From Rhodopirellula europaea 6C (GTDB taxonomy: Bacteria > Planctomycetota > Planctomycetia > Pirellulales > Pirellulaceae), in the NCBI RefSeq assembly GCF_000338295.1, contig NZ_ANMO01000117.1, forward strand, positions 1-64,000: a stretch of DNA of 64,000 bases, given 5' to 3'. The notes beneath the pieces are model-generated. The model was not told the origin of the DNA. It ran no database searches and was given only the letters and a program-made list of their open reading frames with translations. The translations under genes and the position numbers were made by a program. Of the stretch, positions 1 to 64,000 are shown piece by piece. The number at the start of each line of letters is the position of its first letter. Positions within the stretch are counted from its first letter, which is position 1.

Positions 1-362
1 CGTGCTCGGCAGCAAACGCTTCGCTGGATCTGTTCGAGCAGACTCCTTACGAAGTCGGCAACATCGAGACCATCCTTCGCGAAAGGTTGTTCGTGCTGCG
101 AGACGTTGACAACGTTGCCGACGTGCGATGTTTTGGGGCGATCGGAGTCGTTCAGTTACGCGATCCGCCCAACATGCAAACGGTTCAGGACGAGTTGGTT
201 CGGCGAGGTGTCTGGCTGCGTCCGTTTGGCGATTGCTTGTACACGACTCCGCCGTTGTGCATCGGCGATGAATCGTTGCATCAGGTCTGCGACGCGATGA
301 TTGAGGCAACCCACGCGGTCATGCCACAAAACAATTCGCGTGAAGTCAATCAGTTGCGGTAG
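1..362 (+). CDS. bioA: Adenosylmethionine-8-amino-7-oxononanoate aminotransferase, C-terminal part
   Basis: This is the last ~119 codons of a class III PLP-dependent aminotransferase, cut by the left edge; the frame is open from base 3. BioA moves the amino group of S-adenosylmethionine onto 7-keto-8-aminopelargonate in biotin synthesis. The visible start (CSAANASLDLFE) matches the conserved stretch that follows GNPLAC in BioA. The later RGVWLRPFGDCLYTTPPLCI is the typical C-terminal BioA segment with the substrate-contacting arginine and the YTTPP-like motif. The PLP lysine lies upstream of the window. The stop overlaps the 3' end of the convergent phosphatase/cytochrome gene by 13 bases. 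Another class III aminotransferase is possible but less likely, given the match to BioA at both ends. Confidence 0.85.
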   Translation, partial: CSAANASLDLFEQTPYEVGNIETILRERLFVLRDVDNVADVRCFGAIGVVQLRDPPNMQTVQDELVRRGVWLRPFGDCLYTTPPLCIGDESLHQVCDAMIEATHAVMPQNNSREVNQLR

Positions 363-1234
363 CGTTCGTGACATTGATTGCAGGCCTGCTTGAGTCGAGC
401 CATCGACTCGCGCAATTCCTGCCAGTCCTCTCGTTCGACTTGGGATTCCATGCCATGAACCAAACGAACGGAATCGTGCATCCACGGACGCATTTCTTCG
501 TTGCAAACGCGGTGTGACTCTCGCAAAGCCTCTTGCAGCAACCGAACGTCGCTCACCTTCCATTCGTTGGTCTTCATCGAATCCGACAGGACTTCGTACT
601 GCAACGATGTATCGACCATGTGAGAGGCCAGCGTGCTGATTTCGGCGACTTCGACCAACTTGGGCAGTTCAGCCGAAGTTGGTTGCGGTCGAAAGCCATC
701 GACGTCTCGCCAAAGACCCGCGTACTGCGAACCGGTGCCCGCTTTTTTAAGAAGTTCGACGGCTTGTTTGCGGTCCAGCCAACCGGCCGACTGCGCGATC
801 ACGGCGGCCATCGCCGGCCCGCGGTGTTTGCCGTGATGGCAGTGCACGTACATGGGATCTTTGATCTGTTTGGTCAATGCTGCCGCGGCTTTGCAGGCAT
901 ATTCGTGGACGCCGTCATACCCAATCGGAATGTGGATGTAACGCAGTCCGTATTTGCGAGCGATTTCGATCTCGGGGCGTTGTCCATCCACGCTGACGAC
1001 GACCTTCAAACCCAACTTGGCGAGCTCAGCAAAAGCTTCCTCGCCGTCCGGCGCAGCACCAGACATCAGTTGCGGATGAATCTCGATTCGGTTCTCAAGA
1101 ACGGATTCTTGTGACTTTGCTGGATCGTCGGCGATGGTGTGGACCGTGCCCACGAAAAATGCAAAGAGAAGGAATGCGACGAGCGTGCAAGACCAACCCA
1201 AAACCCGAATGATGCGACGTTGTGAATGAAACAT
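350..1234 (-). CDS. Membrane-anchored phosphatase-like protein fused to a cytochrome c'-like domain
   Basis: A 294-residue protein, using the ATG just before FHSQRRIIRV; an in-frame extension to 1336 adds no recognisable sequence. Residues ~8-32 form one hydrophobic segment (signal anchor or signal peptide). Residues ~45-185 look like a dual-specificity/tyrosine phosphatase fold: beta strands KVVVSV and YIHIPI, a candidate acid Asp107, then YVHCHHGKHRGPAMA, which fits the CX5R P-loop with Cys132 and Arg138, although the usual Ser/Thr after Arg is Gly. Residues ~195-294 are helical and end in CNQCHERYR (haem Cys285, Cys288, His289), the C-terminal haem signature of cytochrome c'/c556. An exported protein with both domains is unusual. 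Its substrate is unknown; redox gating of the phosphatase is only a guess. Confidence 0.75.
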   Translation of the reverse strand: MFHSQRRIIRVLGWSCTLVAFLLFAFFVGTVHTIADDPAKSQESVLENRIEIHPQLMSGAAPDGEEAFAELAKLGLKVVVSVDGQRPEIEIARKYGLRYIHIPIGYDGVHEYACKAAAALTKQIKDPMYVHCHHGKHRGPAMAAVIAQSAGWLDRKQAVELLKKAGTGSQYAGLWRDVDGFRPQPTSAELPKLVEVAEISTLASHMVDTSLQYEVLSDSMKTNEWKVSDVRLLQEALRESHRVCNEEMRPWMHDSVRLVHGMESQVEREDWQELRESMARLKQACNQCHERYRN

Positions 1235-1299
1235 GCGACATAGAATACCGCATTTTGAAACGCTGGTGAAAGCTTGCACATGCAAAGAGGAACGACGCT

Positions 1300-1339
1300 C
1301 CGATGACGCCTGAGAACGTGTGTCCTCAGGCGTCATCGG
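1300..1339. repeat. Perfect 15-bp inverted repeat (hairpin)
   Basis: Bases 1300-1314 are exactly complementary to 1325-1339 with a 10-base loop. It lies 134 bases past the stop of the minus-strand lipoprotein gene at 1474 and 65 bases before the start of the phosphatase/cytochrome gene. Neither side carries a clear U tract, so it may act as a processing or attenuation hairpin rather than a classical intrinsic terminator. Confidence 0.6.
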
Positions 1340-1473
1340 TGCGACTTGCGACGGATCGCTTACCGTTCTCTTCCGTTGATAGAAGCCATGGCGAGGCGGC
1401 TACTTTCAGTTCATCGGTCTTTTCGGCAAACAATTTGCTCGCTGTTTCAACGAGCAATCGAAAGCAGAGATGC

Positions 1474-1896
1474 CTATGACTTCATCAGTTCGATGGTGAC
1501 GCTGTTTTCGCCTTCGCTGACAACCGCCTGGATATCGGTAGTCGTTTCGTTCCAGTACTTCTCTGGAACGGATTCGTCAATTTTGACGGCTTCGGGAGAA
1601 CCTTCTTCCATCGGAACGGTCTTCGGCGCAAGGTACACGTTGTAGGTTCCGCTTGGAATGGGATCCTTGAGTGCGAATTGGCCTCCGTCACCAATATCCG
1701 TTCCGGCGGCTTGGCCGGTGGAAGAGTCCAAGAACATCACCGCGGCGTCATCGTATGGCTTGCCGTTCAAGCTGACGGTTCCTTCCACCGTGCCGACGGG
1801 AGGTGTGTCGCTGCATCCGAGTGAAAGTGTTGAAAGACAAGCTATTGCGGAAAGTAGAAATGTGGATCGGATCGACGTGAACGTTTTTTGAGTCAT
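1474..1896 (-). CDS. Small lipoprotein with carboxypeptidase-regulatory-like beta sandwich
   Basis: A 140-residue exported lipoprotein. The N-terminus has a charged start, a hydrophobic core and the lipobox LSLGC, with Cys28 as the likely lipidated residue. The rest (VEGTVSLNGKPYDDAAVMF, then DGGQFALKDPIPSGTYNVYL) follows the transthyretin/carboxypeptidase-regulatory-like pattern: a GTV-L-GKP opening strand and a G-F-L-PSGTY turn. Such proteins are abundant in planctomycetes, usually with no known function, and are thought to act in the cell envelope. It sits 117 bases downstream of the DUF1559 gene on the same strand and may be cotranscribed. Specific role unknown. Confidence 0.85.
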   Translation of the reverse strand: MTQKTFTSIRSTFLLSAIACLSTLSLGCSDTPPVGTVEGTVSLNGKPYDDAAVMFLDSSTGQAAGTDIGDGGQFALKDPIPSGTYNVYLAPKTVPMEEGSPEAVKIDESVPEKYWNETTTDIQAVVSEGENSVTIELMKS

Positions 1897-2013
1897 CTGA
1901 GGAATCGCTTTGCTTCGAAAAAGTTGAATTAGTTGATGGCGGTCGCGGGATCGCCGGTTGAGTCGACGAGTCCCGCGTGTCTTTCCGCCGGCTGAACATG
2001 TGTCATGCGAAAA

Positions 2014-3006
2014 CTATTGCGGGAAGGTGGTGACTTCACCGTCGTAGCGGCAACACAGTTGTTTCAGCAGCAAGAAGTCGATCGAATCGGTTATGAATTG
2101 AACGCTCGCATCGCCCATCACCACATTGATTCCGCCGGTGTGCATGGAGTTGATCACGGTGTTGTTTCGGTACATGCGATCGGTCGCCCCCGTTTGCACG
2201 ATCTGCGAGTTCGGCGCAAACCGAACGCAGGTTGTTCCGGTTTGCCAAAGGTCCCAGCTGCTCGGTCCGTCAACTGGGCGAGGGTGCCTCGAACCCATCC
2301 AACCGCCGTAGTAGTTGGATGTTCGATTGACTCCGTCGACCCAGCCGGATTGCTCGGCAATCATGATTGCGTTGGTCGTTCCGTCGACGACGTCTCGCAT
2401 TTTGATTTTGCCGTTGGCGAACAACATTCCGTTGTTGGATGACCATCCGTGACCAAGGTCAGCGGTCCCTTTGTTAGGGTCACCGCCGGGAACAGGGCGA
2501 GCGGCACCTTGAATTCCGACATACATGACATTCATCGCACCTTCGGAATTGTTTGACACCGGTGCGTTCTCAAACATATCGATGGCGGACGAAGGGCACG
2601 CGTAAGTTGGCACGGCGAGATACTTCAGGATTTCGTTGCCGAGAAGTGCATCTGCACCGGCGGCTCCACCGGCCATGAAGTGGGATGAGTAGCTGAACTC
2701 AAGTTGTTCGTGGATGTTGCCTTGTTCGATGAATGGCAGAATCAACGCGCGCCAGTTCGATCCGCTGGCGGGCCATGCTTCTCGAAGGTTATAGGAACCA
2801 AGAGGAAAGCTTGACATCGTGTCGTGATAGTTGTGCATCGCTAAACCAAGTTGTTTCATGTTGTTCGAACAACTCATTCTTCTGGCGGCTTCTCTCGCAG
2901 ATTGGACTGCGGGAAGAAGGAGTCCAACCAAGACACCGATGATCGCTATGACAACCAATAGCTCGACCAAGGTGAATCCAGAGTTTCCATGTTGCTTCTG
3001 ACGCAT
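2014..3006 (-). CDS. DUF1559 protein with type IV pilin-like N-terminus
   Basis: A 330-residue protein starting at the ATG that places GFTLVELLVVIAIIGVLVG near the N-terminus; an upstream extension to 3144 is non-coding in character. The G|FTLVE prepilin cleavage/methylation motif and hydrophobic helix are followed by LLPAVQSAREAARRMSCSNN, the diagnostic opening of DUF1559 (SBP_bac_10-like, H-X9-DG type) proteins. The C-terminal part has the conserved HTGGINVVMGDASVQFITDSID block. It ends in a short LLLKQLCCRYDGE tail, unlike the ESPYG tail of the two paralogues at 59644 and 61286. These proteins occur in many copies in planctomycetes, and pseudopilin-like assembly or surface display is inferred from the N-terminus. 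Function is not established. Confidence 0.93.
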   Translation of the reverse strand: MRQKQHGNSGFTLVELLVVIAIIGVLVGLLLPAVQSAREAARRMSCSNNMKQLGLAMHNYHDTMSSFPLGSYNLREAWPASGSNWRALILPFIEQGNIHEQLEFSYSSHFMAGGAAGADALLGNEILKYLAVPTYACPSSAIDMFENAPVSNNSEGAMNVMYVGIQGAARPVPGGDPNKGTADLGHGWSSNNGMLFANGKIKMRDVVDGTTNAIMIAEQSGWVDGVNRTSNYYGGWMGSRHPRPVDGPSSWDLWQTGTTCVRFAPNSQIVQTGATDRMYRNNTVINSMHTGGINVVMGDASVQFITDSIDFLLLKQLCCRYDGEVTTFPQ

Positions 3007-3534
3007 CGACAATTCCTTAGGTGAGAGATTCGATGCCGTGATTGGACACGTGCAATCGAAACATAAGGTGAAGGAGGGAAGAATCCTTCCCGAAAGATCG
3101 CTTCGTCGAGTGAGTTTTGGACTCCGCCCATTCACTTGCACCACTCAGGCGAAGAGGTTGCGAAGGCAAAGGCAATGCCAAAGCACCACGGAGCTGGTCA
3201 GAACCAACGGAAGAGGTATGCGGCGGGAAGATGAGGCGCGGTGCGGACGCGCAATGCTGTCTCAGGGACCGTTAGCACTGAGCGGACAAGGAAGAAATCA
3301 AGCGTGTCGCGAATCGTTTGCTGCCTATGACATGCGCACGGTCGTAGCATGCGCGTCTTAATTGTGAGCAGCCCCCCGCATCGGTCGGATGCATCTGCAC
3401 AGTATGCGTCAACGTCGTCGTCGGACGACTGAGTTGACTTGGCGTTTTGGGTAGATTGTGAACGCTTGTTTCAGACCATTAGGCTGCTTTGCCTGACATG
3501 TACAAGCAATCAAAGCGTTGACATTTCCACGTGC
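3007..3534. other. Intergenic region without a supported gene
   Basis: 528 bases upstream of the DUF1559 gene and downstream of the radical-SAM gene, both on the minus strand. Short open frames here lack any family signature or good start context. The heptamer CATGCGC occurs twice (3331-3337 and 3348-3354) with ~10 bases between copies. The DUF1559 promoter should lie in the left part; I cannot place -35/-10 boxes with confidence. Confidence 0.5.
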
Positions 3535-4797
3535 TTAGACTTGTCCAGTCGCGGCTGACTCAAACGCATCAAAGAGGCTCAGTTGGACGGACTTGGGACG
3601 CAATCGGTCACGCAGTCCAACGCTGTCCAGGCTGAGTGGTTCCGGATGACGATCGGCGGTGATCAGGAAAGGGCGAGCCTTTTTGTACGACACGCCGATT
3701 CGAATCAAATCTTCATCTCGGATGGAGTGGTGACGGCGTGTGTTGAGAATTCGTTTGACACCTCGTTCACCGATTCCCGGGACCCGCAGCAGCATCTCTC
3801 GCGACGCACGATTGACATCGATCGGGAACCGTTCGCGGTTGCGAAGTGCCCAGGCGAGTTTGGGGTCGATGTCCAAGTCCAGGTTTTGCGATTCCGGCGT
3901 GGTCAGTTCCGAAGCATCGAAACCGTAGAACCTCAGCAGCCAATCAGCTTGGTACAAACGATGTTCACGCACCAACGGAGGCGACATGCCCGGCAGGCGT
4001 GCATCCGCGTGCGGGATTGGGCTGTACGCCGAATAGTAGACCCGCCGCAATTGATGTGTACCGTACAGGACCGACGAAGTGTTCAAGATGTCTTGATCGG
4101 TCGAGTCGGTTGCACCAACGATCATTTGGGTGCTCTGACCCGCTGGCACAAACTGCGGCACACGCAAGCCTCGTTTGCGATCCGATGTGATCTCGTCCCG
4201 TTTGACTTTGATCCGATCCATCGATTGTTCGATCGCCGGACGCTTCTTTTCTGGAGCGAGCGTTTTCAAATCGCCGACGGTTGGCAGCTCGATGTTGATG
4301 CTCAATCGGTCGGCGTATTGTCCCGCCGTTTCGATCAAGTCATCCGCCGCGTTCGGAATGGTTTTCAAGTGGATGTAGCCGCGAAACAATTCTCGTTCGC
4401 GAAGAGTTTTTGCAACCTCGATCATTTGCCCCATGGTGTAGTCGGAGTCCTGAATGATTCCGCTGCTGAGAAACAAACCTTCGATGTAGTTGCGACGGTA
4501 GAAATCCATCGTCAGCTTGACGACTTGTTCCGGTGTGAACCGTGCGCGTGGGGTGTCGCTGCTGATTCGGTTGACACAGTACTGGCAATCGTAGATGCAG
4601 TAGTTCGTCAGCAATATTTTCAGCAAAGAAACACAGCGTCCGTCGGGTGTGTAGGAGTGGCAAATTCCCATGCCTTCGGTGCTGCCCAGGCCGCCCTTCG
4701 ACTCTCGTTTGGATCCGCTGCTGGCGCAGGAAGCATCGTATTTTGCTGCGTCGGCGAGGATCGCCAGTTTTCCGTTGATGTCTGATGGTGACGGCAT
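3535..4797 (-). CDS. Radical SAM protein of the putative DNA modification/repair type
   Basis: A 420-residue radical SAM enzyme. TNYCIYDCQYCVNR holds the CX3CX2C cluster-binding motif (Cys67, Cys71, Cys74). The early GMGICHSYTPDGRCVSLLKI and the later LFLSSGIIQDSDYTMG segment match the family named putative DNA modification/repair radical SAM protein, known for its linkage to a uracil-DNA-glycosylase-like partner. Residues ~330-362 (NRASREMLLRVPGIGERG) form a helix-hairpin-helix DNA-binding motif, which supports a nucleic acid substrate. The usual partner genes (the TIGR03915-type protein or fused glycosylase) are not next to it here. Substrate and reaction are unknown; family assignment is firm. 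Confidence 0.9.
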   Translation of the reverse strand: MPSPSDINGKLAILADAAKYDASCASSGSKRESKGGLGSTEGMGICHSYTPDGRCVSLLKILLTNYCIYDCQYCVNRISSDTPRARFTPEQVVKLTMDFYRRNYIEGLFLSSGIIQDSDYTMGQMIEVAKTLRERELFRGYIHLKTIPNAADDLIETAGQYADRLSINIELPTVGDLKTLAPEKKRPAIEQSMDRIKVKRDEITSDRKRGLRVPQFVPAGQSTQMIVGATDSTDQDILNTSSVLYGTHQLRRVYYSAYSPIPHADARLPGMSPPLVREHRLYQADWLLRFYGFDASELTTPESQNLDLDIDPKLAWALRNRERFPIDVNRASREMLLRVPGIGERGVKRILNTRRHHSIRDEDLIRIGVSYKKARPFLITADRHPEPLSLDSVGLRDRLRPKSVQLSLFDAFESAATGQV

Positions 4798-5076
4798 GAA
4801 GTCTCGCGTTGAGTGGATACCGCAGGATCGTTTCCGCGGCGGATTCCGTTGGCACGGCGAACTTGCAAACCCCGCGCCTGATGGTCAGGTCAAAAGTTGG
4901 TCTGATCAAATGTATCGGAGCGTCGAGAGTCGAACGCCGTCCATCCCGTAGAACCGTTAAAACCGGGCCGAGTTGACAGTTCGGGATGGTCGAAGTGGCG
5001 GTTTTTTCGAGAATCCTTTGACGCCGTCGAAAAGATTGGGTTTGCTGATGACTGGCCGCTGAAACTACGACGGCCG

Positions 5077-6360
5077 GTGCTCAACGAACAAGGATTCAAT
5101 TTGTCTTTCTACGTCTTTTTGCTGGTCTTGGTATCGCTCTGCTGCGGTTCCGCCCCTGGTTGGTCGGAACCGTCGTTCCGGTCGGTGATGGCCAGCGTCG
5201 CGTTGGTGGCGGGATGGACAATCCTGTGTCACACGGCCGCTCGGATGATGGTTTTGCAGGTCAAGCGAGGACACATGCGAATTCGCGATGCGAGCCGGAT
5301 GCTTGAGATTCAGCTGGACATTTTTCGCTGGCTGGGACTGCCCGTCGTGCTGACTTGCCTCGGTGCGTTTTCATTGGCCGCTTGGTCTCGCGAACAACCG
5401 ATTCTGGAATCCAGCATGATGCTGCAATCCATCGTTTTGCTGATGCCTGGTATCACCATTCTGCTTGCGACCTGGTCCGCCGAGCATGTCTTCGGGGCTC
5501 GGTTGGGCCTGACTGACTCGTCTCTACGAAACTACTTTGTTTCGTTGTGGTCTGGACTTCGTGCCGGTCCCGTTTGGTTGATCATTCCAACCATGCTCTT
5601 TTTGTTGCTGGGTGATTTGGCAGAATGGAGCCAACCGATCGCGACGGGCAACGCGGTAGCAATCGGTATCGGCGTCGGCATCGCGGTGATCGCATTTGTG
5701 CTGCCGTGGATCGTTGGCCGAGTCATCCGGCAAGAAACAATGTCGACCACCGATCGCGAATCGATCACGTTGTGGCTCGACCGAGTCGGCGTAAAAACCG
5801 AAGGATGGACTGCGATGCGGATTGTCCGTTGGAACACAAACGGACGTGTCTTCAACGCGTTGGTGGCGGGTTTGTTTCGTCCCGGTCGGATGCTGCTGTT
5901 GTCCGATCGCGTGTTGGATGAATTGCCCCGTGGTCAGTTGTTGATGGTCGTCATGCACGAGGTCGCTCATGTGCGTCGCTGGCACGTTCCAATTCGGATG
6001 GCTGCTGTCGCTCCAGCATGGTTTGTTTCGATCTGGGTTGGATCCTTGTTCACAAATGAATCTTGGGGGGCAACCGTTGGCGGGCTGACTGGATTGTTGT
6101 TGACCGTGGGAACGTTGAGTGCCGTGGCGTATTTGACGGAATGGGACGCCGACGCGGTCGCTTGCAAGTTGGCTGTCAAAGCCGGCGGACAAGCTGAAGG
6201 GATGCCGGCGACGGAAGCCGAAGCAGCGGGAATGATGGCTGCGGCCTTGGGACGAGTCACGGCCGGACACCCCGCCGCACGTCGAGCGAGCTGGTTGCAC
6301 CCCAGTTTGGCGATGCGAGTCAAACGGTTGGCCAAACCACCTCGCATGCATCTGATTTGA
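5077..6360 (+). CDS. Integral membrane M48-type metallopeptidase
   Basis: A 427-residue protein with about five to seven hydrophobic segments in the first 230 residues. A cytoplasmic zinc peptidase domain follows: HEVAH at 294-298 gives two zinc ligands and the catalytic Glu295, and EWDAD (Glu355, Asp359) matches the ExxxD third-ligand motif of family M48 (HtpX/Ste24/Oma1 group). Hydrophobic segments around 305-350 flank the site, as in M48 integral membrane proteases. The start is a GTG at 5077; a TTG at 5101 is an alternative. It stands alone, transcribed away from the radical-SAM gene. The likely role is quality control of membrane proteins; the natural substrate cannot be told from sequence. 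Confidence 0.85.
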   Translation: MLNEQGFNLSFYVFLLVLVSLCCGSAPGWSEPSFRSVMASVALVAGWTILCHTAARMMVLQVKRGHMRIRDASRMLEIQLDIFRWLGLPVVLTCLGAFSLAAWSREQPILESSMMLQSIVLLMPGITILLATWSAEHVFGARLGLTDSSLRNYFVSLWSGLRAGPVWLIIPTMLFLLLGDLAEWSQPIATGNAVAIGIGVGIAVIAFVLPWIVGRVIRQETMSTTDRESITLWLDRVGVKTEGWTAMRIVRWNTNGRVFNALVAGLFRPGRMLLLSDRVLDELPRGQLLMVVMHEVAHVRRWHVPIRMAAVAPAWFVSIWVGSLFTNESWGATVGGLTGLLLTVGTLSAVAYLTEWDADAVACKLAVKAGGQAEGMPATEAEAAGMMAAALGRVTAGHPAARRASWLHPSLAMRVKRLAKPPRMHLI

Positions 6361-6477
6361 TCGAAACTTGCTCGCATCTTCATGATGGTCGAGCTCAGAT
6401 GGGGAAGGACTTGTAGAGGGCTTTGAGTTAGAATCGTGGTCCCCCACACGTTTCCCACCTGAAGAAGAGCCCCTTGC

Positions 6478-8532
6478 ATGCGTTCCCGCCATCTTCTGTG
6501 TTTGTTCGTTGGACTGATGGTTTGGTCCAATTCGTTCGCACCCATCCCAGCCAACTCGGCAGACTCCGCCCGCCAGCCAAACATCCTGTTTGTTTTGTAC
6601 GACGATCTTGGTTGGGGCGATTTGGGGTGCTACTACCAGAACGAATCCAAGCACGACAGGACGCACCAAACACCGCATTGGGATGCGATGGCGGCAGAAG
6701 GCTTGCAGATGCGGAACCACTACTGCCCGGCCCCCGTGTGTGCTCCCAGTCGCGCGTCGCTGCTGACCGGTGTGCATCAAGGCCATGCGTCGATCCGAGA
6801 CAACCAGTTTGACAAAGCGTTGCCAGACGTTCCGACGGTCGCATCGGTGTTGAAAGACGCTGGTTACACGACGGCTCTCGTCGGAAAGTATGGCTTGCAA
6901 GGCGAAGGCAGCAGTGCCGCCAATTGGCCGGCGTATCCGACCAAGCGTGGGTTTGACGAGTTCTTTGGCTACGTGCGTCACCGCGACGGCCACAACCATT
7001 ATCCCGCCGACAAATGGCCGATCGCCAATGGCGAAGCCCACGCCAACCCGGTTGAATTGTGGCACAACGACGACGAAATCTCATCGCAACTGAAGGGCTG
7101 CTACACGGCGGACTTGTTCACCGCGAAAACGAAAAAGTTCTTGGTTGAACACAAATCGCAATCGGCTGACGAACCGTTCTTCGTGTTCCTTTCCTACGAC
7201 ACACCTCACGCATCGATCCAGTATCCATCGGCGCCCTATCCAGAAGGCATGGGCGTCAACGGTGGCGTGCAGTGGCTCGGCGAGACCGACAGGATGATCA
7301 ACACGGTCGGGCCGATTGATTCGTACAAGCACCCTGACTATGCCAACCAAGGTTGGACGGATGCCGAAGTACGCTTCGCGACCAGCGTCCGACGGCTCGA
7401 CGACTTGATGGGCGACCTGCTGCAAACGCTTCGCGATTTGGAACTCGACGAAAACACCCTGGTGGTCTTCTCCAGCGACAACGGTCCGCACAGCGAATCG
7501 TATATCCAAAACGTGAATTACGACCCGACATCGTTTCAATCGTACGGTCCGTTTGATGGGATGAAGCGAGATTGTTACGAGGGTGGGATCCGTGTTCCGA
7601 CCATCGCTTGGTGGCCCGGAACGATTGCAGCTGGAATCGATCAAAGCCCAAGCCAATTCCACGATTGGTTGACCACGTTTGCCGATTTGGCGGGAGCGAC
7701 CGTTCCCGCCCGAGCAGACGGTGTTTCGCTGGTTCCCACGCTGTTGAAAGATGGCGAACAAGCGACGCCGACGACCTACGTTGAGTATTTCAACGGCGGC
7801 AAGACTCCGAACTACAAAGACTACGAGCCGTCTCGCCGGGGAGCGCGTCGCGGTCAAATGCAAGCGATCTTCATGGACGGCTACAAAGGAGTTCGGCACA
7901 ACATTCAATCGCACTCGGATCCGTTTGAGATCTACGACGTCGCGAAAGATCCCGGCGAAGCCAACAACTTAGCCGGAACGTCTCCCGAAATGAAAAAGCT
8001 GCAACAACGGATGCGCGACCGCGTGCTTCAGCTTCGTTCAGCCAACGCGACCGCCGAGCGTCCCTACGACGGCGAACCCATTCCCGCGGACGATTCCCTG
8101 AATGCGGACGACGCGATGGTGGTCACGTATTGTCCAACCAAGACATCCTTTGTTTCGCGTTTGGACCCGGCACAATCGACCAAGGTGGATGTCGAAGGAT
8201 TGGATCTCGCCGACGCAGTTCGCTCCGCCGGCAAAGGCAACGCACGCGTGCAAACGGTTTTGAATGTCGCGAAAACTGGGCGATACGAGTTGCGATTGAC
8301 GGCGACCGGCGATGCTGTTTTGCGTTTGCACGACGCGGCTTTGATCGACACGACCGGTCAGGACAAGACGGATGCATCGGTGGAAGTCACACTGCAAGCC
8401 GGCACGCACCCGGTTGACATGATCGTCCGTTTGGCGGGCAATGATTCCGTTCCCGCATTGGAACTGAACGAGCTGCCAGACGCTCCGAAAAAGTCACGCA
8501 AACCAGCAAAGAAGAAAAGGAACTCCAAATGA
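6478..8532 (+). CDS. Secreted arylsulfatase-type sulfatase
   Basis: A 684-residue type I sulfatase with a signal peptide (residues 1-28, ending ANSADSA). The metal-binding opening is NILFVLYDDLGWGDLGCY (Asp41, Asp42). CAPSRASLLTG contains the formylglycine site C-x-P-S-R with Cys88, so a formylglycine-generating enzyme elsewhere in the genome is needed. SSDNGPHSESY supplies later metal ligands. After the ~500-residue catalytic region comes a ~150-residue C-terminal beta-type domain ending in a lysine-rich tail (KKSRKPAKKKRNSK), longer than a minimal sulfatase. Enzymes of this group remove sulfate from sulfated polysaccharides, and planctomycetes carry many. The specific substrate is not predictable. 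The stop overlaps the start of the next gene (ATGA). Confidence 0.95.
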   Translation: MRSRHLLCLFVGLMVWSNSFAPIPANSADSARQPNILFVLYDDLGWGDLGCYYQNESKHDRTHQTPHWDAMAAEGLQMRNHYCPAPVCAPSRASLLTGVHQGHASIRDNQFDKALPDVPTVASVLKDAGYTTALVGKYGLQGEGSSAANWPAYPTKRGFDEFFGYVRHRDGHNHYPADKWPIANGEAHANPVELWHNDDEISSQLKGCYTADLFTAKTKKFLVEHKSQSADEPFFVFLSYDTPHASIQYPSAPYPEGMGVNGGVQWLGETDRMINTVGPIDSYKHPDYANQGWTDAEVRFATSVRRLDDLMGDLLQTLRDLELDENTLVVFSSDNGPHSESYIQNVNYDPTSFQSYGPFDGMKRDCYEGGIRVPTIAWWPGTIAAGIDQSPSQFHDWLTTFADLAGATVPARADGVSLVPTLLKDGEQATPTTYVEYFNGGKTPNYKDYEPSRRGARRGQMQAIFMDGYKGVRHNIQSHSDPFEIYDVAKDPGEANNLAGTSPEMKKLQQRMRDRVLQLRSANATAERPYDGEPIPADDSLNADDAMVVTYCPTKTSFVSRLDPAQSTKVDVEGLDLADAVRSAGKGNARVQTVLNVAKTGRYELRLTATGDAVLRLHDAALIDTTGQDKTDASVEVTLQAGTHPVDMIVRLAGNDSVPALELNELPDAPKKSRKPAKKKRNSK

Positions 8533-9491
8533 ATGCTCCCGCCGAACCACTTCGTTATGCAATTCTAGGAAGTGGTGCGGTGGGCGGTTTGTATGGAGCC
8601 ATGCTGGCCCGATCCGGATGCGACGTGCACTTCTTGTTGCATTCGGATTTTGACCACGTACGGGAAAATGGGTTTCGAATCGACAGCGTGCTCGGCGACT
8701 TTGTTTTGGAGTCGCCTCAAGTCTACGATTCGGTTGAAACGATGCCGAAATGCGATGTTGTGATCATCGCGTTGAAGTCGACTCGCAATGCGTTGTTGGA
8801 CGAGTGGCTACCGCAAGTGGTCGCTGACGACGGCGTGGTGTTGACGCTGCAAAACGGGTTGGATGTCGAAGCCGACGTGCGACGGACGGTTCCCGCCGGA
8901 CGAGTTCTCGGTGGATGCTGTTTTTTGTGCAGCAACAAGGTCGGACCGGGGCACATCCATCACTTGGATTACGGGCGGATCGCGTTCGGTGCCTACCAGG
9001 AAACCGGTGTCGATCCATCGCGTGCCAATGAGGTGGGGCGCCGCATCGAGACGGACATGCAATCAGCGGGGATTGACGCGAATTGGAGCGACGATCTGGC
9101 CAAGACTCGCTGGCGAAAGTTGATGTGGAACATCCCTTTCAACGGATTGTCGGTGGTCCTCGATGCGTCGACGGATCGAATCATTGGATCTCAACCTGGG
9201 CGAGACTTGGCGAACCAACTGATTGCCGAAGTTCACGCCGGCGCCGCTGCTTGCGGCGTTGAGATTGATGAAAAGGCGATTCGGGCGACGATGGAACACA
9301 CTGAGACGATGGTTCCGTACGACAGCAGCATGCGGTTAGACTTCTTGGCCAAACGCCCCATGGAAGTCGAAGCGATCTTTGGTAACCCGCTGCGAGCGAT
9401 CGGAGAACGTGCGAGCGAGATTGCCCCGTCGATTTCAATGCTGTATCAGCAACTCGCGTTTTTCAACGAAGCGATTTGCCAAGACGCTTGA
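8529..9491 (+). CDS. 2-dehydropantoate 2-reductase family protein
   Basis: A 320-residue NAD(P)-dependent ketopantoate reductase-like enzyme. It opens with a Rossmann motif YAILGSGAVGGLYGAMLA, has the GC-type ALKSTRN and LQNGLDVE segments of the ApbA/PanE fold, and a C-terminal helical domain with the catalytic-type Lys in KTRWRKLMWNIPFN. PanE makes pantoate for coenzyme A, but this superfamily also contains reductases of other 2-keto acids, so I do not assign panE. Its ATG overlaps the sulfatase stop codon (ATGA), so the two are translationally coupled, an odd pairing for a vitamin gene. The 3' end lies three bases from the convergent tex stop. Confidence 0.88.
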   Translation: MNAPAEPLRYAILGSGAVGGLYGAMLARSGCDVHFLLHSDFDHVRENGFRIDSVLGDFVLESPQVYDSVETMPKCDVVIIALKSTRNALLDEWLPQVVADDGVVLTLQNGLDVEADVRRTVPAGRVLGGCCFLCSNKVGPGHIHHLDYGRIAFGAYQETGVDPSRANEVGRRIETDMQSAGIDANWSDDLAKTRWRKLMWNIPFNGLSVVLDASTDRIIGSQPGRDLANQLIAEVHAGAAACGVEIDEKAIRATMEHTETMVPYDSSMRLDFLAKRPMEVEAIFGNPLRAIGERASEIAPSISMLYQQLAFFNEAICQDA

Positions 9492-9492
9492 A

Positions 9493-9519
9493 GGTCAACC
9501 AAGAGCCTTCTTGGAGACC
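9493..9519. terminator. Possible shared hairpin between convergent genes
   Basis: GGTC (9493-9496) pairs with GACC (9516-9519), and the inner CCAAGA (9499-9504) pairs with TCTTGG (9509-9514) around a GCCT loop. It sits at the junction of the convergent panE-like and tex genes and includes the tex stop codon. There is no U tract on either strand, so terminator function is tentative. Confidence 0.35.
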
Positions 9520-11630
9520 GCGATGCGTTTGCGATCCAGGTCAATCTCGAGGACTTTGACTTTGACCACGTCGCCGACCGAAACGACCTCGGAAGGATCG
9601 CTAACGAATTGGTTGGCCAACTGAGAGACGTGGATCAACCCGTCTTGGTGGACACCGAGGTCGATGAATGCGCCGAAGTGCGTCACGTTGGTGATGACGC
9701 CTTCCAGCACCATTCCTTCGCGAAGATCTTCCATCGATTGGACGGATTCATCGAACTGGGCGACTTTGAATTCGCTTCGAGGGTCGCGACCGGGTTTGCC
9801 AAGTTCCGCGATGATGTCACGGATGGTTGGAATGCCGAAGCGATCATCGACAAACGAATCAGGTTGCAGTTTCTGGCTGAGCGTCGCATTGCCAACGAGC
9901 GTTTTCACATCGGCATGCAATTGCTTGGCCATGCGGCTGACCAGCGTGTAGCTTTCGGGGTGCACGGCTGAATTGTCCAGCGGCTCATCACCGCCGCGAA
10001 TTCGCAGAAAGCCGGCTGCTTGTTCGAATGCCTTCTTTCCAAGTTTGGGAACCTTCGTCAGTTCCTTACGGCTGCCGAAACGCCCGTTCGTGTCTCGGTA
10101 TTGAACGATGTTCTCGGCCAATTTCGGTCCGATGCCGGCGACTCGTGACAACAATGGGACGCTGGCCATGTTGAGGTCCACGCCGACGTGGTTCACGCAG
10201 CTTTCGACGGTTCGATCAAGGCACTTGCGAAGCTGGGTTTGATTCACGTCGTGTTGGTACTGTCCGACACCGATCGATTTGGGGTCTGTTTTGACGAGCT
10301 CTGCCAGCGGATCTTGAAGGCGACGCGCGATGCTGATGGCGCCTCGAACGGTGACGTCCAAATCAGGGAACTCCTTCCCTGCCAGTTCGCTGGCCGAATA
10401 GATTGACGCCCCCGATTCGCTGACCATCACCTTGGTGACATCCAACTTGTGATCGCGAATCAATTGGCCGACAAAGGCATCGGTTTCTCTAGAGGCGGTG
10501 CCGTTGCCAATCGCAATCAGCTCAACATGGTGTTTCTGTATCAGGGCCAAAAGCTGCTTTGAGGCTCCGGCGGTGTCGGATTTGGGAGGCGTCGGATAGA
10601 TCGTTGTGTTGGCCAGGAACTTTCCAGTGCCATCGACCACGGCGACTTTGCAACCAGTGCGAAAACCAGGGTCGATGCCGATCGTCACGCGAGGTCCGGC
10701 GGGAGGCGACATCAGCAGTTCGTGCAGATTCTTGCCAAACACATCGATGGCTTCTTCGTCGGCCTTCTCCTTCAACATTTGCAGCACGGTCGACTGCGTT
10801 GCCGGTTGAAGCAAGCGTTGAAAACAGTCTTCCGCGGCTGATTCAAGTTCTCGAGCGAATTCGAACGAGTGGTTTTGGATGAACGTGGATTTGACGTGCG
10901 AGATGGCACGGTCTTCCTCCATTTTCAGCCCGACACGCAGGATGCCTTCCGCTTCGCCACGCAACATTGCGAGCAATCGGTGACCGGGAATGCGAGCGGC
11001 TGATTCAGCACGATCCAGGTAGGCTTCGTATTTGTCCGCTTCGTCCTTCTTGCCGCGTTTGACCGCTGAAGTGATCTGCCCAAACTTGGTTCCCTTCTCG
11101 ACCATCCACTCACGAACCGACGCATCTTCGCTCCATTGTTCAGCAACGATGTCGAGTGCGCCGGCCAGAGCCGCGTCGGTGTCGGCGACATCCAAATCTT
11201 GATTGACAAATCCTTGGAGTGTTTGCTGTTTCGATTGAGGCAGCTTGGTTTGTTTGAGAAGCAGATCAGCCAGCGGTTGAAGCCCTTTTTCGCGTGCGAT
11301 CGTTGCTCGCGTGCGGCGTTTCGGTTTGTAGGGCAGGTACAAAGCCTCGAGTGATCGCAGATCCGTGCAGGCGTCAATCTGTTTGCGAAGCTCAGCGGTC
11401 AACGCACCTTGTTCTTCGATCGTTTTGAGAACGGTTGCCTTTCGAGCGAGCAGGGCATTGTGCTTTTCGAGAGCATCTTCGATCGCGCGCAGAGCGATTT
11501 CGTCCAAACCGCCGGTGACCTCTTTGCGATACCGGGCGATGAAGGGAATCGTGTTGCCGGCTTCGAGTAGCTCGATGACCGCGGCGACTTGTTTCTCTGG
11601 AAGATTCAGTTCACGAGCGATGGATTGCAT
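9495..11630 (-). CDS. tex: Tex-type RNA-binding transcription accessory protein
   Basis: A 711-residue protein of the Tex family, full length for the group (~700-780). In order: an N-terminal helical Tex_N region (1-190) with the hallmark TIPFIARYRKEVTGGLDE; a YqgF/RNase H-like domain starting at TIGIDPGFRTGCKVAVVDG; tandem helix-hairpin-helix motifs (ASVPLLSRVAGIGPKLAENI and FRSR-like KELTKVPKLGKKAFEQAAGF); and a C-terminal S1 RNA-binding domain (GVITNVTHFGAFIDLGVHQD to IAVSKKALG). Tex binds nucleic acid, associates with the transcription machinery and affects stress tolerance and toxin expression in several bacteria. It appears monocistronic, with the M41-type gene 89 bases upstream on the same strand. 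Confidence 0.97.
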   Translation of the reverse strand: MQSIARELNLPEKQVAAVIELLEAGNTIPFIARYRKEVTGGLDEIALRAIEDALEKHNALLARKATVLKTIEEQGALTAELRKQIDACTDLRSLEALYLPYKPKRRTRATIAREKGLQPLADLLLKQTKLPQSKQQTLQGFVNQDLDVADTDAALAGALDIVAEQWSEDASVREWMVEKGTKFGQITSAVKRGKKDEADKYEAYLDRAESAARIPGHRLLAMLRGEAEGILRVGLKMEEDRAISHVKSTFIQNHSFEFARELESAAEDCFQRLLQPATQSTVLQMLKEKADEEAIDVFGKNLHELLMSPPAGPRVTIGIDPGFRTGCKVAVVDGTGKFLANTTIYPTPPKSDTAGASKQLLALIQKHHVELIAIGNGTASRETDAFVGQLIRDHKLDVTKVMVSESGASIYSASELAGKEFPDLDVTVRGAISIARRLQDPLAELVKTDPKSIGVGQYQHDVNQTQLRKCLDRTVESCVNHVGVDLNMASVPLLSRVAGIGPKLAENIVQYRDTNGRFGSRKELTKVPKLGKKAFEQAAGFLRIRGGDEPLDNSAVHPESYTLVSRMAKQLHADVKTLVGNATLSQKLQPDSFVDDRFGIPTIRDIIAELGKPGRDPRSEFKVAQFDESVQSMEDLREGMVLEGVITNVTHFGAFIDLGVHQDGLIHVSQLANQFVSDPSEVVSVGDVVKVKVLEIDLDRKRIAVSKKALG

Positions 11631-11719
11631 AGGACGAATTGTCAGTGCTGCGAAAGGTTGCGAAGTCGATGGTGGATCGGTGAATCATGTCGGATGAAAC
11701 GATCGAGCGGCAGTGATAC

Positions 11720-12259
11720 TCAAGCGTGTCGTCGTTGTGCCATCTCAAAATGGTGTTTCACGGCGCGGCCGCTGATGGTTGTCTTTTCTAACAGCTCTTT
11801 GGTGATCGCGCGGATCGCTTCGAGGTTGGCTTCGTCGTTGAGAATGTGTTCTGTTTTGGAAAGCATGCGTTTGAGCAGTGTTTCATGCTGTCGCTGTGAC
11901 GCGGCTCGTGTGCACAACCGTGCCGAGACCTCTCGCAAGTCCTGCGACGCACCCGCCGGGCAATAGACACCTGTGAAACGCGATTCGGAAACCATCCCGG
12001 CCAGCAAAACCAGCACGTCGTCTTCGAGTTGGTCCTTGCTGCCTTTGGATCGGCCCTTTTTGATTTCGCAGGTGCCAAGACGTGATCCACCGAACTGCAG
12101 CTTGCCGGGAGCAATGGTGACCTTTTGAATGCTTCGTCCGACGGCCATCGCCATCACCGCGTGGCCGGCTTCGTGATACGCGGTCGCGATGGTTTCTTTG
12201 GAAGCGGTGGGGGAGGGAGGTGATTCCCCGTTTTCGGTCGTGTCTTCGTTCGGTTTCAT
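11720..12259 (-). CDS. Stand-alone M41 (FtsH-type) peptidase domain protein
   Basis: A 179-residue protein from the ATG of MKPNEDTTEN; an in-frame extension to 12298 looks untranslated. AYHEAGHAVMAMAVGR (HEAGH at 29-33) is the zinc motif of FtsH peptidase domains, and the downstream CPAGASQDLREVS supplies the third-ligand Asp in the same position as in FtsH (G-A-S-x-D-L). The AAA ATPase domain and transmembrane segments of FtsH are absent, so this is a peptidase domain without its own unfoldase. It may be a soluble protease acting on unfolded or small substrates, or a partner of an AAA protein encoded elsewhere. It could be cotranscribed with tex. Confidence 0.8.
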   Translation of the reverse strand: MKPNEDTTENGESPPSPTASKETIATAYHEAGHAVMAMAVGRSIQKVTIAPGKLQFGGSRLGTCEIKKGRSKGSKDQLEDDVLVLLAGMVSESRFTGVYCPAGASQDLREVSARLCTRAASQRQHETLLKRMLSKTEHILNDEANLEAIRAITKELLEKTTISGRAVKHHFEMAQRRHA

Positions 12260-12563
12260 CGCGGCAGTATAGGTCAGTTGGGTTGCAGCAGCGATCACCT
12301 GATCATTGGCCTCATTCTTGCCATGGCCGCCGGAGCGAGGAGCTTTTCCCAGTGTTGTGAATTGAGTTTCAAACCAATGTACTGAGATGGGGTGTTCCGG
12401 AGGATTTGGGACGAACTTCCCTCGCGTTTTTCCGGGGCGACGTTGGTGGCAACGCCGGGATGCTCCGCTCTGTTAAAATGTGCGGTCCAGGGGATCTGCC
12501 ACGTGCCGATTCCCCCGCGTCTGTTTGGTCGCTCCCATCCCCATCCCCACTCAGAAGATTGCC

Positions 12564-13921
12564 ATGGAACGCCGTTCTTTTCTCGCCGCCAGTGCCGCTG
12601 CTGCCACCGTTGTTGCCACTCAATCAAATTCCGCTCAAGCAGCGAAAAACGACGACCTCGCCGCGTCGCCTTGATCGGATGCGGTTGGTACGGCAAATGT
12701 GATTTGCTGCAGCTGATCAACATCGAGCCTGTTGAAGTGGTGTCGTTGTGCGACGTCGATCAAAAGTTGCTGGATGAATGTGCCGATCTGATCGCCTCTC
12801 GACAGAAGTCCGGCAACCGCCCCGAAACATTCGCGAATTACGAAGACTTGCTCGCCAAGAAGAACATGGACATCGTCTTGGTTGACACGCCCGATCACTG
12901 GCACGCGCTGCCGATGATCGCCGCGGTTGAAGCAGGCGCCGACGTCTACGTGCAAAAGCCAACGGGTGTCGACACGCTCGAAAGCAAAGCGATGTTGGAT
13001 GCGGCACGCCGGACCGGACGCGTTGTCCAAGTCGGCACCCAGCGCCGTAGTACGCCGCACTTAATTGATGCGAAGAAGAACGTTGTCGATGCAGGGTTGC
13101 TGGGCAACGTCGCTTTCGCCGAAGTCTGCTGCTATTACCACATGCGAGCCAATTCGAATCCACCTGCGATCGATCCGCCTCCGCATTTTGACTACGAAGC
13201 TTGGACAGGTCCGGCCCCAATGCGTCCCTACACCGAGCTGACTCATCCACGCAAATGGCGAGCGTTCATGGAATATGGAAACGGCATCGTCGGCGACATG
13301 TGTGTCCACATGTTGGACTTGGTACGTTGGCAATTGGATCTTGGTTGGCCCAAGCGAATCAGCAGCGTGGGTGGCATCATGGTGCAGAAGGACTCACTCG
13401 CCAACATCACGGACACACAAACGGCGACGTTTGACTTTGATGGCTTGGACGTGGTCTGGACGCACCGAAGTTGGGGCAGTGCTCCCGACCCCGAGTACCC
13501 GTGGGCGGCCAAAATCTACGGCGACAAAGGCACGTTGAAGTTGAGCGTGAATAAGTTTGAGTTTGAACCACGCGGTGGCGGCAAGAAATTGTCCGGCGAA
13601 GCGGTCATCGAGACTGACAAATACCCGACCGATGTCACCGACAAAGAGAAGTGGGCGTTGGAGCTGCACGTTGCCTCGGCAATTCGCGGTCACATGCGAG
13701 ACTTTCTCGACGCGATTGATAACCGTTCCAAACCGGTTGCTGACATCGAACAAGGTCACATCAGCAGCGCGTCATGCTTCATGGCGAACGTGGCAATGGA
13801 ACTCGGTCGAACACTTGAATTTGATCCGAAATCGCACACGATCGTGGGTGACGAGGAAGCGACCAAGGCGATCAAGCGACCTTACCGTGCACCGTACCAG
13901 CATCCTGCGGAGCGAGCATGA
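12564..13921 (+). CDS. Gfo/Idh/MocA oxidoreductase with Tat signal, split by a -1 frame change
   Basis: The ATG at 12564 begins a Tat-type signal MERRSFLAASAAAATVVATQ, but that frame stops at 12672-12674. The oxidoreductase body continues in the -1 frame: a Rossmann motif RRVALIGCGWYGK, LCDVDQK, then VYVQKPTGVD (the EKP-type motif with Gln) and a C-terminal alpha/beta domain to 13921. The crossover falls in 12640-12672, and the sequence there contains G AAA AAC in the signal-peptide frame, a -1 slippery heptamer pattern. The simplest explanation is a one-base deletion (mutation or sequence error); programmed frameshifting is the alternative. If real and unrescued, the protein would have to start in the body frame (a GTG at 12392 is available) and lose export. 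Exported members of this family act on sugars; substrate unknown. Confidence 0.8.
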
Positions 13922-14112
13922 TAAATCGGTGGTCTGGTTTTGAAGATTGATCGCCAATGTTTCTGACGAACAAGACGCAAGCTAAAGTTCGGTGGTTTGG
14001 CCGAGATAGGACGCGGGAATCGGTGGTTTAGCTCAGTCTGCTACCATCCATCGTGCTACCAGAAGACCAATGTTGTTTGTAAAGTTCCAGACCGATGTCG
14101 CTGTTCTTTGAT

Positions 14113-14472
14113 TCACTTGTCCGACCATACACCGAACTCGTTTCCGGACGGTTCGGTGAAGTGGAAACGGCGGCCTCCGGGGAAGGAGAAGATGTCCTGG
14201 ATCACGGCTCCACCCGACGTCTGGACTTTCGCCATCGTTGCTTCCAAATCATCGCTATAGAATACGACGAGCGCGGCGCCGTTCGACGTCAGCGATGATT
14301 TGTCGGACTGATAGAAACCACCGTCCAGTCCTGTCGATTTGTCGAACGCGGTGTATTCGGGGCCGTAGTCGGTGAACTTCCAACCAAAACAGGTTTCAAA
14401 GAAAGCCTTGGTTTTCGCCATGTCTTTGGCGGGGATCTCGATGTAGTTGATCGATTCGTGTTGGTTGCTCAT
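14113..14472 (-). CDS. VOC-family (glyoxalase/bleomycin resistance-like) protein
   Basis: A 119-residue single-domain vicinal oxygen chelate protein. INYIEIPAKDMAKTKAFFET is the typical first beta-alpha unit; FGWKFTDYGPEYTAF and GGAVIQDIFSFPGGRRFHFTEPSGNEFGVW form the repeat halves, with the final PSGNEFGVW strand characteristic of the PhnB/glyoxalase-like subgroup. It fits the family's usual length (~115-130). Known members include glyoxalases, dioxygenases and resistance proteins, so no reaction can be assigned. It is flanked by non-overlapping genes and appears to be transcribed alone. Confidence 0.9.
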   Translation of the reverse strand: MSNQHESINYIEIPAKDMAKTKAFFETCFGWKFTDYGPEYTAFDKSTGLDGGFYQSDKSSLTSNGAALVVFYSDDLEATMAKVQTSGGAVIQDIFSFPGGRRFHFTEPSGNEFGVWSDK

Positions 14473-14546
14473 GCGAAGTCCTCAGGCGTGGAAGGGAAAC
14501 GACGCCGCAAACCTAGCAGGCGAATTGCCGACAGGGCACACCGGAT

Positions 14547-17522
14547 TCATTCGACCTGCATCAAGTAAGCAATCAAGTCGGCCATCGCCTGCGGATCGAG
14601 TTGTTCTTCCAGGCCTTCCGGCATGATGGACATCCCGGTGCTTTGCAATCGTTCGATGTCGACTCGAAGCAGCGAATCTTTGGCCGATTCGGCACGCTGC
14701 AGCGTGATCGAAGTCGCTGATTCTTCGGTGATCATTCCTGTCAGCGTTCGTCCATCGACGTCCAAGGCAACATAGTTCAGATACTGAGGGTTCACCTCGC
14801 GGTTGGGATCCAAGACGTTGGTGAGGATGAAGTCGGCTCCGCGAGTTTTGACCGTCGCCAAATTCGGACCGATCTCATGACCGCGGTTTTCGAGTCGATG
14901 GCAATTGGCACAATGTTTCGAGAAGAGCTTGCTGCCACGAGCGACATCAGCTGACAATTGCAGTGACTCTTGGTAGGCCTGGACAACTTGTTCACGGTTC
15001 TTTGAACCGCTTGATTCGAGCAGCTCGGACGCGAGTCTCTGAGTCGATGAGTCGGTCGATTTGGCAGCGAGTTGCAAACGCGATCTGGAGACTTCGCTGA
15101 GAGGGATATCTGCCGATTCGATCGCGTTTAACAAACCAAGCAAACGGTCAGGCCGCGAAAACAGGATTTCACTGGCCGTTTCGCGAAGGCTGGGGCTGAG
15201 GCTGCTCCACTGCGACAACAAGGTTTCGGTGATGTCGCTGGAATCAAAACGGCCCCAAGTGATCATGGCCGCTCGTTGGATCGCGATGGGATGACGGCTG
15301 TCGATCAAGTTTGGCAAAACAGCTGACGCCCGAGACGCGGAGGCGTAACGCAAACTCTCAACCGCGCGGACGCGAACATCGACAGGTTCGGATTCATCGA
15401 GTGTGACTCGCTCAAGTCGTTCGAGCATCTCGCTCATCACGCGATCAATCTTGGTTAGCTCACCGGATTCTTCGAGTTGATGAAGCAGCGTGTCCTTTCG
15501 TGAGCGAGATTCCAGTAGCTTGCCGAGAATCGGAAGAGCAAAGTCGCCATTGTCGGGTGTCAGGTTCGACACCGCTGCGATCGCCATGCGGATATCGGTT
15601 GGACTGTTCTGCTGAGTGATCTGAGACGCCAAACGACCGACAAATTCGCTGAGTCGGTGATCGAACGGCGTTGTGAGTAGCTCGGCAAACAATTCACCAG
15701 CCCCGTCGGCAACGGAACTTTGCACCGCTGTTTGCATCCATCGGTCAGTGGGATTTCGGCGAATGATCTTGGCAAGCGTTTGCGTCTTCTCGAATCCGAC
15801 GATCGATCCCGCGGTGAAAGCGAGCTGGTAGCGGACTTCAATCGATAAATCGTCGGTTCGTTCCGCGAGTTTGTTTCGCAAAGCTTCGCTGGACGGCAGT
15901 TTCTCCGTCAAGCGAATCGCTTGTTTTCGAATGGAAGGATGAGGATCGTTCAGTCTCGGAAGAATGGTTTGTTCATCGAGTTGTTCGAGACCGTCCAGGA
16001 CTGCCAACGCGTGCAAGCGTCCCAGCGGTGTTTCGGGGTGGTTGGCGACCTGTTTTAGTTCGGCGATGCACTCCGATTGTCGTTCGAACAACAGACGGCT
16101 TGCCGTTTCGCGATGCCAGGCGTTGGGGTGAGCAAGCAGATCGACCAATTCGAAATCGCTTGCACGATTCAGATTCGGAGTTGGGCGATGTTGGAATTCA
16201 TTTGGCACGAGTCGGTACAGACGGCCTCGATCGCGTCCCGAGGTCAGGTCCAAGTGCTGCTTGATTTCAGCAGGCAGACTTTTGGGGTGTTCAATGACTT
16301 CGCGACAAACATCGATGATGTGCAGCGAACCATCCGGCGCATTTGCGAACTGAGCCGGCCGGAACCAGATGTCGGTGGAGGTGACCAGTTCGCTGTTGGT
16401 GTCGACTCGTTTGCCGACCCATTTTAATCCGTTGGGATGGAGTCGTTTGCGATGGATGAGGTTGCTTCCCACATCGCCGATGATTGCCATACCTTGAAAA
16501 GCCTCAGGCCAAGCGTCTCCGCGCACAATTGTGACTCCGGTGGCACCGGTGAAGTAGCCCGCCGCTCGACCGCCACCTTCAATCGGGCCGCGTGCCTTGC
16601 CGCTGACTCGCAAACGCGTGCGGACAATCCGCCAAGGTTCCACGGGGCTGGTTCGAAACACTTCGGCCTGCGGTCCGTCTTCGGCAATCGACACTCTCGC
16701 TGCAGCGGGCTGCAACAGTGGATTGCGACCGATGTAGTGATCTTTGTACATGACCTGCTGAAGGTGATCGCTGTTGGACGACACAAATTTGCGACCCCAA
16801 TCATCGAAACACATTCCGTGTTGAGCCGCACCGCTGGTCAGTTCAAATTCACCGGTCCGGGGATCCAACGCGATGTCACGGCCTCGAACATTGATCGCGT
16901 CCGATTCAGGTTGGCCCGGCCGCCGAATCATTCCGCCCGTGCTGCTGCACGCGATGTGAATACGATTGTCGAGTCCCCATCGAAACGAGTTCATGAGGCC
17001 CTGGACGTTAAATGTGCCGAATCCGGTTAAGACGGTGTCGCGCTGATCCGCTTTACCGTCGCCGTCCGTGTCCCGAAAATAATAGAGGTTGGGGGCATCA
17101 CCGACGAACAGTCCACCGTCCCACGGGAACAAACCGGTCGGCCAAAGAAGCCCTTCCGCAAAGATGGTGCTCGAGTCATAGACTCCGTCTTGGTTCACGT
17201 CCCGCAAATGAGAAATTCGCGAGATGCCTTTGTCACGATCTTCGCTGTAGCCTCGCATTTCGCAAACGAAAAGCGATCCATCCGCGGCCCATTCCATGGC
17301 CACGGGGCTGGTCACCAACGGTTCACTGGCGATCAATTGGATTTGAAAACCATCGGCAACTTGGAATTCTTGTAGTGTTTCTGAGGGAGGAGTTGGTGGT
17401 ACACGAGGAAGCTCGTCGGAGTAGTCATCCTGCGTGAATGCTGAAACGCTCACCAGCGAGAACGCGATGGAAAGGCTGGCGATGAACGTGCGAAGCAGCA
17501 AAGAACGATTGGCTAGCATCAT
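14547..17522 (-). CDS. PVC-type haem-binding CxxCH protein with propeller and HEAT-like repeats
   Basis: A 991-residue exported protein (signal peptide 1-30). Residues ~45-430 form a glucose/sorbosone-dehydrogenase-like beta propeller typical of the planctomycete membrane-bound dehydrogenase family (QVADGFQIQLIASEPLVTSP, RGYSEDRDKGISR). Residues ~440-840 are helical HEAT-like repeats (ADFELVDLLAHPNAWHRETA and similar). A C-terminal cytochrome c domain has CANCHRLENRGHEIGPNL (Cys871, Cys874, His875) and ends in MADLIAYLMQVE, carrying one haem. The family is largely confined to Planctomycetes/Verrucomicrobia and is thought to oxidise sugars or alcohols in the periplasm. Its ATG overlaps the stop of the upstream ceramidase-like gene (ATGA), so the two form an operon. 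Confidence 0.93.
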   Translation of the reverse strand: MMLANRSLLLRTFIASLSIAFSLVSVSAFTQDDYSDELPRVPPTPPSETLQEFQVADGFQIQLIASEPLVTSPVAMEWAADGSLFVCEMRGYSEDRDKGISRISHLRDVNQDGVYDSSTIFAEGLLWPTGLFPWDGGLFVGDAPNLYYFRDTDGDGKADQRDTVLTGFGTFNVQGLMNSFRWGLDNRIHIACSSTGGMIRRPGQPESDAINVRGRDIALDPRTGEFELTSGAAQHGMCFDDWGRKFVSSNSDHLQQVMYKDHYIGRNPLLQPAAARVSIAEDGPQAEVFRTSPVEPWRIVRTRLRVSGKARGPIEGGGRAAGYFTGATGVTIVRGDAWPEAFQGMAIIGDVGSNLIHRKRLHPNGLKWVGKRVDTNSELVTSTDIWFRPAQFANAPDGSLHIIDVCREVIEHPKSLPAEIKQHLDLTSGRDRGRLYRLVPNEFQHRPTPNLNRASDFELVDLLAHPNAWHRETASRLLFERQSECIAELKQVANHPETPLGRLHALAVLDGLEQLDEQTILPRLNDPHPSIRKQAIRLTEKLPSSEALRNKLAERTDDLSIEVRYQLAFTAGSIVGFEKTQTLAKIIRRNPTDRWMQTAVQSSVADGAGELFAELLTTPFDHRLSEFVGRLASQITQQNSPTDIRMAIAAVSNLTPDNGDFALPILGKLLESRSRKDTLLHQLEESGELTKIDRVMSEMLERLERVTLDESEPVDVRVRAVESLRYASASRASAVLPNLIDSRHPIAIQRAAMITWGRFDSSDITETLLSQWSSLSPSLRETASEILFSRPDRLLGLLNAIESADIPLSEVSRSRLQLAAKSTDSSTQRLASELLESSGSKNREQVVQAYQESLQLSADVARGSKLFSKHCANCHRLENRGHEIGPNLATVKTRGADFILTNVLDPNREVNPQYLNYVALDVDGRTLTGMITEESATSITLQRAESAKDSLLRVDIERLQSTGMSIMPEGLEEQLDPQAMADLIAYLMQVE

Positions 17523-19009
17523 CGTGTTTCAACCTCTACTGACGCCGAGGTTTCGGTCTCGACAGTTGGCTCTTCGACTGATTCTTCGGCGTTGACTTCC
17601 AGAAGCTCTCTCACGCCATCCATCAGGACACTTTCGACTTCGGGAGCCACCTTGGATGCACGCTGGCTCGTTTCGTAGCCGCCTTGTCCATAGGCTTCCT
17701 CGGTTCCGATGTATCCCGGCCCGTAGTCGCCGTACGCTGCCATAGCAATTTTCAAGTCTGGTCGCATTGCCTTCGCGGCCAATTGATATTCAACGAATAG
17801 CTCGCCTGGCATGTGCAACAGTCGAACGTCGGCGATCGACAGACAACTCAGTTCAACCTTGTGTCCGTTCTGGCAACGCAGCAGCCACGCCAAGTCATCG
17901 GGACTGCCCCAATAGTCGGTCGTGTTCCAATCACCCAACTTTTGTCGCAGTGTATCGGCGTCCAAGTGAGGAGCCGGTGGAAGCGAAACTGGTGTGAACG
18001 TCCAGTCAATATCATCTGTCGTGATGGCAAACTTCGTTGTGTTGTCGGCTGCCTCTTCCATCGCATCCGCGACACGATGAGCCAGCCTCATGCGGTTGGC
18101 AGGCGAACCATCGTTGTACTTGCCCGCGCCAATGTTTCCGCCGGCACCATTGAAATGAACGTGAAGCACATTGGGGCGTGCTTGCCCACGAATGAATCGA
18201 GCCAAGCCGGGGAAATCGGGGCTGGGGACACCCGTTCGATAATAGCTTTGAGGATGACACGCGTAGTGCGTGATCACCGCGAGGGCTTTGTCGCCATTGA
18301 AAAACGTCAGCGAAGTCAATTCGGGATCGATCGTTCCAACGGGAGCGGCGATCATCTTGGGATCACGGCAAGCGGTGTAACGAGTCGCGATGACCTTGCC
18401 CGTCTCGTCTTGTAGACGGCGGTTGGATGCGACGTCCTTCACTTCAGCCGATCCCCAACCCGCGTGCGTGACCTCGGTCGCTCCGTTGATTCCTTCCTTG
18501 ACCGCATCGGACAATCGATTCAAGACTTCACGTGCGAGTGAACTGTCATATGGTCCCAGGTCAGACTTTCCCGCTTCGTTGACCAGCCGTTCAGCGGTGA
18601 AATCACAACGAGGTGCGTCGTGTTGATGAAGCGTGTGCACAGCGACTCGCTCGGGAGTTGTACCTGCGGCTGCCGCCAATCGACTGCGAAATTGGTCGTG
18701 TCCTTCGTTTCCAATCCCAATCCAATCGACCGCACACAGCACGATTGGATCATCAGCACCGAGAAGGACGATGCCGCGAGCCCGAAGTGTCATTTCCTCG
18801 ACCCGTTTGACACGGTCGTAGGCCATCATCGAGCCGACCGTTGGCGTCGCATCGACGTCGAATTTCGCCAACCGAATTGTGGAAGCTTCGGTCACCGGGG
18901 TCGGTGCTTCGTCCTGTGCCGACACGTTGTTCGGAACGATTAACGCGGTCACTATCCAAGCGACCAGTACGTTGGCGACAAGGACGCTCAATGGAGGACG
19001 GGATGTCAT
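17519..19009 (-). CDS. Neutral/alkaline ceramidase-like exported protein
   Basis: A 496-residue protein from the ATG of MTSRPPLSVLVANV; the open frame extends to 19210 but the upstream part lacks a signal. Residues 1-33 are a signal peptide ending VSAQD. The body resembles the N-terminal catalytic domain of neutral/alkaline non-lysosomal ceramidases: HTLHQHDAP (His125, His128, His130), which fits the zinc-binding region, and a later THYACHPQSYYR. The C-terminal immunoglobulin-like domain of true ceramidases is missing (they run ~650-780 residues), so this is a shorter planctomycete variant. Ceramidase activity is not certain; hydrolysis of some N-acyl or other amide/ester substrate is plausible. 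It is the first gene of an operon with the PVC haem protein. Confidence 0.82.
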   Translation of the reverse strand: MTSRPPLSVLVANVLVAWIVTALIVPNNVSAQDEAPTPVTEASTIRLAKFDVDATPTVGSMMAYDRVKRVEEMTLRARGIVLLGADDPIVLCAVDWIGIGNEGHDQFRSRLAAAAGTTPERVAVHTLHQHDAPRCDFTAERLVNEAGKSDLGPYDSSLAREVLNRLSDAVKEGINGATEVTHAGWGSAEVKDVASNRRLQDETGKVIATRYTACRDPKMIAAPVGTIDPELTSLTFFNGDKALAVITHYACHPQSYYRTGVPSPDFPGLARFIRGQARPNVLHVHFNGAGGNIGAGKYNDGSPANRMRLAHRVADAMEEAADNTTKFAITTDDIDWTFTPVSLPPAPHLDADTLRQKLGDWNTTDYWGSPDDLAWLLRCQNGHKVELSCLSIADVRLLHMPGELFVEYQLAAKAMRPDLKIAMAAYGDYGPGYIGTEEAYGQGGYETSQRASKVAPEVESVLMDGVRELLEVNAEESVEEPTVETETSASVEVETR

Positions 19010-19384
19010 GGTGGGTCTCCGGGCATGTCGCCACACTCGTAGAAAACCGACGAACTCCGCAGCGAGCTTTTCAACACAACTAAACTCAATTGAGATCGTG
19101 TGTGTGTTGAGGGTGCCAAACTGACGAGCTTCGTCGTTCCATTGAAGATGGATGGCGATCAGGGGTGGGACTTGAGGCGGGAGCCACCGCTCGAACAAAT
19201 GGAGTTCCATTGCACCAGCGGGCTGGTCTTATAGTAGCAGATCGCATCCTATGAGATGGGGCGATGTACGCAACTTTGCGTTTGCCGAACGATTGCTCAG
19301 CCATGAAAGAAAGGTGCGTCACAAACGGAGGCAGCAGCGGCATTGATGATCGACGAATGCGAATGCAACGTCACCAAATGCGAA

Positions 19385-19406
19385 GGGGCGGCCAGATAGC
19401 CGCCCC
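19385..19406 (-). terminator. GC-rich hairpin downstream of Gfo/Idh gene
   Basis: GGGGCGGC (19385-19392) pairs perfectly with GCCGCCCC (19399-19406) around a six-base loop. It lies 114 bases past the stop of the minus-strand gene at 19520. On the minus strand it is followed by TTCGCATTTGG, a weak U-containing tail. Confidence 0.5.
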
Positions 19407-19453
19407 GATGAGCAGTTGATGACAACTGCCTTTGGAATGAGTGAAGACTGACA

Positions 19454-19499
19454 AGCAGACTTGGCGCGTTGATATGGCGATGCCTCAACCAAGTCTGCT
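19454..19499. repeat. 11-bp perfect inverted repeat
   Basis: AGCAGACTTGG (19454-19464) is complementary to CCAAGTCTGCT (19489-19499) with a 24-base spacer. It lies immediately past the stop of the Gfo/Idh gene at 19520, upstream of the GC-rich hairpin, so the two may form a tandem 3' structure protecting or ending the transcript. Confidence 0.5.
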
Positions 19500-19519
19500 C
19501 GATCGTTCTTGGAACTTGA

Positions 19520-20854
19520 TCAGATCAGTTTCGTTTTGCCTGGGATGGCGTAGCTAGGCTCAGGACGACTGCCGTCCCACTGCAAGTCTTTGGGGAAGAG
19601 ATCCAGTTCTGATTCGTTGGCGACGAAGTCCCAAGTTACTTTCTTGCCGGTGTAAGCAGCCATGCGGCCCATGACGGCAGTCAGCGAACTCTTCGCGGTT
19701 TCGAGCAACTCGACGATTGGTTCGCCGCTTCGGATTGAATCGATCAAGTCCTTGTGCTCTTGGCGGTAGGCATCCGCGATGCTTCCTTCGAGCTTCAAAG
19801 TTTCCTTGCCGTTGCGGTCCAAGAAGGTTGATCCGCTGCTGCCGGCACCGATGACGGCGAAGCCCTTGGTTCCGCGAACTGTGCTGCCGTTTTCGGCGGT
19901 TGAACCAGGGATTTGGCGACACATGAACGAAACCGGACGCTCGTCGGAGTACATGTAGTCGATCGACATGCTGTCCCACATTTCGCTGTCGTCGGGACGG
20001 GTGAAGCGTCCGCCGGAACCGTAGGCGCTGACCGGTGGTCCTTGCATGACCCAGTTCATCAGGTCGATGTTGTGAACGGCTTGCTCCGCAATTTGGTCTC
20101 CGGACAACCAAATGAAGTGCATCCAGTTGTTGAGTTGGTATTGCGTGTCGCTGACGCCTTCGGCTCGGTTCTTGTACCAAATGCCTTGGCTGCAGTAACG
20201 CGAGGTCATGCCGATGATGTCACCAATCTCACCGTCGTGAATCCGTTTGACCGCTTCCATGTAGTTGGATTGGCGACGGTACTGGGTTCCGGTGACGATG
20301 GCCGTGCCGTTCTTCTCGGCTTCTTCGTGTGCGGCGACGCAGATCCGATATCCGGCGGGATCGACGCAGGAGGGTTTCTCAGCGAAGACATGTTTGCCGG
20401 CTTTGACAGCTTCGGCGATGTGAGATGGACGGAAGGCTGGTGAAGTCGTCAAGAACACAACTTCGACTTCAGGGTCTTCTAGAACCGCCTTGTAAGCATC
20501 CAAGCCTGAGTGAATGCGATCGTCGGCGACATTGATCTTGTCGCCGTGACGACGAGTCATTCCCTTGCGAAGTCGTTCCGCGTTGCCAGGATCCAAGTCC
20601 GCGATGGTGACCAGTTCGATGTTGTCGTTGATCGAGAACGAGTCGTTGACCGCACCCGTTCCACGTCCGCCCGCACCGACGATTCCGATTTTGATCTTGC
20701 GATTGGGATCAGCGGACGCGGCGTGAGTGTGAACCATTTGGCTGGCACCAACCGTTGCTGCCAACGCGGCGGAAGCGGAAGCACCGCGTCGCAGAACTTC
20801 GCGACGGGAGGTGGTTGGTTGATCAGAAGTGGTGCGGTTCAGCTTGTCATTCAT
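19520..20854 (-). CDS. Tat-exported Gfo/Idh/MocA-family oxidoreductase
   Basis: A 444-residue protein from the ATG of MNDKLNRTTS (an alternative start lies seven codons upstream). The twin-arginine signal TSRREVLRRGASASAALAA ends near HTHAASA. The NAD(P)-binding Rossmann motif is IKIGIVGAGGRGTGAV. VFAEKPSCVD is the family EKP motif. The C-terminal domain includes NNWMHFIWLSGDQIAEQAVH and NIDLMNWVMQGPP, typical of the planctomycete exported subgroup. Tat export implies folding with cofactor in the cytoplasm before secretion. Known exported relatives are glucose-fructose oxidoreductase and certain glycosidases, so the substrate is probably a sugar but is not determined. Appears monocistronic. 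Confidence 0.93.
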   Translation of the reverse strand: MNDKLNRTTSDQPTTSRREVLRRGASASAALAATVGASQMVHTHAASADPNRKIKIGIVGAGGRGTGAVNDSFSINDNIELVTIADLDPGNAERLRKGMTRRHGDKINVADDRIHSGLDAYKAVLEDPEVEVVFLTTSPAFRPSHIAEAVKAGKHVFAEKPSCVDPAGYRICVAAHEEAEKNGTAIVTGTQYRRQSNYMEAVKRIHDGEIGDIIGMTSRYCSQGIWYKNRAEGVSDTQYQLNNWMHFIWLSGDQIAEQAVHNIDLMNWVMQGPPVSAYGSGGRFTRPDDSEMWDSMSIDYMYSDERPVSFMCRQIPGSTAENGSTVRGTKGFAVIGAGSSGSTFLDRNGKETLKLEGSIADAYRQEHKDLIDSIRSGEPIVELLETAKSSLTAVMGRMAAYTGKKVTWDFVANESELDLFPKDLQWDGSRPEPSYAIPGKTKLI

Positions 20855-21212
20855 ATCAGGCTCACTCGGAAACAATCACAGGGAAGAACTGCGGGACGCA
20901 ATTCGGAAGGTTGGAAATCAGGTGGGATGAAGGCGGAGAAGAATCTGGTGGGAGGGAAGTAATGCGAATGGGAATCGGACGAGGCCACCGGTCATCTTCG
21001 GGAGCAAATCAAGCTGTCTTGGTGACCTCGTCCATCCCATCCGATTGGTCCACAAAGTGGGCCAACCGAAGTTCAGTTTAGTTGGGGTTTCTGGATAGGC
21101 GGCGTTTGGTTGGATTGGCTGTTCGGGCGTTCGGTATGGTTTTGTTGCTGGAACCGGGGCTAACGCCCAAACGGCTGACTCGGTCGAGATGCTGGCCCGC
21201 TAAGTCGTGCGT
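20855..21212. other. Intergenic region without a supported gene
   Basis: 358 bases between two minus-strand Gfo/Idh genes. A hairpin TTGGTCCAC-AAA-GTGGGCCAA (21045-21065, one G-U pair) lies ~150 bases past the stop of the right-hand gene and could end that operon. The remainder, next to 20854, should carry the promoter of the Tat-exported oxidoreductase. No RNA gene seen. Confidence 0.45.
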
Positions 21213-22331
21213 CTAAGTACTAATGGTTTCGTTGGTTTCTAGTTCGATGGTTTTGCCCGTTCGGAAGGATTCGTCCGCAGCCGCGACAATTTTCATTGAG
21301 TTGACGGCGTCTTGCAGGTGGGCAGTCAAATCGTTGTCTTGTTGTATCGCGTCAAGGAAGAACTGTTGTTCTCGATGGCACAGACCGTCGTGATCGGGTT
21401 CGTCTTCCAGATGGATCCATTCGTCGTCGCGGGCGAAGTTGCCTTCCGCGTTCAACTTTCCATGGTGCAAACGAATGGACTCTGTTTTGGTGTGAGCATC
21501 CACGTTGTCGCTTTGTCCCGTTGAAGAGGCCGATTCAGCGACGATGGAAACCGAACCGTTTGGTCCGACAACGTCTTTCACGAAGAACGCGGTCTCGCTC
21601 ATCATTGGCCCCCAACCGGCTTCGTACCAGCCAACTGAGCCATCTTCGAATGTGACCTGGAGTTGGCCGTAGTTGACCATGCCTTCGGGGAGTTCATCGG
21701 TCAGTCGCGCGCCGATTCCGGAAACTCGCACTGGACGCGAACCCGTCATTTGGCACATCACGTCGACGTAGTGAACACCGCAGTCGACGATGGGCGACAC
21801 GGTCGACATCAATCGTTTGTGTGTTTCCCAAGTGGCACCCGATGATGATTGATTCAGGTTCATCCGCATCACCAACGGTTTGCCCAATGTGTGAGCGATC
21901 TCGATGAAACGGTTCCAACTCGGGTGATGTCGCAGGATGTAACCCACCACGACTTTGCGATTGGTCGCCAATGCGGTGGCCGCGATTTCTTCGGCGGCTT
22001 CGACGGAATCGGCCAAAGGCTTTTCAACAAACACGTGGCAGCCCGCTTCCAAAGCCGTTGTCACGAAGCGTGCGTGGGTGTCTGGCCAAGTCGAAACGCA
22101 AACGGCGTCTGGTTGGGTTGCCTGAAGTGCTTCGTCGAAGTCTTGATAGGTTGGGTAGTCGCTGCCGAGCTCTTCGTTCAGCTTTGCACCGGACTCTTTG
22201 GACCGAGTGCAGATGCCGACGATTTCAAACCCATCGATGGCTTGGTAGGCCAACGCATGAGACCGGCCCATGTTTCCGGCACCGACGCACAGGATGCGAA
22301 CGCGTTCTTGGTTCGTAGCAGATTCACTCAT
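21213..22331 (-). CDS. Cytoplasmic Gfo/Idh/MocA-family oxidoreductase
   Basis: A 372-residue protein from the ATG of MSESATNQER, with no export signal. The Rossmann motif is VRILCVGAGNMGRSHALAYQ. CVSTWPDTHARFV and CHVFVEKPLADSVE (EKP motif) follow, then the C-terminal alpha/beta domain with VDCGVHYVDVMCQMTGS, where the histidine pair is in the usual catalytic region. Its ATG overlaps the nagB stop (ATGA), making it the third gene of the deacetylase-nagB operon. This suggests an amino sugar or sugar-derivative substrate, for example oxidation or reduction of a GlcNAc/ManNAc-like compound, but this is inference from position only. Confidence 0.9.
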   Translation of the reverse strand: MSESATNQERVRILCVGAGNMGRSHALAYQAIDGFEIVGICTRSKESGAKLNEELGSDYPTYQDFDEALQATQPDAVCVSTWPDTHARFVTTALEAGCHVFVEKPLADSVEAAEEIAATALATNRKVVVGYILRHHPSWNRFIEIAHTLGKPLVMRMNLNQSSSGATWETHKRLMSTVSPIVDCGVHYVDVMCQMTGSRPVRVSGIGARLTDELPEGMVNYGQLQVTFEDGSVGWYEAGWGPMMSETAFFVKDVVGPNGSVSIVAESASSTGQSDNVDAHTKTESIRLHHGKLNAEGNFARDDEWIHLEDEPDHDGLCHREQQFFLDAIQQDNDLTAHLQDAVNSMKIVAAADESFRTGKTIELETNETIST

Positions 22332-23161
22332 CGGATTGTTTCTCCCAACGTGGCCGAGGACAAACAATCAGCCGCCGCGTCGTCGAGCAGGTATTGCACG
22401 TCGCCGTGTGTTTGCAAGTAGGTGGCAGGAATGGTGGAGCTGATCTGGCCCTCAATGGCTCGCTGGACGATGTCAGCTTTGTGTTCACCGAACGCGAGCA
22501 AGCGAATTCGGCGTGATTGCAGAATAGAATCGACTCCCATTGTGATCGCGAGCAGCGGAACATGCTCGATGCCGCCGAAGTCCTTGACCGCATCCAGACG
22601 AGTCAAATCATCCAGTTTGACCATTCGAGTCCGCGTGTCTCGCGTGGCACCCGGTTCATTGAATCCGATGTGCCCGGTGCGTCCGATCCCCAGCAATTGC
22701 AAATCAATTCCACCGGACGATGCGATCAGTTCGTCGTAATCTCGGCAGTACCCGGGAACCGCTTCCAACTCGATGGTTCCCTTGGGGATGTGAACGTTGG
22801 CACGGACAATGTCGATGTGATCGAACAGATGCTGATTCATGAAGCGAACGTAGCTTTGCGCCGCGTCCGGTTTGATCGGGTAGTACTCATCCAAATTGAA
22901 TGTGACCACGTTGTGGAAGGACAATCCTTCTTCGCGGTGCATACGCACCAATTCGCGATAGACGCGAATGGGAGTTGATCCGGTGGCCAATCCCAAAACG
23001 CAGTTGCGATGTTGGGAGGCACGGTGACGAATTAAGGACCCAATTTCTCTCGCAACCCGTCGGCTGGCGTCACCGGCGCTTGCCATTCGCAGGACGGACA
23101 GCCCCGACGTGGATTGGGTTGGGTTGTTTAACGGCGAGGGACTTTCCAAAGTACTACTCAT
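22328..23161 (-). CDS. nagB: Glucosamine-6-phosphate deaminase
   Basis: A 277-residue NagB (usual length ~265). It converts glucosamine-6-phosphate to fructose-6-phosphate and ammonia, the entry of amino sugars into glycolysis. Signatures: LGLATGSTPIRVYRELV (phosphate-binding TGSTP), VVTFNLDEYYPI with the catalytic-region Asp, and LLGIGRTGHIGFNEPGA (the GIGxxGHIGFNEPG family signature). The start overlaps the deacetylase stop by four bases and the stop overlaps the next start by four bases, so all three genes are translationally coupled. The N-terminal ~20 residues are an extension beyond the E. coli protein. No RNA switch is visible. Confidence 0.95.
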   Translation of the reverse strand: MSSTLESPSPLNNPTQSTSGLSVLRMASAGDASRRVAREIGSLIRHRASQHRNCVLGLATGSTPIRVYRELVRMHREEGLSFHNVVTFNLDEYYPIKPDAAQSYVRFMNQHLFDHIDIVRANVHIPKGTIELEAVPGYCRDYDELIASSGGIDLQLLGIGRTGHIGFNEPGATRDTRTRMVKLDDLTRLDAVKDFGGIEHVPLLAITMGVDSILQSRRIRLLAFGEHKADIVQRAIEGQISSTIPATYLQTHGDVQYLLDDAAADCLSSATLGETIR

Positions 23162-24015
23162 GAGTGTGTCGCTTGCAAAGCAGAGTTGGTCGAGTGAGAA
23201 GAGTGTTGGATCGGAAAGAGAGCCGAAAGTACGTCATCGCCTGGGTGCCCGTGCCCGCGATGTTGTACGAACGCTTCGGCGGCTCGCGTTCCGATGTCAG
23301 TGCCCCGCGTTTGGCTGTGTTCACGCATTGCGGTCAAGTATTCGTCGATCCCGTTGTGTGAACGCAACCATTCCAATTGGCTTTTGTGGCAAGCCAGCAT
23401 CCGTGTTTTGGTTTCGAGTTGTTCGCTAATATCAACGAACGTTGTCGGTGTGATCGCATGACCCATTCGGTCTTGGCCATCGTGTCCGTCGGTGTAATAC
23501 AAATAGGGAACTTGCGAACCTTTGATGACCGGTTCGGCAGAGGCATTCGGGGCGGCGTAAACAAAACTCGCCGCTCGTCCGAGTTGGCCGGTGATTTCAT
23601 GATCGGCGTGGTAGTCCGACATTGGCATGGTGATCACCAACGTCGGTGCGATGCGCCGGAAAATGTCAATCGACTTTTGCAATGATTGGCGGTCGTAGAC
23701 GAGGCGACCGTCCGGTTCGTTGAGTGTGTGGAAAGTTGCACCAATCAACTCGGCCGCGTTGGTGCCTTCGGCGAATCGAATGCGTGCGGTTTCATCAGGG
23801 CCATCGTTCATCGATCCGCAGTCACCCGCTGTGACGGAGACGATATGAACTTCCCAACCTGATTCCTGCAGACGAATCAGTGTGCCGCCACAAGAGATCT
23901 CCGCATCGTCGGGGTGGGCCATGAAGGCGAGCGCCACTTTTCGATCAGGAACGGAGGGACGGGTTGGCATAGCGGGGCGACTCACGGTTGGGGGATGCGA
24001 TCTGTCGGGCGTCAT
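23158..24015 (-). CDS. PIG-L/LmbE-family N-acetylglucosamine-type deacetylase
   Basis: A 285-residue zinc deacetylase from the ATG of MTPDRSHPPT; the open frame runs to 24249, but the extra sequence overlaps the regulatory region of the divergent gene. VALAFMAHPDDAEISCGGTL has the AHPDD zinc and catalytic motif, and MSDYHADHEITGQL the second (H-x-D-H) motif. Relatives remove acetyl from GlcNAc-bearing substrates: GlcNAc-PI, GlcNAc-malate in bacillithiol synthesis, mycothiol precursors and archaeal chito-oligosaccharides. Its coupling to nagB suggests a catabolic role, making glucosamine from GlcNAc or GlcNAc-6-phosphate in place of NagA. A bacillithiol-type role is the alternative; the C-terminal ~40 residues (HRGHGHPGDDVLS) are compatible with either. 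Confidence 0.85.
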   Translation of the reverse strand: MTPDRSHPPTVSRPAMPTRPSVPDRKVALAFMAHPDDAEISCGGTLIRLQESGWEVHIVSVTAGDCGSMNDGPDETARIRFAEGTNAAELIGATFHTLNEPDGRLVYDRQSLQKSIDIFRRIAPTLVITMPMSDYHADHEITGQLGRAASFVYAAPNASAEPVIKGSQVPYLYYTDGHDGQDRMGHAITPTTFVDISEQLETKTRMLACHKSQLEWLRSHNGIDEYLTAMREHSQTRGTDIGTRAAEAFVQHRGHGHPGDDVLSALFPIQHSSHSTNSALQATHS

Positions 24016-24247
24016 TCTGCAGACTCTGGGGTGATGTTTCTCCACAATGATTGCCCTTTTGTGGTACTCTGTTTGCGCGGTCACGGGGCCGATTATGAAA
24101 CTATGCGCATTTTTCCAGGAAGTAATACTTTCTGCGCGCGAGCGTCGCTGGCATGCCGGTGAATGGATCCAGCCGGCAATTTCCAGCGAACGGCTTCTCC
24201 AGCCATTCCATTGCAACGTTCTGACTGACTCGAACCATGGCGTGTTC
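24016..24247. promoter_or_regulatory. Divergent promoter region of deacetylase-nagB operon and AraC gene
   Basis: 232 bases separate the divergent starts. It contains TAATACT (24123-24129), a plausible -10 element on the plus strand, and the imperfect inverted GCGCA/TGCGC pair around it. It is the natural place for operator sites of the AraC regulator, but I cannot identify direct repeats with confidence. Confidence 0.4.
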
Positions 24248-25117
24248 ATGAAAGCCTCTTACGAAAAGCTGGTTCCTAACGACGGCCAATCATTTCGATG
24301 TTTTGACCGTGCTTCGTTGCAGTCGCCAGTCAAATGGCACCGGCACCCCGAGGTTGAATTGACCTACATTCCGTCGGGCGTGGGTTCACGAATGGTGGGT
24401 GATCACATCGGCAGTTACACCGATCATGATTTGGTGTTGTTGGGATCTGAATTGCCGCACACGTGGGCATCCGACGAATACCGAGGCCAGGTTTACGATT
24501 TGCATTCCGCGATGGTGTTGCAATTTCATCCTGACTTCTTGGGGCCCGATTTCTTTCGACTCAACGAGATGGTTGATGTCCATCACCTGCTTCATCGCGC
24601 CAGTCGCGGGTTGTGGTTCCCGGCAAGGATGGCGGAATCGATCGGTAGCCAACTGATCGATTTGGAAAGACAGCGGGGAGCGAGACGTTTGGTAACGTTG
24701 CTTTCAATCTTGGATCAACTCGCAAGTTGCACCGACGCCGAGCCTCTAGCGTCGCATCTGTATCGGGCCAGCAACAACGAAGAAGTGGAGACTCGCATCC
24801 AGGTGATTTGTGACCACATCACGCACCATCTCACCGATCCCGAATTGACGCACAGCGAGTTAGCGGAACTGGCGGACATGAATGCATCCGCGTTCAGTCG
24901 GTTCTTCAAACAATCGACCGGGCGAACGGTGTCGGCGTATATCAATGAGTTGCGGATCGGGTTCGCTTGTCGATTGCTAACCGACACAGACGATTCGATT
25001 TTGTCGATCAGCCAGCAATCGGGCTATCAAAATTTGTCGAACTTCAATCGACGATTTCAGCAACACCGAAAGATGACACCTCGTGAGTACCGCAACCGAG
25101 TTCGAATCGCGGTTTGA
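24248..25117 (+). CDS. AraC-family transcriptional regulator
   Basis: A 289-residue regulator from the ATG of MKASYEKLVP; an open frame from 24047 exists but its first 67 codons have no family similarity. Residues ~20-110 form a cupin-like ligand-binding domain (WHRHPEVELTYIPSGVGSRM, then ELPHTW). Residues ~185-289 carry two helix-turn-helix motifs with the AraC signature (LAELADMNASAFSRFFKQST, then the ISQQSGYQNLSNFNRRFQQH block and the terminal MTPREYR). Divergent position beside the deacetylase-nagB-oxidoreductase operon points to local control by an amino sugar or sialate intermediate. Whether it also controls the nan genes to the right is open. Confidence 0.92.
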   Translation: MKASYEKLVPNDGQSFRCFDRASLQSPVKWHRHPEVELTYIPSGVGSRMVGDHIGSYTDHDLVLLGSELPHTWASDEYRGQVYDLHSAMVLQFHPDFLGPDFFRLNEMVDVHHLLHRASRGLWFPARMAESIGSQLIDLERQRGARRLVTLLSILDQLASCTDAEPLASHLYRASNNEEVETRIQVICDHITHHLTDPELTHSELAELADMNASAFSRFFKQSTGRTVSAYINELRIGFACRLLTDTDDSILSISQQSGYQNLSNFNRRFQQHRKMTPREYRNRVRIAV

Positions 25118-25127
25118 GCGATCGATC

Positions 25128-26831
25128 TCAGTTGGAAGATTCTTCCTTCGAAATTGCTTGTGTCAGTTTGACCTTCATTTTCAGTGACTTTCGCCGCCAC
25201 TTCGCCGCTTCTTCTTGGTCACCGCCTTTGAGGAAGGCGTCCGACACAACCATGAACGCTTCGGAGAGGATTTTGGGATCTTTCGGATCTTTGGCTTCCT
25301 GAATTCGACGCACAAAGTCATCCATTTTTTCGCGAACTTCCGGCAACGCACAGATCCTCTCTCCATCTCGCGTGGAACAGCCGAAGACGATTCCCGCCAG
25401 CTTGTCGTAGTCGCCGAGCAAGTCCGTTCCCTTGGGAACCAACCGCATCACGATTGAATTTTCGGAGTCGTTGGGGACTTCGATCTTGAAATTCCGGCGT
25501 CCGAGCACGATGGGGACCTCGTAGCGATCGTCGTCAACGTAAAGCTCCCAGGTGCCAACAGGCAATTTGATCCTTGCGATGCCATCCTTGTTGGTGTGGT
25601 CGACAAATGTCGATGGATAGCGAGGCTGGTTTTGTTGATTTTGGAAGTACGCGAGCAGGTCGGGATTTCCAAAGAAGTCCGCACTTCGCGTTAAAGGTGT
25701 GCCGTAAACTTGTGATCCCCAATTGGTCCACGAGACGTTTGGATAGGCGGTCACTTTCACGTCGCGAAGCGGTTTGTCGTCCAGGCTTTTCACCTGAACC
25801 CGGCATACATGCAATGATTCCATCTCCAAAGTGATCGGCGTGTCCAACGGCGGATCAAAGATGAAAGGGTGCCCGTGACGACTGTTCAGCTTTTGGGCTG
25901 CTTCCGGGGAACGGACTCGGTGATTTTCGGTTAGCCCGATAATTTGAATGGATTGATCTCTCGGCCAGCCTTCAATCAGAAAGGTCCCGTCGGCGTTGAC
26001 TGGGACCCAAGATGACCAAGTCACCCGTTCCCGAGCTGACTTCGGCGGAACGGTCATCGCCAGCACACGGCCATCGACGACTGGACGCGGAACATTGTCT
26101 GCGAGTTTTCCGGAGACGGCCGTGGCGGAATGAAGCGCAACATCCATCGGCGTGTTTGCGCCAGGGGTGAGTTCGACTTCGAAAATTTCACTGAAGTGCG
26201 TGGGTTCCCCATCGACCAGACGAACCAAGAGAAAGTCGCATTCACCGGGGAACAGATTATCAACGCGGACTTGGTCGCCTTGGATCTCCCGGCGGAAACT
26301 ATTTTCCAAAGAACCGATGTCGGAACGAAGGACTTGGATTTGGTCCATCGTGAAGTCGTTGTCTGGCTCGATGAGCGGCCGGAAAAGGATGCTTGCTGCA
26401 GGCTGCATTTCGATTTCAAACACGTCGTCGGACGGTACGTCCATGTGAATTGCATCTGCCAAACAGAATGACTCATGTCGAACATGCACAGACACTTGCA
26501 GTGTTCGCGATTTTTCGGCGACATCACGATAGAACGGGTAGGAGATGTTCGCGATTCCGTGCTTGTCCGTTCGGGCAGCTTCCGGCTTCATTTCGGAAGC
26601 GTCTTTGCCATTGCTGAGCCAATGACCGTGGCCCTGCGAGTACCGAAGTGCCCACGGAGTCACCACCGCACCTTCGATCGGATCGTCATTTGGATCGGTG
26701 ACTTGAACAGCAATCGTTTGTGTCGTTTGTTCGCCCACGATGGTGAACAGATCGTTCTCTTCAGCGGAAAGCGAACAGCGGTCGGATACCGCAAACAACA
26801 ATACAACGGCAGTTAGCAGCGATAATTTCAT
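25128..26831 (-). CDS. Exported protein with repeated beta-sandwich regulatory-like domains
   Basis: A 567-residue protein starting at the ATG at 26831; a GTG immediately before is the alternative. Residues 1-24 are a signal peptide (ending CSLSAEEN). Several carboxypeptidase-regulatory/Ig-like segments follow: IAVQVTDPNDDPIEGAVVTP, CRVQVKSLDDKPLRDVKVTA and GIARIKLPVGTWELYV. The C-terminal ~100 residues are charged and helical (EVREKMDDFVRRIQEAKDPK). I do not recognise an enzyme domain. It lies 101 bases downstream of the AGE-type epimerase on the same strand, so it may be the last gene of the nan operon. Carbohydrate binding or envelope adhesion would fit, without direct evidence. Confidence 0.75.
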   Translation of the reverse strand: MKLSLLTAVVLLFAVSDRCSLSAEENDLFTIVGEQTTQTIAVQVTDPNDDPIEGAVVTPWALRYSQGHGHWLSNGKDASEMKPEAARTDKHGIANISYPFYRDVAEKSRTLQVSVHVRHESFCLADAIHMDVPSDDVFEIEMQPAASILFRPLIEPDNDFTMDQIQVLRSDIGSLENSFRREIQGDQVRVDNLFPGECDFLLVRLVDGEPTHFSEIFEVELTPGANTPMDVALHSATAVSGKLADNVPRPVVDGRVLAMTVPPKSARERVTWSSWVPVNADGTFLIEGWPRDQSIQIIGLTENHRVRSPEAAQKLNSRHGHPFIFDPPLDTPITLEMESLHVCRVQVKSLDDKPLRDVKVTAYPNVSWTNWGSQVYGTPLTRSADFFGNPDLLAYFQNQQNQPRYPSTFVDHTNKDGIARIKLPVGTWELYVDDDRYEVPIVLGRRNFKIEVPNDSENSIVMRLVPKGTDLLGDYDKLAGIVFGCSTRDGERICALPEVREKMDDFVRRIQEAKDPKDPKILSEAFMVVSDAFLKGGDQEEAAKWRRKSLKMKVKLTQAISKEESSN

Positions 26832-26932
26832 CACAAGTGGCCCTTGAAATTCGCGAGTTCAGGCGTCAATTCACATGCGATGCCTGCTGGAATTATAGGG
26901 GAGCCACTGACTCGATAGCGGAATTGCCGCGA

Positions 26933-28108
26933 TCAGAAGAGATCTTTCTCCAGCCATCTCCAAGCCATGTACTGCATTCTGGGTAAATGGAACGGCCCTT
27001 TCCAAAGGTTACCTTTCAGTTCGCTGCTCAGGCTTCCGTCGCGGTGCAAGTATCCGAACCACTCGCCGTGTTTGTGATCGGGGAAGTGAGAGTAGGCCCA
27101 GTCGTGTGCCTGCCGGTGCCACTGCGCATATTTGTCTTCGCCGGTCAGCAGGTGAGCAAGAAGCGTTGCCAGGATGGTTTCGTTTTGCGGCCACCAGAAC
27201 TTCATGTCGTGCCAGTACTCTTGCACGGGCAAACCTCGTACATCGACGAAGTACAGGATTCCACCGTGCTTCTCGTCCCAACCGCGGTTCCACATCCAGT
27301 CGAGCATTTGGCAGCCGGTTTCGATCAAGTTGGTGTCACCACGCAAGTGACCTTCCCACATGATGAACCAAGCTCCCTCGATCGCGTGTCCCGGATTGAG
27401 CGTGCGTCCGTCGAAATGATCCAGGAGCTGACCATCGACTCCCACCGTTTCCATCACGCACTCAATGTCTGGCTTGAGGTGAAATTCGCGGATGGTGGCG
27501 ACACTGCGGTCAATCCAATGATCGGCATCCACCAATCCAATTGATTGCCGCAATTCTTGAGCGGTCGCGATGGTCATCATTGGGAATCCCATGCCTCGCG
27601 ATGGCCGAGTCGCGGTAAATTTGGAGCTCGCTTCGACGCTGTTCAAATTGTGGTCGACAAACCGGTTGAAAGCCTGATTCGCTCGCTCGCGGTAGTGAGC
27701 TTCTCCGGTGGCCAAGGCGAGTTCGCCATAGGCGATTGCCGCGAAGCATTCCGAGTACGCATAACGTCGTTTTCGAATCGGTTGGCCGTCTTGGGTGACA
27801 TGGAACCACATGCGGCCATCGGTCGAGTCGTAACAATGTTGGTCCAAGAACGCCGCGCCGCGGATAGCCAGTTGCAGCCATTCGTCCCGAGGCTCCACGT
27901 TGTTGTACAGTTCAGCGAACAACCATGTTGCTCGAGCTTGTTGCCAAACTCCTTTGTCCGTGTCGATGATGGTTCCATCGCGATTCAGCGAGGTGAAGAA
28001 TCCACCGTCTTTGTAATCGATGCCGTGATTGCACCAGAATGGAATGGTGTCACGCAGCAACCCATCTCGGTACACATCGATCAATGCTTGACGTCGCTCA
28101 AGATCCAC
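26933..28108 (-). CDS. N-acylglucosamine 2-epimerase (AGE) family protein
   Basis: A 391-residue (alpha/alpha)6-barrel epimerase starting at a GTG three bases after the upstream stop. Family blocks: DYKDGGFFTSLNRDGT at the N-terminus, RKRRYAYSECFAAIAYGEL, HFDGRTLNPGHAIEGAWFIM with the catalytic-region His, and WPQNETILATLLAHLLTG near the C-terminus. The length is right for AGE (380-420). AGE interconverts N-acetylmannosamine and N-acetylglucosamine without phosphorylation. In the nan operon it would replace the NanK/NanE kinase-epimerase route of enteric bacteria. Cellobiose 2-epimerases share this fold, but the context favours ManNAc. Confidence 0.92.
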   Translation of the reverse strand: MDLERRQALIDVYRDGLLRDTIPFWCNHGIDYKDGGFFTSLNRDGTIIDTDKGVWQQARATWLFAELYNNVEPRDEWLQLAIRGAAFLDQHCYDSTDGRMWFHVTQDGQPIRKRRYAYSECFAAIAYGELALATGEAHYRERANQAFNRFVDHNLNSVEASSKFTATRPSRGMGFPMMTIATAQELRQSIGLVDADHWIDRSVATIREFHLKPDIECVMETVGVDGQLLDHFDGRTLNPGHAIEGAWFIMWEGHLRGDTNLIETGCQMLDWMWNRGWDEKHGGILYFVDVRGLPVQEYWHDMKFWWPQNETILATLLAHLLTGEDKYAQWHRQAHDWAYSHFPDHKHGEWFGYLHRDGSLSSELKGNLWKGPFHLPRMQYMAWRWLEKDLF

Positions 28109-28111
28109 TGG

Positions 28112-30811
28112 TCAGCTCTCCACCGAAGCGACCGTTGCGGCGGACGCGGACGTGCCTAGCGTGTGAATGGTCAATCCTGCCAAGGAATCTGTTGGCGGTG
28201 ACGTCAGCAGGCTGGCCAAATAACCCGATGCAAAACAACTCGTGATGCCACAGGTTGTGTAGAGATATCCGTTGACGTCGGTGAATCGCCAGAGTGTGAA
28301 CATTGTTGCTGCGCCGATGGTTGCACCCACCATCGCTCCGATTGAATTCGCTCGCGTGGTCAATCCACCGAGCACGAAGAGTCCGCCCAAAACGCCCATG
28401 AACAGACCGATCACAACGATGAAGGTATCGAACAGGGATTTGATACTCGGGTCGACAAATACCAAACCAAGCAGTGTGCCCAAAACACCAAGTAAGAATG
28501 TCAGTGTGCGAGCGGCGATCAAGTAGCCGCGTTCGCTGCGACACAATCTCAGCGGTCGAAAGAAGTCCGTGACCAACGCCGTCGCGGTGGAGTTCATGCT
28601 GGTCGAAACAGTGGACTGAGCCGCCGCGAAAACTCCGGCGACGATGAGGCCCGCCAATCCGATTGGCATCTCGCGAGCGATGAACAACGGGAAGACTTGA
28701 TCGGTCGTGATCGCCGGTGATAGCCGCTCGGGATGCGAGTGATAGAAACCATGAAGCGCTGTGCCGATTCCGAAGAAGAGGATCGTCGCGGGAATCGTGA
28801 GCACCGCATTGGTCCAAATTGATCGAGCGGCAAGCGACTGCGACGCCGTCGTCATGTAACGCTGAACGACGGCTTGATCGGCGGTGTAGGACGAAAGGTT
28901 TTGCCCGATCGCTCCTACCACGATGACCCACAATGCGATTTGCGCGTGCGTGGGGCTGAAGTGCAAATTCGCCAGTCGCATTTTGTCTGCGTCCATGGCA
29001 TGGCCCCAACTGCCGCCAAAGCCGCCATCGGTCCCCATCAGCATCAAGACGATGGCCAAGAACGCGCCCCCGAGCAACACGACGGTTTGAATGGTATCGG
29101 TCCAGATCACAGCCTCGATTCCACCGAGCGTGCAGTAGGCAATGCTGAGTCCGCCCATCAGCAAGACGGCTTGTTGTGGCGTGAGCGGCGTTGCGACCGA
29201 CAATGCGAGTCCCGTTAATGACATCACCACCGCCATCCGGAAAACGTGGAACAACGAGAAGCTGAGGCTGCCAAACCAACGAACCATTCGGTTGAATCGT
29301 TTCTCGAGGTACTCGTAGGCACTGGTCGCATCAATCCGGCGAAAAAATGGCATTGCTACATAGACAGCAATGAACGCGACCAGTGGAATCGTGAAATTGC
29401 CGATCGAGTATGTCCAGTCCTGGGCGTAGGATTTGGATGGGATTCCGGTGAAGGTCACCGAGCTGAGCATCGTTGCGAAGATGCTGCACCCGGCTGCCCA
29501 CCATGGAATTTGGCTTCCGCCGCGAAAGTAGTCGTCGGTCGTTCGATTCCGGCGAGCGAAGTAAACTCCAACGCCCAACATGGAAATCAGGTAGGCAAAC
29601 AAAACGATGTAGTTCAGCGTGCCAAAGCTGCGTTCCGATTCAGCGAGTTCGATTTGATAAACGGCCGGCGAGCGAACACGTGGTCGTACCTCACCCGATG
29701 CGACGATGACCGAATCGCCCCAGTGCACGGCTGTGGTCGTCACGTGGTTAGCAGGACTGGTCCCGGCTTCGGTCCAGGTGTCGGTGATCGTGTGATAGGC
29801 GAAAGTCTTCTTTGGGAAACCGGGATGGTCGTCTTTGAGCTGGTCGGCCTGGCCGAACAGGCTGCCGTCGTCGCCACCGAGCACCACAATGTGACTTTGT
29901 CCGATGTGAGTTGCCGTTCCTGCCATCACCGATTGCGGGACGTCGGCTTTCTGCTGCCAGGCGTTCGTGCTTGGGCGATACGCCCAATTGTCCGTCAAAA
30001 ATTCAACGCTTGATTGCGATTGCCGGCGACCGCTGATGGAGTAGAGGCATGTTTCGTATCCATCATGCTGTGCCGCGGTCACATGCAAGGCACGCGGGGG
30101 GCCAGGGCAATCGGCCAGTCTGGCCCAGACAAGCGAAGCTGGATCATCTGATTGGCTCAGATCCAGCGCCCACAAATGGGATGTCGCGGTGGAGAGATCA
30201 CTGCCGCTCTGTCCGCCGACGACGTAGACGGTTTTCCCAATGAGTTGAGCGGATGCATGGACGCAGGGTTCCGGCAAAGCGGGAAAGTCAATTCGCTCGA
30301 TGAGCCGCGAAGATGGATCCCATCGCAGCAGATAGACGTCGCGGAAAGTGGCGTCGGAATCATTGCCTCCCAGACATAGCACACCGTGGTGAGCGGACTC
30401 GGATGAAGGAATTGAGACGGACGCCCCGTAGGCGGTCGGACTCGGCAACTTTCCCGCTTCGATCCATTGAGGGCCATCGTCCGTGCTGCTCTCTGAGGAA
30501 CGAGGTAGAACATAGATCGAATCGTGCCAGACTTTGTCGCTTTCCCAAACCGGGGTCGGAAAATTGGCACCGCCAGCCACGATCAACGCGTCCCCATGCA
30601 CTCCTACAAACGGGCCCGCCACACCGAGGGAATTGGGGATCGGAGGGAGTTCGCTCCATTTTAACCACTCGTCCCTTTCCGTTTGAGCGTGTGAGATCGC
30701 TGGCGAAATTGCCAGCATCCAAGTCGCGATGGAAATGGCCAGCAAATTCAGCGTGATGGACCGTGGATGCTGGAGTCGGACGCGAGGACGCAGCGGGCGA
30801 TGTCCGATCAT
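28112..30811 (-). CDS. Mutarotase-like Kelch domain fused to sodium:solute symporter (sialate uptake)
   Basis: An 899-residue fusion. Residues 1-42 are a signal peptide ending ISHAQ. Residues ~45-395 form a Kelch propeller similar to N-acetylneuraminate mutarotase NanM ([52 protein letters not shown]). Residues ~405-880 are a sodium:solute symporter with about 12-13 membrane segments ([40 protein letters not shown]). The propeller should face the periplasm, where it could speed interconversion of the alpha and beta anomers right at the transporter. The start overlaps the nanA stop by four bases (ATGA), and the AGE gene begins three bases after the stop. Confidence 0.9.
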
Positions 30812-31773
30812 GCGTCACTTGGCTTGCTAGAGTCTTCACTCCATTGGAAGAAACCGATCTGTTCGAGCGATTCTCGCAACGATGCAACCTGCGATTGCGA
30901 AAGTGATTCCAATGGCAATCGGCATGGACCAACGTCGAGGCCTTGCATCGCCAAGATCGCCTTCATCGCAGGATGGAACGGGTAGCGGCCGATGGTGCAG
31001 ATCATCTCGATGGATTTGGATTGCCACTGGCGAGCGGATTCCAATTGCCCGCTGGCCAATGCCAATGTCATTTTTCGATAGATATTTGCGGCCAAGTTGT
31101 ATGTGCTGCCGATCGCGGCGCGGGCTCCGGTTGCGGTCGCGCCCAACAACATCTCGTCACAGCCCCAAACGACGTCAAACTTTCGGTTGGAAAGTTCCAG
31201 GCAACGTTGAAACTCGAACAATTTCGTGTCGGTGTATTTCAGTCCGACGAGCGTTGGGATGGCTTCATCCGCTTGAGTGAGGAAGTCCACCATGTCGATG
31301 CTGGATCCCGTCAGCATCGGAATGTGGTAGTAGTAAAAAGGAGTTTCCGGCGCCGCCGACGCCAACTCTTGCATGCAGAGAGTGAGTGACTGCACGTTGG
31401 CAACTTTGAAATACGATGGGCAAGTCGCTGAGATCGCATCGGCGCCAATTTGCTGGGCATGTTTGGCCAGTCCTTGTGCCTCACGCAAACTGTTGTGCCC
31501 GACCTGAACGATCACCGGAACTCGACCGGCGGTCGCATCAACAAAGGCCGAGGCCACCAGTTGGCGTTCTCGCGTGGTGAGAGACATTCCTTCGCCGGTG
31601 CTGCCGCAGACGTACAGTCCGGAGACACCGTCGTTTAGCAGTTTCTCGACCATGGCGGGGACAACATCTAGATTGAGATCGCCGCACGCTTTCATTGGGG
31701 TGTAGGTCGCGGCGATCAATCCCGATAGCTTTCGGCCGGACATCCGCTGCATCATCAGAGATTCATCGACCAT
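30808..31773 (-). CDS. nanA: N-acetylneuraminate lyase
   Basis: A 321-residue class I aldolase of the DHDPS/NAL family. It cleaves N-acetylneuraminate to N-acetylmannosamine and pyruvate. Evidence: [18 protein letters not shown] (the GSTGE motif at 57-61 that binds the pyruvyl carboxylate), [11 protein letters not shown] with the catalytic Tyr near 148-149, and [10 protein letters not shown] with the Schiff-base Lys179; the YYYHIP and KYTD forms are those of sialate lyases rather than dihydrodipicolinate synthases. The N-terminal ~12 residues are an extension. The ATG overlaps the sialidase stop by one base (TGATG) and is preceded by a strong AAGGAGGAGAA ribosome site inside the sialidase gene. 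Confidence 0.92.
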
Positions 31774-33002
31774 CAGTTCTCCTCCTTGTCAGTGGCATCC
31801 GAACCGTTTTGCGATCCCGAGCGTTCCAGTTCGCTCAACGAGATCGCGGTGAAGCTGATCGTTTTGTAGTTGTCTCGTTCGAAGAGGACACCGATGCGAC
31901 CGTCCTGCATTCGCGTCAAACAAGAGTAGGCGAAACCGCCGGCGTAGATGTTCGTTTGATCAGGCCAAGTTTGACCCTCGTCGTAGCTGACACGAAGAAC
32001 GCCGTTTTCGCGTTTGGTTTGAGACGCCGGGTTGGCGAACAAGATTCGACTTTTGCCTTCCGACGGCCACGAGTAGCGAAGGATCGATGCTTGGCAGGTG
32101 GGCTCAATCAACGTCTGATCGATCTGAAGTTTTGACCACGTTTGCCCGCCGTCGTCGCTAACGGTGACCTTGCGATGTTTCGTTGAGCCCTTGCCTTGCG
32201 TTCGGGCGTTTAGCATCACACGACCGTCCGCAAGTTCGACCATTTGGACTTCGTTGGCGTGGCCTTTGCCGTCGCCGGGAGCCACGTCGCCGATGTTCCA
32301 AGTTTGGCCGTCGTCGTCGCTATACGCTGCGTAGACTCGCCAATCGTTGTACGGACCTTGGTTGAACGGCATGATGATTCGGCCCTTGTGGGAACCATTC
32401 CGCAGGATGATTCCGATGCCTGGACCCGCGGCGACGCTCGTCACATTCTTTTCGCGTTTGACTTGCTTTGAAACGTCATGCGGTGCGGACCAAGTTTGCC
32501 CATCGTCGTCGCTCGTCTGGACAAACGTAAAGTACGATTCAGCTCCGAAGCCATCTGACGCTTTGTGTTCGCCGAGCTTGCTGCGTTGATACATCAACAA
32601 GACACGGCCGGAATCAAGCACAACGGCTTGAGGGTTGTTCAAGGACAGTTTGCCTTGATCGTTCATCAGAACAACGTCGCTCCAGGTGGAACCGTTGTCG
32701 GTTGAACGCTTCATGATCATATCATTGTCGGAATGATCTCCGCCTTGCCGACCTTCGGCAAAAGCGAGCAAGGTTCCGTCGTTGGTGGTGACCAGCGAAG
32801 GAATGCGAATCGCGGGATATCCGTCTTGTTTGGGAACAAAGACATCGACGATCTCGCGATGTCCGGTGGCGTGATTGCCAGCTCGGGCGTCGATCGGCAA
32901 CATCGCGACAAGAAAGCAGCTTGCCGCAAAAAGGAACAGGATTGCCGAGACGAATGGACGGCTGACTCTGCGATGAGGCGGATCGGATAGCAGGCGGGAC
33001 AC
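31773..33002 (-). CDS. Secreted exo-alpha-sialidase (neuraminidase)
   Basis: A 409-residue protein. I take the GTG at 33002, which has GGAG seven bases upstream and yields a proper signal peptide (residues ~10-40, ending PIDARAG); the frame is open to 33179. The six-bladed sialidase fold is shown by IRIP (the (F/Y)RIP motif with the first catalytic arginine) and five Asp boxes: STDNGSTW, SDDDGQTW twice, SDDGGQTW and SYDEGQTW. FAEGRQGGDHSDND carries the catalytic-region Asp. It releases sialic acid from glycoconjugates outside the cytoplasm and is the first gene of the nan operon. BNR-type hydrolases of other specificity exist, but the operon supports sialidase. Confidence 0.9.
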   Translation of the reverse strand: MSRLLSDPPHRRVSRPFVSAILFLFAASCFLVAMLPIDARAGNHATGHREIVDVFVPKQDGYPAIRIPSLVTTNDGTLLAFAEGRQGGDHSDNDMIMKRSTDNGSTWSDVVLMNDQGKLSLNNPQAVVLDSGRVLLMYQRSKLGEHKASDGFGAESYFTFVQTSDDDGQTWSAPHDVSKQVKREKNVTSVAAGPGIGIILRNGSHKGRIIMPFNQGPYNDWRVYAAYSDDDGQTWNIGDVAPGDGKGHANEVQMVELADGRVMLNARTQGKGSTKHRKVTVSDDGGQTWSKLQIDQTLIEPTCQASILRYSWPSEGKSRILFANPASQTKRENGVLRVSYDEGQTWPDQTNIYAGGFAYSCLTRMQDGRIGVLFERDNYKTISFTAISLSELERSGSQNGSDATDKEEN

Positions 33003-33201
33003 AACGAACTCCGTTGAGATCAAAGGTGTGTTTGAGTGGGTAGGGCGGCGAGTGAGCCGTGAGTGTGGATGGGCTTTATAGCACGACGCCGACAGGTGGG
33101 GTGCTGCCGTCGGATCGACCGCTGCGTTGTGATTTGAAAATCTTGGGGCCCTCGCGGTGGGTCTGCGTGACATCGGCAAATGATCGGGTCATACTGTTGC
33201 G
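33003..33201. promoter_or_regulatory. Divergent promoter region of the nan operon and the cytochrome gene
   Basis: 199 bases between the sialidase start (minus) and the cytochrome start (plus). Promoters for both must lie here. I see no unambiguous -35/-10 pair and no clear palindromic operator. Confidence 0.4.
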
Positions 33202-35358
33202 ATGAAATCAAGCAAACTTTCAATCCGTCGAATCACGGCCCTTCCCTTTTTCGCGATCGGTACGCTTTGCGCTGTGCTGGTCGGGCCGGCGATGATCGTT
33301 TGGAGCAATCAGCCAAACGAGTTGGCCGGCGTTGATCCAAAGGCAACGCAGCATGCGGAGAAGGTAATTCCGCTTGTCGCACCTGAGACGATGTTGCATC
33401 GTCGGCCGGTCGCGGTCGTCGCGATGGGCTCTGGCCGTGCCGTCGTCGCGAATCGCCGGAGCGGGACGCTCAGCTTCGTTGACACGGAGTCCTTGCAAGT
33501 GAAATCAGAGTATCAACTCGGCGGGCATCCAACCGATGTGGTTCGATCCGGCCAAAGTTTGCTCGTGACCGAACAAGAGGGGCGACTCACTGCGGTTGAG
33601 GTCAAGGACGGTGAACCTCGCTTGCAATGGCAAGTCGCGATGCCCAATGAACCGGCGACGGTTCGAGTATCGAGTGACGGCGAGTGGTGCTCGGTTTGCT
33701 CGACTTGGGCGAGACGGGTCACCATTGTGAGTTTGCCGAAAGCGATTGGGCAATCACCAGAGGTCTTGGCTAACGTTGAGCTGCCTTTTTCACCACGTGA
33801 ACAATTGTTGCTCCCGGAGCAAGCTCGGTTGTTGGTTGCTGATGCCTTTGGGCCTCGTGTCGCCGTCATTCGTTTGGATGACTTTCAGGTCGAGTCCATC
33901 CGTGAGATACCCGGCAACAACATTCGCGGGCTGACGCTTGGGCGAGGTGGCGAGAACGTCTATGTGACTCACGAGTTGATCAACGAGATCGCACCGCCGC
34001 GAAGCAGTGAGATCATTTGGGGGTCGATGGTTTCGGATGCGACGCGTGAAATATCCATCCAATCGATCGTTGATCCCACAGCGAGTCTCATGAGCGGCAG
34101 TCGTTTCATTGCTGTTGGTAACAACACGCGAGGTGCCGGTGACCCCAATGAGGCTTTGATGCGACACGATGGTCGATTGCTGGTGACGATCGGCGGACTT
34201 GGGCAGCTCGGTGTGGTTGAACCCGATGGCATCGGTGTCACCCGTATCCCGACGGGCAAACGTCCGGTAGCGATCGCGAAGATCTCGGCGGATCGATTCT
34301 TGGTTGCCAATGAAATGTCCGACACGCTGACCCGGATCGATTTTCATTTCGATGCGAGCGTAGTCAGGAAGCAACCGAAAGTGAGTGGTGAATCATCGCA
34401 AGACGAGACACCGTATTCGGAGCCTGAGTCATACGACGAGCAGGAATACAGTTCGAGTGAGTATGAAAAGAAGAGCTACCGGACCGAAGATTATGACACC
34501 AGCGACTACGATTTGGATCGCGACGACGGCGAGTCTGAGGATGCGGGGTATGAGAGCGAATCCTATCGAGCTTCCGATGATCCGGAGGCCGAACCGGTGC
34601 TGGCCGTGCGAAAGATCGCGAGCTACCAAATCGGTCCGGACGCATCTGATGGAGTCGGTGCGTTGTTTGCGACTGCGGCGACAATGAACCTCGGCATTGC
34701 ACCAGAGCTGGAGCCGGCTGATCGTGGCGAGGCTCTGTTCTTCGACGCCAGTCTCTCGCGAGGTGGTTGGTACAGCTGTCACAGTTGTCATACCGATGGG
34801 CACACCAGTGGATCCTTGGCCGACACGCTCAGCGACGGAGGCGAGGGGGCGCCGAAGCGAGTCTTGTCGCTTCGAGGCGTCGGGCAAACCGGACCATGGG
34901 CTTGGATTGGCGACAAGTCGGAGATCGACGAACAAGTCAAACAAACGCTTCGGTTGACCATGCAAGGAAGAAGGTTGAACGATCGCGACGTTTCTGATTT
35001 GGTCGCATTCCTAAAATCAATTCCGCCACCGCCTGCCGCTGCTACATCTGGATCGGAGGCGGATCGACTGCTCATTGAGAAGGGGCGGCACTTGTTCGAA
35101 ACATTGGATTGTGTCGCTTGCCACTCAGGACACGTGTTCACATCCGAGGCCACCTATGACGTCGGGCTGGACGACGAACGAGGGACGAAGGAGTTCAATC
35201 CACCATCTCTGCGCGGCGTAGGTCATCTCAATGGACTGTTCCATGACCTGCGTGCGTCATCCTTGGAACAAGTCGTCGGCGAATTCCGGCACCAATTGCC
35301 GAGAGACCTTTCCGATGAGGAGCAGTTGCGACTCATTCGCTATCTGCAAAGTCTGTAG
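33202..35358 (+). CDS. Exported propeller/two-haem cytochrome c protein
   Basis: A 718-residue protein with an N-terminal signal anchor (residues ~10-35). Residues ~55-390 look like a YVTN/WD-type beta propeller (RPVAVVAMGSGRAVVANRRS, RLLVADAFGPRVAVIRLDDF). Residues ~395-470 are low-complexity and acidic, rich in Tyr, Ser, Asp and Glu. The C-terminal ~220 residues resemble di-haem cytochrome c peroxidase/MauG proteins, with two CxxCH sites: CHSCH (526-530) and CVACH (637-641). Similar propeller/di-haem proteins in planctomycetes lack a defined substrate. It is divergent from the nan operon with no functional tie evident. Peroxidase activity is not assured. Confidence 0.85.
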   Translation: MKSSKLSIRRITALPFFAIGTLCAVLVGPAMIVWSNQPNELAGVDPKATQHAEKVIPLVAPETMLHRRPVAVVAMGSGRAVVANRRSGTLSFVDTESLQVKSEYQLGGHPTDVVRSGQSLLVTEQEGRLTAVEVKDGEPRLQWQVAMPNEPATVRVSSDGEWCSVCSTWARRVTIVSLPKAIGQSPEVLANVELPFSPREQLLLPEQARLLVADAFGPRVAVIRLDDFQVESIREIPGNNIRGLTLGRGGENVYVTHELINEIAPPRSSEIIWGSMVSDATREISIQSIVDPTASLMSGSRFIAVGNNTRGAGDPNEALMRHDGRLLVTIGGLGQLGVVEPDGIGVTRIPTGKRPVAIAKISADRFLVANEMSDTLTRIDFHFDASVVRKQPKVSGESSQDETPYSEPESYDEQEYSSSEYEKKSYRTEDYDTSDYDLDRDDGESEDAGYESESYRASDDPEAEPVLAVRKIASYQIGPDASDGVGALFATAATMNLGIAPELEPADRGEALFFDASLSRGGWYSCHSCHTDGHTSGSLADTLSDGGEGAPKRVLSLRGVGQTGPWAWIGDKSEIDEQVKQTLRLTMQGRRLNDRDVSDLVAFLKSIPPPPAAATSGSEADRLLIEKGRHLFETLDCVACHSGHVFTSEATYDVGLDDERGTKEFNPPSLRGVGHLNGLFHDLRASSLEQVVGEFRHQLPRDLSDEEQLRLIRYLQSL

Positions 35359-36074
35359 AAGCGACTGGTCATACTCCTACTAAAAGGCAAACACCCCACC
35401 CTCGGACTGCAGTTTTCAGTCATTCGAAGGCCCAACTGAATCTCGCATCCAAACTGGATTTGCATGCGAGATATTGGCAGCGGTACTCGCATGCGTTTGG
35501 CAAGCGTTGCACCTAAAATGGGATTTCTCTATGAGGGCTATCGAGTTGAACTGAGTCGAATTGATGCTTGTTCACCTGTACGCCGGTCCATAGACGCATC
35601 ATTCGACAATCATCAATCCTTGAAGCAAAAATTGGAAAGATTGCTTCAGCGACTCGAATGCTGATCTGCGGCGCTGTAGAATGAGCGGGTGAATTGCTGC
35701 GATCCGCAATTCGCTTGTCATGTCGTTGCATTGGTTCGCAGGCTCGGCAGTTGTTCGCTTTCAAGGCGGATGCGCTGGGGTGCCTGTCGCAGTGCAATCT
35801 CCACTGGGGATAGCACGACGCGCCTCACGGTGCTAATTGCGGCATAGCAGTTCGGATTGAGACGGCGAAGAAGACTGCGAAACCGAAGGAATGATTGACT
35901 ATTTAGTGTGTGTGGCTGTGTCGTGAATCTGAAGCTTGGAGCTTGCAAAACCTATCCACGTAGGATGTTCTCGTCGGAACATTAAATGGGCGGGATGACA
36001 CAGAAACAGTGTTTGTAAACGAAGCCTTGGTTGAGGCGGCAACCAAGGTGAGTGAACGTTAGGCGAGTGATCTG
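35359..36074. other. Long intergenic region with short inverted repeats, no supported gene
   Basis: 716 bases before the PAS-LuxR gene. Features: an inverted TCTCGCAT (35441-35448)/ATGCGAGA (35464-35471) around a 15-base loop; a further GCATGCG near 35490; and AAGCTT-GG-AGCTT near 35933. A 66-codon frame at 35464-35664 has no ribosome site or recognisable family, so I do not call it. Gene-free spacing of this size could hide an RNA. Confidence 0.45.
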
Positions 36075-37496
36075 ATGACATCGAATTCGAAAGACTCCAA
36101 ACGCGTTCAGTCCGATCAAAGAATCGATGTTGCTCATCAACCCGTCGTGAATCTCGGAAGTGCTCTTGATGAGTTTGAGATTGGTTTCGTTCGTCTTGAG
36201 ACCGCCACGACAGTCGTGCAAGATATCAACAGAACTCTCGCGAAAATGATTGGTCGCGAAGGAAGCGATCTCATTCAAAAGCCATTCTCCCGATGGGTCG
36301 ATGAGGAACAACGGTCAGGATTCATTGAACTCGTCGAAAGGCTTCGGCAAAGCTCGAATAAGAGTGTCGTGGGAGTGTTCCCCGTGTCAAATAGCAACAA
36401 CACGAAGGTTTGGTTGCGGTACACATTCGTTGCAAATCAAGTTGGTGATCAACACTGCGATATCGTCAATGTGACGGCGATCGATGTAACTCAAGCGAAA
36501 AATACCGAAGAAGAGTTGCGATTGGCAAATGACCGATTTAATTCGGCCCAAGCAAATTCTCGAGTCGGCAGTTGGGAGTGGGTGGAGGGTGAACAAGTCG
36601 CGTGGTGGTCAAAGCAGCTGTATGATCTGCACGGCATGGATCCATCGCTAGGACCACCCACTTTTGAAGAGTTCATTGAGCTGGTCAATCCAGATGATCG
36701 CGAGAAGATAGTCGAGGTCAATCGTCCGCCGTTCGTTGAAGGCGATGTACGCCGGTTTGAGTTTTCGAGCAATCCTGCCTTCGGCCCCATACGGCATTTC
36801 GCTGCCACCGTTTGGTTGACCAGCGTCAACGGAAAGATGGTTCGTCGAGGGACGACTCAGGACATCACCCAGCCTGTTGCGTTGCGGTCGGCTCTTCAGA
36901 AGAGTGAAGAACAGTATCGCGAAATGGTGTTGACCAATGCGGAAGGCAATGCGGTCCTTAATCTCGATGGGAGGCTGCTGCAGGTCGACCGGAGGTTTGC
37001 GTCGATGCTAGGTCAAGAGGTGGATGGAATCATAGGCTTGAATCTCTGCCAATTGGCGGAGGCTGAAAGCGCGAAGCTGATCGAAGACCGAATGCTTCAT
37101 CGAAACAAATCGGAAGCCCACGAGGTCAGGCTTGCTCACAAAAACGGTCACCTTGTGTGGTTGTTGCTGGCTTGTGAGCCGTTAGTCAACGACTCGGATC
37201 AGTTCATCGGAATTCAAGCTCACGCGGTCGACATCACGCATCGCAAGCATGTGGAGACATTGACCAACTTGGCGGCCGAAGCCAAAGAGAAGTTGAAGCG
37301 TTTGACCATTCGCGAACGTCAGGTTCTTGAGCAGATCGTTGAGGGACGGATGAACAAGGTCATCGCGAACCGCTTGGAGATCAGCGAGAAGACCGTCGAG
37401 CGCCACCGTTCGAACTTGATGAAGAAGCTCGATGCACACAGTGTCGCCGAGCTTGTCAAACTATCCATGACCGCTGAAATCATGACAGCAACCTAA
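36075..37496 (+). CDS. LuxR-type regulator with three PAS domains
   Basis: A 473-residue soluble regulator. Residues ~30-145 and ~280-400 are PAS domains (LDGRLLQVDRRFASMLGQEV, then HKNGHLVWLLLACEPLVN and AHAVDITHRKH); residues ~150-275 form a PAS_3-type fold (RVGSWEWVEGEQVAWWSKQL). The C-terminal ~409-465 is a LuxR/FixJ helix-turn-helix (LTIRERQVLEQIVEGRMNKV, then ISEKTVERHRSNLMKKL). There is no receiver or kinase domain, so a signal sensed directly by PAS domains would control DNA binding. The ligand is unknown. It is monocistronic, preceded by a long gene-free stretch and followed by another, so its target cannot be inferred from neighbours. Confidence 0.92.
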   Translation: MTSNSKDSKRVQSDQRIDVAHQPVVNLGSALDEFEIGFVRLETATTVVQDINRTLAKMIGREGSDLIQKPFSRWVDEEQRSGFIELVERLRQSSNKSVVGVFPVSNSNNTKVWLRYTFVANQVGDQHCDIVNVTAIDVTQAKNTEEELRLANDRFNSAQANSRVGSWEWVEGEQVAWWSKQLYDLHGMDPSLGPPTFEEFIELVNPDDREKIVEVNRPPFVEGDVRRFEFSSNPAFGPIRHFAATVWLTSVNGKMVRRGTTQDITQPVALRSALQKSEEQYREMVLTNAEGNAVLNLDGRLLQVDRRFASMLGQEVDGIIGLNLCQLAEAESAKLIEDRMLHRNKSEAHEVRLAHKNGHLVWLLLACEPLVNDSDQFIGIQAHAVDITHRKHVETLTNLAAEAKEKLKRLTIRERQVLEQIVEGRMNKVIANRLEISEKTVERHRSNLMKKLDAHSVAELVKLSMTAEIMTAT

Positions 37497-37881
37497 CATT
37501 TTTTCAGTCGAGTTATGCTGCGATGTCAGGCGTTCAACGATCGATGCCATGACGGTGGACATATCCAGTTGGGCTTCCATCCGAACAGAAAGTTCTGTCC
37601 ATAAAGCAGGCAAGCTCGGCCAGCATCCCTGGTGACTCTCCTTTGCCCCAAGGCGAGTCGAGTGGATGCTGACCGAGCTTTGCTCTTTGCCCCATAACAG
37701 TATCGATCAAAAAGACTTCATAGGTGGGAATGTTTCCGGAAATTGAGGGGCATCCCCATCCGGGTGAGCAAACTGAGCGTTCAAGGTGGCGTAATTTAAT
37801 TTCTTCTGGGGTGAAGATCGATCTTTGTAGAGGTGTGAGCGTTTGGTTGCCAATCGTGAGCCACCCATTTGGGAGAAACCT
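37497..37881. other. Intergenic region with an uncertain minus-strand frame
   Basis: A 118-codon minus-strand frame spans 37534-37890 and contains some plausible segments (YEVFLIDTVMGQ), but it overlaps the start of the plus-strand frame at 37882, has no family match and no clear ribosome site. I do not call it as a gene. Confidence 0.35.
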
Positions 37882-38145
37882 ATGTTTCAACTGACTGCTG
37901 ACATTGCTGCCGATTCAGCGAATAGGAAGAGTTGCCAGCCAACGATTTCGGAGCTGCGCGAATACGGAGATGCCGCTTGTTGTTCTGGCCGTCTGGTGGG
38001 AACCAAGTCGCCATTGGCGATCGGCGTTATAGCGCAAACCTCGCCTGCCAAGGATGAAGTGTCATGTAGCAACTACGCGACAAGAGAGATGGCGTCGCGA
38101 CGTGACATCGTCGATCGCAATGGCTGCAAGGTGCAAAGGCTATAG
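37882..38145 (+). CDS. Hypothetical small protein
   Basis: An 87-residue frame starting at an ATG with GGGAG placed eight to ten bases upstream, a better context than the longer frame from 37843. Sequence begins MFQLTADIAADSANRKSC and contains five cysteines, without a membrane segment or a family I recognise. It is isolated between the PAS-LuxR gene and the FadL-type gene. Could be a real small protein or chance. Confidence 0.3.
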   Translation: MFQLTADIAADSANRKSCQPTISELREYGDAACCSGRLVGTKSPLAIGVIAQTSPAKDEVSCSNYATREMASRRDIVDRNGCKVQRL

Positions 38146-38238
38146 AGTTGCACTGCGAAGTCAGCGGGGAACCGCATCGCGAGGGGCAGATCGCGAAGAC
38201 GGTTGAAGTTGGTGGTGCGTGAGGCCGCTGTTTGCGAA

Positions 38239-39504
38239 CTACTGCTTCATCACGATGCCGAAGCTGAGGAAGTCAGCCGACAATCGGTTTGAAATTGATG
38301 ATCCGGGAACAGCACCCACACCGGGCAGAATGACCGCCCCCGTACGAGTGTTTTCGAAGTAGTGCGACCATGCGACGTTCACGGCGACTTTCTCATTGAG
38401 CTTGTACGAACCGCCCATGCTCAGCACATGTTCGTAGATCAAAGGCGATGCCATATTGAAGAATGATTCGCTCTCTCGGATTGGATTTTGGTTGTAGCTG
38501 TAACCACCACGAAGGACCAATCGTTCGCCAACCGAGCGTTGTGCTCCTAATGCGAGAGCGAAGACGCTGCTCCAGTCCAAACCGCCCAGCTTTCCGGTTC
38601 CGTCGTAAGTAGCGTCATCACCGAAACCGTCCGCGTTCGCATAGTCAAAGTAGCGGATATCCGCCGCGAAAAGCCATTGGTCGAAACCGGTGTAGCCCGT
38701 TCCCAGTGATAACACTGAGGGCAGGTCGATATCAGCGGTTAGAGTTCTCGGCAATCCATTCTCGTCCGCTCCGGTGAACTCGAAGGTCTCCATCCACGCT
38801 TTGCTTTTGTAGGACGCGCCCAATTGCCATTCCGGCGTCATCAAAAAGTAGGTGCCGAGCTGAAAGCCACCGCCCCAGTGGTAGTGGGTCGCGCGACCAG
38901 ACGAATATGTATTGTCTCCATTCACTGAATCGAAGACGAAGGGTTCAATACCGATTTGGCCGGTCGTGACCAATGGTCCAGCCGCAAACGACATCCGTTC
39001 GGTGACGGCCATCGACAAAACCGGTGCGATCTGCAGGAAAGATGCTTCTGACGTGATTTGTCCGAGTCCGGTCGGTTGTGGGGCGAGAACCGGGTTGGTC
39101 GTGCTAGCAGGAAGACTGGTTTTGAAACCAGCCACTGAGTTGACCCCCAAACCGAACGTGAAGCGTGGATCCTGCAGGCGGTGGGTCCAGGCGAAGTTAG
39201 GTACTGGAAACGTTCCCGGATCCGCATCTGTTGAACCAGTCGTACCGCCGACAGTGGAAGTCACATTGTGTTCGGCGAACAACAGGTCAACGCCGACTTC
39301 CAATTCTGTATTCTCCATGCCGCTGATCGAGGCTGGATTCCAGTACATCGCGCTGAGTGCGCTGATGGGAGCGGCCGTGGAAGCGCCGCCCATGCTGCGG
39401 TTGACTGGCCCCGCGGACGATATGTACACGCCTTGCGAATACGTCAGATTCGCCATCGAGGTAACCAGCAGCATTGCTACGAGCGAAAGAAGTCTCTTGT
39501 CCAT
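38239..39504 (-). CDS. FadL/TodX-type outer membrane transport protein
   Basis: A 421-residue outer membrane protein of the OMPP1/FadL/TodX family. A signal peptide (1-23, ending TYSQG) is followed by the family N-terminus GVYISSAGPVNRSMGGASTA (the plug region, with the ...A-MYWNPA-- turn seen as SAMYWNPASISGM). Alternating beta strands run to the C-terminus (VAVNVAWSHYFENTRTGAV), ending SFGIVMKQ. FadL proteins carry long-chain fatty acids or hydrophobic compounds across the outer membrane, which supports a Gram-negative-type envelope. It lies 268 bases downstream of the hotdog-methyltransferase gene on the same strand. Confidence 0.93.
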   Translation of the reverse strand: MDKRLLSLVAMLLVTSMANLTYSQGVYISSAGPVNRSMGGASTAAPISALSAMYWNPASISGMENTELEVGVDLLFAEHNVTSTVGGTTGSTDADPGTFPVPNFAWTHRLQDPRFTFGLGVNSVAGFKTSLPASTTNPVLAPQPTGLGQITSEASFLQIAPVLSMAVTERMSFAAGPLVTTGQIGIEPFVFDSVNGDNTYSSGRATHYHWGGGFQLGTYFLMTPEWQLGASYKSKAWMETFEFTGADENGLPRTLTADIDLPSVLSLGTGYTGFDQWLFAADIRYFDYANADGFGDDATYDGTGKLGGLDWSSVFALALGAQRSVGERLVLRGGYSYNQNPIRESESFFNMASPLIYEHVLSMGGSYKLNEKVAVNVAWSHYFENTRTGAVILPGVGAVPGSSISNRLSADFLSFGIVMKQ

Positions 39505-39772
39505 TCGAATTGCCCCAACGATTGATCATTGCATCTGTCGACTGACCGAACATCTCGGTACCTTCGATCAGATCGGTTCAATCGTTACGACTGGCCTGAA
39601 ATTCCGTGCAGACCGCTACAGTTTCACAGTGTGCTCAGAAAACAGCCCCCCTGCGTGACCAGGCACCGTAGTGTTCGCAAGACCGGTCGTCAGTTGCTGA
39701 ATCAAACATCCGCGAGCCGGCGAAACGTTCACAACAGTTCCGTTTGTTTCCGCGAAGTCTCATTTGGAGCGT

Positions 39773-41152
39773 CTACTTTGATCCAACGGCAAATTGATAG
39801 GTTGCCAGAACGGGATCATCCAACCCGAGGTATTCCCCAACGGTGGTGGTCTTGGTTTGCGGTAGATCGCAGGTCAGGAAGAAGTCGGTAGGCGAATTGC
39901 TGCCGAAGATAAATCGTTCGCCCAATTCTTCCATCCCGTCCGTGAATTTCTTGATGTCCGGTGAAGGCACGGTTCCTTCCACGACGTTTTCGCGAACGAG
40001 ATCGCACCACAGCAAGCTGTTGGGATGTTGCAACAAAGAAGCCATGTCGCGGAGGATTTGCCGATTCTCCTCGCGGGTAAAATACATCGAACAACCCTCG
40101 AAGACGACGGCGGTCGGACGTTTGGGATCAAATTGTGGGTTCTGGAGCAAGAGTTGCGAGATCTTGTCGACTTTGAAGTCAGCCGACATCGAATGCCGCC
40201 TCACACCTGCATCGGGTTTCATCTCCGCGATGACTCGGTCACGTTCCTCGAGCATCTCCGGCAGATCCAATTCGAAGAACGTGGGGCGTCCCAGCTCTTC
40301 ATTCATGCGGAACGGGCGCATGTCCAAGCCAACGCCAAGGATGACCACCTGTTCGATGTTCTCAACGCTTCGAAGCGTTTCATCGATGTGCCGAGTGCGT
40401 GCGAGGACCATGTCCTTCAATTGCGGCAGCACTCCGTTGAGCCGGTTGGCGAGCAATTCGCCGTGAGGACCGGCGGCCTGCCGTTCGTGACTTTGATCCA
40501 CTCGAATGTTCTTGCTCTCCGATGACGCGCGAAGGCCAGCGATCATTCGAGCGGAGGCTTTTAGCTTTTGTTTGAAGATCGGTGAGATACGAGGGTTGGA
40601 CTTGGTCGGTTTCAATTGAATAGATGGTTGTGCGAAATATCTCATGTCTGCTTCCGCGACCAGTTCACCATTCGAGGTGAAGACGACCGGCAGAGTGACG
40701 AGAACGCGTTTTCCACTGAAGTAGCGCTGTTGGACCGTCCGGGCAATGTTCGCCGGGATATCGCACGTTGCCTTCAGGTGACCCGTGCTCGGGTTGCGAT
40801 ACTTCACATCCATTGCGGCCAACCACAAAGACGCCGATTCCTCGTCGCTGCATCGATGGATACCGGCCAATGGTACTCCACGCAAAAGTGTTGTCAGTGC
40901 AAGACCGCCGGTGTAATCCGCAGACAAAGAGATCAAAGCGGCTTGGTGTGTTCCGTGTTGATTGGTGGATGCTTTTGTTAAAGGCAACACTGATTCACAG
41001 CCGCCTTCTGTCACGGATGTGACCTTCCACTGCACCGCTTTCAGAACTGGGATGGCGCTGTGCAAGAGTTCCGTCATCAACTCAGGATTCACTCGTTGCT
41101 CATAATCTTCTTCCCAGCTAACCGCTGGCTTTCCATCCACTGATGTAAGCAT
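39773..41152 (-). CDS. Hotdog-fold domain fused to an LCM-type SAM methyltransferase
   Basis: A 459-residue two-domain protein starting at an ATG with GGAG six bases upstream. Residues ~20-165 resemble YiiD/DUF4442-type hotdog thioesterase-like domains (ASTNQHGTHQAALISLSADYTGG). Residues ~195-459 match the leucine carboxyl methyltransferase/PPM family: a VVILGVGLDMRPFR motif I with the family's typical R, then FFELDLPEMLEERD, then AVVFEGCSMYFTREE. Bacterial LCM-family enzymes often methylate small or lipid-like carboxylates, and hotdog domains act on acyl thioesters, so an acyl-group substrate is plausible. The catalytic residues of the hotdog half are uncertain. Divergent from the giant hybrid kinase gene. 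Confidence 0.85.
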   Translation of the reverse strand: MLTSVDGKPAVSWEEDYEQRVNPELMTELLHSAIPVLKAVQWKVTSVTEGGCESVLPLTKASTNQHGTHQAALISLSADYTGGLALTTLLRGVPLAGIHRCSDEESASLWLAAMDVKYRNPSTGHLKATCDIPANIARTVQQRYFSGKRVLVTLPVVFTSNGELVAEADMRYFAQPSIQLKPTKSNPRISPIFKQKLKASARMIAGLRASSESKNIRVDQSHERQAAGPHGELLANRLNGVLPQLKDMVLARTRHIDETLRSVENIEQVVILGVGLDMRPFRMNEELGRPTFFELDLPEMLEERDRVIAEMKPDAGVRRHSMSADFKVDKISQLLLQNPQFDPKRPTAVVFEGCSMYFTREENRQILRDMASLLQHPNSLLWCDLVRENVVEGTVPSPDIKKFTDGMEELGERFIFGSNSPTDFFLTCDLPQTKTTTVGEYLGLDDPVLATYQFAVGSK

Positions 41153-41526
41153 GTTCTCTCCAAGTGAGCCTACTAGAGCAGCAAGAACGCGTGTTCACCC
41201 AAGAACACTGAATCCAATCACCTTGAAAGAATCGGGAACTTTGCCAAACGTTCTTTTGGGTTGGCTCGCATCCACATCGCCTCGTGACGAGATGGTTATA
41301 CCAATGGTACGGACACTATTGAGACTTTTTGCGAAGTCAAGTCGAATATTCTGCTCATTTCATTGGTTCGCTAAGAGTAGCACGGATCTGCGCGGTACTG
41401 TTGCACAGGCAAAGTCTAGCCATTGCGTAAGGACGTTGGATTGCCCAAAGAAGCCCAGTGACCAAGGCCCCGAGGTCATGATCGCTTCATCGCAGCAACG
41501 CTCTCAACTATCCTATCGAGGCGAAT
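41153..41526. promoter_or_regulatory. Divergent region between the methyltransferase fusion and the hybrid kinase
   Basis: 374 bases with no supported gene. It must hold the promoters of both divergent genes. GAGG at 41518-41521 sits five bases ahead of the GTG at 41527 and decides the kinase start. Other regulatory sites are not evident. Confidence 0.5.
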
Positions 41527-44500
41527 GTGAGTTCTCTTCCACCGAACCTACCTAGTGCAGCAAACACCGAGCGGTACAACGTCCAAAAGAAGTTGTCCAA
41601 TGCTTCTGTTGTTTCCTGCTTCTCCGCAATCGACACGACAACGGGTGGAAAGGTTATCCTCCGCGAGGTCCCAAAAGTCTTCTTTCAAGAACGCGGTTTT
41701 CATCGCTTCAAAACGGAATCGCGACTCACCTCAGGTATTCACTGCGAAACTTATTCGCGGCCCATCGACTTCATGGTCGGCGAAACTCATTTGCGAGTTG
41801 TCTACCCATTCGTGGAAGGTGTCAGTCTAGCGAGACGGTTCCGAGAACGTCCGCTGACAGCATCCGAAGCAATGTATCTCGCGAAGGATTTGCTCGAAGC
41901 GCTCGAGCAAATACATCGGATTGGATGCATCCATCGGGATATACGCCCATCCAATATCATTGTGCGTGACGACGCACGTTCGGTTCTATGTGGTTACGTC
42001 CCGCTGTGGTGCCCGGAACTGTTTGGGAAAGACGACTTGTTGGCTCGCGAGTGCGCGACTTACACGTCGCCGGAATTGTCCGGAATCATCGATCACGATA
42101 TCAGTGAAACCTCGGATCTCTATTCAGTAGGGCACGTTCTGTATGCTGCTTTGACCGGGGCCCCGGCTTTTGCCGGCGACGTCAGCGAAATTTTGTACCG
42201 GCACATGACCGCGGATCCGGACAGCGGGTGCTACCCAGACGAGACACCATCGGTCGTCATCGCACTGGTAGAAAAACTCATTCGGAAAGAACCACGCGAT
42301 CGTTATCAAAGTGCGTCCGCTGTCCTTGATGACGTGAAGACGATTCTTCATCAATTGGAGATGGGTGGCGTGGCAGATGACTTCGTCATCGGGAACACTG
42401 ACAAGCGGACTGTACTAATTGACCCTGCCTTCGTGGGGAGAGAAGAGCACGTCCGGACGCTTGAGAAGTCGTTGGACAATGTCCTGGATGGACGCTCCGA
42501 ACGCGTGTTGCTGCGAAGCGAATCGGGCATGGGGAAGACCCGATTGCTAAACGAAGTCTCGCGATTGGCTTCGCGCAAGCGATTCTTGGTTCTGCGTGGA
42601 CGATCGCTGCCGGATGCAAACCAGCAGCCTTCGGCAATTTGGTTGCAAGCGATGGATCAGTTAGTCAAACAGTTGACCAACGACCACGACATGCTGGAAC
42701 GGACCCGCGAAAGAATGGAGCCGTATCGTCAGGAAGTCACGACTGCTATGCCGGCATTGGCGAAGGCCTTTGGGTGGGGGAACGCAAAGCTTTCAGGACC
42801 GGATGAATTCGGGCAAGGACGAGTGGTATCCGCGTACCGAACCCTGTTCACGGAATTGGGGACACCTGAAACGAGCGTGATGATTACGCTCGATGATTGT
42901 CAGTGGATGGACGATCAATCCTTTCGCATTCTCCAAGCCATTTGTGAATGCCCCGCCCGACACATCTTTCTTTTCGCGGTGACCCGGCCCGACGAAGGAT
43001 TGTGCAATCGACTCAACGACGATCTGAGTTTTCCTATCAAACTCGAACTCGGACCGCTTACCGATCAAGCGGTTCAGCAACTTGCCGAATCGATGGCAGG
43101 ACGTTTGCCGACCGAAGCGATCGAGGTGGTTCAGCGTTTTGCCGGTGGAAGTCCCTTTATGGCATCCGCGATTGTGCGCGGGTTAGTCGAGTCCAGTGCG
43201 CTTCGTCCATCTGACACGTGTTGGGTGATTGATGATGCAAAATTGTCGAGTTTCCACGCCGCTGATGACGCCAGCGAGATCTTGGTTGATCGTCTGACAC
43301 GACTTCCCGCTGAAACTCGCGAGTTGTTGACCGCCGCGGCGGTGATCGGTCGAGACTTCAATTTGGAAGTTGCGGCCGAGTTGGTAGGGATCCGGCTCGC
43401 CGATGCGCACCGTGCTATTCATCCGGCTCGTGTTCAGCGACTGGTTTGGAGCCGGCCCGACCGTGTGCTTGCTTTCGTGCACGACAAAATCCGTGAATCA
43501 ATTCTGGAGGAATTGACCGCCGAACGTATTCGGTCGATGCACGGTCAGATCGGTCAGTACTACGTCGAAAACGAACCTCTCGAGTTTTTCAAGCTGGCCT
43601 ATCACTTCGATGCCGCTGAGTTGCACGAACAGGCATTGCCATTCGCGTTGAGAGCCGCGGAAATTGCCAGAAACAGCTTCTCGCTCGTCAGTGCGGAAGA
43701 ACAATTGCGGATTGCGACGCGCGCGATTTGTCACGCCGATCGATCCAAGCAACACCACATCGAAATGATGATGAGCGATGTGTTGATGCTGCAGGGCGAG
43801 TATGACAAGTCGGAAGCGTGGCTCGACCTGGCTTACGAAAGCGCCGAGACGGGTACGGACAACGCTCGCGTGCTTCTGAAACGAGGCGAACTGCACTTCA
43901 AACGAGGGAGTAAAAACTTAGCGGTTGAGTGCTTTGAAGCGTCTTTGCGACAACTGAACCAACCGGTTTGCAACAACCGGCTTTCTTTGATGGCACGTAT
44001 TGCGCTGGAGGGGGCTCGTCAGATTCGCAACTCTGTGCTGCCCTGCTTCATCGGACGCCAATGCGGTCAGCCGTCCGAAGAAGAACAAATGTCGCTGTCG
44101 TTGTACAGCCAAATCGCGCATGCCTATTGGTACACGCGTGACAAATACTACACCCTGTGGGCTCACTTGCGTTCCATGAACGCTGCGGAACGCTTTCAGC
44201 CAACTCGATATATGGCGCAATCGTATTCCGAGCACGCGCCGGTGATGACGTTGCTGCGATGGGAGAAACGCGGTGTCGAATACGCGCGACGGTCGCTCGA
44301 GATCCGCAAGGCATTCAGTGACGTTTGGGGACAGGGCCAAACTCGCAACTTCCTCAGCATTTTGTTGCTGTCGTTTTCACGATACGAACAGTGTGTGGAA
44401 CAGGCCGGCCAAGCAGTGAAAATGCTCGAGCGGACAGGTGACTACTGGGAAGTGCACATCGCTCGCTATCAGCTTGCGGCATCGCTCTATCGACTGGGGC

Positions 44501-47500
44501 GGCACAAAGAGGCGCTTGAGCAATCACGCATCAACTTTGAATCCGCGATCAAACGAGGCGACTATCAAGCGACGGGCAATATCATTGACGTGTGGGCTCG
44601 TTCGACCAACGGAGACATTCCTGAAGAGATCATCGAGAACGAATTGGCCCGAGACTTGGCTGATTCCCAAAGAATGAGCCAGGTACTACTGGCGAAGGGC
44701 GTTCGCGAATTCTATCAGGAAGATTTTGCTGAAGCGGTTGAGTCGTTCTCAAGAGCGATCTCCGTCGCGGAAGACACGCGTGTCTCCAACACCTACGTCA
44801 GTCCCGCTTACCCGTGGCTCTGCTCCGCAATGCGGCGACAGTTGGAAACCTCGGTACCGCGAAGCACTCGGCGTCGTCGGAAATCGGTTTGCGAGTTGGG
44901 ACGTGCCACGAAGAAGGCCCTCAAAGTTAGCAAACAGTTCACCAACGAAGTCCCTCACGCGTATCGCGAACGCGGTGCGTATCTGGCCTTGGCCGGAAAA
45001 CTTCGTGCGTCTCAGGCTTGCTTCCAGAAGAGCTTGCAGGTTGCGGAGGCTCAAGGAGCGGTTGTCGCTCACGCGAAAACGATCATCTTGTTCGCCGAAT
45101 ACGCAGCCGAGTTCGGTTGGCCGATCGATAGCGATGCAATCGAAGAAGCCCGTGGGACATTGTCGCAATTGGAATGCAGCGACTACGACGTCAACGAAGG
45201 CGGATCGCTTTCGTTGGTCAATCGATTCGACTCGTTGCTAGCCTCTGGCAGACGAATCGCGACAAGTGTTCTGCCGGAGCAGATCTATCAAGAGGTTCGT
45301 CGTGCGGCGACGAAAATTCTTCGCGGCGAGCAGGTCTTCCTGATCACCCGGACAGAGGATCAAAGATTACGTACCGTTCCGGCCGGCATGCCGTTTGATC
45401 CCGCGATTGTGAATGAAGTCGATCGGACTCGGCAAACCGTCGTTACCGACGTGGAGAACGCCATTTCTGATGGAATTGCGACGACCAAACAAGGCACGTT
45501 CTTGTGCAGTCCGGTGGACGTCAATCATCAGACCATTTCGTACCTCTACGTCAGCAATGAACGGTTTAGCAATCTCTACGATGACGATGAAATCCGTATT
45601 GCCGACTATTTGACATCCGCGGCGGGAGCTGCGATGGAGAAGGCGAATAGTTTTCAACAGCTTCAAGATCTGAACCTGAACCTGGAGAAGAAGGTTCTCG
45701 AGCGGACAGAATCGGTTGTCCGGCACTCGAAAGAACTTGAATTGACTGCTCAGCAGTTGACCGCGACCAAAGAGAAGCTAGAAGTTGCGAAAACGGCGGC
45801 TGAAGAAGCTAACCATGCAAAAAGTGAATTTTTGGCCAGGATGAGCCATGAAATTCGCACGCCGATCACCGGCATCTTGGGATTCACCGAGTTGCTGTTG
45901 CGTGGTGTGGTCACCGACGACGCGGAACGCGAATCGCATTTGCAAACCATTCACTCCAATGGCTTTCATTTGCTTCATCTGCTCAACGATATCTTGGATA
46001 TTTCCAAGATCGAAGCGGACAAGATTGAGACCGAGCGGGTGCTGTGCAATCCAAGCTGGATGGTCCAAGACGTCATCGCGTCGTTGCGTTCCAAAGCGAT
46101 TGAAAAAGAGATTTCCCTTGAAATTCGCGTCGATAGTGATTTCCCCGAAGAGATTTACAGCGATCCGACGCGACTGCGCCAAATTCTCACGAACCTCACC
46201 AGCAATGCGATCAAGTTCACCAACCAAGGTGGCGTGACGATCGCGATCAGTGCCGTTGGTTCGGGTGACGCAGGCAGCAAGATGAAGATTGTCGTGGAAG
46301 ACTCCGGAATCGGCATGACGAAGGAGCAGACCGCCTTCATCTTTGAACCATTCAAGCAAGCGGATGTTTCAACCACGCGGGAATATGGTGGCACCGGATT
46401 GGGCCTTTCCATCAGCAAGCGTTTGGCGGAGGCGCTCGACGGAACGTTGGAAGTCGAAAGCAAGCGAGGTGTCGGAACGCAAATGATTTTGGACTTTAAC
46501 ATCGAGTGCTCGTCGGGTGTTCGAATGCTGAGTCCTGCTGAAGTTCTGTTGCCCAGCAATGGTGTCAAAGACAATCAGTTCGACGTGGTTGATTTGACGG
46601 GGGTCCGTGTGCTGGTGGTGGATGACTGTGAAACGAATCGACGTTTGTTGTCATTGTTGTTGCAAGACGCGGGAGCCGTAGTTGAAATTCGTTGCAATGG
46701 CCAAGACGCCGTCGATACACTGCGAAGCGATCCATCGATGGTCGACATCGTTCTCATGGACATGCAAATGCCGGTGATGGACGGATACACCGCGACGTCG
46801 GCATTGCGGTCGAAGGGGTACCAGACACCAATCGTTGCACTCACCGCGAATGCGATGACCGGTGACGAAATACGTTGTCGCGAAGCGGGGTGCACGGACT
46901 ACCAGACGAAACCGCTTGATCTCAACTCGCTGCTTCGGTGCGTGGCTCGACATACAGATGGCAAGAAACACGACGCATTGACGGTTGCTGCCGGCGAAGA
47001 AGCATTAGCATTCAAAGAGGAAGCAATGCCATTGGTTGAAATGGATTCACAGCCGCAAGTGGAAGGCGAACCGCTTTTTAAATCGAGTGGGGGTATCTCA
47101 CCTGAACATCTGGAAGCCAAAGTTGGTTCGATCGAGGAACAAGAACCATTGGATGACGAAGATGATTCGAAGAAGGAAAAGATCTTCAATTACGATTGGC
47201 TGCATGAGTTTGCTTGCGACTTGATTGACCAACTCGACGAAACGTTGCCGAGCATCATCAACGCTTACGATCGCGGTGATTTGGAGCAAGTTGGCAAGCA
47301 CTTGCATCGGATTCGTGGCTCCGGCGGAACAGTCGGTTTGCAGCAACTATCCGAAATTGCTGCCCAAGGGGAATCAGCGATCGAGGTGTCCGAATGGGAA
47401 ACGCTGCGAAATACACTAACTGAGTTGCAGAGCTTCGTCAGTGAAGCGCTCCAGGAAAAGAATGCGTCTTCGGAAATTGCTTCAAACGATCCGGCCGACG

Positions 47501-47523
47501 CCTCCGCCGACATCGGTGGCTAG
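41527..47523 (+). CDS. Giant pseudokinase-AAA-TPR-GAF-hybrid histidine kinase with receiver and HPt
   Basis: A 1998-residue cytoplasmic signalling protein. Order: kinase-like domain (~17-290); AAA_16-type ATPase (~300-650; Walker A SESGMGKT 331-338, Walker [12 protein letters not shown]); TPR-like helices (~680-1200); GAF (~1248-1378); coiled coil; HisKA (MSHEIRTP, His1441); HATPase ([19 protein letters not shown]); receiver (phospho-acceptor Asp1745 in LMDMQMP); HPt (HRIRG, His1927). This resembles HstK-type proteins of cyanobacteria and planctomycetes. The kinase part looks catalytically dead: no glycine loop, Arg46 at the AxK lysine, HRD kept (136-138) but DFG replaced by LCG (154-156). 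A full His-Asp-His relay lies in one chain. The start is GTG with GAGG upstream. Confidence 0.93.
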
Positions 47524-47741
47524 TCCTGGATCGATACGTAGCGACAATCACTGTTCAAAGTCTCGGCGATTGAGGTAGATTGTCTTGTTGATTTTGATAT
47601 CGCAACCAATCAGGCATCGATCCCAGTTGTGTCACCTGGACGGACTTGCTTCTACTGCCAAATTTGTTCGCGAGTTCGTCGCAAGGTACGCCACCGGCGT
47701 GCATGCCTTGCCCACTTCCCGAGCCGAAGGCGGAATGAAAC

Positions 47742-49805
47742 GTGAGTGTGCTGAACGACCGATCATCGTCTGCGGTCGTGTGCGAGTCGACACAACGAAC
47801 CTTGCAACGCTCGAGCGGCGGCAAGCTCAGCCTATGCTTCGCGATGATGGCACTTGCGGCATTGCTCGGATGCAACCGATCGAAGAACAACGTTGTCGAA
47901 ACAGATGATTCACCGGTCGTTCAAGCTGACTCCACCGCTGATACCACGCGTCCAGGTGTCGATGACAACGACACGCGAGTGACTCTGACGGCTTCACAAT
48001 TGAGGCCGGTGATCGAACTGGAAGAAGGTTTCGTTGCTTCGGGAACCTGCCTGCAATGTCACGCCGACGAACACCAATCGTGGCACGCGTCGTTTCATCG
48101 AACGATGACACAGGTTGTCAGCGTCGAGACAGCCCCGAATGCCATCGCGGACGGCGATGTTGTCGTTCAAGGCAAACGATACCTGTTCGAGCAAAGTGGC
48201 AATTCGTTCTTTGTGACCTACTCGGATCCGTTTCGAGGTGGCATGACGATGCGTCGTGAGCTGTTGATGATGACAGGCTCGCATCACATGCACGTGTTTT
48301 GGCACGAATCAGACCGTCACGGAACTCCAGCTCAACTCGATATCGTCTATCTGATCGAAGAAGACCGTTGGATTCCCCGAGACTCGAGTTTTCTTCAGCC
48401 TCCGGATCATCATGCTGGGTTGGAGCTTGGAACCTGGAATCGGACATGCAGCCGGTGTCATTCAACGCACCCGCGAGAGCGTTTCAACGCTGATGCCCAG
48501 GATTGGAGCACTCGTGTTGCGGAGTTTGGGATCGCTTGCGAAGCCTGTCACGGCGAAGGTCGCGGGCACGTGCTTCGACATGCCAATCCAGAGAACGATC
48601 CAGCGTTGAGTCAAGTTTTGACGGAGTCGGAGATTGACGCCGAGACGAAGTCGGATGATTTGATCGTGAATCCCGCGAAGCTTTCCAAGCAAGCATCAGC
48701 GGATGTTTGCGGCCAATGCCACAGCGTTTTCACGCCGGACTACGAAGTCGTCGCGTTGAAGGACTACGAGCAGAACGGCAACCCGTTCCGACCGGGAGAT
48801 CTGTTGGACGATCTCGGGTTTTCGAAGGTCGTCCGAGCGTCAGCGGAGCATCGAGAATCGGAGGCGTTTCAGCAGTGGTCCCAAATGGAAGACGTCGGCG
48901 GTGCATTCTGGGCAGATGGAATGCCTCGGATTGCTGGGCGAGAGTACAACGGGTTGATCGAGTCGGCTTGTTTCCAGCACGGCGAGATGACTTGTTTGTC
49001 CTGCCACAAAATGCATCCGGCGACAGGGGACGACAAGGATGCAACGCCTCAATTGACTGAGTGGCGAAACGATCAGTTGGGCTCGGGCATGGCGGGTGAT
49101 GACGCGTGCCTGCAGTGTCACTCGGAGATGGGCGATCAGATTGAGATGCACACGCATCACGCGGCAGGATCTCATGGCAGTCGTTGCATGAATTGCCACA
49201 TGCCTCACACCACCTATGGATTGCTCAAGACCATTCGCAGCCACCAGATTTCCAGTCCATCGATCGCAGAGAGCCGACTCACGGACCGCGCGAATGCGTG
49301 TTCCTTGTGTCACCTCGATCGCGGCTTTGATTGGGTGTCCGGACACTTGCATGATTGGTATGGGCAGGAGATTCCAGAACGCACAAAATCCGAGTCCGAT
49401 GTTGATTTGTCGACATCCGCGTTGCACTTGCTCAGCGGCGATGCGGCTCAGCGTGCGGTGCAGGTTGCAGCGATGGGATGGAAGCCGGCGCAGGAAGCAT
49501 CAGGAACTGAGTGGATGGAACCCTATCTGCTTCTTGCGCTGAACGATCCTTACGACGCGATTCGCATTGTCGCGGAGAAGTCGTTGCGTACGCTTCCCAA
49601 TCGTATTTCAAAACCAATGGATGCGATGGCACCTGTTGGGGAACGTATGGAGGCTTTCAATGATGCGATTGAAGCGATCGACGAGAGTTTGAAGATGGAA
49701 CCTAGGCCTTCGGTTCTAATCAACGAAGAAGGGCGATTCGATTTTCTGCGAGCCAGAGAGTTCCTCGAACGTAGGAACCATCGTCCGATTCATTTGCGAG
49801 AATGA
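47742..49805 (+). CDS. Eight-haem c-type cytochrome lipoprotein
   Basis: A 687-residue lipoprotein, starting at a GTG. An N-terminal extension of ~28 residues precedes a hydrophobic core ending in lipobox LALLGC-type ALLGC with Cys44. Eight CxxCH haem sites start at residues 103, 236, 266, 323, 418, 456, 482 and 520, spaced as in the cytochrome c554/NrfB-like multihaem group. The C-terminal ~150 residues lack haem and are helical, with HEAT/TPR-like repeats (PYLLLALNDPYDAIRIVAEK). Such proteins shuttle electrons across the periplasm or cell surface. Partners are unknown; the adjacent UnbV lipoproteins are candidates. Its 3' end overlaps the convergent UnbV gene by 16 bases. Confidence 0.92.
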   Translation: MSVLNDRSSSAVVCESTQRTLQRSSGGKLSLCFAMMALAALLGCNRSKNNVVETDDSPVVQADSTADTTRPGVDDNDTRVTLTASQLRPVIELEEGFVASGTCLQCHADEHQSWHASFHRTMTQVVSVETAPNAIADGDVVVQGKRYLFEQSGNSFFVTYSDPFRGGMTMRRELLMMTGSHHMHVFWHESDRHGTPAQLDIVYLIEEDRWIPRDSSFLQPPDHHAGLELGTWNRTCSRCHSTHPRERFNADAQDWSTRVAEFGIACEACHGEGRGHVLRHANPENDPALSQVLTESEIDAETKSDDLIVNPAKLSKQASADVCGQCHSVFTPDYEVVALKDYEQNGNPFRPGDLLDDLGFSKVVRASAEHRESEAFQQWSQMEDVGGAFWADGMPRIAGREYNGLIESACFQHGEMTCLSCHKMHPATGDDKDATPQLTEWRNDQLGSGMAGDDACLQCHSEMGDQIEMHTHHAAGSHGSRCMNCHMPHTTYGLLKTIRSHQISSPSIAESRLTDRANACSLCHLDRGFDWVSGHLHDWYGQEIPERTKSESDVDLSTSALHLLSGDAAQRAVQVAAMGWKPAQEASGTEWMEPYLLLALNDPYDAIRIVAEKSLRTLPNRISKPMDAMAPVGERMEAFNDAIEAIDESLKMEPRPSVLINEEGRFDFLRAREFLERRNHRPIHLRE

Positions 49806-52800
49806 TTCTGGCGTGACCATGAGACGGTCGATTCTTGTTCGATCACCAAGTAACGATGGTTGAGTGGAACGTTCTCAATGATTTGCTCAGTCCCCGAGGG
49901 CCACTGGATGGTGACCGTGCACGGGCCAACTGAATTGCCCAGTCCAAAATCGAGTGCGGCTTCGTTGCTGGTCAAGAATCCTCCGTTGATCACCCAGTTG
50001 GTCCAGCGATTCGCACCAGATTGAACCTCGACAGTGGCTCCAACTGCGTCGCGTTCGCTGGTCGTTCCAACCAATTCCAACTGCAGCCAGGATTGCTGGT
50101 CGGATTCGTTTCTCAACAGCTCCATCGGTTGATCCAAGTGGTTGCCCACGACATCCGGCATTCCATCTTGGTCCCAGTCCAACACCGCGAGAGCGCGGCC
50201 GAGAGTCGGTTGCGACCAAAATTGATCTGTCGATGACAAGCCGGCGTTGGATGGACTGGAGACCAGCTCGAAGTGATCGTCGTGTCCTTGATAGAGTTGC
50301 GGCGACATTCGAAAGGGGACGCCTCGGTGCGTGTGATTCACAATGTGTCCGTTGAGAACCATTAGGTCAGGACGTCCGTCGCGATCAAAGTCGGCAGCTT
50401 GCGTTCCCCAACCCACCGTTGATTTGCTGGATTCGCGAATTTTCCAGGGGCGACTGGAGTGTCGAAAGATCGCATCGTCACCTTGAAGGTACAGGTCGGC
50501 TTCTTGGTCCCAGTAGTTGGTGACGTGCAGGTCGGGGAGACCGTTTCGGTCAAAGTCAGCAAGCGTGAGTCCCATCGATCCATGTCGACCACCTTGCTGG
50601 CTCGTCGCGATGCCCGAGAGGTAAGCCGTTTCTTCCGCTTCCCATTTATAGGATTTCGTTTGGCCGATGTTTTCGGGTGTTAGCTGCGAACTGTTGGCTG
50701 CGTTTGATTGTCGATTCTGCCAGAAGAAATTCGCATCCCCGTCATTGGCGATGTAGACATCGTTTCCGGATTGGGCATTGAGATTACCGATGATCACCGC
50801 GAAACCGTGACCGGCGATTGAATCAGACGCGACCGCACGATCGGCTTCTGTTGACGAATGAATGGATTGGAATTCGCCAGTGGAATTGAGCGATAACCAC
50901 CGATCCGCGGCGGGTTTGAATCGACTCGGGCCGCAGGCATCGTTGTCCGGCACGCAGGGAATATCGAATGCGGACGGATCATCGATGTAATTCACCTCAA
51001 TCAACTCAGGCAAATGATTGCCGTCCAGGTCTCCGCAGGCAATTGAGGTTGTCCATTGATCGTTGCCGACGCTGTGTAGCTCGCCACGCGAGAACGTTCC
51101 GTCACCGTTGTTGAGAAGAATGACGTTCTGACCAATGTTTGCGATCAACAAATCCGGGAAACCATCCTGGTTGGTATCTGCGACCGTGATACCTTGACCG
51201 TAACCGTTGTCAGCGGAATGCGACGCTGCTGTGACATCCGCGACTGAGGTGGATGAAAGATTTCGGAACAGTTGGTTCGATTTGCCTGACTGCCGAGTGA
51301 GTGCATCTTCGCCGGCTTGTGCACAGTACAGATCCGGCCAACCATCGCGATCAAAGTCGATGACTCCGATGCCGCCGCCAGTTTGTTGATGCAAGTAAAA
51401 TTCGTTGTCGGCTTGATCGTCGCCATTATCGTATTGAAAGTGAAGCTTCAGGTCCGAAGTGATGCCTCGGAAGCGGATGGGTGCGGGAACGGATGAAAGC
51501 TTGCTCTGTTCGGGCGATGTCGCTTGATCATTCGCAGGCAACGCGTCGTCGCGAAAGTCTGGCATTGGCCAATTTGAAAGCTTTGCTTTCGACCAGGGGA
51601 CGGTTGAGTCGGCGTATGACTCATTGGTTACGGATTGCTCTTTCAATCGATTTCGTTTGAGGTCCAGAGCAGCTTTGTCGCTTGGTTGATTGCCGGTTTT
51701 GGCAACTGCGATTTGCTGCCACGCGATCGATTGCCATGGACGTCCCAGTTTGTCCAGCAAACTAGCCATTTCGCGATATTGGGCTGGCGTGCCGGAGGCC
51801 AATCCAAAGATTTTTGCCAGTTCCGAAGTTCGTTCCAGCATCTCAAAATGCCGCATGGTTTCGTCAGCCCCGTCGGTTTCTCCGATCTGACGAAACGATC
51901 GAGCCATCGAGACCAGCGAATTGCGGTCGGTCGGATCAAGCTGAAGAGCCTCGCCAAAACAACGAATCGCGGCTGGATGTTCTTCTCGATTCTGTGCGAG
52001 TTGCCCAATCGCGTACCAATATTCGGGTTCAGACGTGATGCCTGGGGGCAAGTCCTGCCGCCACTTTGCGACGGCGTCGAAATTCCCTAGGTCGGCGAGT
52101 GTCCGGCCTTGGAAAGCGGCGATCGCTGTGGAATTTGGATATTCCTGTCGAAGCTTCTCAAGTGATTCGCTGGCTTCCGACAGTTCGCCTTGGTCTCGCT
52201 GTCTTCTCGCGAGCGACAACTGTGCAAGTGTTGGTTTTGAGAAGTCTGGGGCGGGCAGGGTTTCATCAACGAACGCATCGCCCAGCGTGATCATTGAGAA
52301 AAGCTCCCGTTCACTGGCTTGGCCTTCGCGGATCACTGGTTGCAGAACTCGACTGGCGGCAACTCGATGACCTGACTGATTCAAAATTTCGACCAGACGA
52401 TGACGGACTCGAGCGTCATCCGGTCGATCCTGCAAGCGACTTTGCAATAGATCGATGGCGGCTTCGTACGCATCGGCTTCGAGGTAAAAGCCAGCTGCCA
52501 CCAAGGATGCCGTGGTCGCGCGGTCTTGGCTTTCAAATGGGATCGAAGCGAGCAGCTCCGCCGCGGCGACGTTGTTGCCCATCCGGTGCTGGATCTCAGC
52601 CTTCAGCCGCAATACCTCTTGATTGTCCGGATTGCTGATCAGAAGTGGCCCAATGATCTCGCTTGCACGCTCAACTGAGCCGAGTTCGAGTTCCTTCTTA
52701 GCGAATGCGATTTGCTCGTCCGTGTCCAAATCGTTCGTCTGCTTGGCGGCTTCTTTGAGTTGCTGTCGCTTTCGAAGCTTGTCAAAGTCGGATGGCTCGG

Positions 52801-52885
52801 AGCTGCAACCGGCAATTTGCAGGCACAACGCAAACAGAAGGATCGCTTTCGTTGGTCTGCCTTGAAACCTCGGTTCATTGCACAT
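49790..52885 (-). CDS. TPR / FG-GAP / ASPIC-UnbV lipoprotein (paralogue A)
   Basis: A 1031-residue lipoprotein (LQIAGCSSE lipobox). Residues ~35-430 are TPR-like helices (REEHPAAIRCFGEALQLDPT), then FG-GAP/VCBS repeats with calcium-type DxDxDG loops (GVIDFDRDGWPDLYCAQAGE, VADTNQDGFPDLLIANIGQN), then an ASPIC/UnbV C-terminal domain (RDAVGATVEVQSGANR, VTIQWPSGTEQI). Within the propeller, NYIDDPSAFDIPC..DAC sets a conserved cysteine pair also found in the two paralogues next door. This CRTAC1-like group is common in planctomycetes, probably in surface binding or adhesion. Its start overlaps the upstream paralogue's stop by 11 bases, so the two are cotranscribed. Confidence 0.9.
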   Translation of the reverse strand: MCNEPRFQGRPTKAILLFALCLQIAGCSSEPSDFDKLRKRQQLKEAAKQTNDLDTDEQIAFAKKELELGSVERASEIIGPLLISNPDNQEVLRLKAEIQHRMGNNVAAAELLASIPFESQDRATTASLVAAGFYLEADAYEAAIDLLQSRLQDRPDDARVRHRLVEILNQSGHRVAASRVLQPVIREGQASERELFSMITLGDAFVDETLPAPDFSKPTLAQLSLARRQRDQGELSEASESLEKLRQEYPNSTAIAAFQGRTLADLGNFDAVAKWRQDLPPGITSEPEYWYAIGQLAQNREEHPAAIRCFGEALQLDPTDRNSLVSMARSFRQIGETDGADETMRHFEMLERTSELAKIFGLASGTPAQYREMASLLDKLGRPWQSIAWQQIAVAKTGNQPSDKAALDLKRNRLKEQSVTNESYADSTVPWSKAKLSNWPMPDFRDDALPANDQATSPEQSKLSSVPAPIRFRGITSDLKLHFQYDNGDDQADNEFYLHQQTGGGIGVIDFDRDGWPDLYCAQAGEDALTRQSGKSNQLFRNLSSTSVADVTAASHSADNGYGQGITVADTNQDGFPDLLIANIGQNVILLNNGDGTFSRGELHSVGNDQWTTSIACGDLDGNHLPELIEVNYIDDPSAFDIPCVPDNDACGPSRFKPAADRWLSLNSTGEFQSIHSSTEADRAVASDSIAGHGFAVIIGNLNAQSGNDVYIANDGDANFFWQNRQSNAANSSQLTPENIGQTKSYKWEAEETAYLSGIATSQQGGRHGSMGLTLADFDRNGLPDLHVTNYWDQEADLYLQGDDAIFRHSSRPWKIRESSKSTVGWGTQAADFDRDGRPDLMVLNGHIVNHTHRGVPFRMSPQLYQGHDDHFELVSSPSNAGLSSTDQFWSQPTLGRALAVLDWDQDGMPDVVGNHLDQPMELLRNESDQQSWLQLELVGTTSERDAVGATVEVQSGANRWTNWVINGGFLTSNEAALDFGLGNSVGPCTVTIQWPSGTEQIIENVPLNHRYLVIEQESTVSWSRQNHSRK

Positions 52886-55800
52886 GCTTGTTCATCGGAA
52901 TCGGCTGAGCAATTCCCTCCGTCAACAGGTAATCGCGGCCCGCTTCGAGTTCGCTAAATGACTGGCTGAGCCCCGAAGGCCATTGCACAACGATCTCGGC
53001 GTTGTTTGCTTCAGCGGGCAACGCGAATGAGAGCCTTCGTTCGTTGCTGCCCATGTAGCCATCTCCGGCGGTGAGTTGGAGCGTCCGTTTGTCGCCAGCT
53101 GATTGGACCTCAACAGTGGTCCCAATGGCGTCTCGGTGGCCCGATGTTGCTTGGAACCGCAGCCCTATCGATTCTGAGGCAACTTCGGATTCATTGATCA
53201 GCAAGGCGACGGGTTCGTAAAGATGCGTGATCAGCACGTCCGTTCGTCCATCCAGGTTTGCATCGAGAGTCACCAACGCTCGGCCGAGGTGCTCGCGTTC
53301 GAAGTAGTCCCCAAGGGAACCGTTTGGTTGTTCCTGCCAGCGGCCGGATTCCAATCTGGTGAACAGCTGCGGGGGCATCTCGTAGCCGATGTCAGTGCGG
53401 CCCGTGTCGCTGACGTGGCCATTGGTAACCAACAGTTCCATGGCTCCGTCCGAATTGAAATCAGTCCACGTCGTTCCAAAACCGAGCTGGTCCAAGGAAG
53501 GTTCGTACAGTCCAACCGCGTGCGTTCGGTCTTCCCAAAGGCCGGGGGCAACTTGCTCGTAGTAAGTGTTGTGTTCTTCGGCGAAATGGGTGAGGAAGAA
53601 GTCGAGGTCGCCGTCGCCATCGGGATCACCGGCAGCCATCCCCATCGACGCCTGCGAATTGGACTGCCCGCTCATTGCCAAACCGCGAACGGTGCCGAGG
53701 TCCGTCAGTCGTGTTGCGGCTGCGGTGGAGTCGTCACTTGCAACGCTAGACGTCGACCACAGATGATTGACGGACATGTCGTTCGCAATGAACAGGTCGA
53801 GCCCCGGCGTTTCATCGAGTTGTCCCGCGATGATGCCGAGTCCTCTGCCGATGCTGGTCGGCTGCATCCAATCACGGCTGACGTTTTTGAATTGGCCAGT
53901 TCCATTGTTCTTCCAAATTCGGTCGGCACTGGCTTCGAATTTCAGAGGCGGGCAGCTAGCCAATTTGCCCGTCGCGTCGCTTCGGCACGGTGTTTCGTAG
54001 GGGGCTTTGCCGCCGCAATAGTTGACCTCGAACAAGTCCGCATTCCCATCGCCATCCATGTCAGCGATGACCGCGGAAGTGGTCCATTCGTTTCCGACCA
54101 AATTCATTTCTTCCGTTACATCGCTGAAGGTGCCGTCGCCGTTGTTTCGGTAAAGACGATTGCGGCCGATGTTCGCATCAAACAGATCTGGAAAGCCGTC
54201 GTTGTTGTAGTCACCTGACGTGATCCCTTGAGCGAAACCAGTGTCGGCGTAACCGCTAGCCGATGTCGCATCAAAGAATTGACCGTCTATGTTTCGAAAC
54301 ACACGATTGGGGCTTGAGTTGCTTTGCATCGGCGCACCGTCAAGGTTGGCGATCGCAACGTCGGGCCATCCGTTCAAGTCAAAGTCGAGTACCGCGGCGC
54401 CACCACCGGTGCTTTGATAGATCCAGTGCCCTTCCTTTTCCGCCTCGGGTGCCAGAGAAACGGTGTGCAGCAAACCTCTTTGCTTTGCCTGTTCGGCAAA
54501 TCGAACCGGCGATTCTCCCATTCGGTTCGCGATTGTGCGAGCGTTTCGAACATCGGCGTCCCACGTGACCAAGGGCATGTCGCTGATGTCGATTGAACTC
54601 GCCACGAGACTAGCTTCGGTTTGCCACGGAGAATCCGGACGCAAACGAGCTCGTATCGCGAGGTGGGCTTGATCGATGGTGCCGACTGGATCTTCCGGTA
54701 GCGATTTCGCGAGGCTGGTCCACGCTTCCGCTTCCCATATCCTGCCCAAGTCAACCATTTGGTAGGCGACCCGCAGAGCGGCGATTTGTGATTTTGAATT
54801 GCGTTCAAGAAACGTCTTGACCGCGTCATTCAATCCGGCAATTTGGTCGAATCGTTTTGCCACACGGTTTGATTCATCCTCGCGGCCGATTTGCCGCAGG
54901 CTGGCCTGTAACTGCGAGAGCGTCGGTCCGTGATTTGATTGATGCAACCGCGACGCTTCGGTAAAAGCGCGAACTGCGGCGGTATGATCACCGGTGTGGT
55001 TCGACCACATGCCAGCGGCGGTCCAGTACTCCGGCAGAGTCTCCAGGGCCGCGGGTTTGTTCGTTGCCCACTCGACCAGATCCTTTCGCCGGCTGGAGTC
55101 GCTTGGATCAGCGATGGCCAACGAAACCAATGCGCGACCTTGCAGTGCCCAAGCCGGGAGGAAATCAGGATGCCTCTTCAATACGGCTGGCAGACGCTTC
55201 GAAACTGCTGACCAATCTTGCTTTTCGGCGTCTAGTTTCGCGAGGGCGTAATGGGGGCGAAGGTCTTCTGGAGCACGATCCAGGAGCTTGCGGCAGAATT
55301 CCGGATCGGGTTGAACGCGATCAGGGTTGGCCAAAACGATCAGGCTTTCTTCGTCTCGAAGGTTGTGCTGGATCAACCACTGCAATGGTTTGACCGCGTC
55401 ATGGTTGAGGCCGAGTACTGTGACGAGCCCCGCCAAGTCGTACCGCGGACGTTCCAGGTCGGGGTGAGCTGAGATGTTCTGCTTCAGAATTTCGACCGAT
55501 TCATAGGCGTTCGCGGTCGCCATCAGATTTTTCGCCAGTTTGTCCAGCAACGCGTAGCCGGGTTGCGGCGTTTGCTCGACCGCGTCGCGATACCACTGAA
55601 TGGCTTGCGGGGTATCGCCCTGGCGAGAGGCGATGTCACCCGCCAGTTCCATCGCTTTGGTGTCGGATGGATTCGCTAGCAGGTGTTCGCGAAGGGAACG
55701 TTGTGCGTTCGGGAAGTCGCCGATGCGAACCGATTTCACCGCCTCGCGGTAATGAATACCGGGTGCCGCAACGTTATTCGCGGGAGGCTTGGCCGGTTCA

Positions 55801-55916
55801 GAACGAGCTGCCGAAGGAGTGGAGTCTGCTTCACCCCCCGACCCACTGCATCCCAGGAGAAGGCAACACGCGAGGCAGTTGCCAAAAAGGTTGAGGACAA
55901 GATAGGTTCGACTCAC
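52875..55916 (-). CDS. TPR / FG-GAP / ASPIC-UnbV lipoprotein (paralogue B)
   Basis: A 1013-residue lipoprotein if the GTG at 55916 is used; this gives a signal peptide with lipobox LLLGC, whereas the open frame to 56204 adds an implausible leader. Domains as in paralogue A: TPR-like N-terminal half (REAVKSVRIGDFPNAQRSLR and similar), FG-GAP repeats (AVLDFDLNGWPDVAIANLDG, TSGDYNNDGFPDLFDANIGR), and ASPIC/UnbV (RDAIGTTVEVQSAGDKR, IVVQWPSGLSQSF). The NYCGGKAPYETPC..ASC cysteine motif is present in place of NYIDD. First gene of a two-gene minus-strand operon with A, divergent from C. Function unknown; binding of ligands at the cell surface is the usual suggestion. Confidence 0.9.
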   Translation of the reverse strand: MSRTYLVLNLFGNCLACCLLLGCSGSGGEADSTPSAARSEPAKPPANNVAAPGIHYREAVKSVRIGDFPNAQRSLREHLLANPSDTKAMELAGDIASRQGDTPQAIQWYRDAVEQTPQPGYALLDKLAKNLMATANAYESVEILKQNISAHPDLERPRYDLAGLVTVLGLNHDAVKPLQWLIQHNLRDEESLIVLANPDRVQPDPEFCRKLLDRAPEDLRPHYALAKLDAEKQDWSAVSKRLPAVLKRHPDFLPAWALQGRALVSLAIADPSDSSRRKDLVEWATNKPAALETLPEYWTAAGMWSNHTGDHTAAVRAFTEASRLHQSNHGPTLSQLQASLRQIGREDESNRVAKRFDQIAGLNDAVKTFLERNSKSQIAALRVAYQMVDLGRIWEAEAWTSLAKSLPEDPVGTIDQAHLAIRARLRPDSPWQTEASLVASSIDISDMPLVTWDADVRNARTIANRMGESPVRFAEQAKQRGLLHTVSLAPEAEKEGHWIYQSTGGGAAVLDFDLNGWPDVAIANLDGAPMQSNSSPNRVFRNIDGQFFDATSASGYADTGFAQGITSGDYNNDGFPDLFDANIGRNRLYRNNGDGTFSDVTEEMNLVGNEWTTSAVIADMDGDGNADLFEVNYCGGKAPYETPCRSDATGKLASCPPLKFEASADRIWKNNGTGQFKNVSRDWMQPTSIGRGLGIIAGQLDETPGLDLFIANDMSVNHLWSTSSVASDDSTAAATRLTDLGTVRGLAMSGQSNSQASMGMAAGDPDGDGDLDFFLTHFAEEHNTYYEQVAPGLWEDRTHAVGLYEPSLDQLGFGTTWTDFNSDGAMELLVTNGHVSDTGRTDIGYEMPPQLFTRLESGRWQEQPNGSLGDYFEREHLGRALVTLDANLDGRTDVLITHLYEPVALLINESEVASESIGLRFQATSGHRDAIGTTVEVQSAGDKRTLQLTAGDGYMGSNERRLSFALPAEANNAEIVVQWPSGLSQSFSELEAGRDYLLTEGIAQPIPMNKHVQ

Positions 55917-56159
55917 TTTGGACTCAGAGATACCGAGTTGAATGGGGCGGGCGGAAACGAGGCTCAGGCAGAGAAACGACGCCTCGACTTTCACCAATTG
56001 CCACGATGCTGAAACGCGATGTTGCAACGCGGGGATGAGGCCGCTTTGCAGGACGCGATTTGCAATCGGCACTGCGTTTGAGCTGCGATACTTCTTAAGA
56101 TAGCGGATTGGCCGCCGCTGACACGCCACCTCGACATTCCTTTTGCACGACACAAACTG
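55917..56159. promoter_or_regulatory. Divergent region between UnbV paralogues B and C
   Basis: 243 bases between divergent starts, assumed to carry both promoters and so possible joint control of all three paralogues. No clear boxes or palindromes. Confidence 0.35.
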
Positions 56160-59120
56160 ATGAAGTTTACCTTGGTTCGATTCGACAGCACGTTCTCGCG
56201 TCAATCACTTATCGTTGTCTTGGGAATCGCATTGTCCTTCGTGGGCGGATGTGGTGGTTCGGGGAAGGAAAAAGATTCGCCAACCAGTCAGTCGCCGATT
56301 GCTGCTTCGACGAACGAACCGGCTCCCCAAACCGCACCCGAGCCAGTTGCGGAGCCTCCTCGAGTCGACACGGCCAAAGAGTTTGACGAGTTGCTTCGGA
56401 CTGCAAAGTTTGCCGAAGCCGAATCCCTGTTGAAGAGTGCAATCGAGCAGAATCCGGATGACATCACTGCACGTCGATTGATGGCTCAAATGCTGAGTGC
56501 TCAAGGGCGACGCATCGAGGCTAGTTATCACGTCCGACACCTGATTCGCTTGCGAGTGATCCAGCACTACGAGTTGCTTAGTCTGATTGATCTGAGCGGA
56601 CCTTTTGGGCTGGTGAACTACGGTCAGATGCCGGGCATGGAACCAGATACCTTGTTCGGTTTGGGGGAAGCTCGGCGGGTCTATTTTTCGCCCCGTGCTG
56701 ACGTGGACGAGGTTCTATCCATGCTGATGAAAGTTCGTCGCCAACACCCCGATCACTCAACCGTGGTGGCGCTTACCGGTCGTGTTTTGGCCGAAAACGC
56801 GAGGTGGAGTGAATTGCAAGAGTGGATTTCGGAACTGCCTGAGGACGTGAAAAAGGTTGGACCGGTCACTGCGAGTGATGACGGCATCGCTGGAGTGAAT
56901 CGGCCAATGACTTTGCGAGACGAGCCGGAATTTTGGATCGCGATTGGGTTGTGGCTGGATCACGGCGGATTGCATGAGGAAGCCGTCAATGCATGGACCG
57001 AGACGCTTCGGCGCGATCCAACCAATCGAGCGGCACTTCGTTTGATTGTCTCCACGACGGAGAAACATCTGCCGGAGAGCTCCCGCTGGAGCAAGGAGCT
57101 TCCGCGACTGCGTCAGTGGATTGGGGATCTCGACAAAGTCTTTCGTTTGGCGAGAGATGCTGACGCCAAACAAGCGGCTTGGATTGCTGAACGCATGCAA
57201 AGTTGGTTTCGACCTTGGGAGTCGTCGGCTTGGACGATGAGGGTAGCTCAACTCACCAACCGAGTCCCGTCCGTCGTGCCGGAGCTCGATCAGCGCCGCG
57301 AATCGCTGTTGGCGTGGGAAAATCAAGCGACGGAATTTCAGACCCAACAAGCCCGACTGAAGCGTTCGATGGGCTTTACGCCAAACCCGTTCGAAATGCC
57401 GGCGTTGAACGAATCAATCGCGATGGATGGTGCAACCGATGATTCGTCGCGGCCTCCGCTCGTGTTTCAGGACGTTGCTGCAGAGCTGGGGATCGACACT
57501 GAGTTCACGACGGGATATCCAGCGGATGGCAAAGAGTTCTATCTTCATCAAGCCAACGGCGTCGGGCTCGCCGCCTTGGATTACGACCTGGATGGTCGTT
57601 GTGACACCTATTTCGCTCGTGCGGGAGGTGACCCGAACAAGCTGAACTCCCTACAAAACCAGCTTTACCGCCAACTACCAAGCGGTCAATTTTCAGAGGT
57701 GACTGAGCTCTGCCGTGCCGACGATCGCGGGTTCAGCCAAGGTATCTGTGTCGGCGACGTCAACCAGGATGGTTTTCCTGACATTCTCGTCGCGAACATT
57801 GGTCGAAACGGCGTCTATATCAATCAAGGCGATGGCACCTTCCAAATCGATCCCCAGCTGATCAACGGAAGCGAGGAACGCTGGACATCCAGCTTGGGCC
57901 TCGCCGACCTGAACGGCGATGCACTGCCCGATTTGGTGGAAATCAATTACATCGACGATCCGTTGGCTTTCGAAGTCATGTGCTCGCCTCCGTTCGACAA
58001 TTGTCAGCCGCAAAGCTATCGCGTTTGTCAGGACTATGTCTATGAAATGCAGCCGGACGGGAGTTTAAGCCCGTGGCAATCCGTTTGTGACGCCATGGCC
58101 GAACGCCCGAAGCTTGGGTTCGGTGTCATCATTGGAAATTTTGACGATCGCTGTGGGAACGATTTCTTTGTTTCCAATGACGGCGACCTGAACCATTTTT
58201 GGGTTTCACAATGTTCTGAAGCCCCCGCCAGTGCCGTTACCGGAGGGAGCAGTTCGGATACGCGGACTCCAAGCATTACCACGATGAATGAAAGTGCCGG
58301 ACTTGCTGGATGCGCCGTCGGACGAAGTGGAATTGGAGAGGCATGCATGGGCATTGCCGCCGGCGACTTCAATCGAGACGGCCGTTTGGACCTTCACGTG
58401 ACGAATTTCTACCAAGAGTCCGTCAATTTGTTTATGCAGACGGCCGGTGGTTTCTTCGCTGACGAGGCGCTGGCGTTTGGTTTGGATACGCCCTCAAGAT
58501 CCACGACTGGCTTCGGAACCCAAGCCGCTGACTTCGACAACGACGGCTGGTTGGACCTGGCCGTGTTGAATGGACACCTGTTTAACAATATTTCTCAAAG
58601 TGTCCCGTTCAGGATGCTTCCGCAACTGTTTCGAGGAGGAGCTCGAGGTTTTGTATCAGAGCAACCCCAAACGGGTGGCTTCTACTTTGAGAGCGAACAG
58701 ATTGGTCGGACGCTCGCGACGTTGGATTACAACACCGACGGAAGAGTCGATCTACTCGCGAATCACCTCGATCAACCGGCTGCTTTACTAATGAATGACA
58801 CTCCATCAAAGGACTCAATACAGCTTGAATTCATCGGGAAAACCAGCGAAAGGGCGGCTGTCGGTGCCGTGGTCCAGGTGTCATGCGAGGCCGAAAACGA
58901 ATCTCTGCAGTTGACCGATTTCGTCCTTTCGGGCGGGGGTTACATGAGTACCAGTCAGGGGTTGTTGCATATCGGTTTGGGTGAAATCAAAGGGGAAGTC
59001 ACCCTAAATATTTCCTGGCCTTCAGGTCTGAAAGAATCCATTGAATCTTTGCAACCCAACAAACGGTATCAAATCTTAGAAACCTCTGGCGTAATCAACG
59101 CCACCCGCTATGCTAAGTAG
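56160..59120 (+). CDS. TPR / FG-GAP / ASPIC-UnbV lipoprotein (paralogue C)
   Basis: A 986-residue lipoprotein (signal peptide ending SFVGGC). The N-terminal half holds TPR-like helices (EFDELLRTAKFAEAESLLKS). The middle has FG-GAP repeats (AALDYDLDGRCDTYFARAGG, VGDVNQDGFPDILVANIGRN). The ASPIC/UnbV tail is TSERAAVGAVVQVSCEAENE to LNISWPSGLKESI. NYIDDPLAFEVMC..DNC keeps the conserved cysteine pair. It is closer to A in the central region (IDDP and HLHQ-type YLHQANGVG vs YLHQQTGGG). Likely monocistronic. Confidence 0.9.
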   Translation: MKFTLVRFDSTFSRQSLIVVLGIALSFVGGCGGSGKEKDSPTSQSPIAASTNEPAPQTAPEPVAEPPRVDTAKEFDELLRTAKFAEAESLLKSAIEQNPDDITARRLMAQMLSAQGRRIEASYHVRHLIRLRVIQHYELLSLIDLSGPFGLVNYGQMPGMEPDTLFGLGEARRVYFSPRADVDEVLSMLMKVRRQHPDHSTVVALTGRVLAENARWSELQEWISELPEDVKKVGPVTASDDGIAGVNRPMTLRDEPEFWIAIGLWLDHGGLHEEAVNAWTETLRRDPTNRAALRLIVSTTEKHLPESSRWSKELPRLRQWIGDLDKVFRLARDADAKQAAWIAERMQSWFRPWESSAWTMRVAQLTNRVPSVVPELDQRRESLLAWENQATEFQTQQARLKRSMGFTPNPFEMPALNESIAMDGATDDSSRPPLVFQDVAAELGIDTEFTTGYPADGKEFYLHQANGVGLAALDYDLDGRCDTYFARAGGDPNKLNSLQNQLYRQLPSGQFSEVTELCRADDRGFSQGICVGDVNQDGFPDILVANIGRNGVYINQGDGTFQIDPQLINGSEERWTSSLGLADLNGDALPDLVEINYIDDPLAFEVMCSPPFDNCQPQSYRVCQDYVYEMQPDGSLSPWQSVCDAMAERPKLGFGVIIGNFDDRCGNDFFVSNDGDLNHFWVSQCSEAPASAVTGGSSSDTRTPSITTMNESAGLAGCAVGRSGIGEACMGIAAGDFNRDGRLDLHVTNFYQESVNLFMQTAGGFFADEALAFGLDTPSRSTTGFGTQAADFDNDGWLDLAVLNGHLFNNISQSVPFRMLPQLFRGGARGFVSEQPQTGGFYFESEQIGRTLATLDYNTDGRVDLLANHLDQPAALLMNDTPSKDSIQLEFIGKTSERAAVGAVVQVSCEAENESLQLTDFVLSGGGYMSTSQGLLHIGLGEIKGEVTLNISWPSGLKESIESLQPNKRYQILETSGVINATRYAK

Positions 59121-59178
59121 CGTCGGTGAGATTGCCTTACCGATCAATTAATGACCGCTTCCAACCCCAATCCATTTT

Positions 59179-59238
59179 GAGGGGATTGTGATCTCTCAAT
59201 CTCCTTGAGCGGTCGGCTGTCCCCTCTACTAGGCCTAG
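59179..59238. repeat. Hairpin and palindrome ahead of a small lipoprotein gene
   Basis: GAGGGGA (59179-59185) pairs with TCCCCTC (59220-59226) and encloses a small ATTG/CAAT hairpin. It is followed by the 10-base palindrome CTAGGCCTAG (59229-59238), four bases before the ATG at 59243, where a ribosome site is otherwise missing. It could end the UnbV transcript or regulate the lipoprotein. Confidence 0.4.
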
Positions 59239-59242
59239 CAAC

Positions 59243-59431
59243 ATGTATCGAAGTTTTGTGTTCTGTCTGTTCCTGTCTCTTGGATGCATCTCGGTTCTCG
59301 GATGCGGATCAAGCGGAGAAGCTGAATATGACCCATCTGAAGTTCCTGCCATGACGGAAGAAGAGAAGCAAGCGCAGGATGACTACGACGCGCAGATGGA
59401 AAAAGAGTTCAAGGAACAGTACGGCAACTAG
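59243..59431 (+). CDS. Small acidic lipoprotein (MTEEE type)
   Basis: A 62-residue lipoprotein: hydrophobic signal, lipobox SVLGC with Cys21, then an acidic, helical mature part of ~40 residues. Its AMTEEEKQAQDDY segment matches PMTEEELQAYEEQ in the small lipoprotein at 62657. It lies 212 bases upstream of a DUF1559 gene, and the other copy lies 129 bases downstream of one, so the pair probably works with DUF1559 proteins. Family and function unknown. Confidence 0.8.
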   Translation: MYRSFVFCLFLSLGCISVLGCGSSGEAEYDPSEVPAMTEEEKQAQDDYDAQMEKEFKEQYGN

Positions 59432-59452
59432 TTCTGGCTTGGTTGATGACTT

Positions 59453-59471
59453 TCGCCGAGTCCTCGGGCGA
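59453..59471. terminator. Possible hairpin after the small lipoprotein gene
   Basis: TCGCCGAG (59453-59460) pairs with CTCGGGCGA (59463-59471, one bulged base), extended by ATGAC/GTCAT on the outside. It is followed by ATTTTGG. A weak intrinsic terminator just past the stop at 59431. Confidence 0.4.
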
Positions 59472-59643
59472 TAGCGTCATTTTGGAAAGGCCAGTTTCTG
59501 AGGACCGTGTTCAGTCCGTTCAGTTCTTCTTTCTGATGTGAAGGTGACGCGGTGTCGCCTCTTTCCTGGGTTTTTGCAGGCGTTCGAAAAGCTAGGTATT
59601 GGAACGCCATCTGATTTAATTTCTATTCTAGGATTCTCGATTT

Positions 59644-60840
59644 ATGAAAAGCAATCAATCTCGACAGGGTTTCACCCTTGTCGAACTCCTGGTCGTCATC
59701 GCGATCATCGGAGTTCTCGTTGGCCTTTTGTTGCCGGCTGTACAAGCCGCACGTGAGGCCGCCCGGCGTATGAGTTGTAGTAACAACTTCAAACAAATGG
59801 GACTTGGACTGCACAACTACCATTCGGCATACAACAAGCTACCGAAGCACAAGGGTGGTACGCACGTCGAAGGCGGCAATAACTACACCCACAATCGCGG
59901 TTACCTATCGTTCTTGGTCGGCATTTTGCCGTTTGTTGAGCAACAGGCGATGTGGGAAACCATTTCCAACCCGTTCAACTTTGACCGGAATGGCAATGCG
60001 TTGACTCCGCCAAACACATACGCGGCGATGGGAGGGACGCCTTGGAATGAGGATTACCAACCTTGGTTAACGCAGGTACCGATGTATCGATGCCCGAGCG
60101 ATCCAGTCGTTCCTGCTGGGACGCAGGTCGCGTTTTCGAACTATGCAGCCTGTACTGGCGACGCGTTCTTCGAGCAGCATCACAACGGCATTCAAGACGG
60201 TAACGGTCAGCCGAGTGGCGACGGTACTTGGGGGGCGACCGCCGGTAATCGTTGGGCGCGCGGAACGTTTCACGGTCGTAACTTCACCGGATTCCGCGAT
60301 ATCTTAGACGGTTTGTCAAACACCATTATGTGTGGCGAGATCGTTGTCGGGAACGGTAACCGAGAGATCTTCAGCTCCATCCACCGCGATGGGAACGTGG
60401 CCAATTTACCGCCAAGTCATTGGGCGACTTCAGGTGTCATCGATCCAGCCCGGCCACAGTTCTGGTCAGATACCGCAAACTGGGATGGCAACGCCAATCA
60501 CCAACGAGGCCGACGCTGGGCAGACGGTCGTCCGACCTACACTTCGTTCGTGACAATCGGGCCTCCGAACAGCTACAACGTCTGTCGCGGCGAGGGAAAC
60601 TTCGGGATTTATTCCGCGGCGAGTCGTCACCAGGGTGGTGTACACATTCTGATGGGTGACGGGGCAGTGAGATTTGTCACATCGTCCATTGACGCCGGGA
60701 ACCAAGACCACGTTGCCTACGGCCGCGACAATGGTGACGGGCGTGGGGCGAACGGCGGTGCGGGGCGTGAAAGCCCGTATGGGCTGTGGGGTGCCCTGGG
60801 CACCAAGGGCATGAAAGAAGTGATCAGCACCGAGTTCTGA
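59644..60840 (+). CDS. DUF1559 protein with type IV pilin-like N-terminus (ESPYG tail)
   Basis: A 398-residue DUF1559 protein. The first residues run MKSNQSRQGFTLVELLVVI, with the prepilin G|FTLVE motif, then a hydrophobic helix and VQAAREAARRMSCSNNFKQM. The C-terminal block HQGGVHILMGDGAVRFVTSS contains the H-x-G-G..DG signature. The tail ESPYGLWGALGTKGMKE is shared with the paralogue at 61286 and not with the one at 2014. Expected to be processed by a prepilin peptidase and anchored or polymerised at the membrane. Intrinsic terminator follows. Confidence 0.94.
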   Translation: MKSNQSRQGFTLVELLVVIAIIGVLVGLLLPAVQAAREAARRMSCSNNFKQMGLGLHNYHSAYNKLPKHKGGTHVEGGNNYTHNRGYLSFLVGILPFVEQQAMWETISNPFNFDRNGNALTPPNTYAAMGGTPWNEDYQPWLTQVPMYRCPSDPVVPAGTQVAFSNYAACTGDAFFEQHHNGIQDGNGQPSGDGTWGATAGNRWARGTFHGRNFTGFRDILDGLSNTIMCGEIVVGNGNREIFSSIHRDGNVANLPPSHWATSGVIDPARPQFWSDTANWDGNANHQRGRRWADGRPTYTSFVTIGPPNSYNVCRGEGNFGIYSAASRHQGGVHILMGDGAVRFVTSSIDAGNQDHVAYGRDNGDGRGANGGAGRESPYGLWGALGTKGMKEVISTEF

Positions 60841-60900
60841 TCAACATCGAGTTCTAATGAACTCAGTGATCTGAGCCACTCAGCCTGCTTCCAAACCTTG

Positions 60901-60932
60901 ACCGCATGTTGCTTCAGCAGCATGCGGTTTTT
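60901..60932 (+). terminator. Intrinsic terminator after DUF1559 gene
   Basis: ACCGCATGTTGC (60901-60912) pairs with GCAGCATGCGGT (60917-60928, one G-U pair) around a TTCA loop and runs into TTTTT. This is the best intrinsic terminator in the window, 60 bases past the stop at 60840. Confidence 0.8.
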
Positions 60933-61285
60933 CATGCGCTCGCGAAGCAGGTGCGAGCCTTCGGAGCGTGACGCAATTGATTTCACGCAGATAAGCTTCT
61001 GCGTCGTCTGCGCAGAAGCTTCAGCGGATTGTTGGAAAATCGAACGGATAATGACGGTCAGTGAAGGCGAGCCGAACAGAGAAGATTCCCCTGTTTTTCA
61101 GATTTCGGGGAAGGATTTTGTGCTTAAGGGGGGGCTGAGATCCGTTGTCGCTTGACACCGGTGTGCGTATAGCCGAAATTCAACGACAGGCAGGTTCGAA
61201 ATGAGCATCGTAATCAGTCCTGTGAGCGTTACGGTCTTCGAACTGCATGGCGTTATTTTTCTCTAAGACCGGAAAGGATTGATCA
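60933..61285. other. Intergenic region with an inverted repeat, no gene
   Basis: 353 bases between the terminator and the next DUF1559 gene. AAGCTTCTGCG (60993-61003) is perfectly complementary to CGCAGAAGCTT (61011-61021) around a seven-base loop, without U tract. GGAAAGGA (61271-61278) is the ribosome site of the next gene. No RNA gene recognised. Confidence 0.5.
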
Positions 61286-62527
61286 ATGATCAAGTCGGAA
61301 ACGAGGATCGGTCGACCAGCGTTCACGCTGGTCGAATTGTTGGTGGTGATCGCCATCATCGGAGTTCTAGTGGGGCTGTTGCTCCCCGCCGTCCAAGCGG
61401 CCCGTGAGGCGGCCCGTCGAATGAGTTGCGGCAACAACATGAAGCAGATGGGGCTCGCAATCCACAACTACCACAGTGCGTTCAACTCACTTCCGGTAAA
61501 CGGGGGTGGGACCGACAACTCGGCGGGTAGTACGGCGACACAAAACGGGAACGCAGGCAATGGTCGGCGTATCAGTTGGTTGATCCCGATTTTGCCCTAC
61601 GTGGAGCAGCAAGCTTTGTGGGAACAGATCAGCAACCCGATGGACTCCGATGGCGACGGAACGATCAATTACCCCGCGATGGGGCCGCGAGCGTGGGATC
61701 GGAACTACACACCGTGGATGACTGACATCGGGACGTTCCGTTGTCCGAGCGATCCAGGTGTTGGGTCGCCGGCGATGGGACGTGCGAACTATGCCTGCTG
61801 TTACGGCGATGGTCTCCACTACGCAGATGCCGGCCCGTTGAACGCATCCAATGGCTACTTCTATGAGGATGCTGGACGAGCGGATCAGGTCAATCAGTCG
61901 TTGCGTGGATTCTTCGTGTTCCGGCAAAGCGTCAACGGAATTCGAGGTCTCGGCCAAGGACGTTCACGTCCAGCAATGCGTTTCCGAGACGTGACGGATG
62001 GTCTGAGCAACACAATCATGTTGGGTGAAATGGCGACTCACGTGAACCCTCGAGCCATTAAGACCGATGCTGCAACTGGACCAGGTTTCCGTCCCCTCGG
62101 TGAAGATCCAGGTTGGGCTGATACAACCAATGCCAAAGATCCGGCGAGACCGCAATTTTGGTTGGACTCCACCGATTCGATTGTTCGGAATTTGAACTCC
62201 GGATACGGACGCGGTTTCCGGTGGGCTGATGCAGCGACTGTGTATGCGGCATTCAACACCATTCTTCCGCCCAACCGTGAAATGGTAATGCCCAACCGCT
62301 CGGATTCGGCTTGGGCGGTTGCTCCGCCTAGTAGCCAGCACCAAGGTGGCGTTCACGTCGTCCTGGGTGACGGAGCAGTCAAGTTCATTACTGACAGCAT
62401 CGATGCCGGCAATTCACATGCGGAAGTGATTTGGAAAGAGAACAGCCCTGGTTCAGAGTCGCCATACGGGGTCTGGGGTGCCATGGGAACTCGGAACGGT
62501 AAAGAAACATACGAATATGATTTCTAG
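61286..62527 (+). CDS. DUF1559 protein with type IV pilin-like N-terminus (ESPYG tail)
   Basis: A 413-residue paralogue of the protein at 59644. N-terminus: RPAFTLVELLVVIAIIGVLV, where the residue before FTLVE is Ala instead of Gly, so cleavage by the prepilin peptidase may differ. Then VQAAREAARRMSCGNNMKQM and the late HQGGVHVVLGDGAVKFITDS block. The tail is ESPYGVWGAMGTRNGKE. The start is an ATG with GGAAAGGA seven bases upstream. A small MTEEE lipoprotein follows. The closely spaced pair at 59644 and 61286 suggests local duplication. Confidence 0.94.
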   Translation: MIKSETRIGRPAFTLVELLVVIAIIGVLVGLLLPAVQAAREAARRMSCGNNMKQMGLAIHNYHSAFNSLPVNGGGTDNSAGSTATQNGNAGNGRRISWLIPILPYVEQQALWEQISNPMDSDGDGTINYPAMGPRAWDRNYTPWMTDIGTFRCPSDPGVGSPAMGRANYACCYGDGLHYADAGPLNASNGYFYEDAGRADQVNQSLRGFFVFRQSVNGIRGLGQGRSRPAMRFRDVTDGLSNTIMLGEMATHVNPRAIKTDAATGPGFRPLGEDPGWADTTNAKDPARPQFWLDSTDSIVRNLNSGYGRGFRWADAATVYAAFNTILPPNREMVMPNRSDSAWAVAPPSSQHQGGVHVVLGDGAVKFITDSIDAGNSHAEVIWKENSPGSESPYGVWGAMGTRNGKETYEYDF

Positions 62528-62656
62528 GTTTTACCCGTGCTGACTTTGCTCGTCTTGGAGTGTGCGGAGTAAATAGCAGTGAGGTCAGCGAGCTCTCCGA
62601 GAATGAGTTCTTTTTCCGCCTTTTACAAACGATTTTCTCTAACGATAAAGTGACGA

Positions 62657-62863
62657 ATGAACAAGAAACATAAAACAGTTTGGATTCGCAGTTCAATCTT
62701 TCTTTTGATCGCCGGTTGGTCGCCAGCATTCTTTGCAGGATGCGGGCCCGGCGGTAACACCGTGATCGAAAACGAAGAGGGGCCGATGACCGAAGAGGAG
62801 TTGCAAGCGTACGAAGAACAAGCCAACCAGCAAACGACGGACTACGAAGACAACTATCGTTGA
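62657..62863 (+). CDS. Small acidic lipoprotein (MTEEE type)
   Basis: A 68-residue lipoprotein: a basic start (MNKKHKTVWIR), a hydrophobic segment, lipobox FFAGC with Cys29, then an acidic tail of ~40 residues. PMTEEELQAYEEQANQQ parallels the small lipoprotein at 59243. It lies 129 bases downstream of the DUF1559 gene on the same strand and is followed by a strong terminator, so it may share that transcript. Function unknown. Confidence 0.8.
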   Translation: MNKKHKTVWIRSSIFLLIAGWSPAFFAGCGPGGNTVIENEEGPMTEEELQAYEEQANQQTTDYEDNYR

Positions 62864-62887
62864 TCTCGCAGCTAAGGTGAAGTTTAA

Positions 62888-62922
62888 GAACAGCCGTTTT
62901 CGAGTATCGAAAGCGGCTGTTC
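62888..62922 (+). terminator. Intrinsic terminator after the small lipoprotein gene
   Basis: A 16-base stem, 62888-62903 against 62907-62922 (one G-U pair), with a three-base loop. It is followed by TCGTTTCTTTG. It ends the DUF1559/lipoprotein unit and may also act for the opposite strand. Confidence 0.7.
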
Positions 62923-63030
62923 TCGTTTCTTTGAATCGCTGATGCCGAACGATCCTCCGAGGCATGCAAACATAGTGAGTGCGTTTCGGTCACAAAATCG
63001 ACGCAGCCGTTCTTCTCAAGCCGACGAATG

Positions 63031-64000
63031 CTACTTCTTCAAAGACTTTCTTTGCTTTCGCGGTTTTGCTCGATAGGTCACTCCGTTGTCGCTCGGCATT
63101 GCATTGTGCCAAGCAACAAGGTTCTTTGTCATCTCAGCGACCAAGTCGGGGTGTTCGGCCGCAACATTGTGCGTTTCGCCTCGGTCGGATTCGAGATCAT
63201 AAAGTTCCGCGGAGGATCCATCGTATTCGCACAAGAGCTTCCATTTGCCCTGACGCATTGCCAAATCCGGCAGGTCGTCCACGCCGTAGTACGAGTCACG
63301 GTCTGGTGGTCGTCGAAAGAAGATTGGTGCGGTTCGCGATTGGCCGTCGCCTGTGAACACGGATGCGAGCGATTCGCCATCGAACGTTGTGTCCTGCGGG
63401 TGCTTGGTTCCGGTGATATCCAAAAGCGTTGGAACCAAATCAATCGCTGAAAAGACTGATGTCGTGTCGACCGTATTGGTTCGCGTCACGATACCGGGGC
63501 CCCAGGCAATCAGCGAAGAGCGAATGCCACCTTCGTACAGATGCGTTTTGTGGCCGCGAAATGGTCCCGCCGATCCGGCACCTTGCTCCGGACCGTTGTC
63601 CGAACAGATCAAAACAAGCGTGTTGTTTCGCAAGTCTTCGTCGTTTTGGATTCGATCAAACAACTTGCCCAGTTGACGATCCATTTCTTCCAGAACCGAC
63701 AGGTACAAACCGCGTTTTCCGTCAGCCCACTCATCCACGGGCGGCCAAAACGGTGAGTGCACGTCATCCGGCCAAAGATTGACGTAGAAGGGTTGGTTGT
63801 TCTTTTGAGCTTCATCGATGAATGGGATGGCAGCATCGACGAACCCGCCGGTGATCTTCGATCGCAACATCCAGCGATAGCCCTCACCCAGTCTTTCGGC
63901 GTCTGCCCATATTCGGCCGGGTTCGTCGTCACCAGGTTTCAGCGTGAGTGGCAAGAGTTTCGGCCCCATGCCCTCAAAGTTCGTCAGCGACTCGTCGAAG
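63031..64000 (-). CDS. Sulfatase, C-terminal part (cut by window edge)
   Basis: The last ~323 residues of a type I sulfatase; the frame stays open to the right edge (…FDESLTNFEG before MGPKLLPLTL), so the start and the formylglycine site lie outside. LVLICSDNGPEQGAG and HKTHLYEGGIRSSLIAWGPG are the late metal-binding and substrate-side blocks of the family. AELYDLESDRGETHNVA is the usual sulfatase C-terminal block, and the protein ends in a lysine-rich tail (KPRKQRKSLKK), as does the sulfatase at 6478. Substrate unknown. Confidence 0.92.
   Translation of the reverse strand, partial: FDESLTNFEGMGPKLLPLTLKPGDDEPGRIWADAERLGEGYRWMLRSKITGGFVDAAIPFIDEAQKNNQPFYVNLWPDDVHSPFWPPVDEWADGKRGLYLSVLEEMDRQLGKLFDRIQNDEDLRNNTLVLICSDNGPEQGAGSAGPFRGHKTHLYEGGIRSSLIAWGPGIVTRTNTVDTTSVFSAIDLVPTLLDITGTKHPQDTTFDGESLASVFTGDGQSRTAPIFFRRPPDRDSYYGVDDLPDLAMRQGKWKLLCEYDGSSAELYDLESDRGETHNVAAEHPDLVAEMTKNLVAWHNAMPSDNGVTYRAKPRKQRKSLKK

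Follow-up and report, generated by a model that had tools for sequence, protein, structure and literature searches.

The window, a 64,000-nucleotide stretch of contig NZ_ANMO01000117.1 of Rhodopirellula europaea 6C, very probably carries an operon for the scavenging of sialic acid that follows the Bacteroidetes paradigm, lying beside a separable amino-sugar module. A gene set for the release, import and breakdown of sialic acid is of a known type, and the locus is ordinary apart from the fusion of a mutarotase to a sodium symporter, which is its one unusual part and its most interesting feature. The nan half (26933–33002, minus strand) consists of the sialidase, NanA, the fusion and AGE, and the second half of AraC, PIG-L, NagB and Gfo/Idh. 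Gene families, order, coupling, conservation, key residues and the lack of a NanE match are observed; substrates, topology, regulation, induction and use as food we infer. The features are listed below.

31773–33002, minus strand: GH33-type sialidase, predicted to be exported (PF13088, 112.8 bits; cut-off 31.4)
30808–31773, minus strand: NanA, N-acetylneuraminate lyase (PF00701 match)
28112–30811, minus strand: fusion of a NanM-like kelch mutarotase and a SiaT-like SSS sodium symporter, predicted to be exported (PF24996 and PF00474 above cut-off)
26933–28108, minus strand: AGE (NanE-II), N-acylglucosamine 2-epimerase (PF07221, 171 bits; cut-off 23.4)
25128–26834, minus strand: predicted exported protein of no named family, a genus neighbour
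24248–25117, plus strand: AraC-family regulator, divergent from PIG-L (PF12833; longest ORF from 24047)
23158–24015, minus strand: PIG-L/LmbE-type deacetylase (PF02585, 112.9 bits; motifs AHPDDAE and HADHE; longest ORF to 24249)
22328–23161, minus strand: NagB-type glucosamine-6-phosphate deaminase (TIGR00502, 244 bits; cut-off 236.9)
21213–22331, minus strand: Gfo/Idh/MocA oxidoreductase (PF01408, 99.6 bits; longest ORF to 22367)

Every reading frame named in a preliminary description of this planctomycete locus was present, and the Pfam and NCBIfam families agree with its assignments (BNR_2, DHDPS/NAL, NANM with SSF, GlcNAc_2-epim, HTH_AraC, PIG-L, Glucosamine_iso and GFO_IDH_MocA). The planctomycete origin was borne out and the proposed GTG start of the sialidase at 33002 is usable (the longest ORF reaches 33179); the range given, 22328–33002, holds except at its lower end, where Gfo/Idh runs on to 21213. 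The overlapping or touching arrangement described for the minus-strand nan genes was confirmed from the junctions. The sialidase stop and NanA start share a TGATG, four-nucleotide ATGA overlaps occur at the NanA/fusion, PIG-L/NagB and NagB/Gfo junctions, 3 nt separate the fusion stop from the GTG of AGE, and 98 nt lie between AGE and the exported protein. The longest frames of PIG-L and AraC overlap; comparison with relatives suggests starts at 24015 or 23970 for PIG-L and at 24248 for AraC, which would leave a divergent promoter region between them. Promoter and terminator scans gave site numbers no higher than in shuffled sequences.

The best solved matches of NanA, AGE and the symporter are sialate or amino-sugar proteins. 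The sialidase has a single hydrophobic stretch at its N-terminus, and its best PDB sequence match is the sialidase 1eur (170 bits). NanA is closest to the N-acetylneuraminate lyases 5afd, 6h4e and 6arh (191–204 bits) and aligns with lyases at the motifs YYYHIP, GLKYTD, GCDE and GSTYN, which we take to hold the Schiff-base Lys, the catalytic Tyr, and the Asp-Glu and Ser of the sialate pocket. It falls under the NCBIfam lyase cut-offs (PRK04147, 174.8 against 281 bits; TIGR00683, 136.8 against 382) and likewise under that of the DapA model (134.7 against 206). Since the lyase cut-offs are database thresholds and represent no biochemical feature, NanA is likely to be a lyase of a divergent clade. 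The epimerase has AGE enzymes as its nearest solved relatives (8bry, 488 bits, against 71 bits with cellobiose 2-epimerase), but scores below the cut-off of the NCBIfam AGE equivalog (371 against 600 bits). A NanA was reported from Planctomycetes in 2009 (PMC2693436).

Gene order was compared across 62 named loci, 39 of them with at least 6 kb after NanA and 32 with 9 kb on both sides, and across 13 genus genomes. Among the 39, the mutarotase starts no more than 500 nt after NanA in 20, a symporter match lies anywhere in the locus in 21 (far upstream in L069) and AGE lies within 6 kb of NanA in 14; L019, in which mutarotase and AGE are both fragments, contributes one of each. No mutarotase match was found in 16 of the 39. 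The fusion is present in 23 of 60 genomes searched and in 11 of the 13 genus genomes; AGE is present in eight of the 13. The conserved order in relatives, which the preliminary description had put forward as a check, argues against chance. NanE (PF04131) was unmatched in all ten genus genomes searched of the 13, the window's own included; the control gave matches in eight of 14, E. coli among them. On this search of ten genomes the classical NanA/NanK/NanE route was rejected.

In the pathway that we propose, an exported sialidase would free α-sialic acid, an exported NanM-like propeller would accelerate its change to the β anomer, and the symporter fused to that propeller would bring the β anomer in with sodium. 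NanA would then split sialate into pyruvate and ManNAc, AGE would convert free ManNAc to GlcNAc, and the remaining steps to fructose-6-phosphate would fall to NagA, NagB and a kinase of the ROK or BadF type, whose genes lie on other contigs and in paralogues. The suggestion that the organism feeds on sialylated glycoconjugates is a reasonable inference. The claim that everything from polymer to fructose-6-phosphate except a kinase lies in the locus was overstated. NagA matches fall on contigs C15, C6 and C193 and none on the window contig, the one on C15 being above the curated cut-off; the candidate kinases above cut-off, three ROK matches and one BadF-type, are also on other contigs. Thus not just the kinase but also NagA is outside the locus, unless PIG-L substitutes for it. 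Counting against the proposed pathway, the organism's own assembly has a contamination rating of 4.48%; NagA occurs also in G002 and G004, relatives assembled as one contig each. By known enzymes, moreover, the pathway as drawn is incomplete in the genus genomes G008, G011 and G012: NanA and the fusion occur there, but AGE and NanE are both missing, and in G008 and G012 so is NagA.

The module of PIG-L, NagB and Gfo/Idh, together with AraC, probably serves to process an N-acetylated amino sugar and may have a substrate in common with the nan half. Its NagB matches 2bkv in the PDB (196 bits), and its PIG-L protein has the PIG-L domain alone in Pfam and NCBIfam. AraC adjoins PIG-L in the window and in all eight other genus genomes with the module, and the exported protein at 25128–26834, which gave nothing above cut-off in the Pfam/NCBIfam profile search, is kept at 50–86% identity in the window and the five linked relatives fetched. 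The preliminary description joined this module to the nan genes; made explicit, its reading is one integrated route that starts at sialylated polymer, ends at fructose-6-phosphate and uses PIG-L in the place of NagA. We consider this unlikely. The two halves are indeed adjacent in all six genus genomes that have both a close NanA and a close NagB, PIG-L and NagB are coupled through ATGA, and NagB–PIG-L fusions of the PRK02122 type exist, one of which, in this genome, adjoins a ROK kinase. However, those six genomes may descend from one inherited arrangement. NagB, PIG-L, AraC and the exported protein were matched in none of the 32 named loci that are flanked by 9 kb at each end, the module adjoins the nan half in six of 13 genus genomes, and it stands without nan genes alongside in three more (G003, G008 and G012), so that it is separable; a close NagB is missing from G006, G007 and G010, all of them nan-bearing. 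In this species the nan half does not require the module. As for the NagA step, PIG-L has no match to NagA, and NagA is encoded elsewhere above cut-off in six of six linked genomes. In favour of the integrated route, the module is present in G008 and G012 while no NagA match there exceeds 27.5 bits; in these two, PIG-L could replace NagA. As a necessary NagA substitute in this species it was rejected, NagA being present.

The fusion is one 899-residue frame with NANM and SSF domains, the mutarotase at about 45–390 and the symporter at about 395–880. The propeller belongs to the NanM family (PF24996, 108 bits; cut-off 45) and scores below the cut-off of the permuted subfamily TIGR03548 (143 against 243 bits). 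The best solved match of the symporter half is SiaT (5nv9, 346 bits), which, with the NanA motifs, bears out the description of a sialidase–NanA–mutarotase/symporter–AGE operon. In the predicted structure the propeller has a kelch fold with pLDDT mostly 80–95; the membrane half is weak (mean pLDDT 69.6 and pTM 0.52 for the model), and for that reason we make no claim on the placement of the halves relative to each other. The best 50 fold-comparison matches listed are all kelch or other propellers and are not discriminating, and the absence of NanM (2uvk) and SiaT from these 50 is uninformative. No description of such a fusion was found in the accessible parts of PMC3658417, PMC5931594, PMC10017367, PMC6254351 and PMC4897734, mostly non-subscription literature, and its absence elsewhere is unproven. 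Tentatively, the fusion may represent a family of uptake systems, widespread among planctomycetes and each made of one protein, in which an exported, circularly permuted sialate mutarotase at the periplasmic end of the symporter would turn newly released α-sialate into the transported β anomer at the transporter mouth. Its substrate pocket would be re-shaped at SiaT positions 58, 78, 82 and 250, perhaps to suit nonulosonic acids of environmental and not of animal origin.

The same positions favour a substrate other than Neu5Ac, such as Kdn, a bacterial sialic acid or another nonulosonic or 2-keto-3-deoxy sugar acid. Relative to the Neu5Ac contacts of SiaT given in the accessible parts of PMC5931594, Gln82 is Asn in all 32 aligned fusion proteins, and Thr58, Phe78 and Gln250 are altered in all 32 (to Met, Tyr and Ser, respectively, in 31 each). 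Against this, the carboxylate contacts Ser60, Thr63 and Arg135 and the sodium-site residues Asp182 and Ser342 are conserved in 32 of 32, and the sialidase resembles solved sialidases. Moreover, AGE acts on N-acyl hexosamines, and Kdn would yield none. We hold this alternative to be decidedly unlikely. Passage of ManNAc through the module besides, or in place of, AGE is highly improbable: AGE or the module occurs in each of the 11 genus genomes with nan genes (three AGE only, three the module only and five both), and G008 and G012 keep nan genes and the module without AGE, NanE or NagA, but a class lacking both would be empty by chance about one time in three (56/165, hypergeometric, relatedness ignored) and no module enzyme is a known ManNAc 2-epimerase. 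The locus may owe its presence to sialic acid that the organism makes itself; a search for NeuB (PF03102) yielded a single match, partial and marginal (24.1 bits; cut-off 22.1).

A scavenging operon of the Bacteroidetes type would place that route of sialate uptake and entry in environmental planctomycetes. This has a bearing on the retention, by free-living marine bacteria, of genes formerly associated with animal hosts. With the fusion one could ask directly if sialate import is limited by mutarotation; the relatives without AGE or NagA point to further steps beyond the known enzymes.

In the Bacteroidetes paradigm, as given in the accessible parts of PMC8754123 and PMC10017367, sialate is converted to ManNAc and, by AGE, to GlcNAc, after which a kinase acts. 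The systems of Bacteroides fragilis and Tannerella forsythia (NanL/NanA, NanE-II, which is AGE, and RokA) resemble the present one, so far as those sources describe them, in a clustered lyase and AGE, the lack of a NanE match, and a kinase and NagA elsewhere. NanA and AGE lie within 10 ORFs of each other here, with one gene between. Uptake differs, being assigned to the mutarotase–symporter fusion, and the kinases are ROK or BadF-type candidates. SiaT of Proteus mirabilis (5NV9/5NVA) is the nearest solved relative of the membrane half and shares the five conserved residues named above, whereas the window symporter is fused to a propeller and differs at five SiaT positions (Thr58, Phe78, Gln82, Phe243 and Gln250). 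NanM/YjhT of E. coli (2UVK) is likewise a kelch propeller, but is a separate protein, and the window propeller is circularly permuted relative to it (residues 50–138 correspond to YjhT 229–317, and 188–385 to 15–220). With the NagB part of the PRK02122-type (NF002557) fusion on contig C228 of this genome, the NagB of the window shares 58% identity over 238 residues; in the window the two functions are in coupled genes, and PIG-L aligns to that fusion over 67 residues only (43%).

All open reading frames named in the preliminary description were found in the window with the expected domains, and its overlapping or touching genes were borne out (TGATG at sialidase/NanA; ATGA at NanA/fusion, PIG-L/NagB and NagB/Gfo). 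Transcription on the minus strand runs from sialidase through NanA, an 899-residue protein with mutarotase and symporter in a single open frame, and AGE (3 nt after the fusion) to an exported protein; PIG-L, NagB and Gfo/Idh run divergently from the AraC gene. For several genes the longest frame starts too early, and likelier starts were verified as open frames. The source genome (7.19 Mb; the window is on its contig C117) has a completeness of 99.93% and a contamination of 4.48%. The nan genes and the genes flanking the locus are as follows.

26933–33002, minus strand: sialidase, NanA, NanM-like mutarotase–SiaT-like symporter fusion, AGE
33202–35358: beta-propeller protein with cytochrome c peroxidase-like matches, flanking the locus
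19520–20875: second Gfo/Idh gene, flanking the locus

Both flanking genes are kept alongside in all five relatives fetched that, like the window, have the nan genes and the PIG-L module (AraC, PIG-L, NagB and Gfo/Idh) adjacent. In the window, the sialidase start lies only ∼200 bases from its neighbouring gene. A short regulator-like gene, GntR-like by eye, adjoins the sialidase in genome G011 (L137:13688–14443); NanR belongs to the GntR family.

The three best solved-structure matches of NanA are N-acetylneuraminate lyases (191–204 bits), the first dihydrodipicolinate synthase scoring 94 bits. Motifs with the Schiff-base lysine, the catalytic tyrosine, and the Asp-Glu and serine of the sialate pocket are present. 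The NCBIfam lyase cut-offs are not reached, which would suit a member of the Bacteroidetes/Verrucomicrobia/Planctomycetes clade, placed near eukaryotes in PMC2693436. G004 carries a NanA 94% identical to that of the window. AGE scores 488 bits against PDB entry 8bry and only 71 bits against cellobiose epimerase; the sialidase scores 170 bits against 1eur and is one of seven BNR_2 matches in its own genome.

The fusion has a signal-like stretch at residues 18–39 and its next hydrophobic stretch only from 396. Between them lies a kelch propeller (∼50–390) with predicted-structure pLDDT mostly of 80–95 (three ten-residue blocks at 67–77), which aligns to YjhT in circularly permuted order. Counting matches that start at residue 50 or before and end at 872 or beyond, the fusion was found in 23 of 60 genomes (11/13 in the genus, 8/24 in other family members and 4/23 in other order members). 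Two of the 23 (G005 and G007) have one TGA listed within the match, yet in each a frame free of stops (901 and 894 residues, respectively) contains both halves. Among the loci scanned, 35 frames, including two records present twice, hold both halves; L015 and L028 have a partial symporter. Two frames share the symporter part in L015 (11141–13712, Rhodopirellula maiorica SM1), through either a genuine break or an error in sequencing.

The symporter half matches SiaT with 346 bits. Using the SiaT contacts listed in PMC5931594, we compared 32 aligned proteins (the window's and 31 of the 35). Ser60, Thr63, Arg135, Asp182 and Ser342 are retained in all 32 and Asn247 in 31, whereas all 32 have Asn for Gln82 and one of Ala, Gly or Ser for Phe243, and Thr58 is Met, Phe78 Tyr and Gln250 Ser in 31 each. 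According to the same paper, uptake by SiaT is increased by Thr58 to Ala and abolished by Gln82 to Asp; the effect of Asn at position 82 is thus not predictable. We infer that the substrate would be a sialic acid-like anion, which names a class rather than an exact sugar.

Searching named genomes with NanA gave 62 loci. Most belong to planctomycetes; the remainder come from Bacteroidota, Akkermansia and others. Gene order was counted in 39 of them, where the sequence extends 6 kb or more beyond NanA. The mutarotase starts within 500 nt of NanA in 20, a symporter match occurs in 21 (once far upstream) and AGE lies within 6 kb in 14. No mutarotase match was present in 16 of the 39, so the nan order is common but not universal. 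In Blastopirellula marina DSM 3645 (L019, after position 10891) NanA is followed only by short mutarotase and AGE pieces; both matches are fragments, no symporter match was found, and the operon looks decayed. A neighbouring sialidase of the window type occurs among named loci only in R. maiorica (65% identity; others 30–36%), and identity is 65–77% in the five linked relatives.

Of the named loci, 32 extend for 9 kb or more to either side. NagB, PIG-L, AraC and the exported protein had no match at E below 1e-8 in any of these, and Gfo/Idh-family matches to the window gene occurred in five. Across the 13 genus genomes, close NanA (at least 60%) is found in nine, close NagB (at least 66%) in nine and both in six, always 7–9 kb apart in unchanged order except that G011 lacks AGE. 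The preliminary description proposed a single set from sialylated polymer to fructose-6-phosphate, apart from a kinase; made explicit, such a pathway would have PIG-L in place of NagA. The two halves are adjacent in six genomes, but AraC–PIG-L–NagB–Gfo occurs without nan genes within the fetched stretch in G003, G008 and G012 (in the last, most of a 13.7 kb contig), and nan genes occur without the module in G006, G007 and G010. Since the six may derive from one inherited arrangement, their linkage argues only weakly for a common function.

NanE was found in none of the ten genus genomes searched, leaving AGE as the only known ManNAc epimerase here. Elsewhere the window's own genome has NagA over the cut-off (contig C15), a shorter NagA-like gene overlapping a NagB-like gene (C6), a 637-residue NagB–PIG-L fusion adjoining a ROK kinase (C228, L141:345–3357; NF002557, 999 bits), likely an operon for amino sugars that may also supply the missing kinase, and a BadF-type kinase clustered with MurNAc-6-phosphate etherase and an SSS symporter (C216, L145:4696–8242), which suggests MurNAc uptake or recycling. 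Fructose-6-phosphate is therefore available from GlcNAc without the module, which counts against the single pathway. NagA exceeds the cut-off in six of 11 nan-bearing genus genomes, exactly the linked six; G006 and G007 come near (205 and 201 versus 225.65 bits), G010 has only a shorter NagA-like gene (144 bits), and nothing above 27.5 bits was found in G008 and G012. Without NagA, the module's PIG-L is the natural candidate for deacetylation in these two, which slightly raises the single-pathway reading; we nevertheless consider it rather unlikely.

Genome searches found neither AGE nor NanE in G008, G011 and G012, which have the fusion, the module and NanA (46, 64 and 47% identity); in G011 the neighbours to either side are otherwise conserved, with AGE absent between them. 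G006, G007 and G010 have AGE. Handling of ManNAc by the module as well as, or instead of, AGE gained from the NagA search but stays improbable; the AGE/module pattern by itself fits chance (56/165).

The mutarotase is its own gene in the Runella and Arsenicibacter loci, and Alienimonas (L037) has the halves in separate frames, unlike the window fusion. The literature passages searched describe no such fusion. Already known are NanA in three planctomycete genera, reported in 2009 (PMC2693436), the Nan cluster of planctomycete isolate SKZ5.6 and, as cited there, growth of Rhodopirellula halodulae on mucin (PMC11929135), the Bacteroidetes paradigm (defined in PMC8754123, described in PMC10017367) and widespread sialic acid catabolism in free-living habitats (PMC10570557). 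The notable part of the locus is the fusion protein; the rest is of known type.
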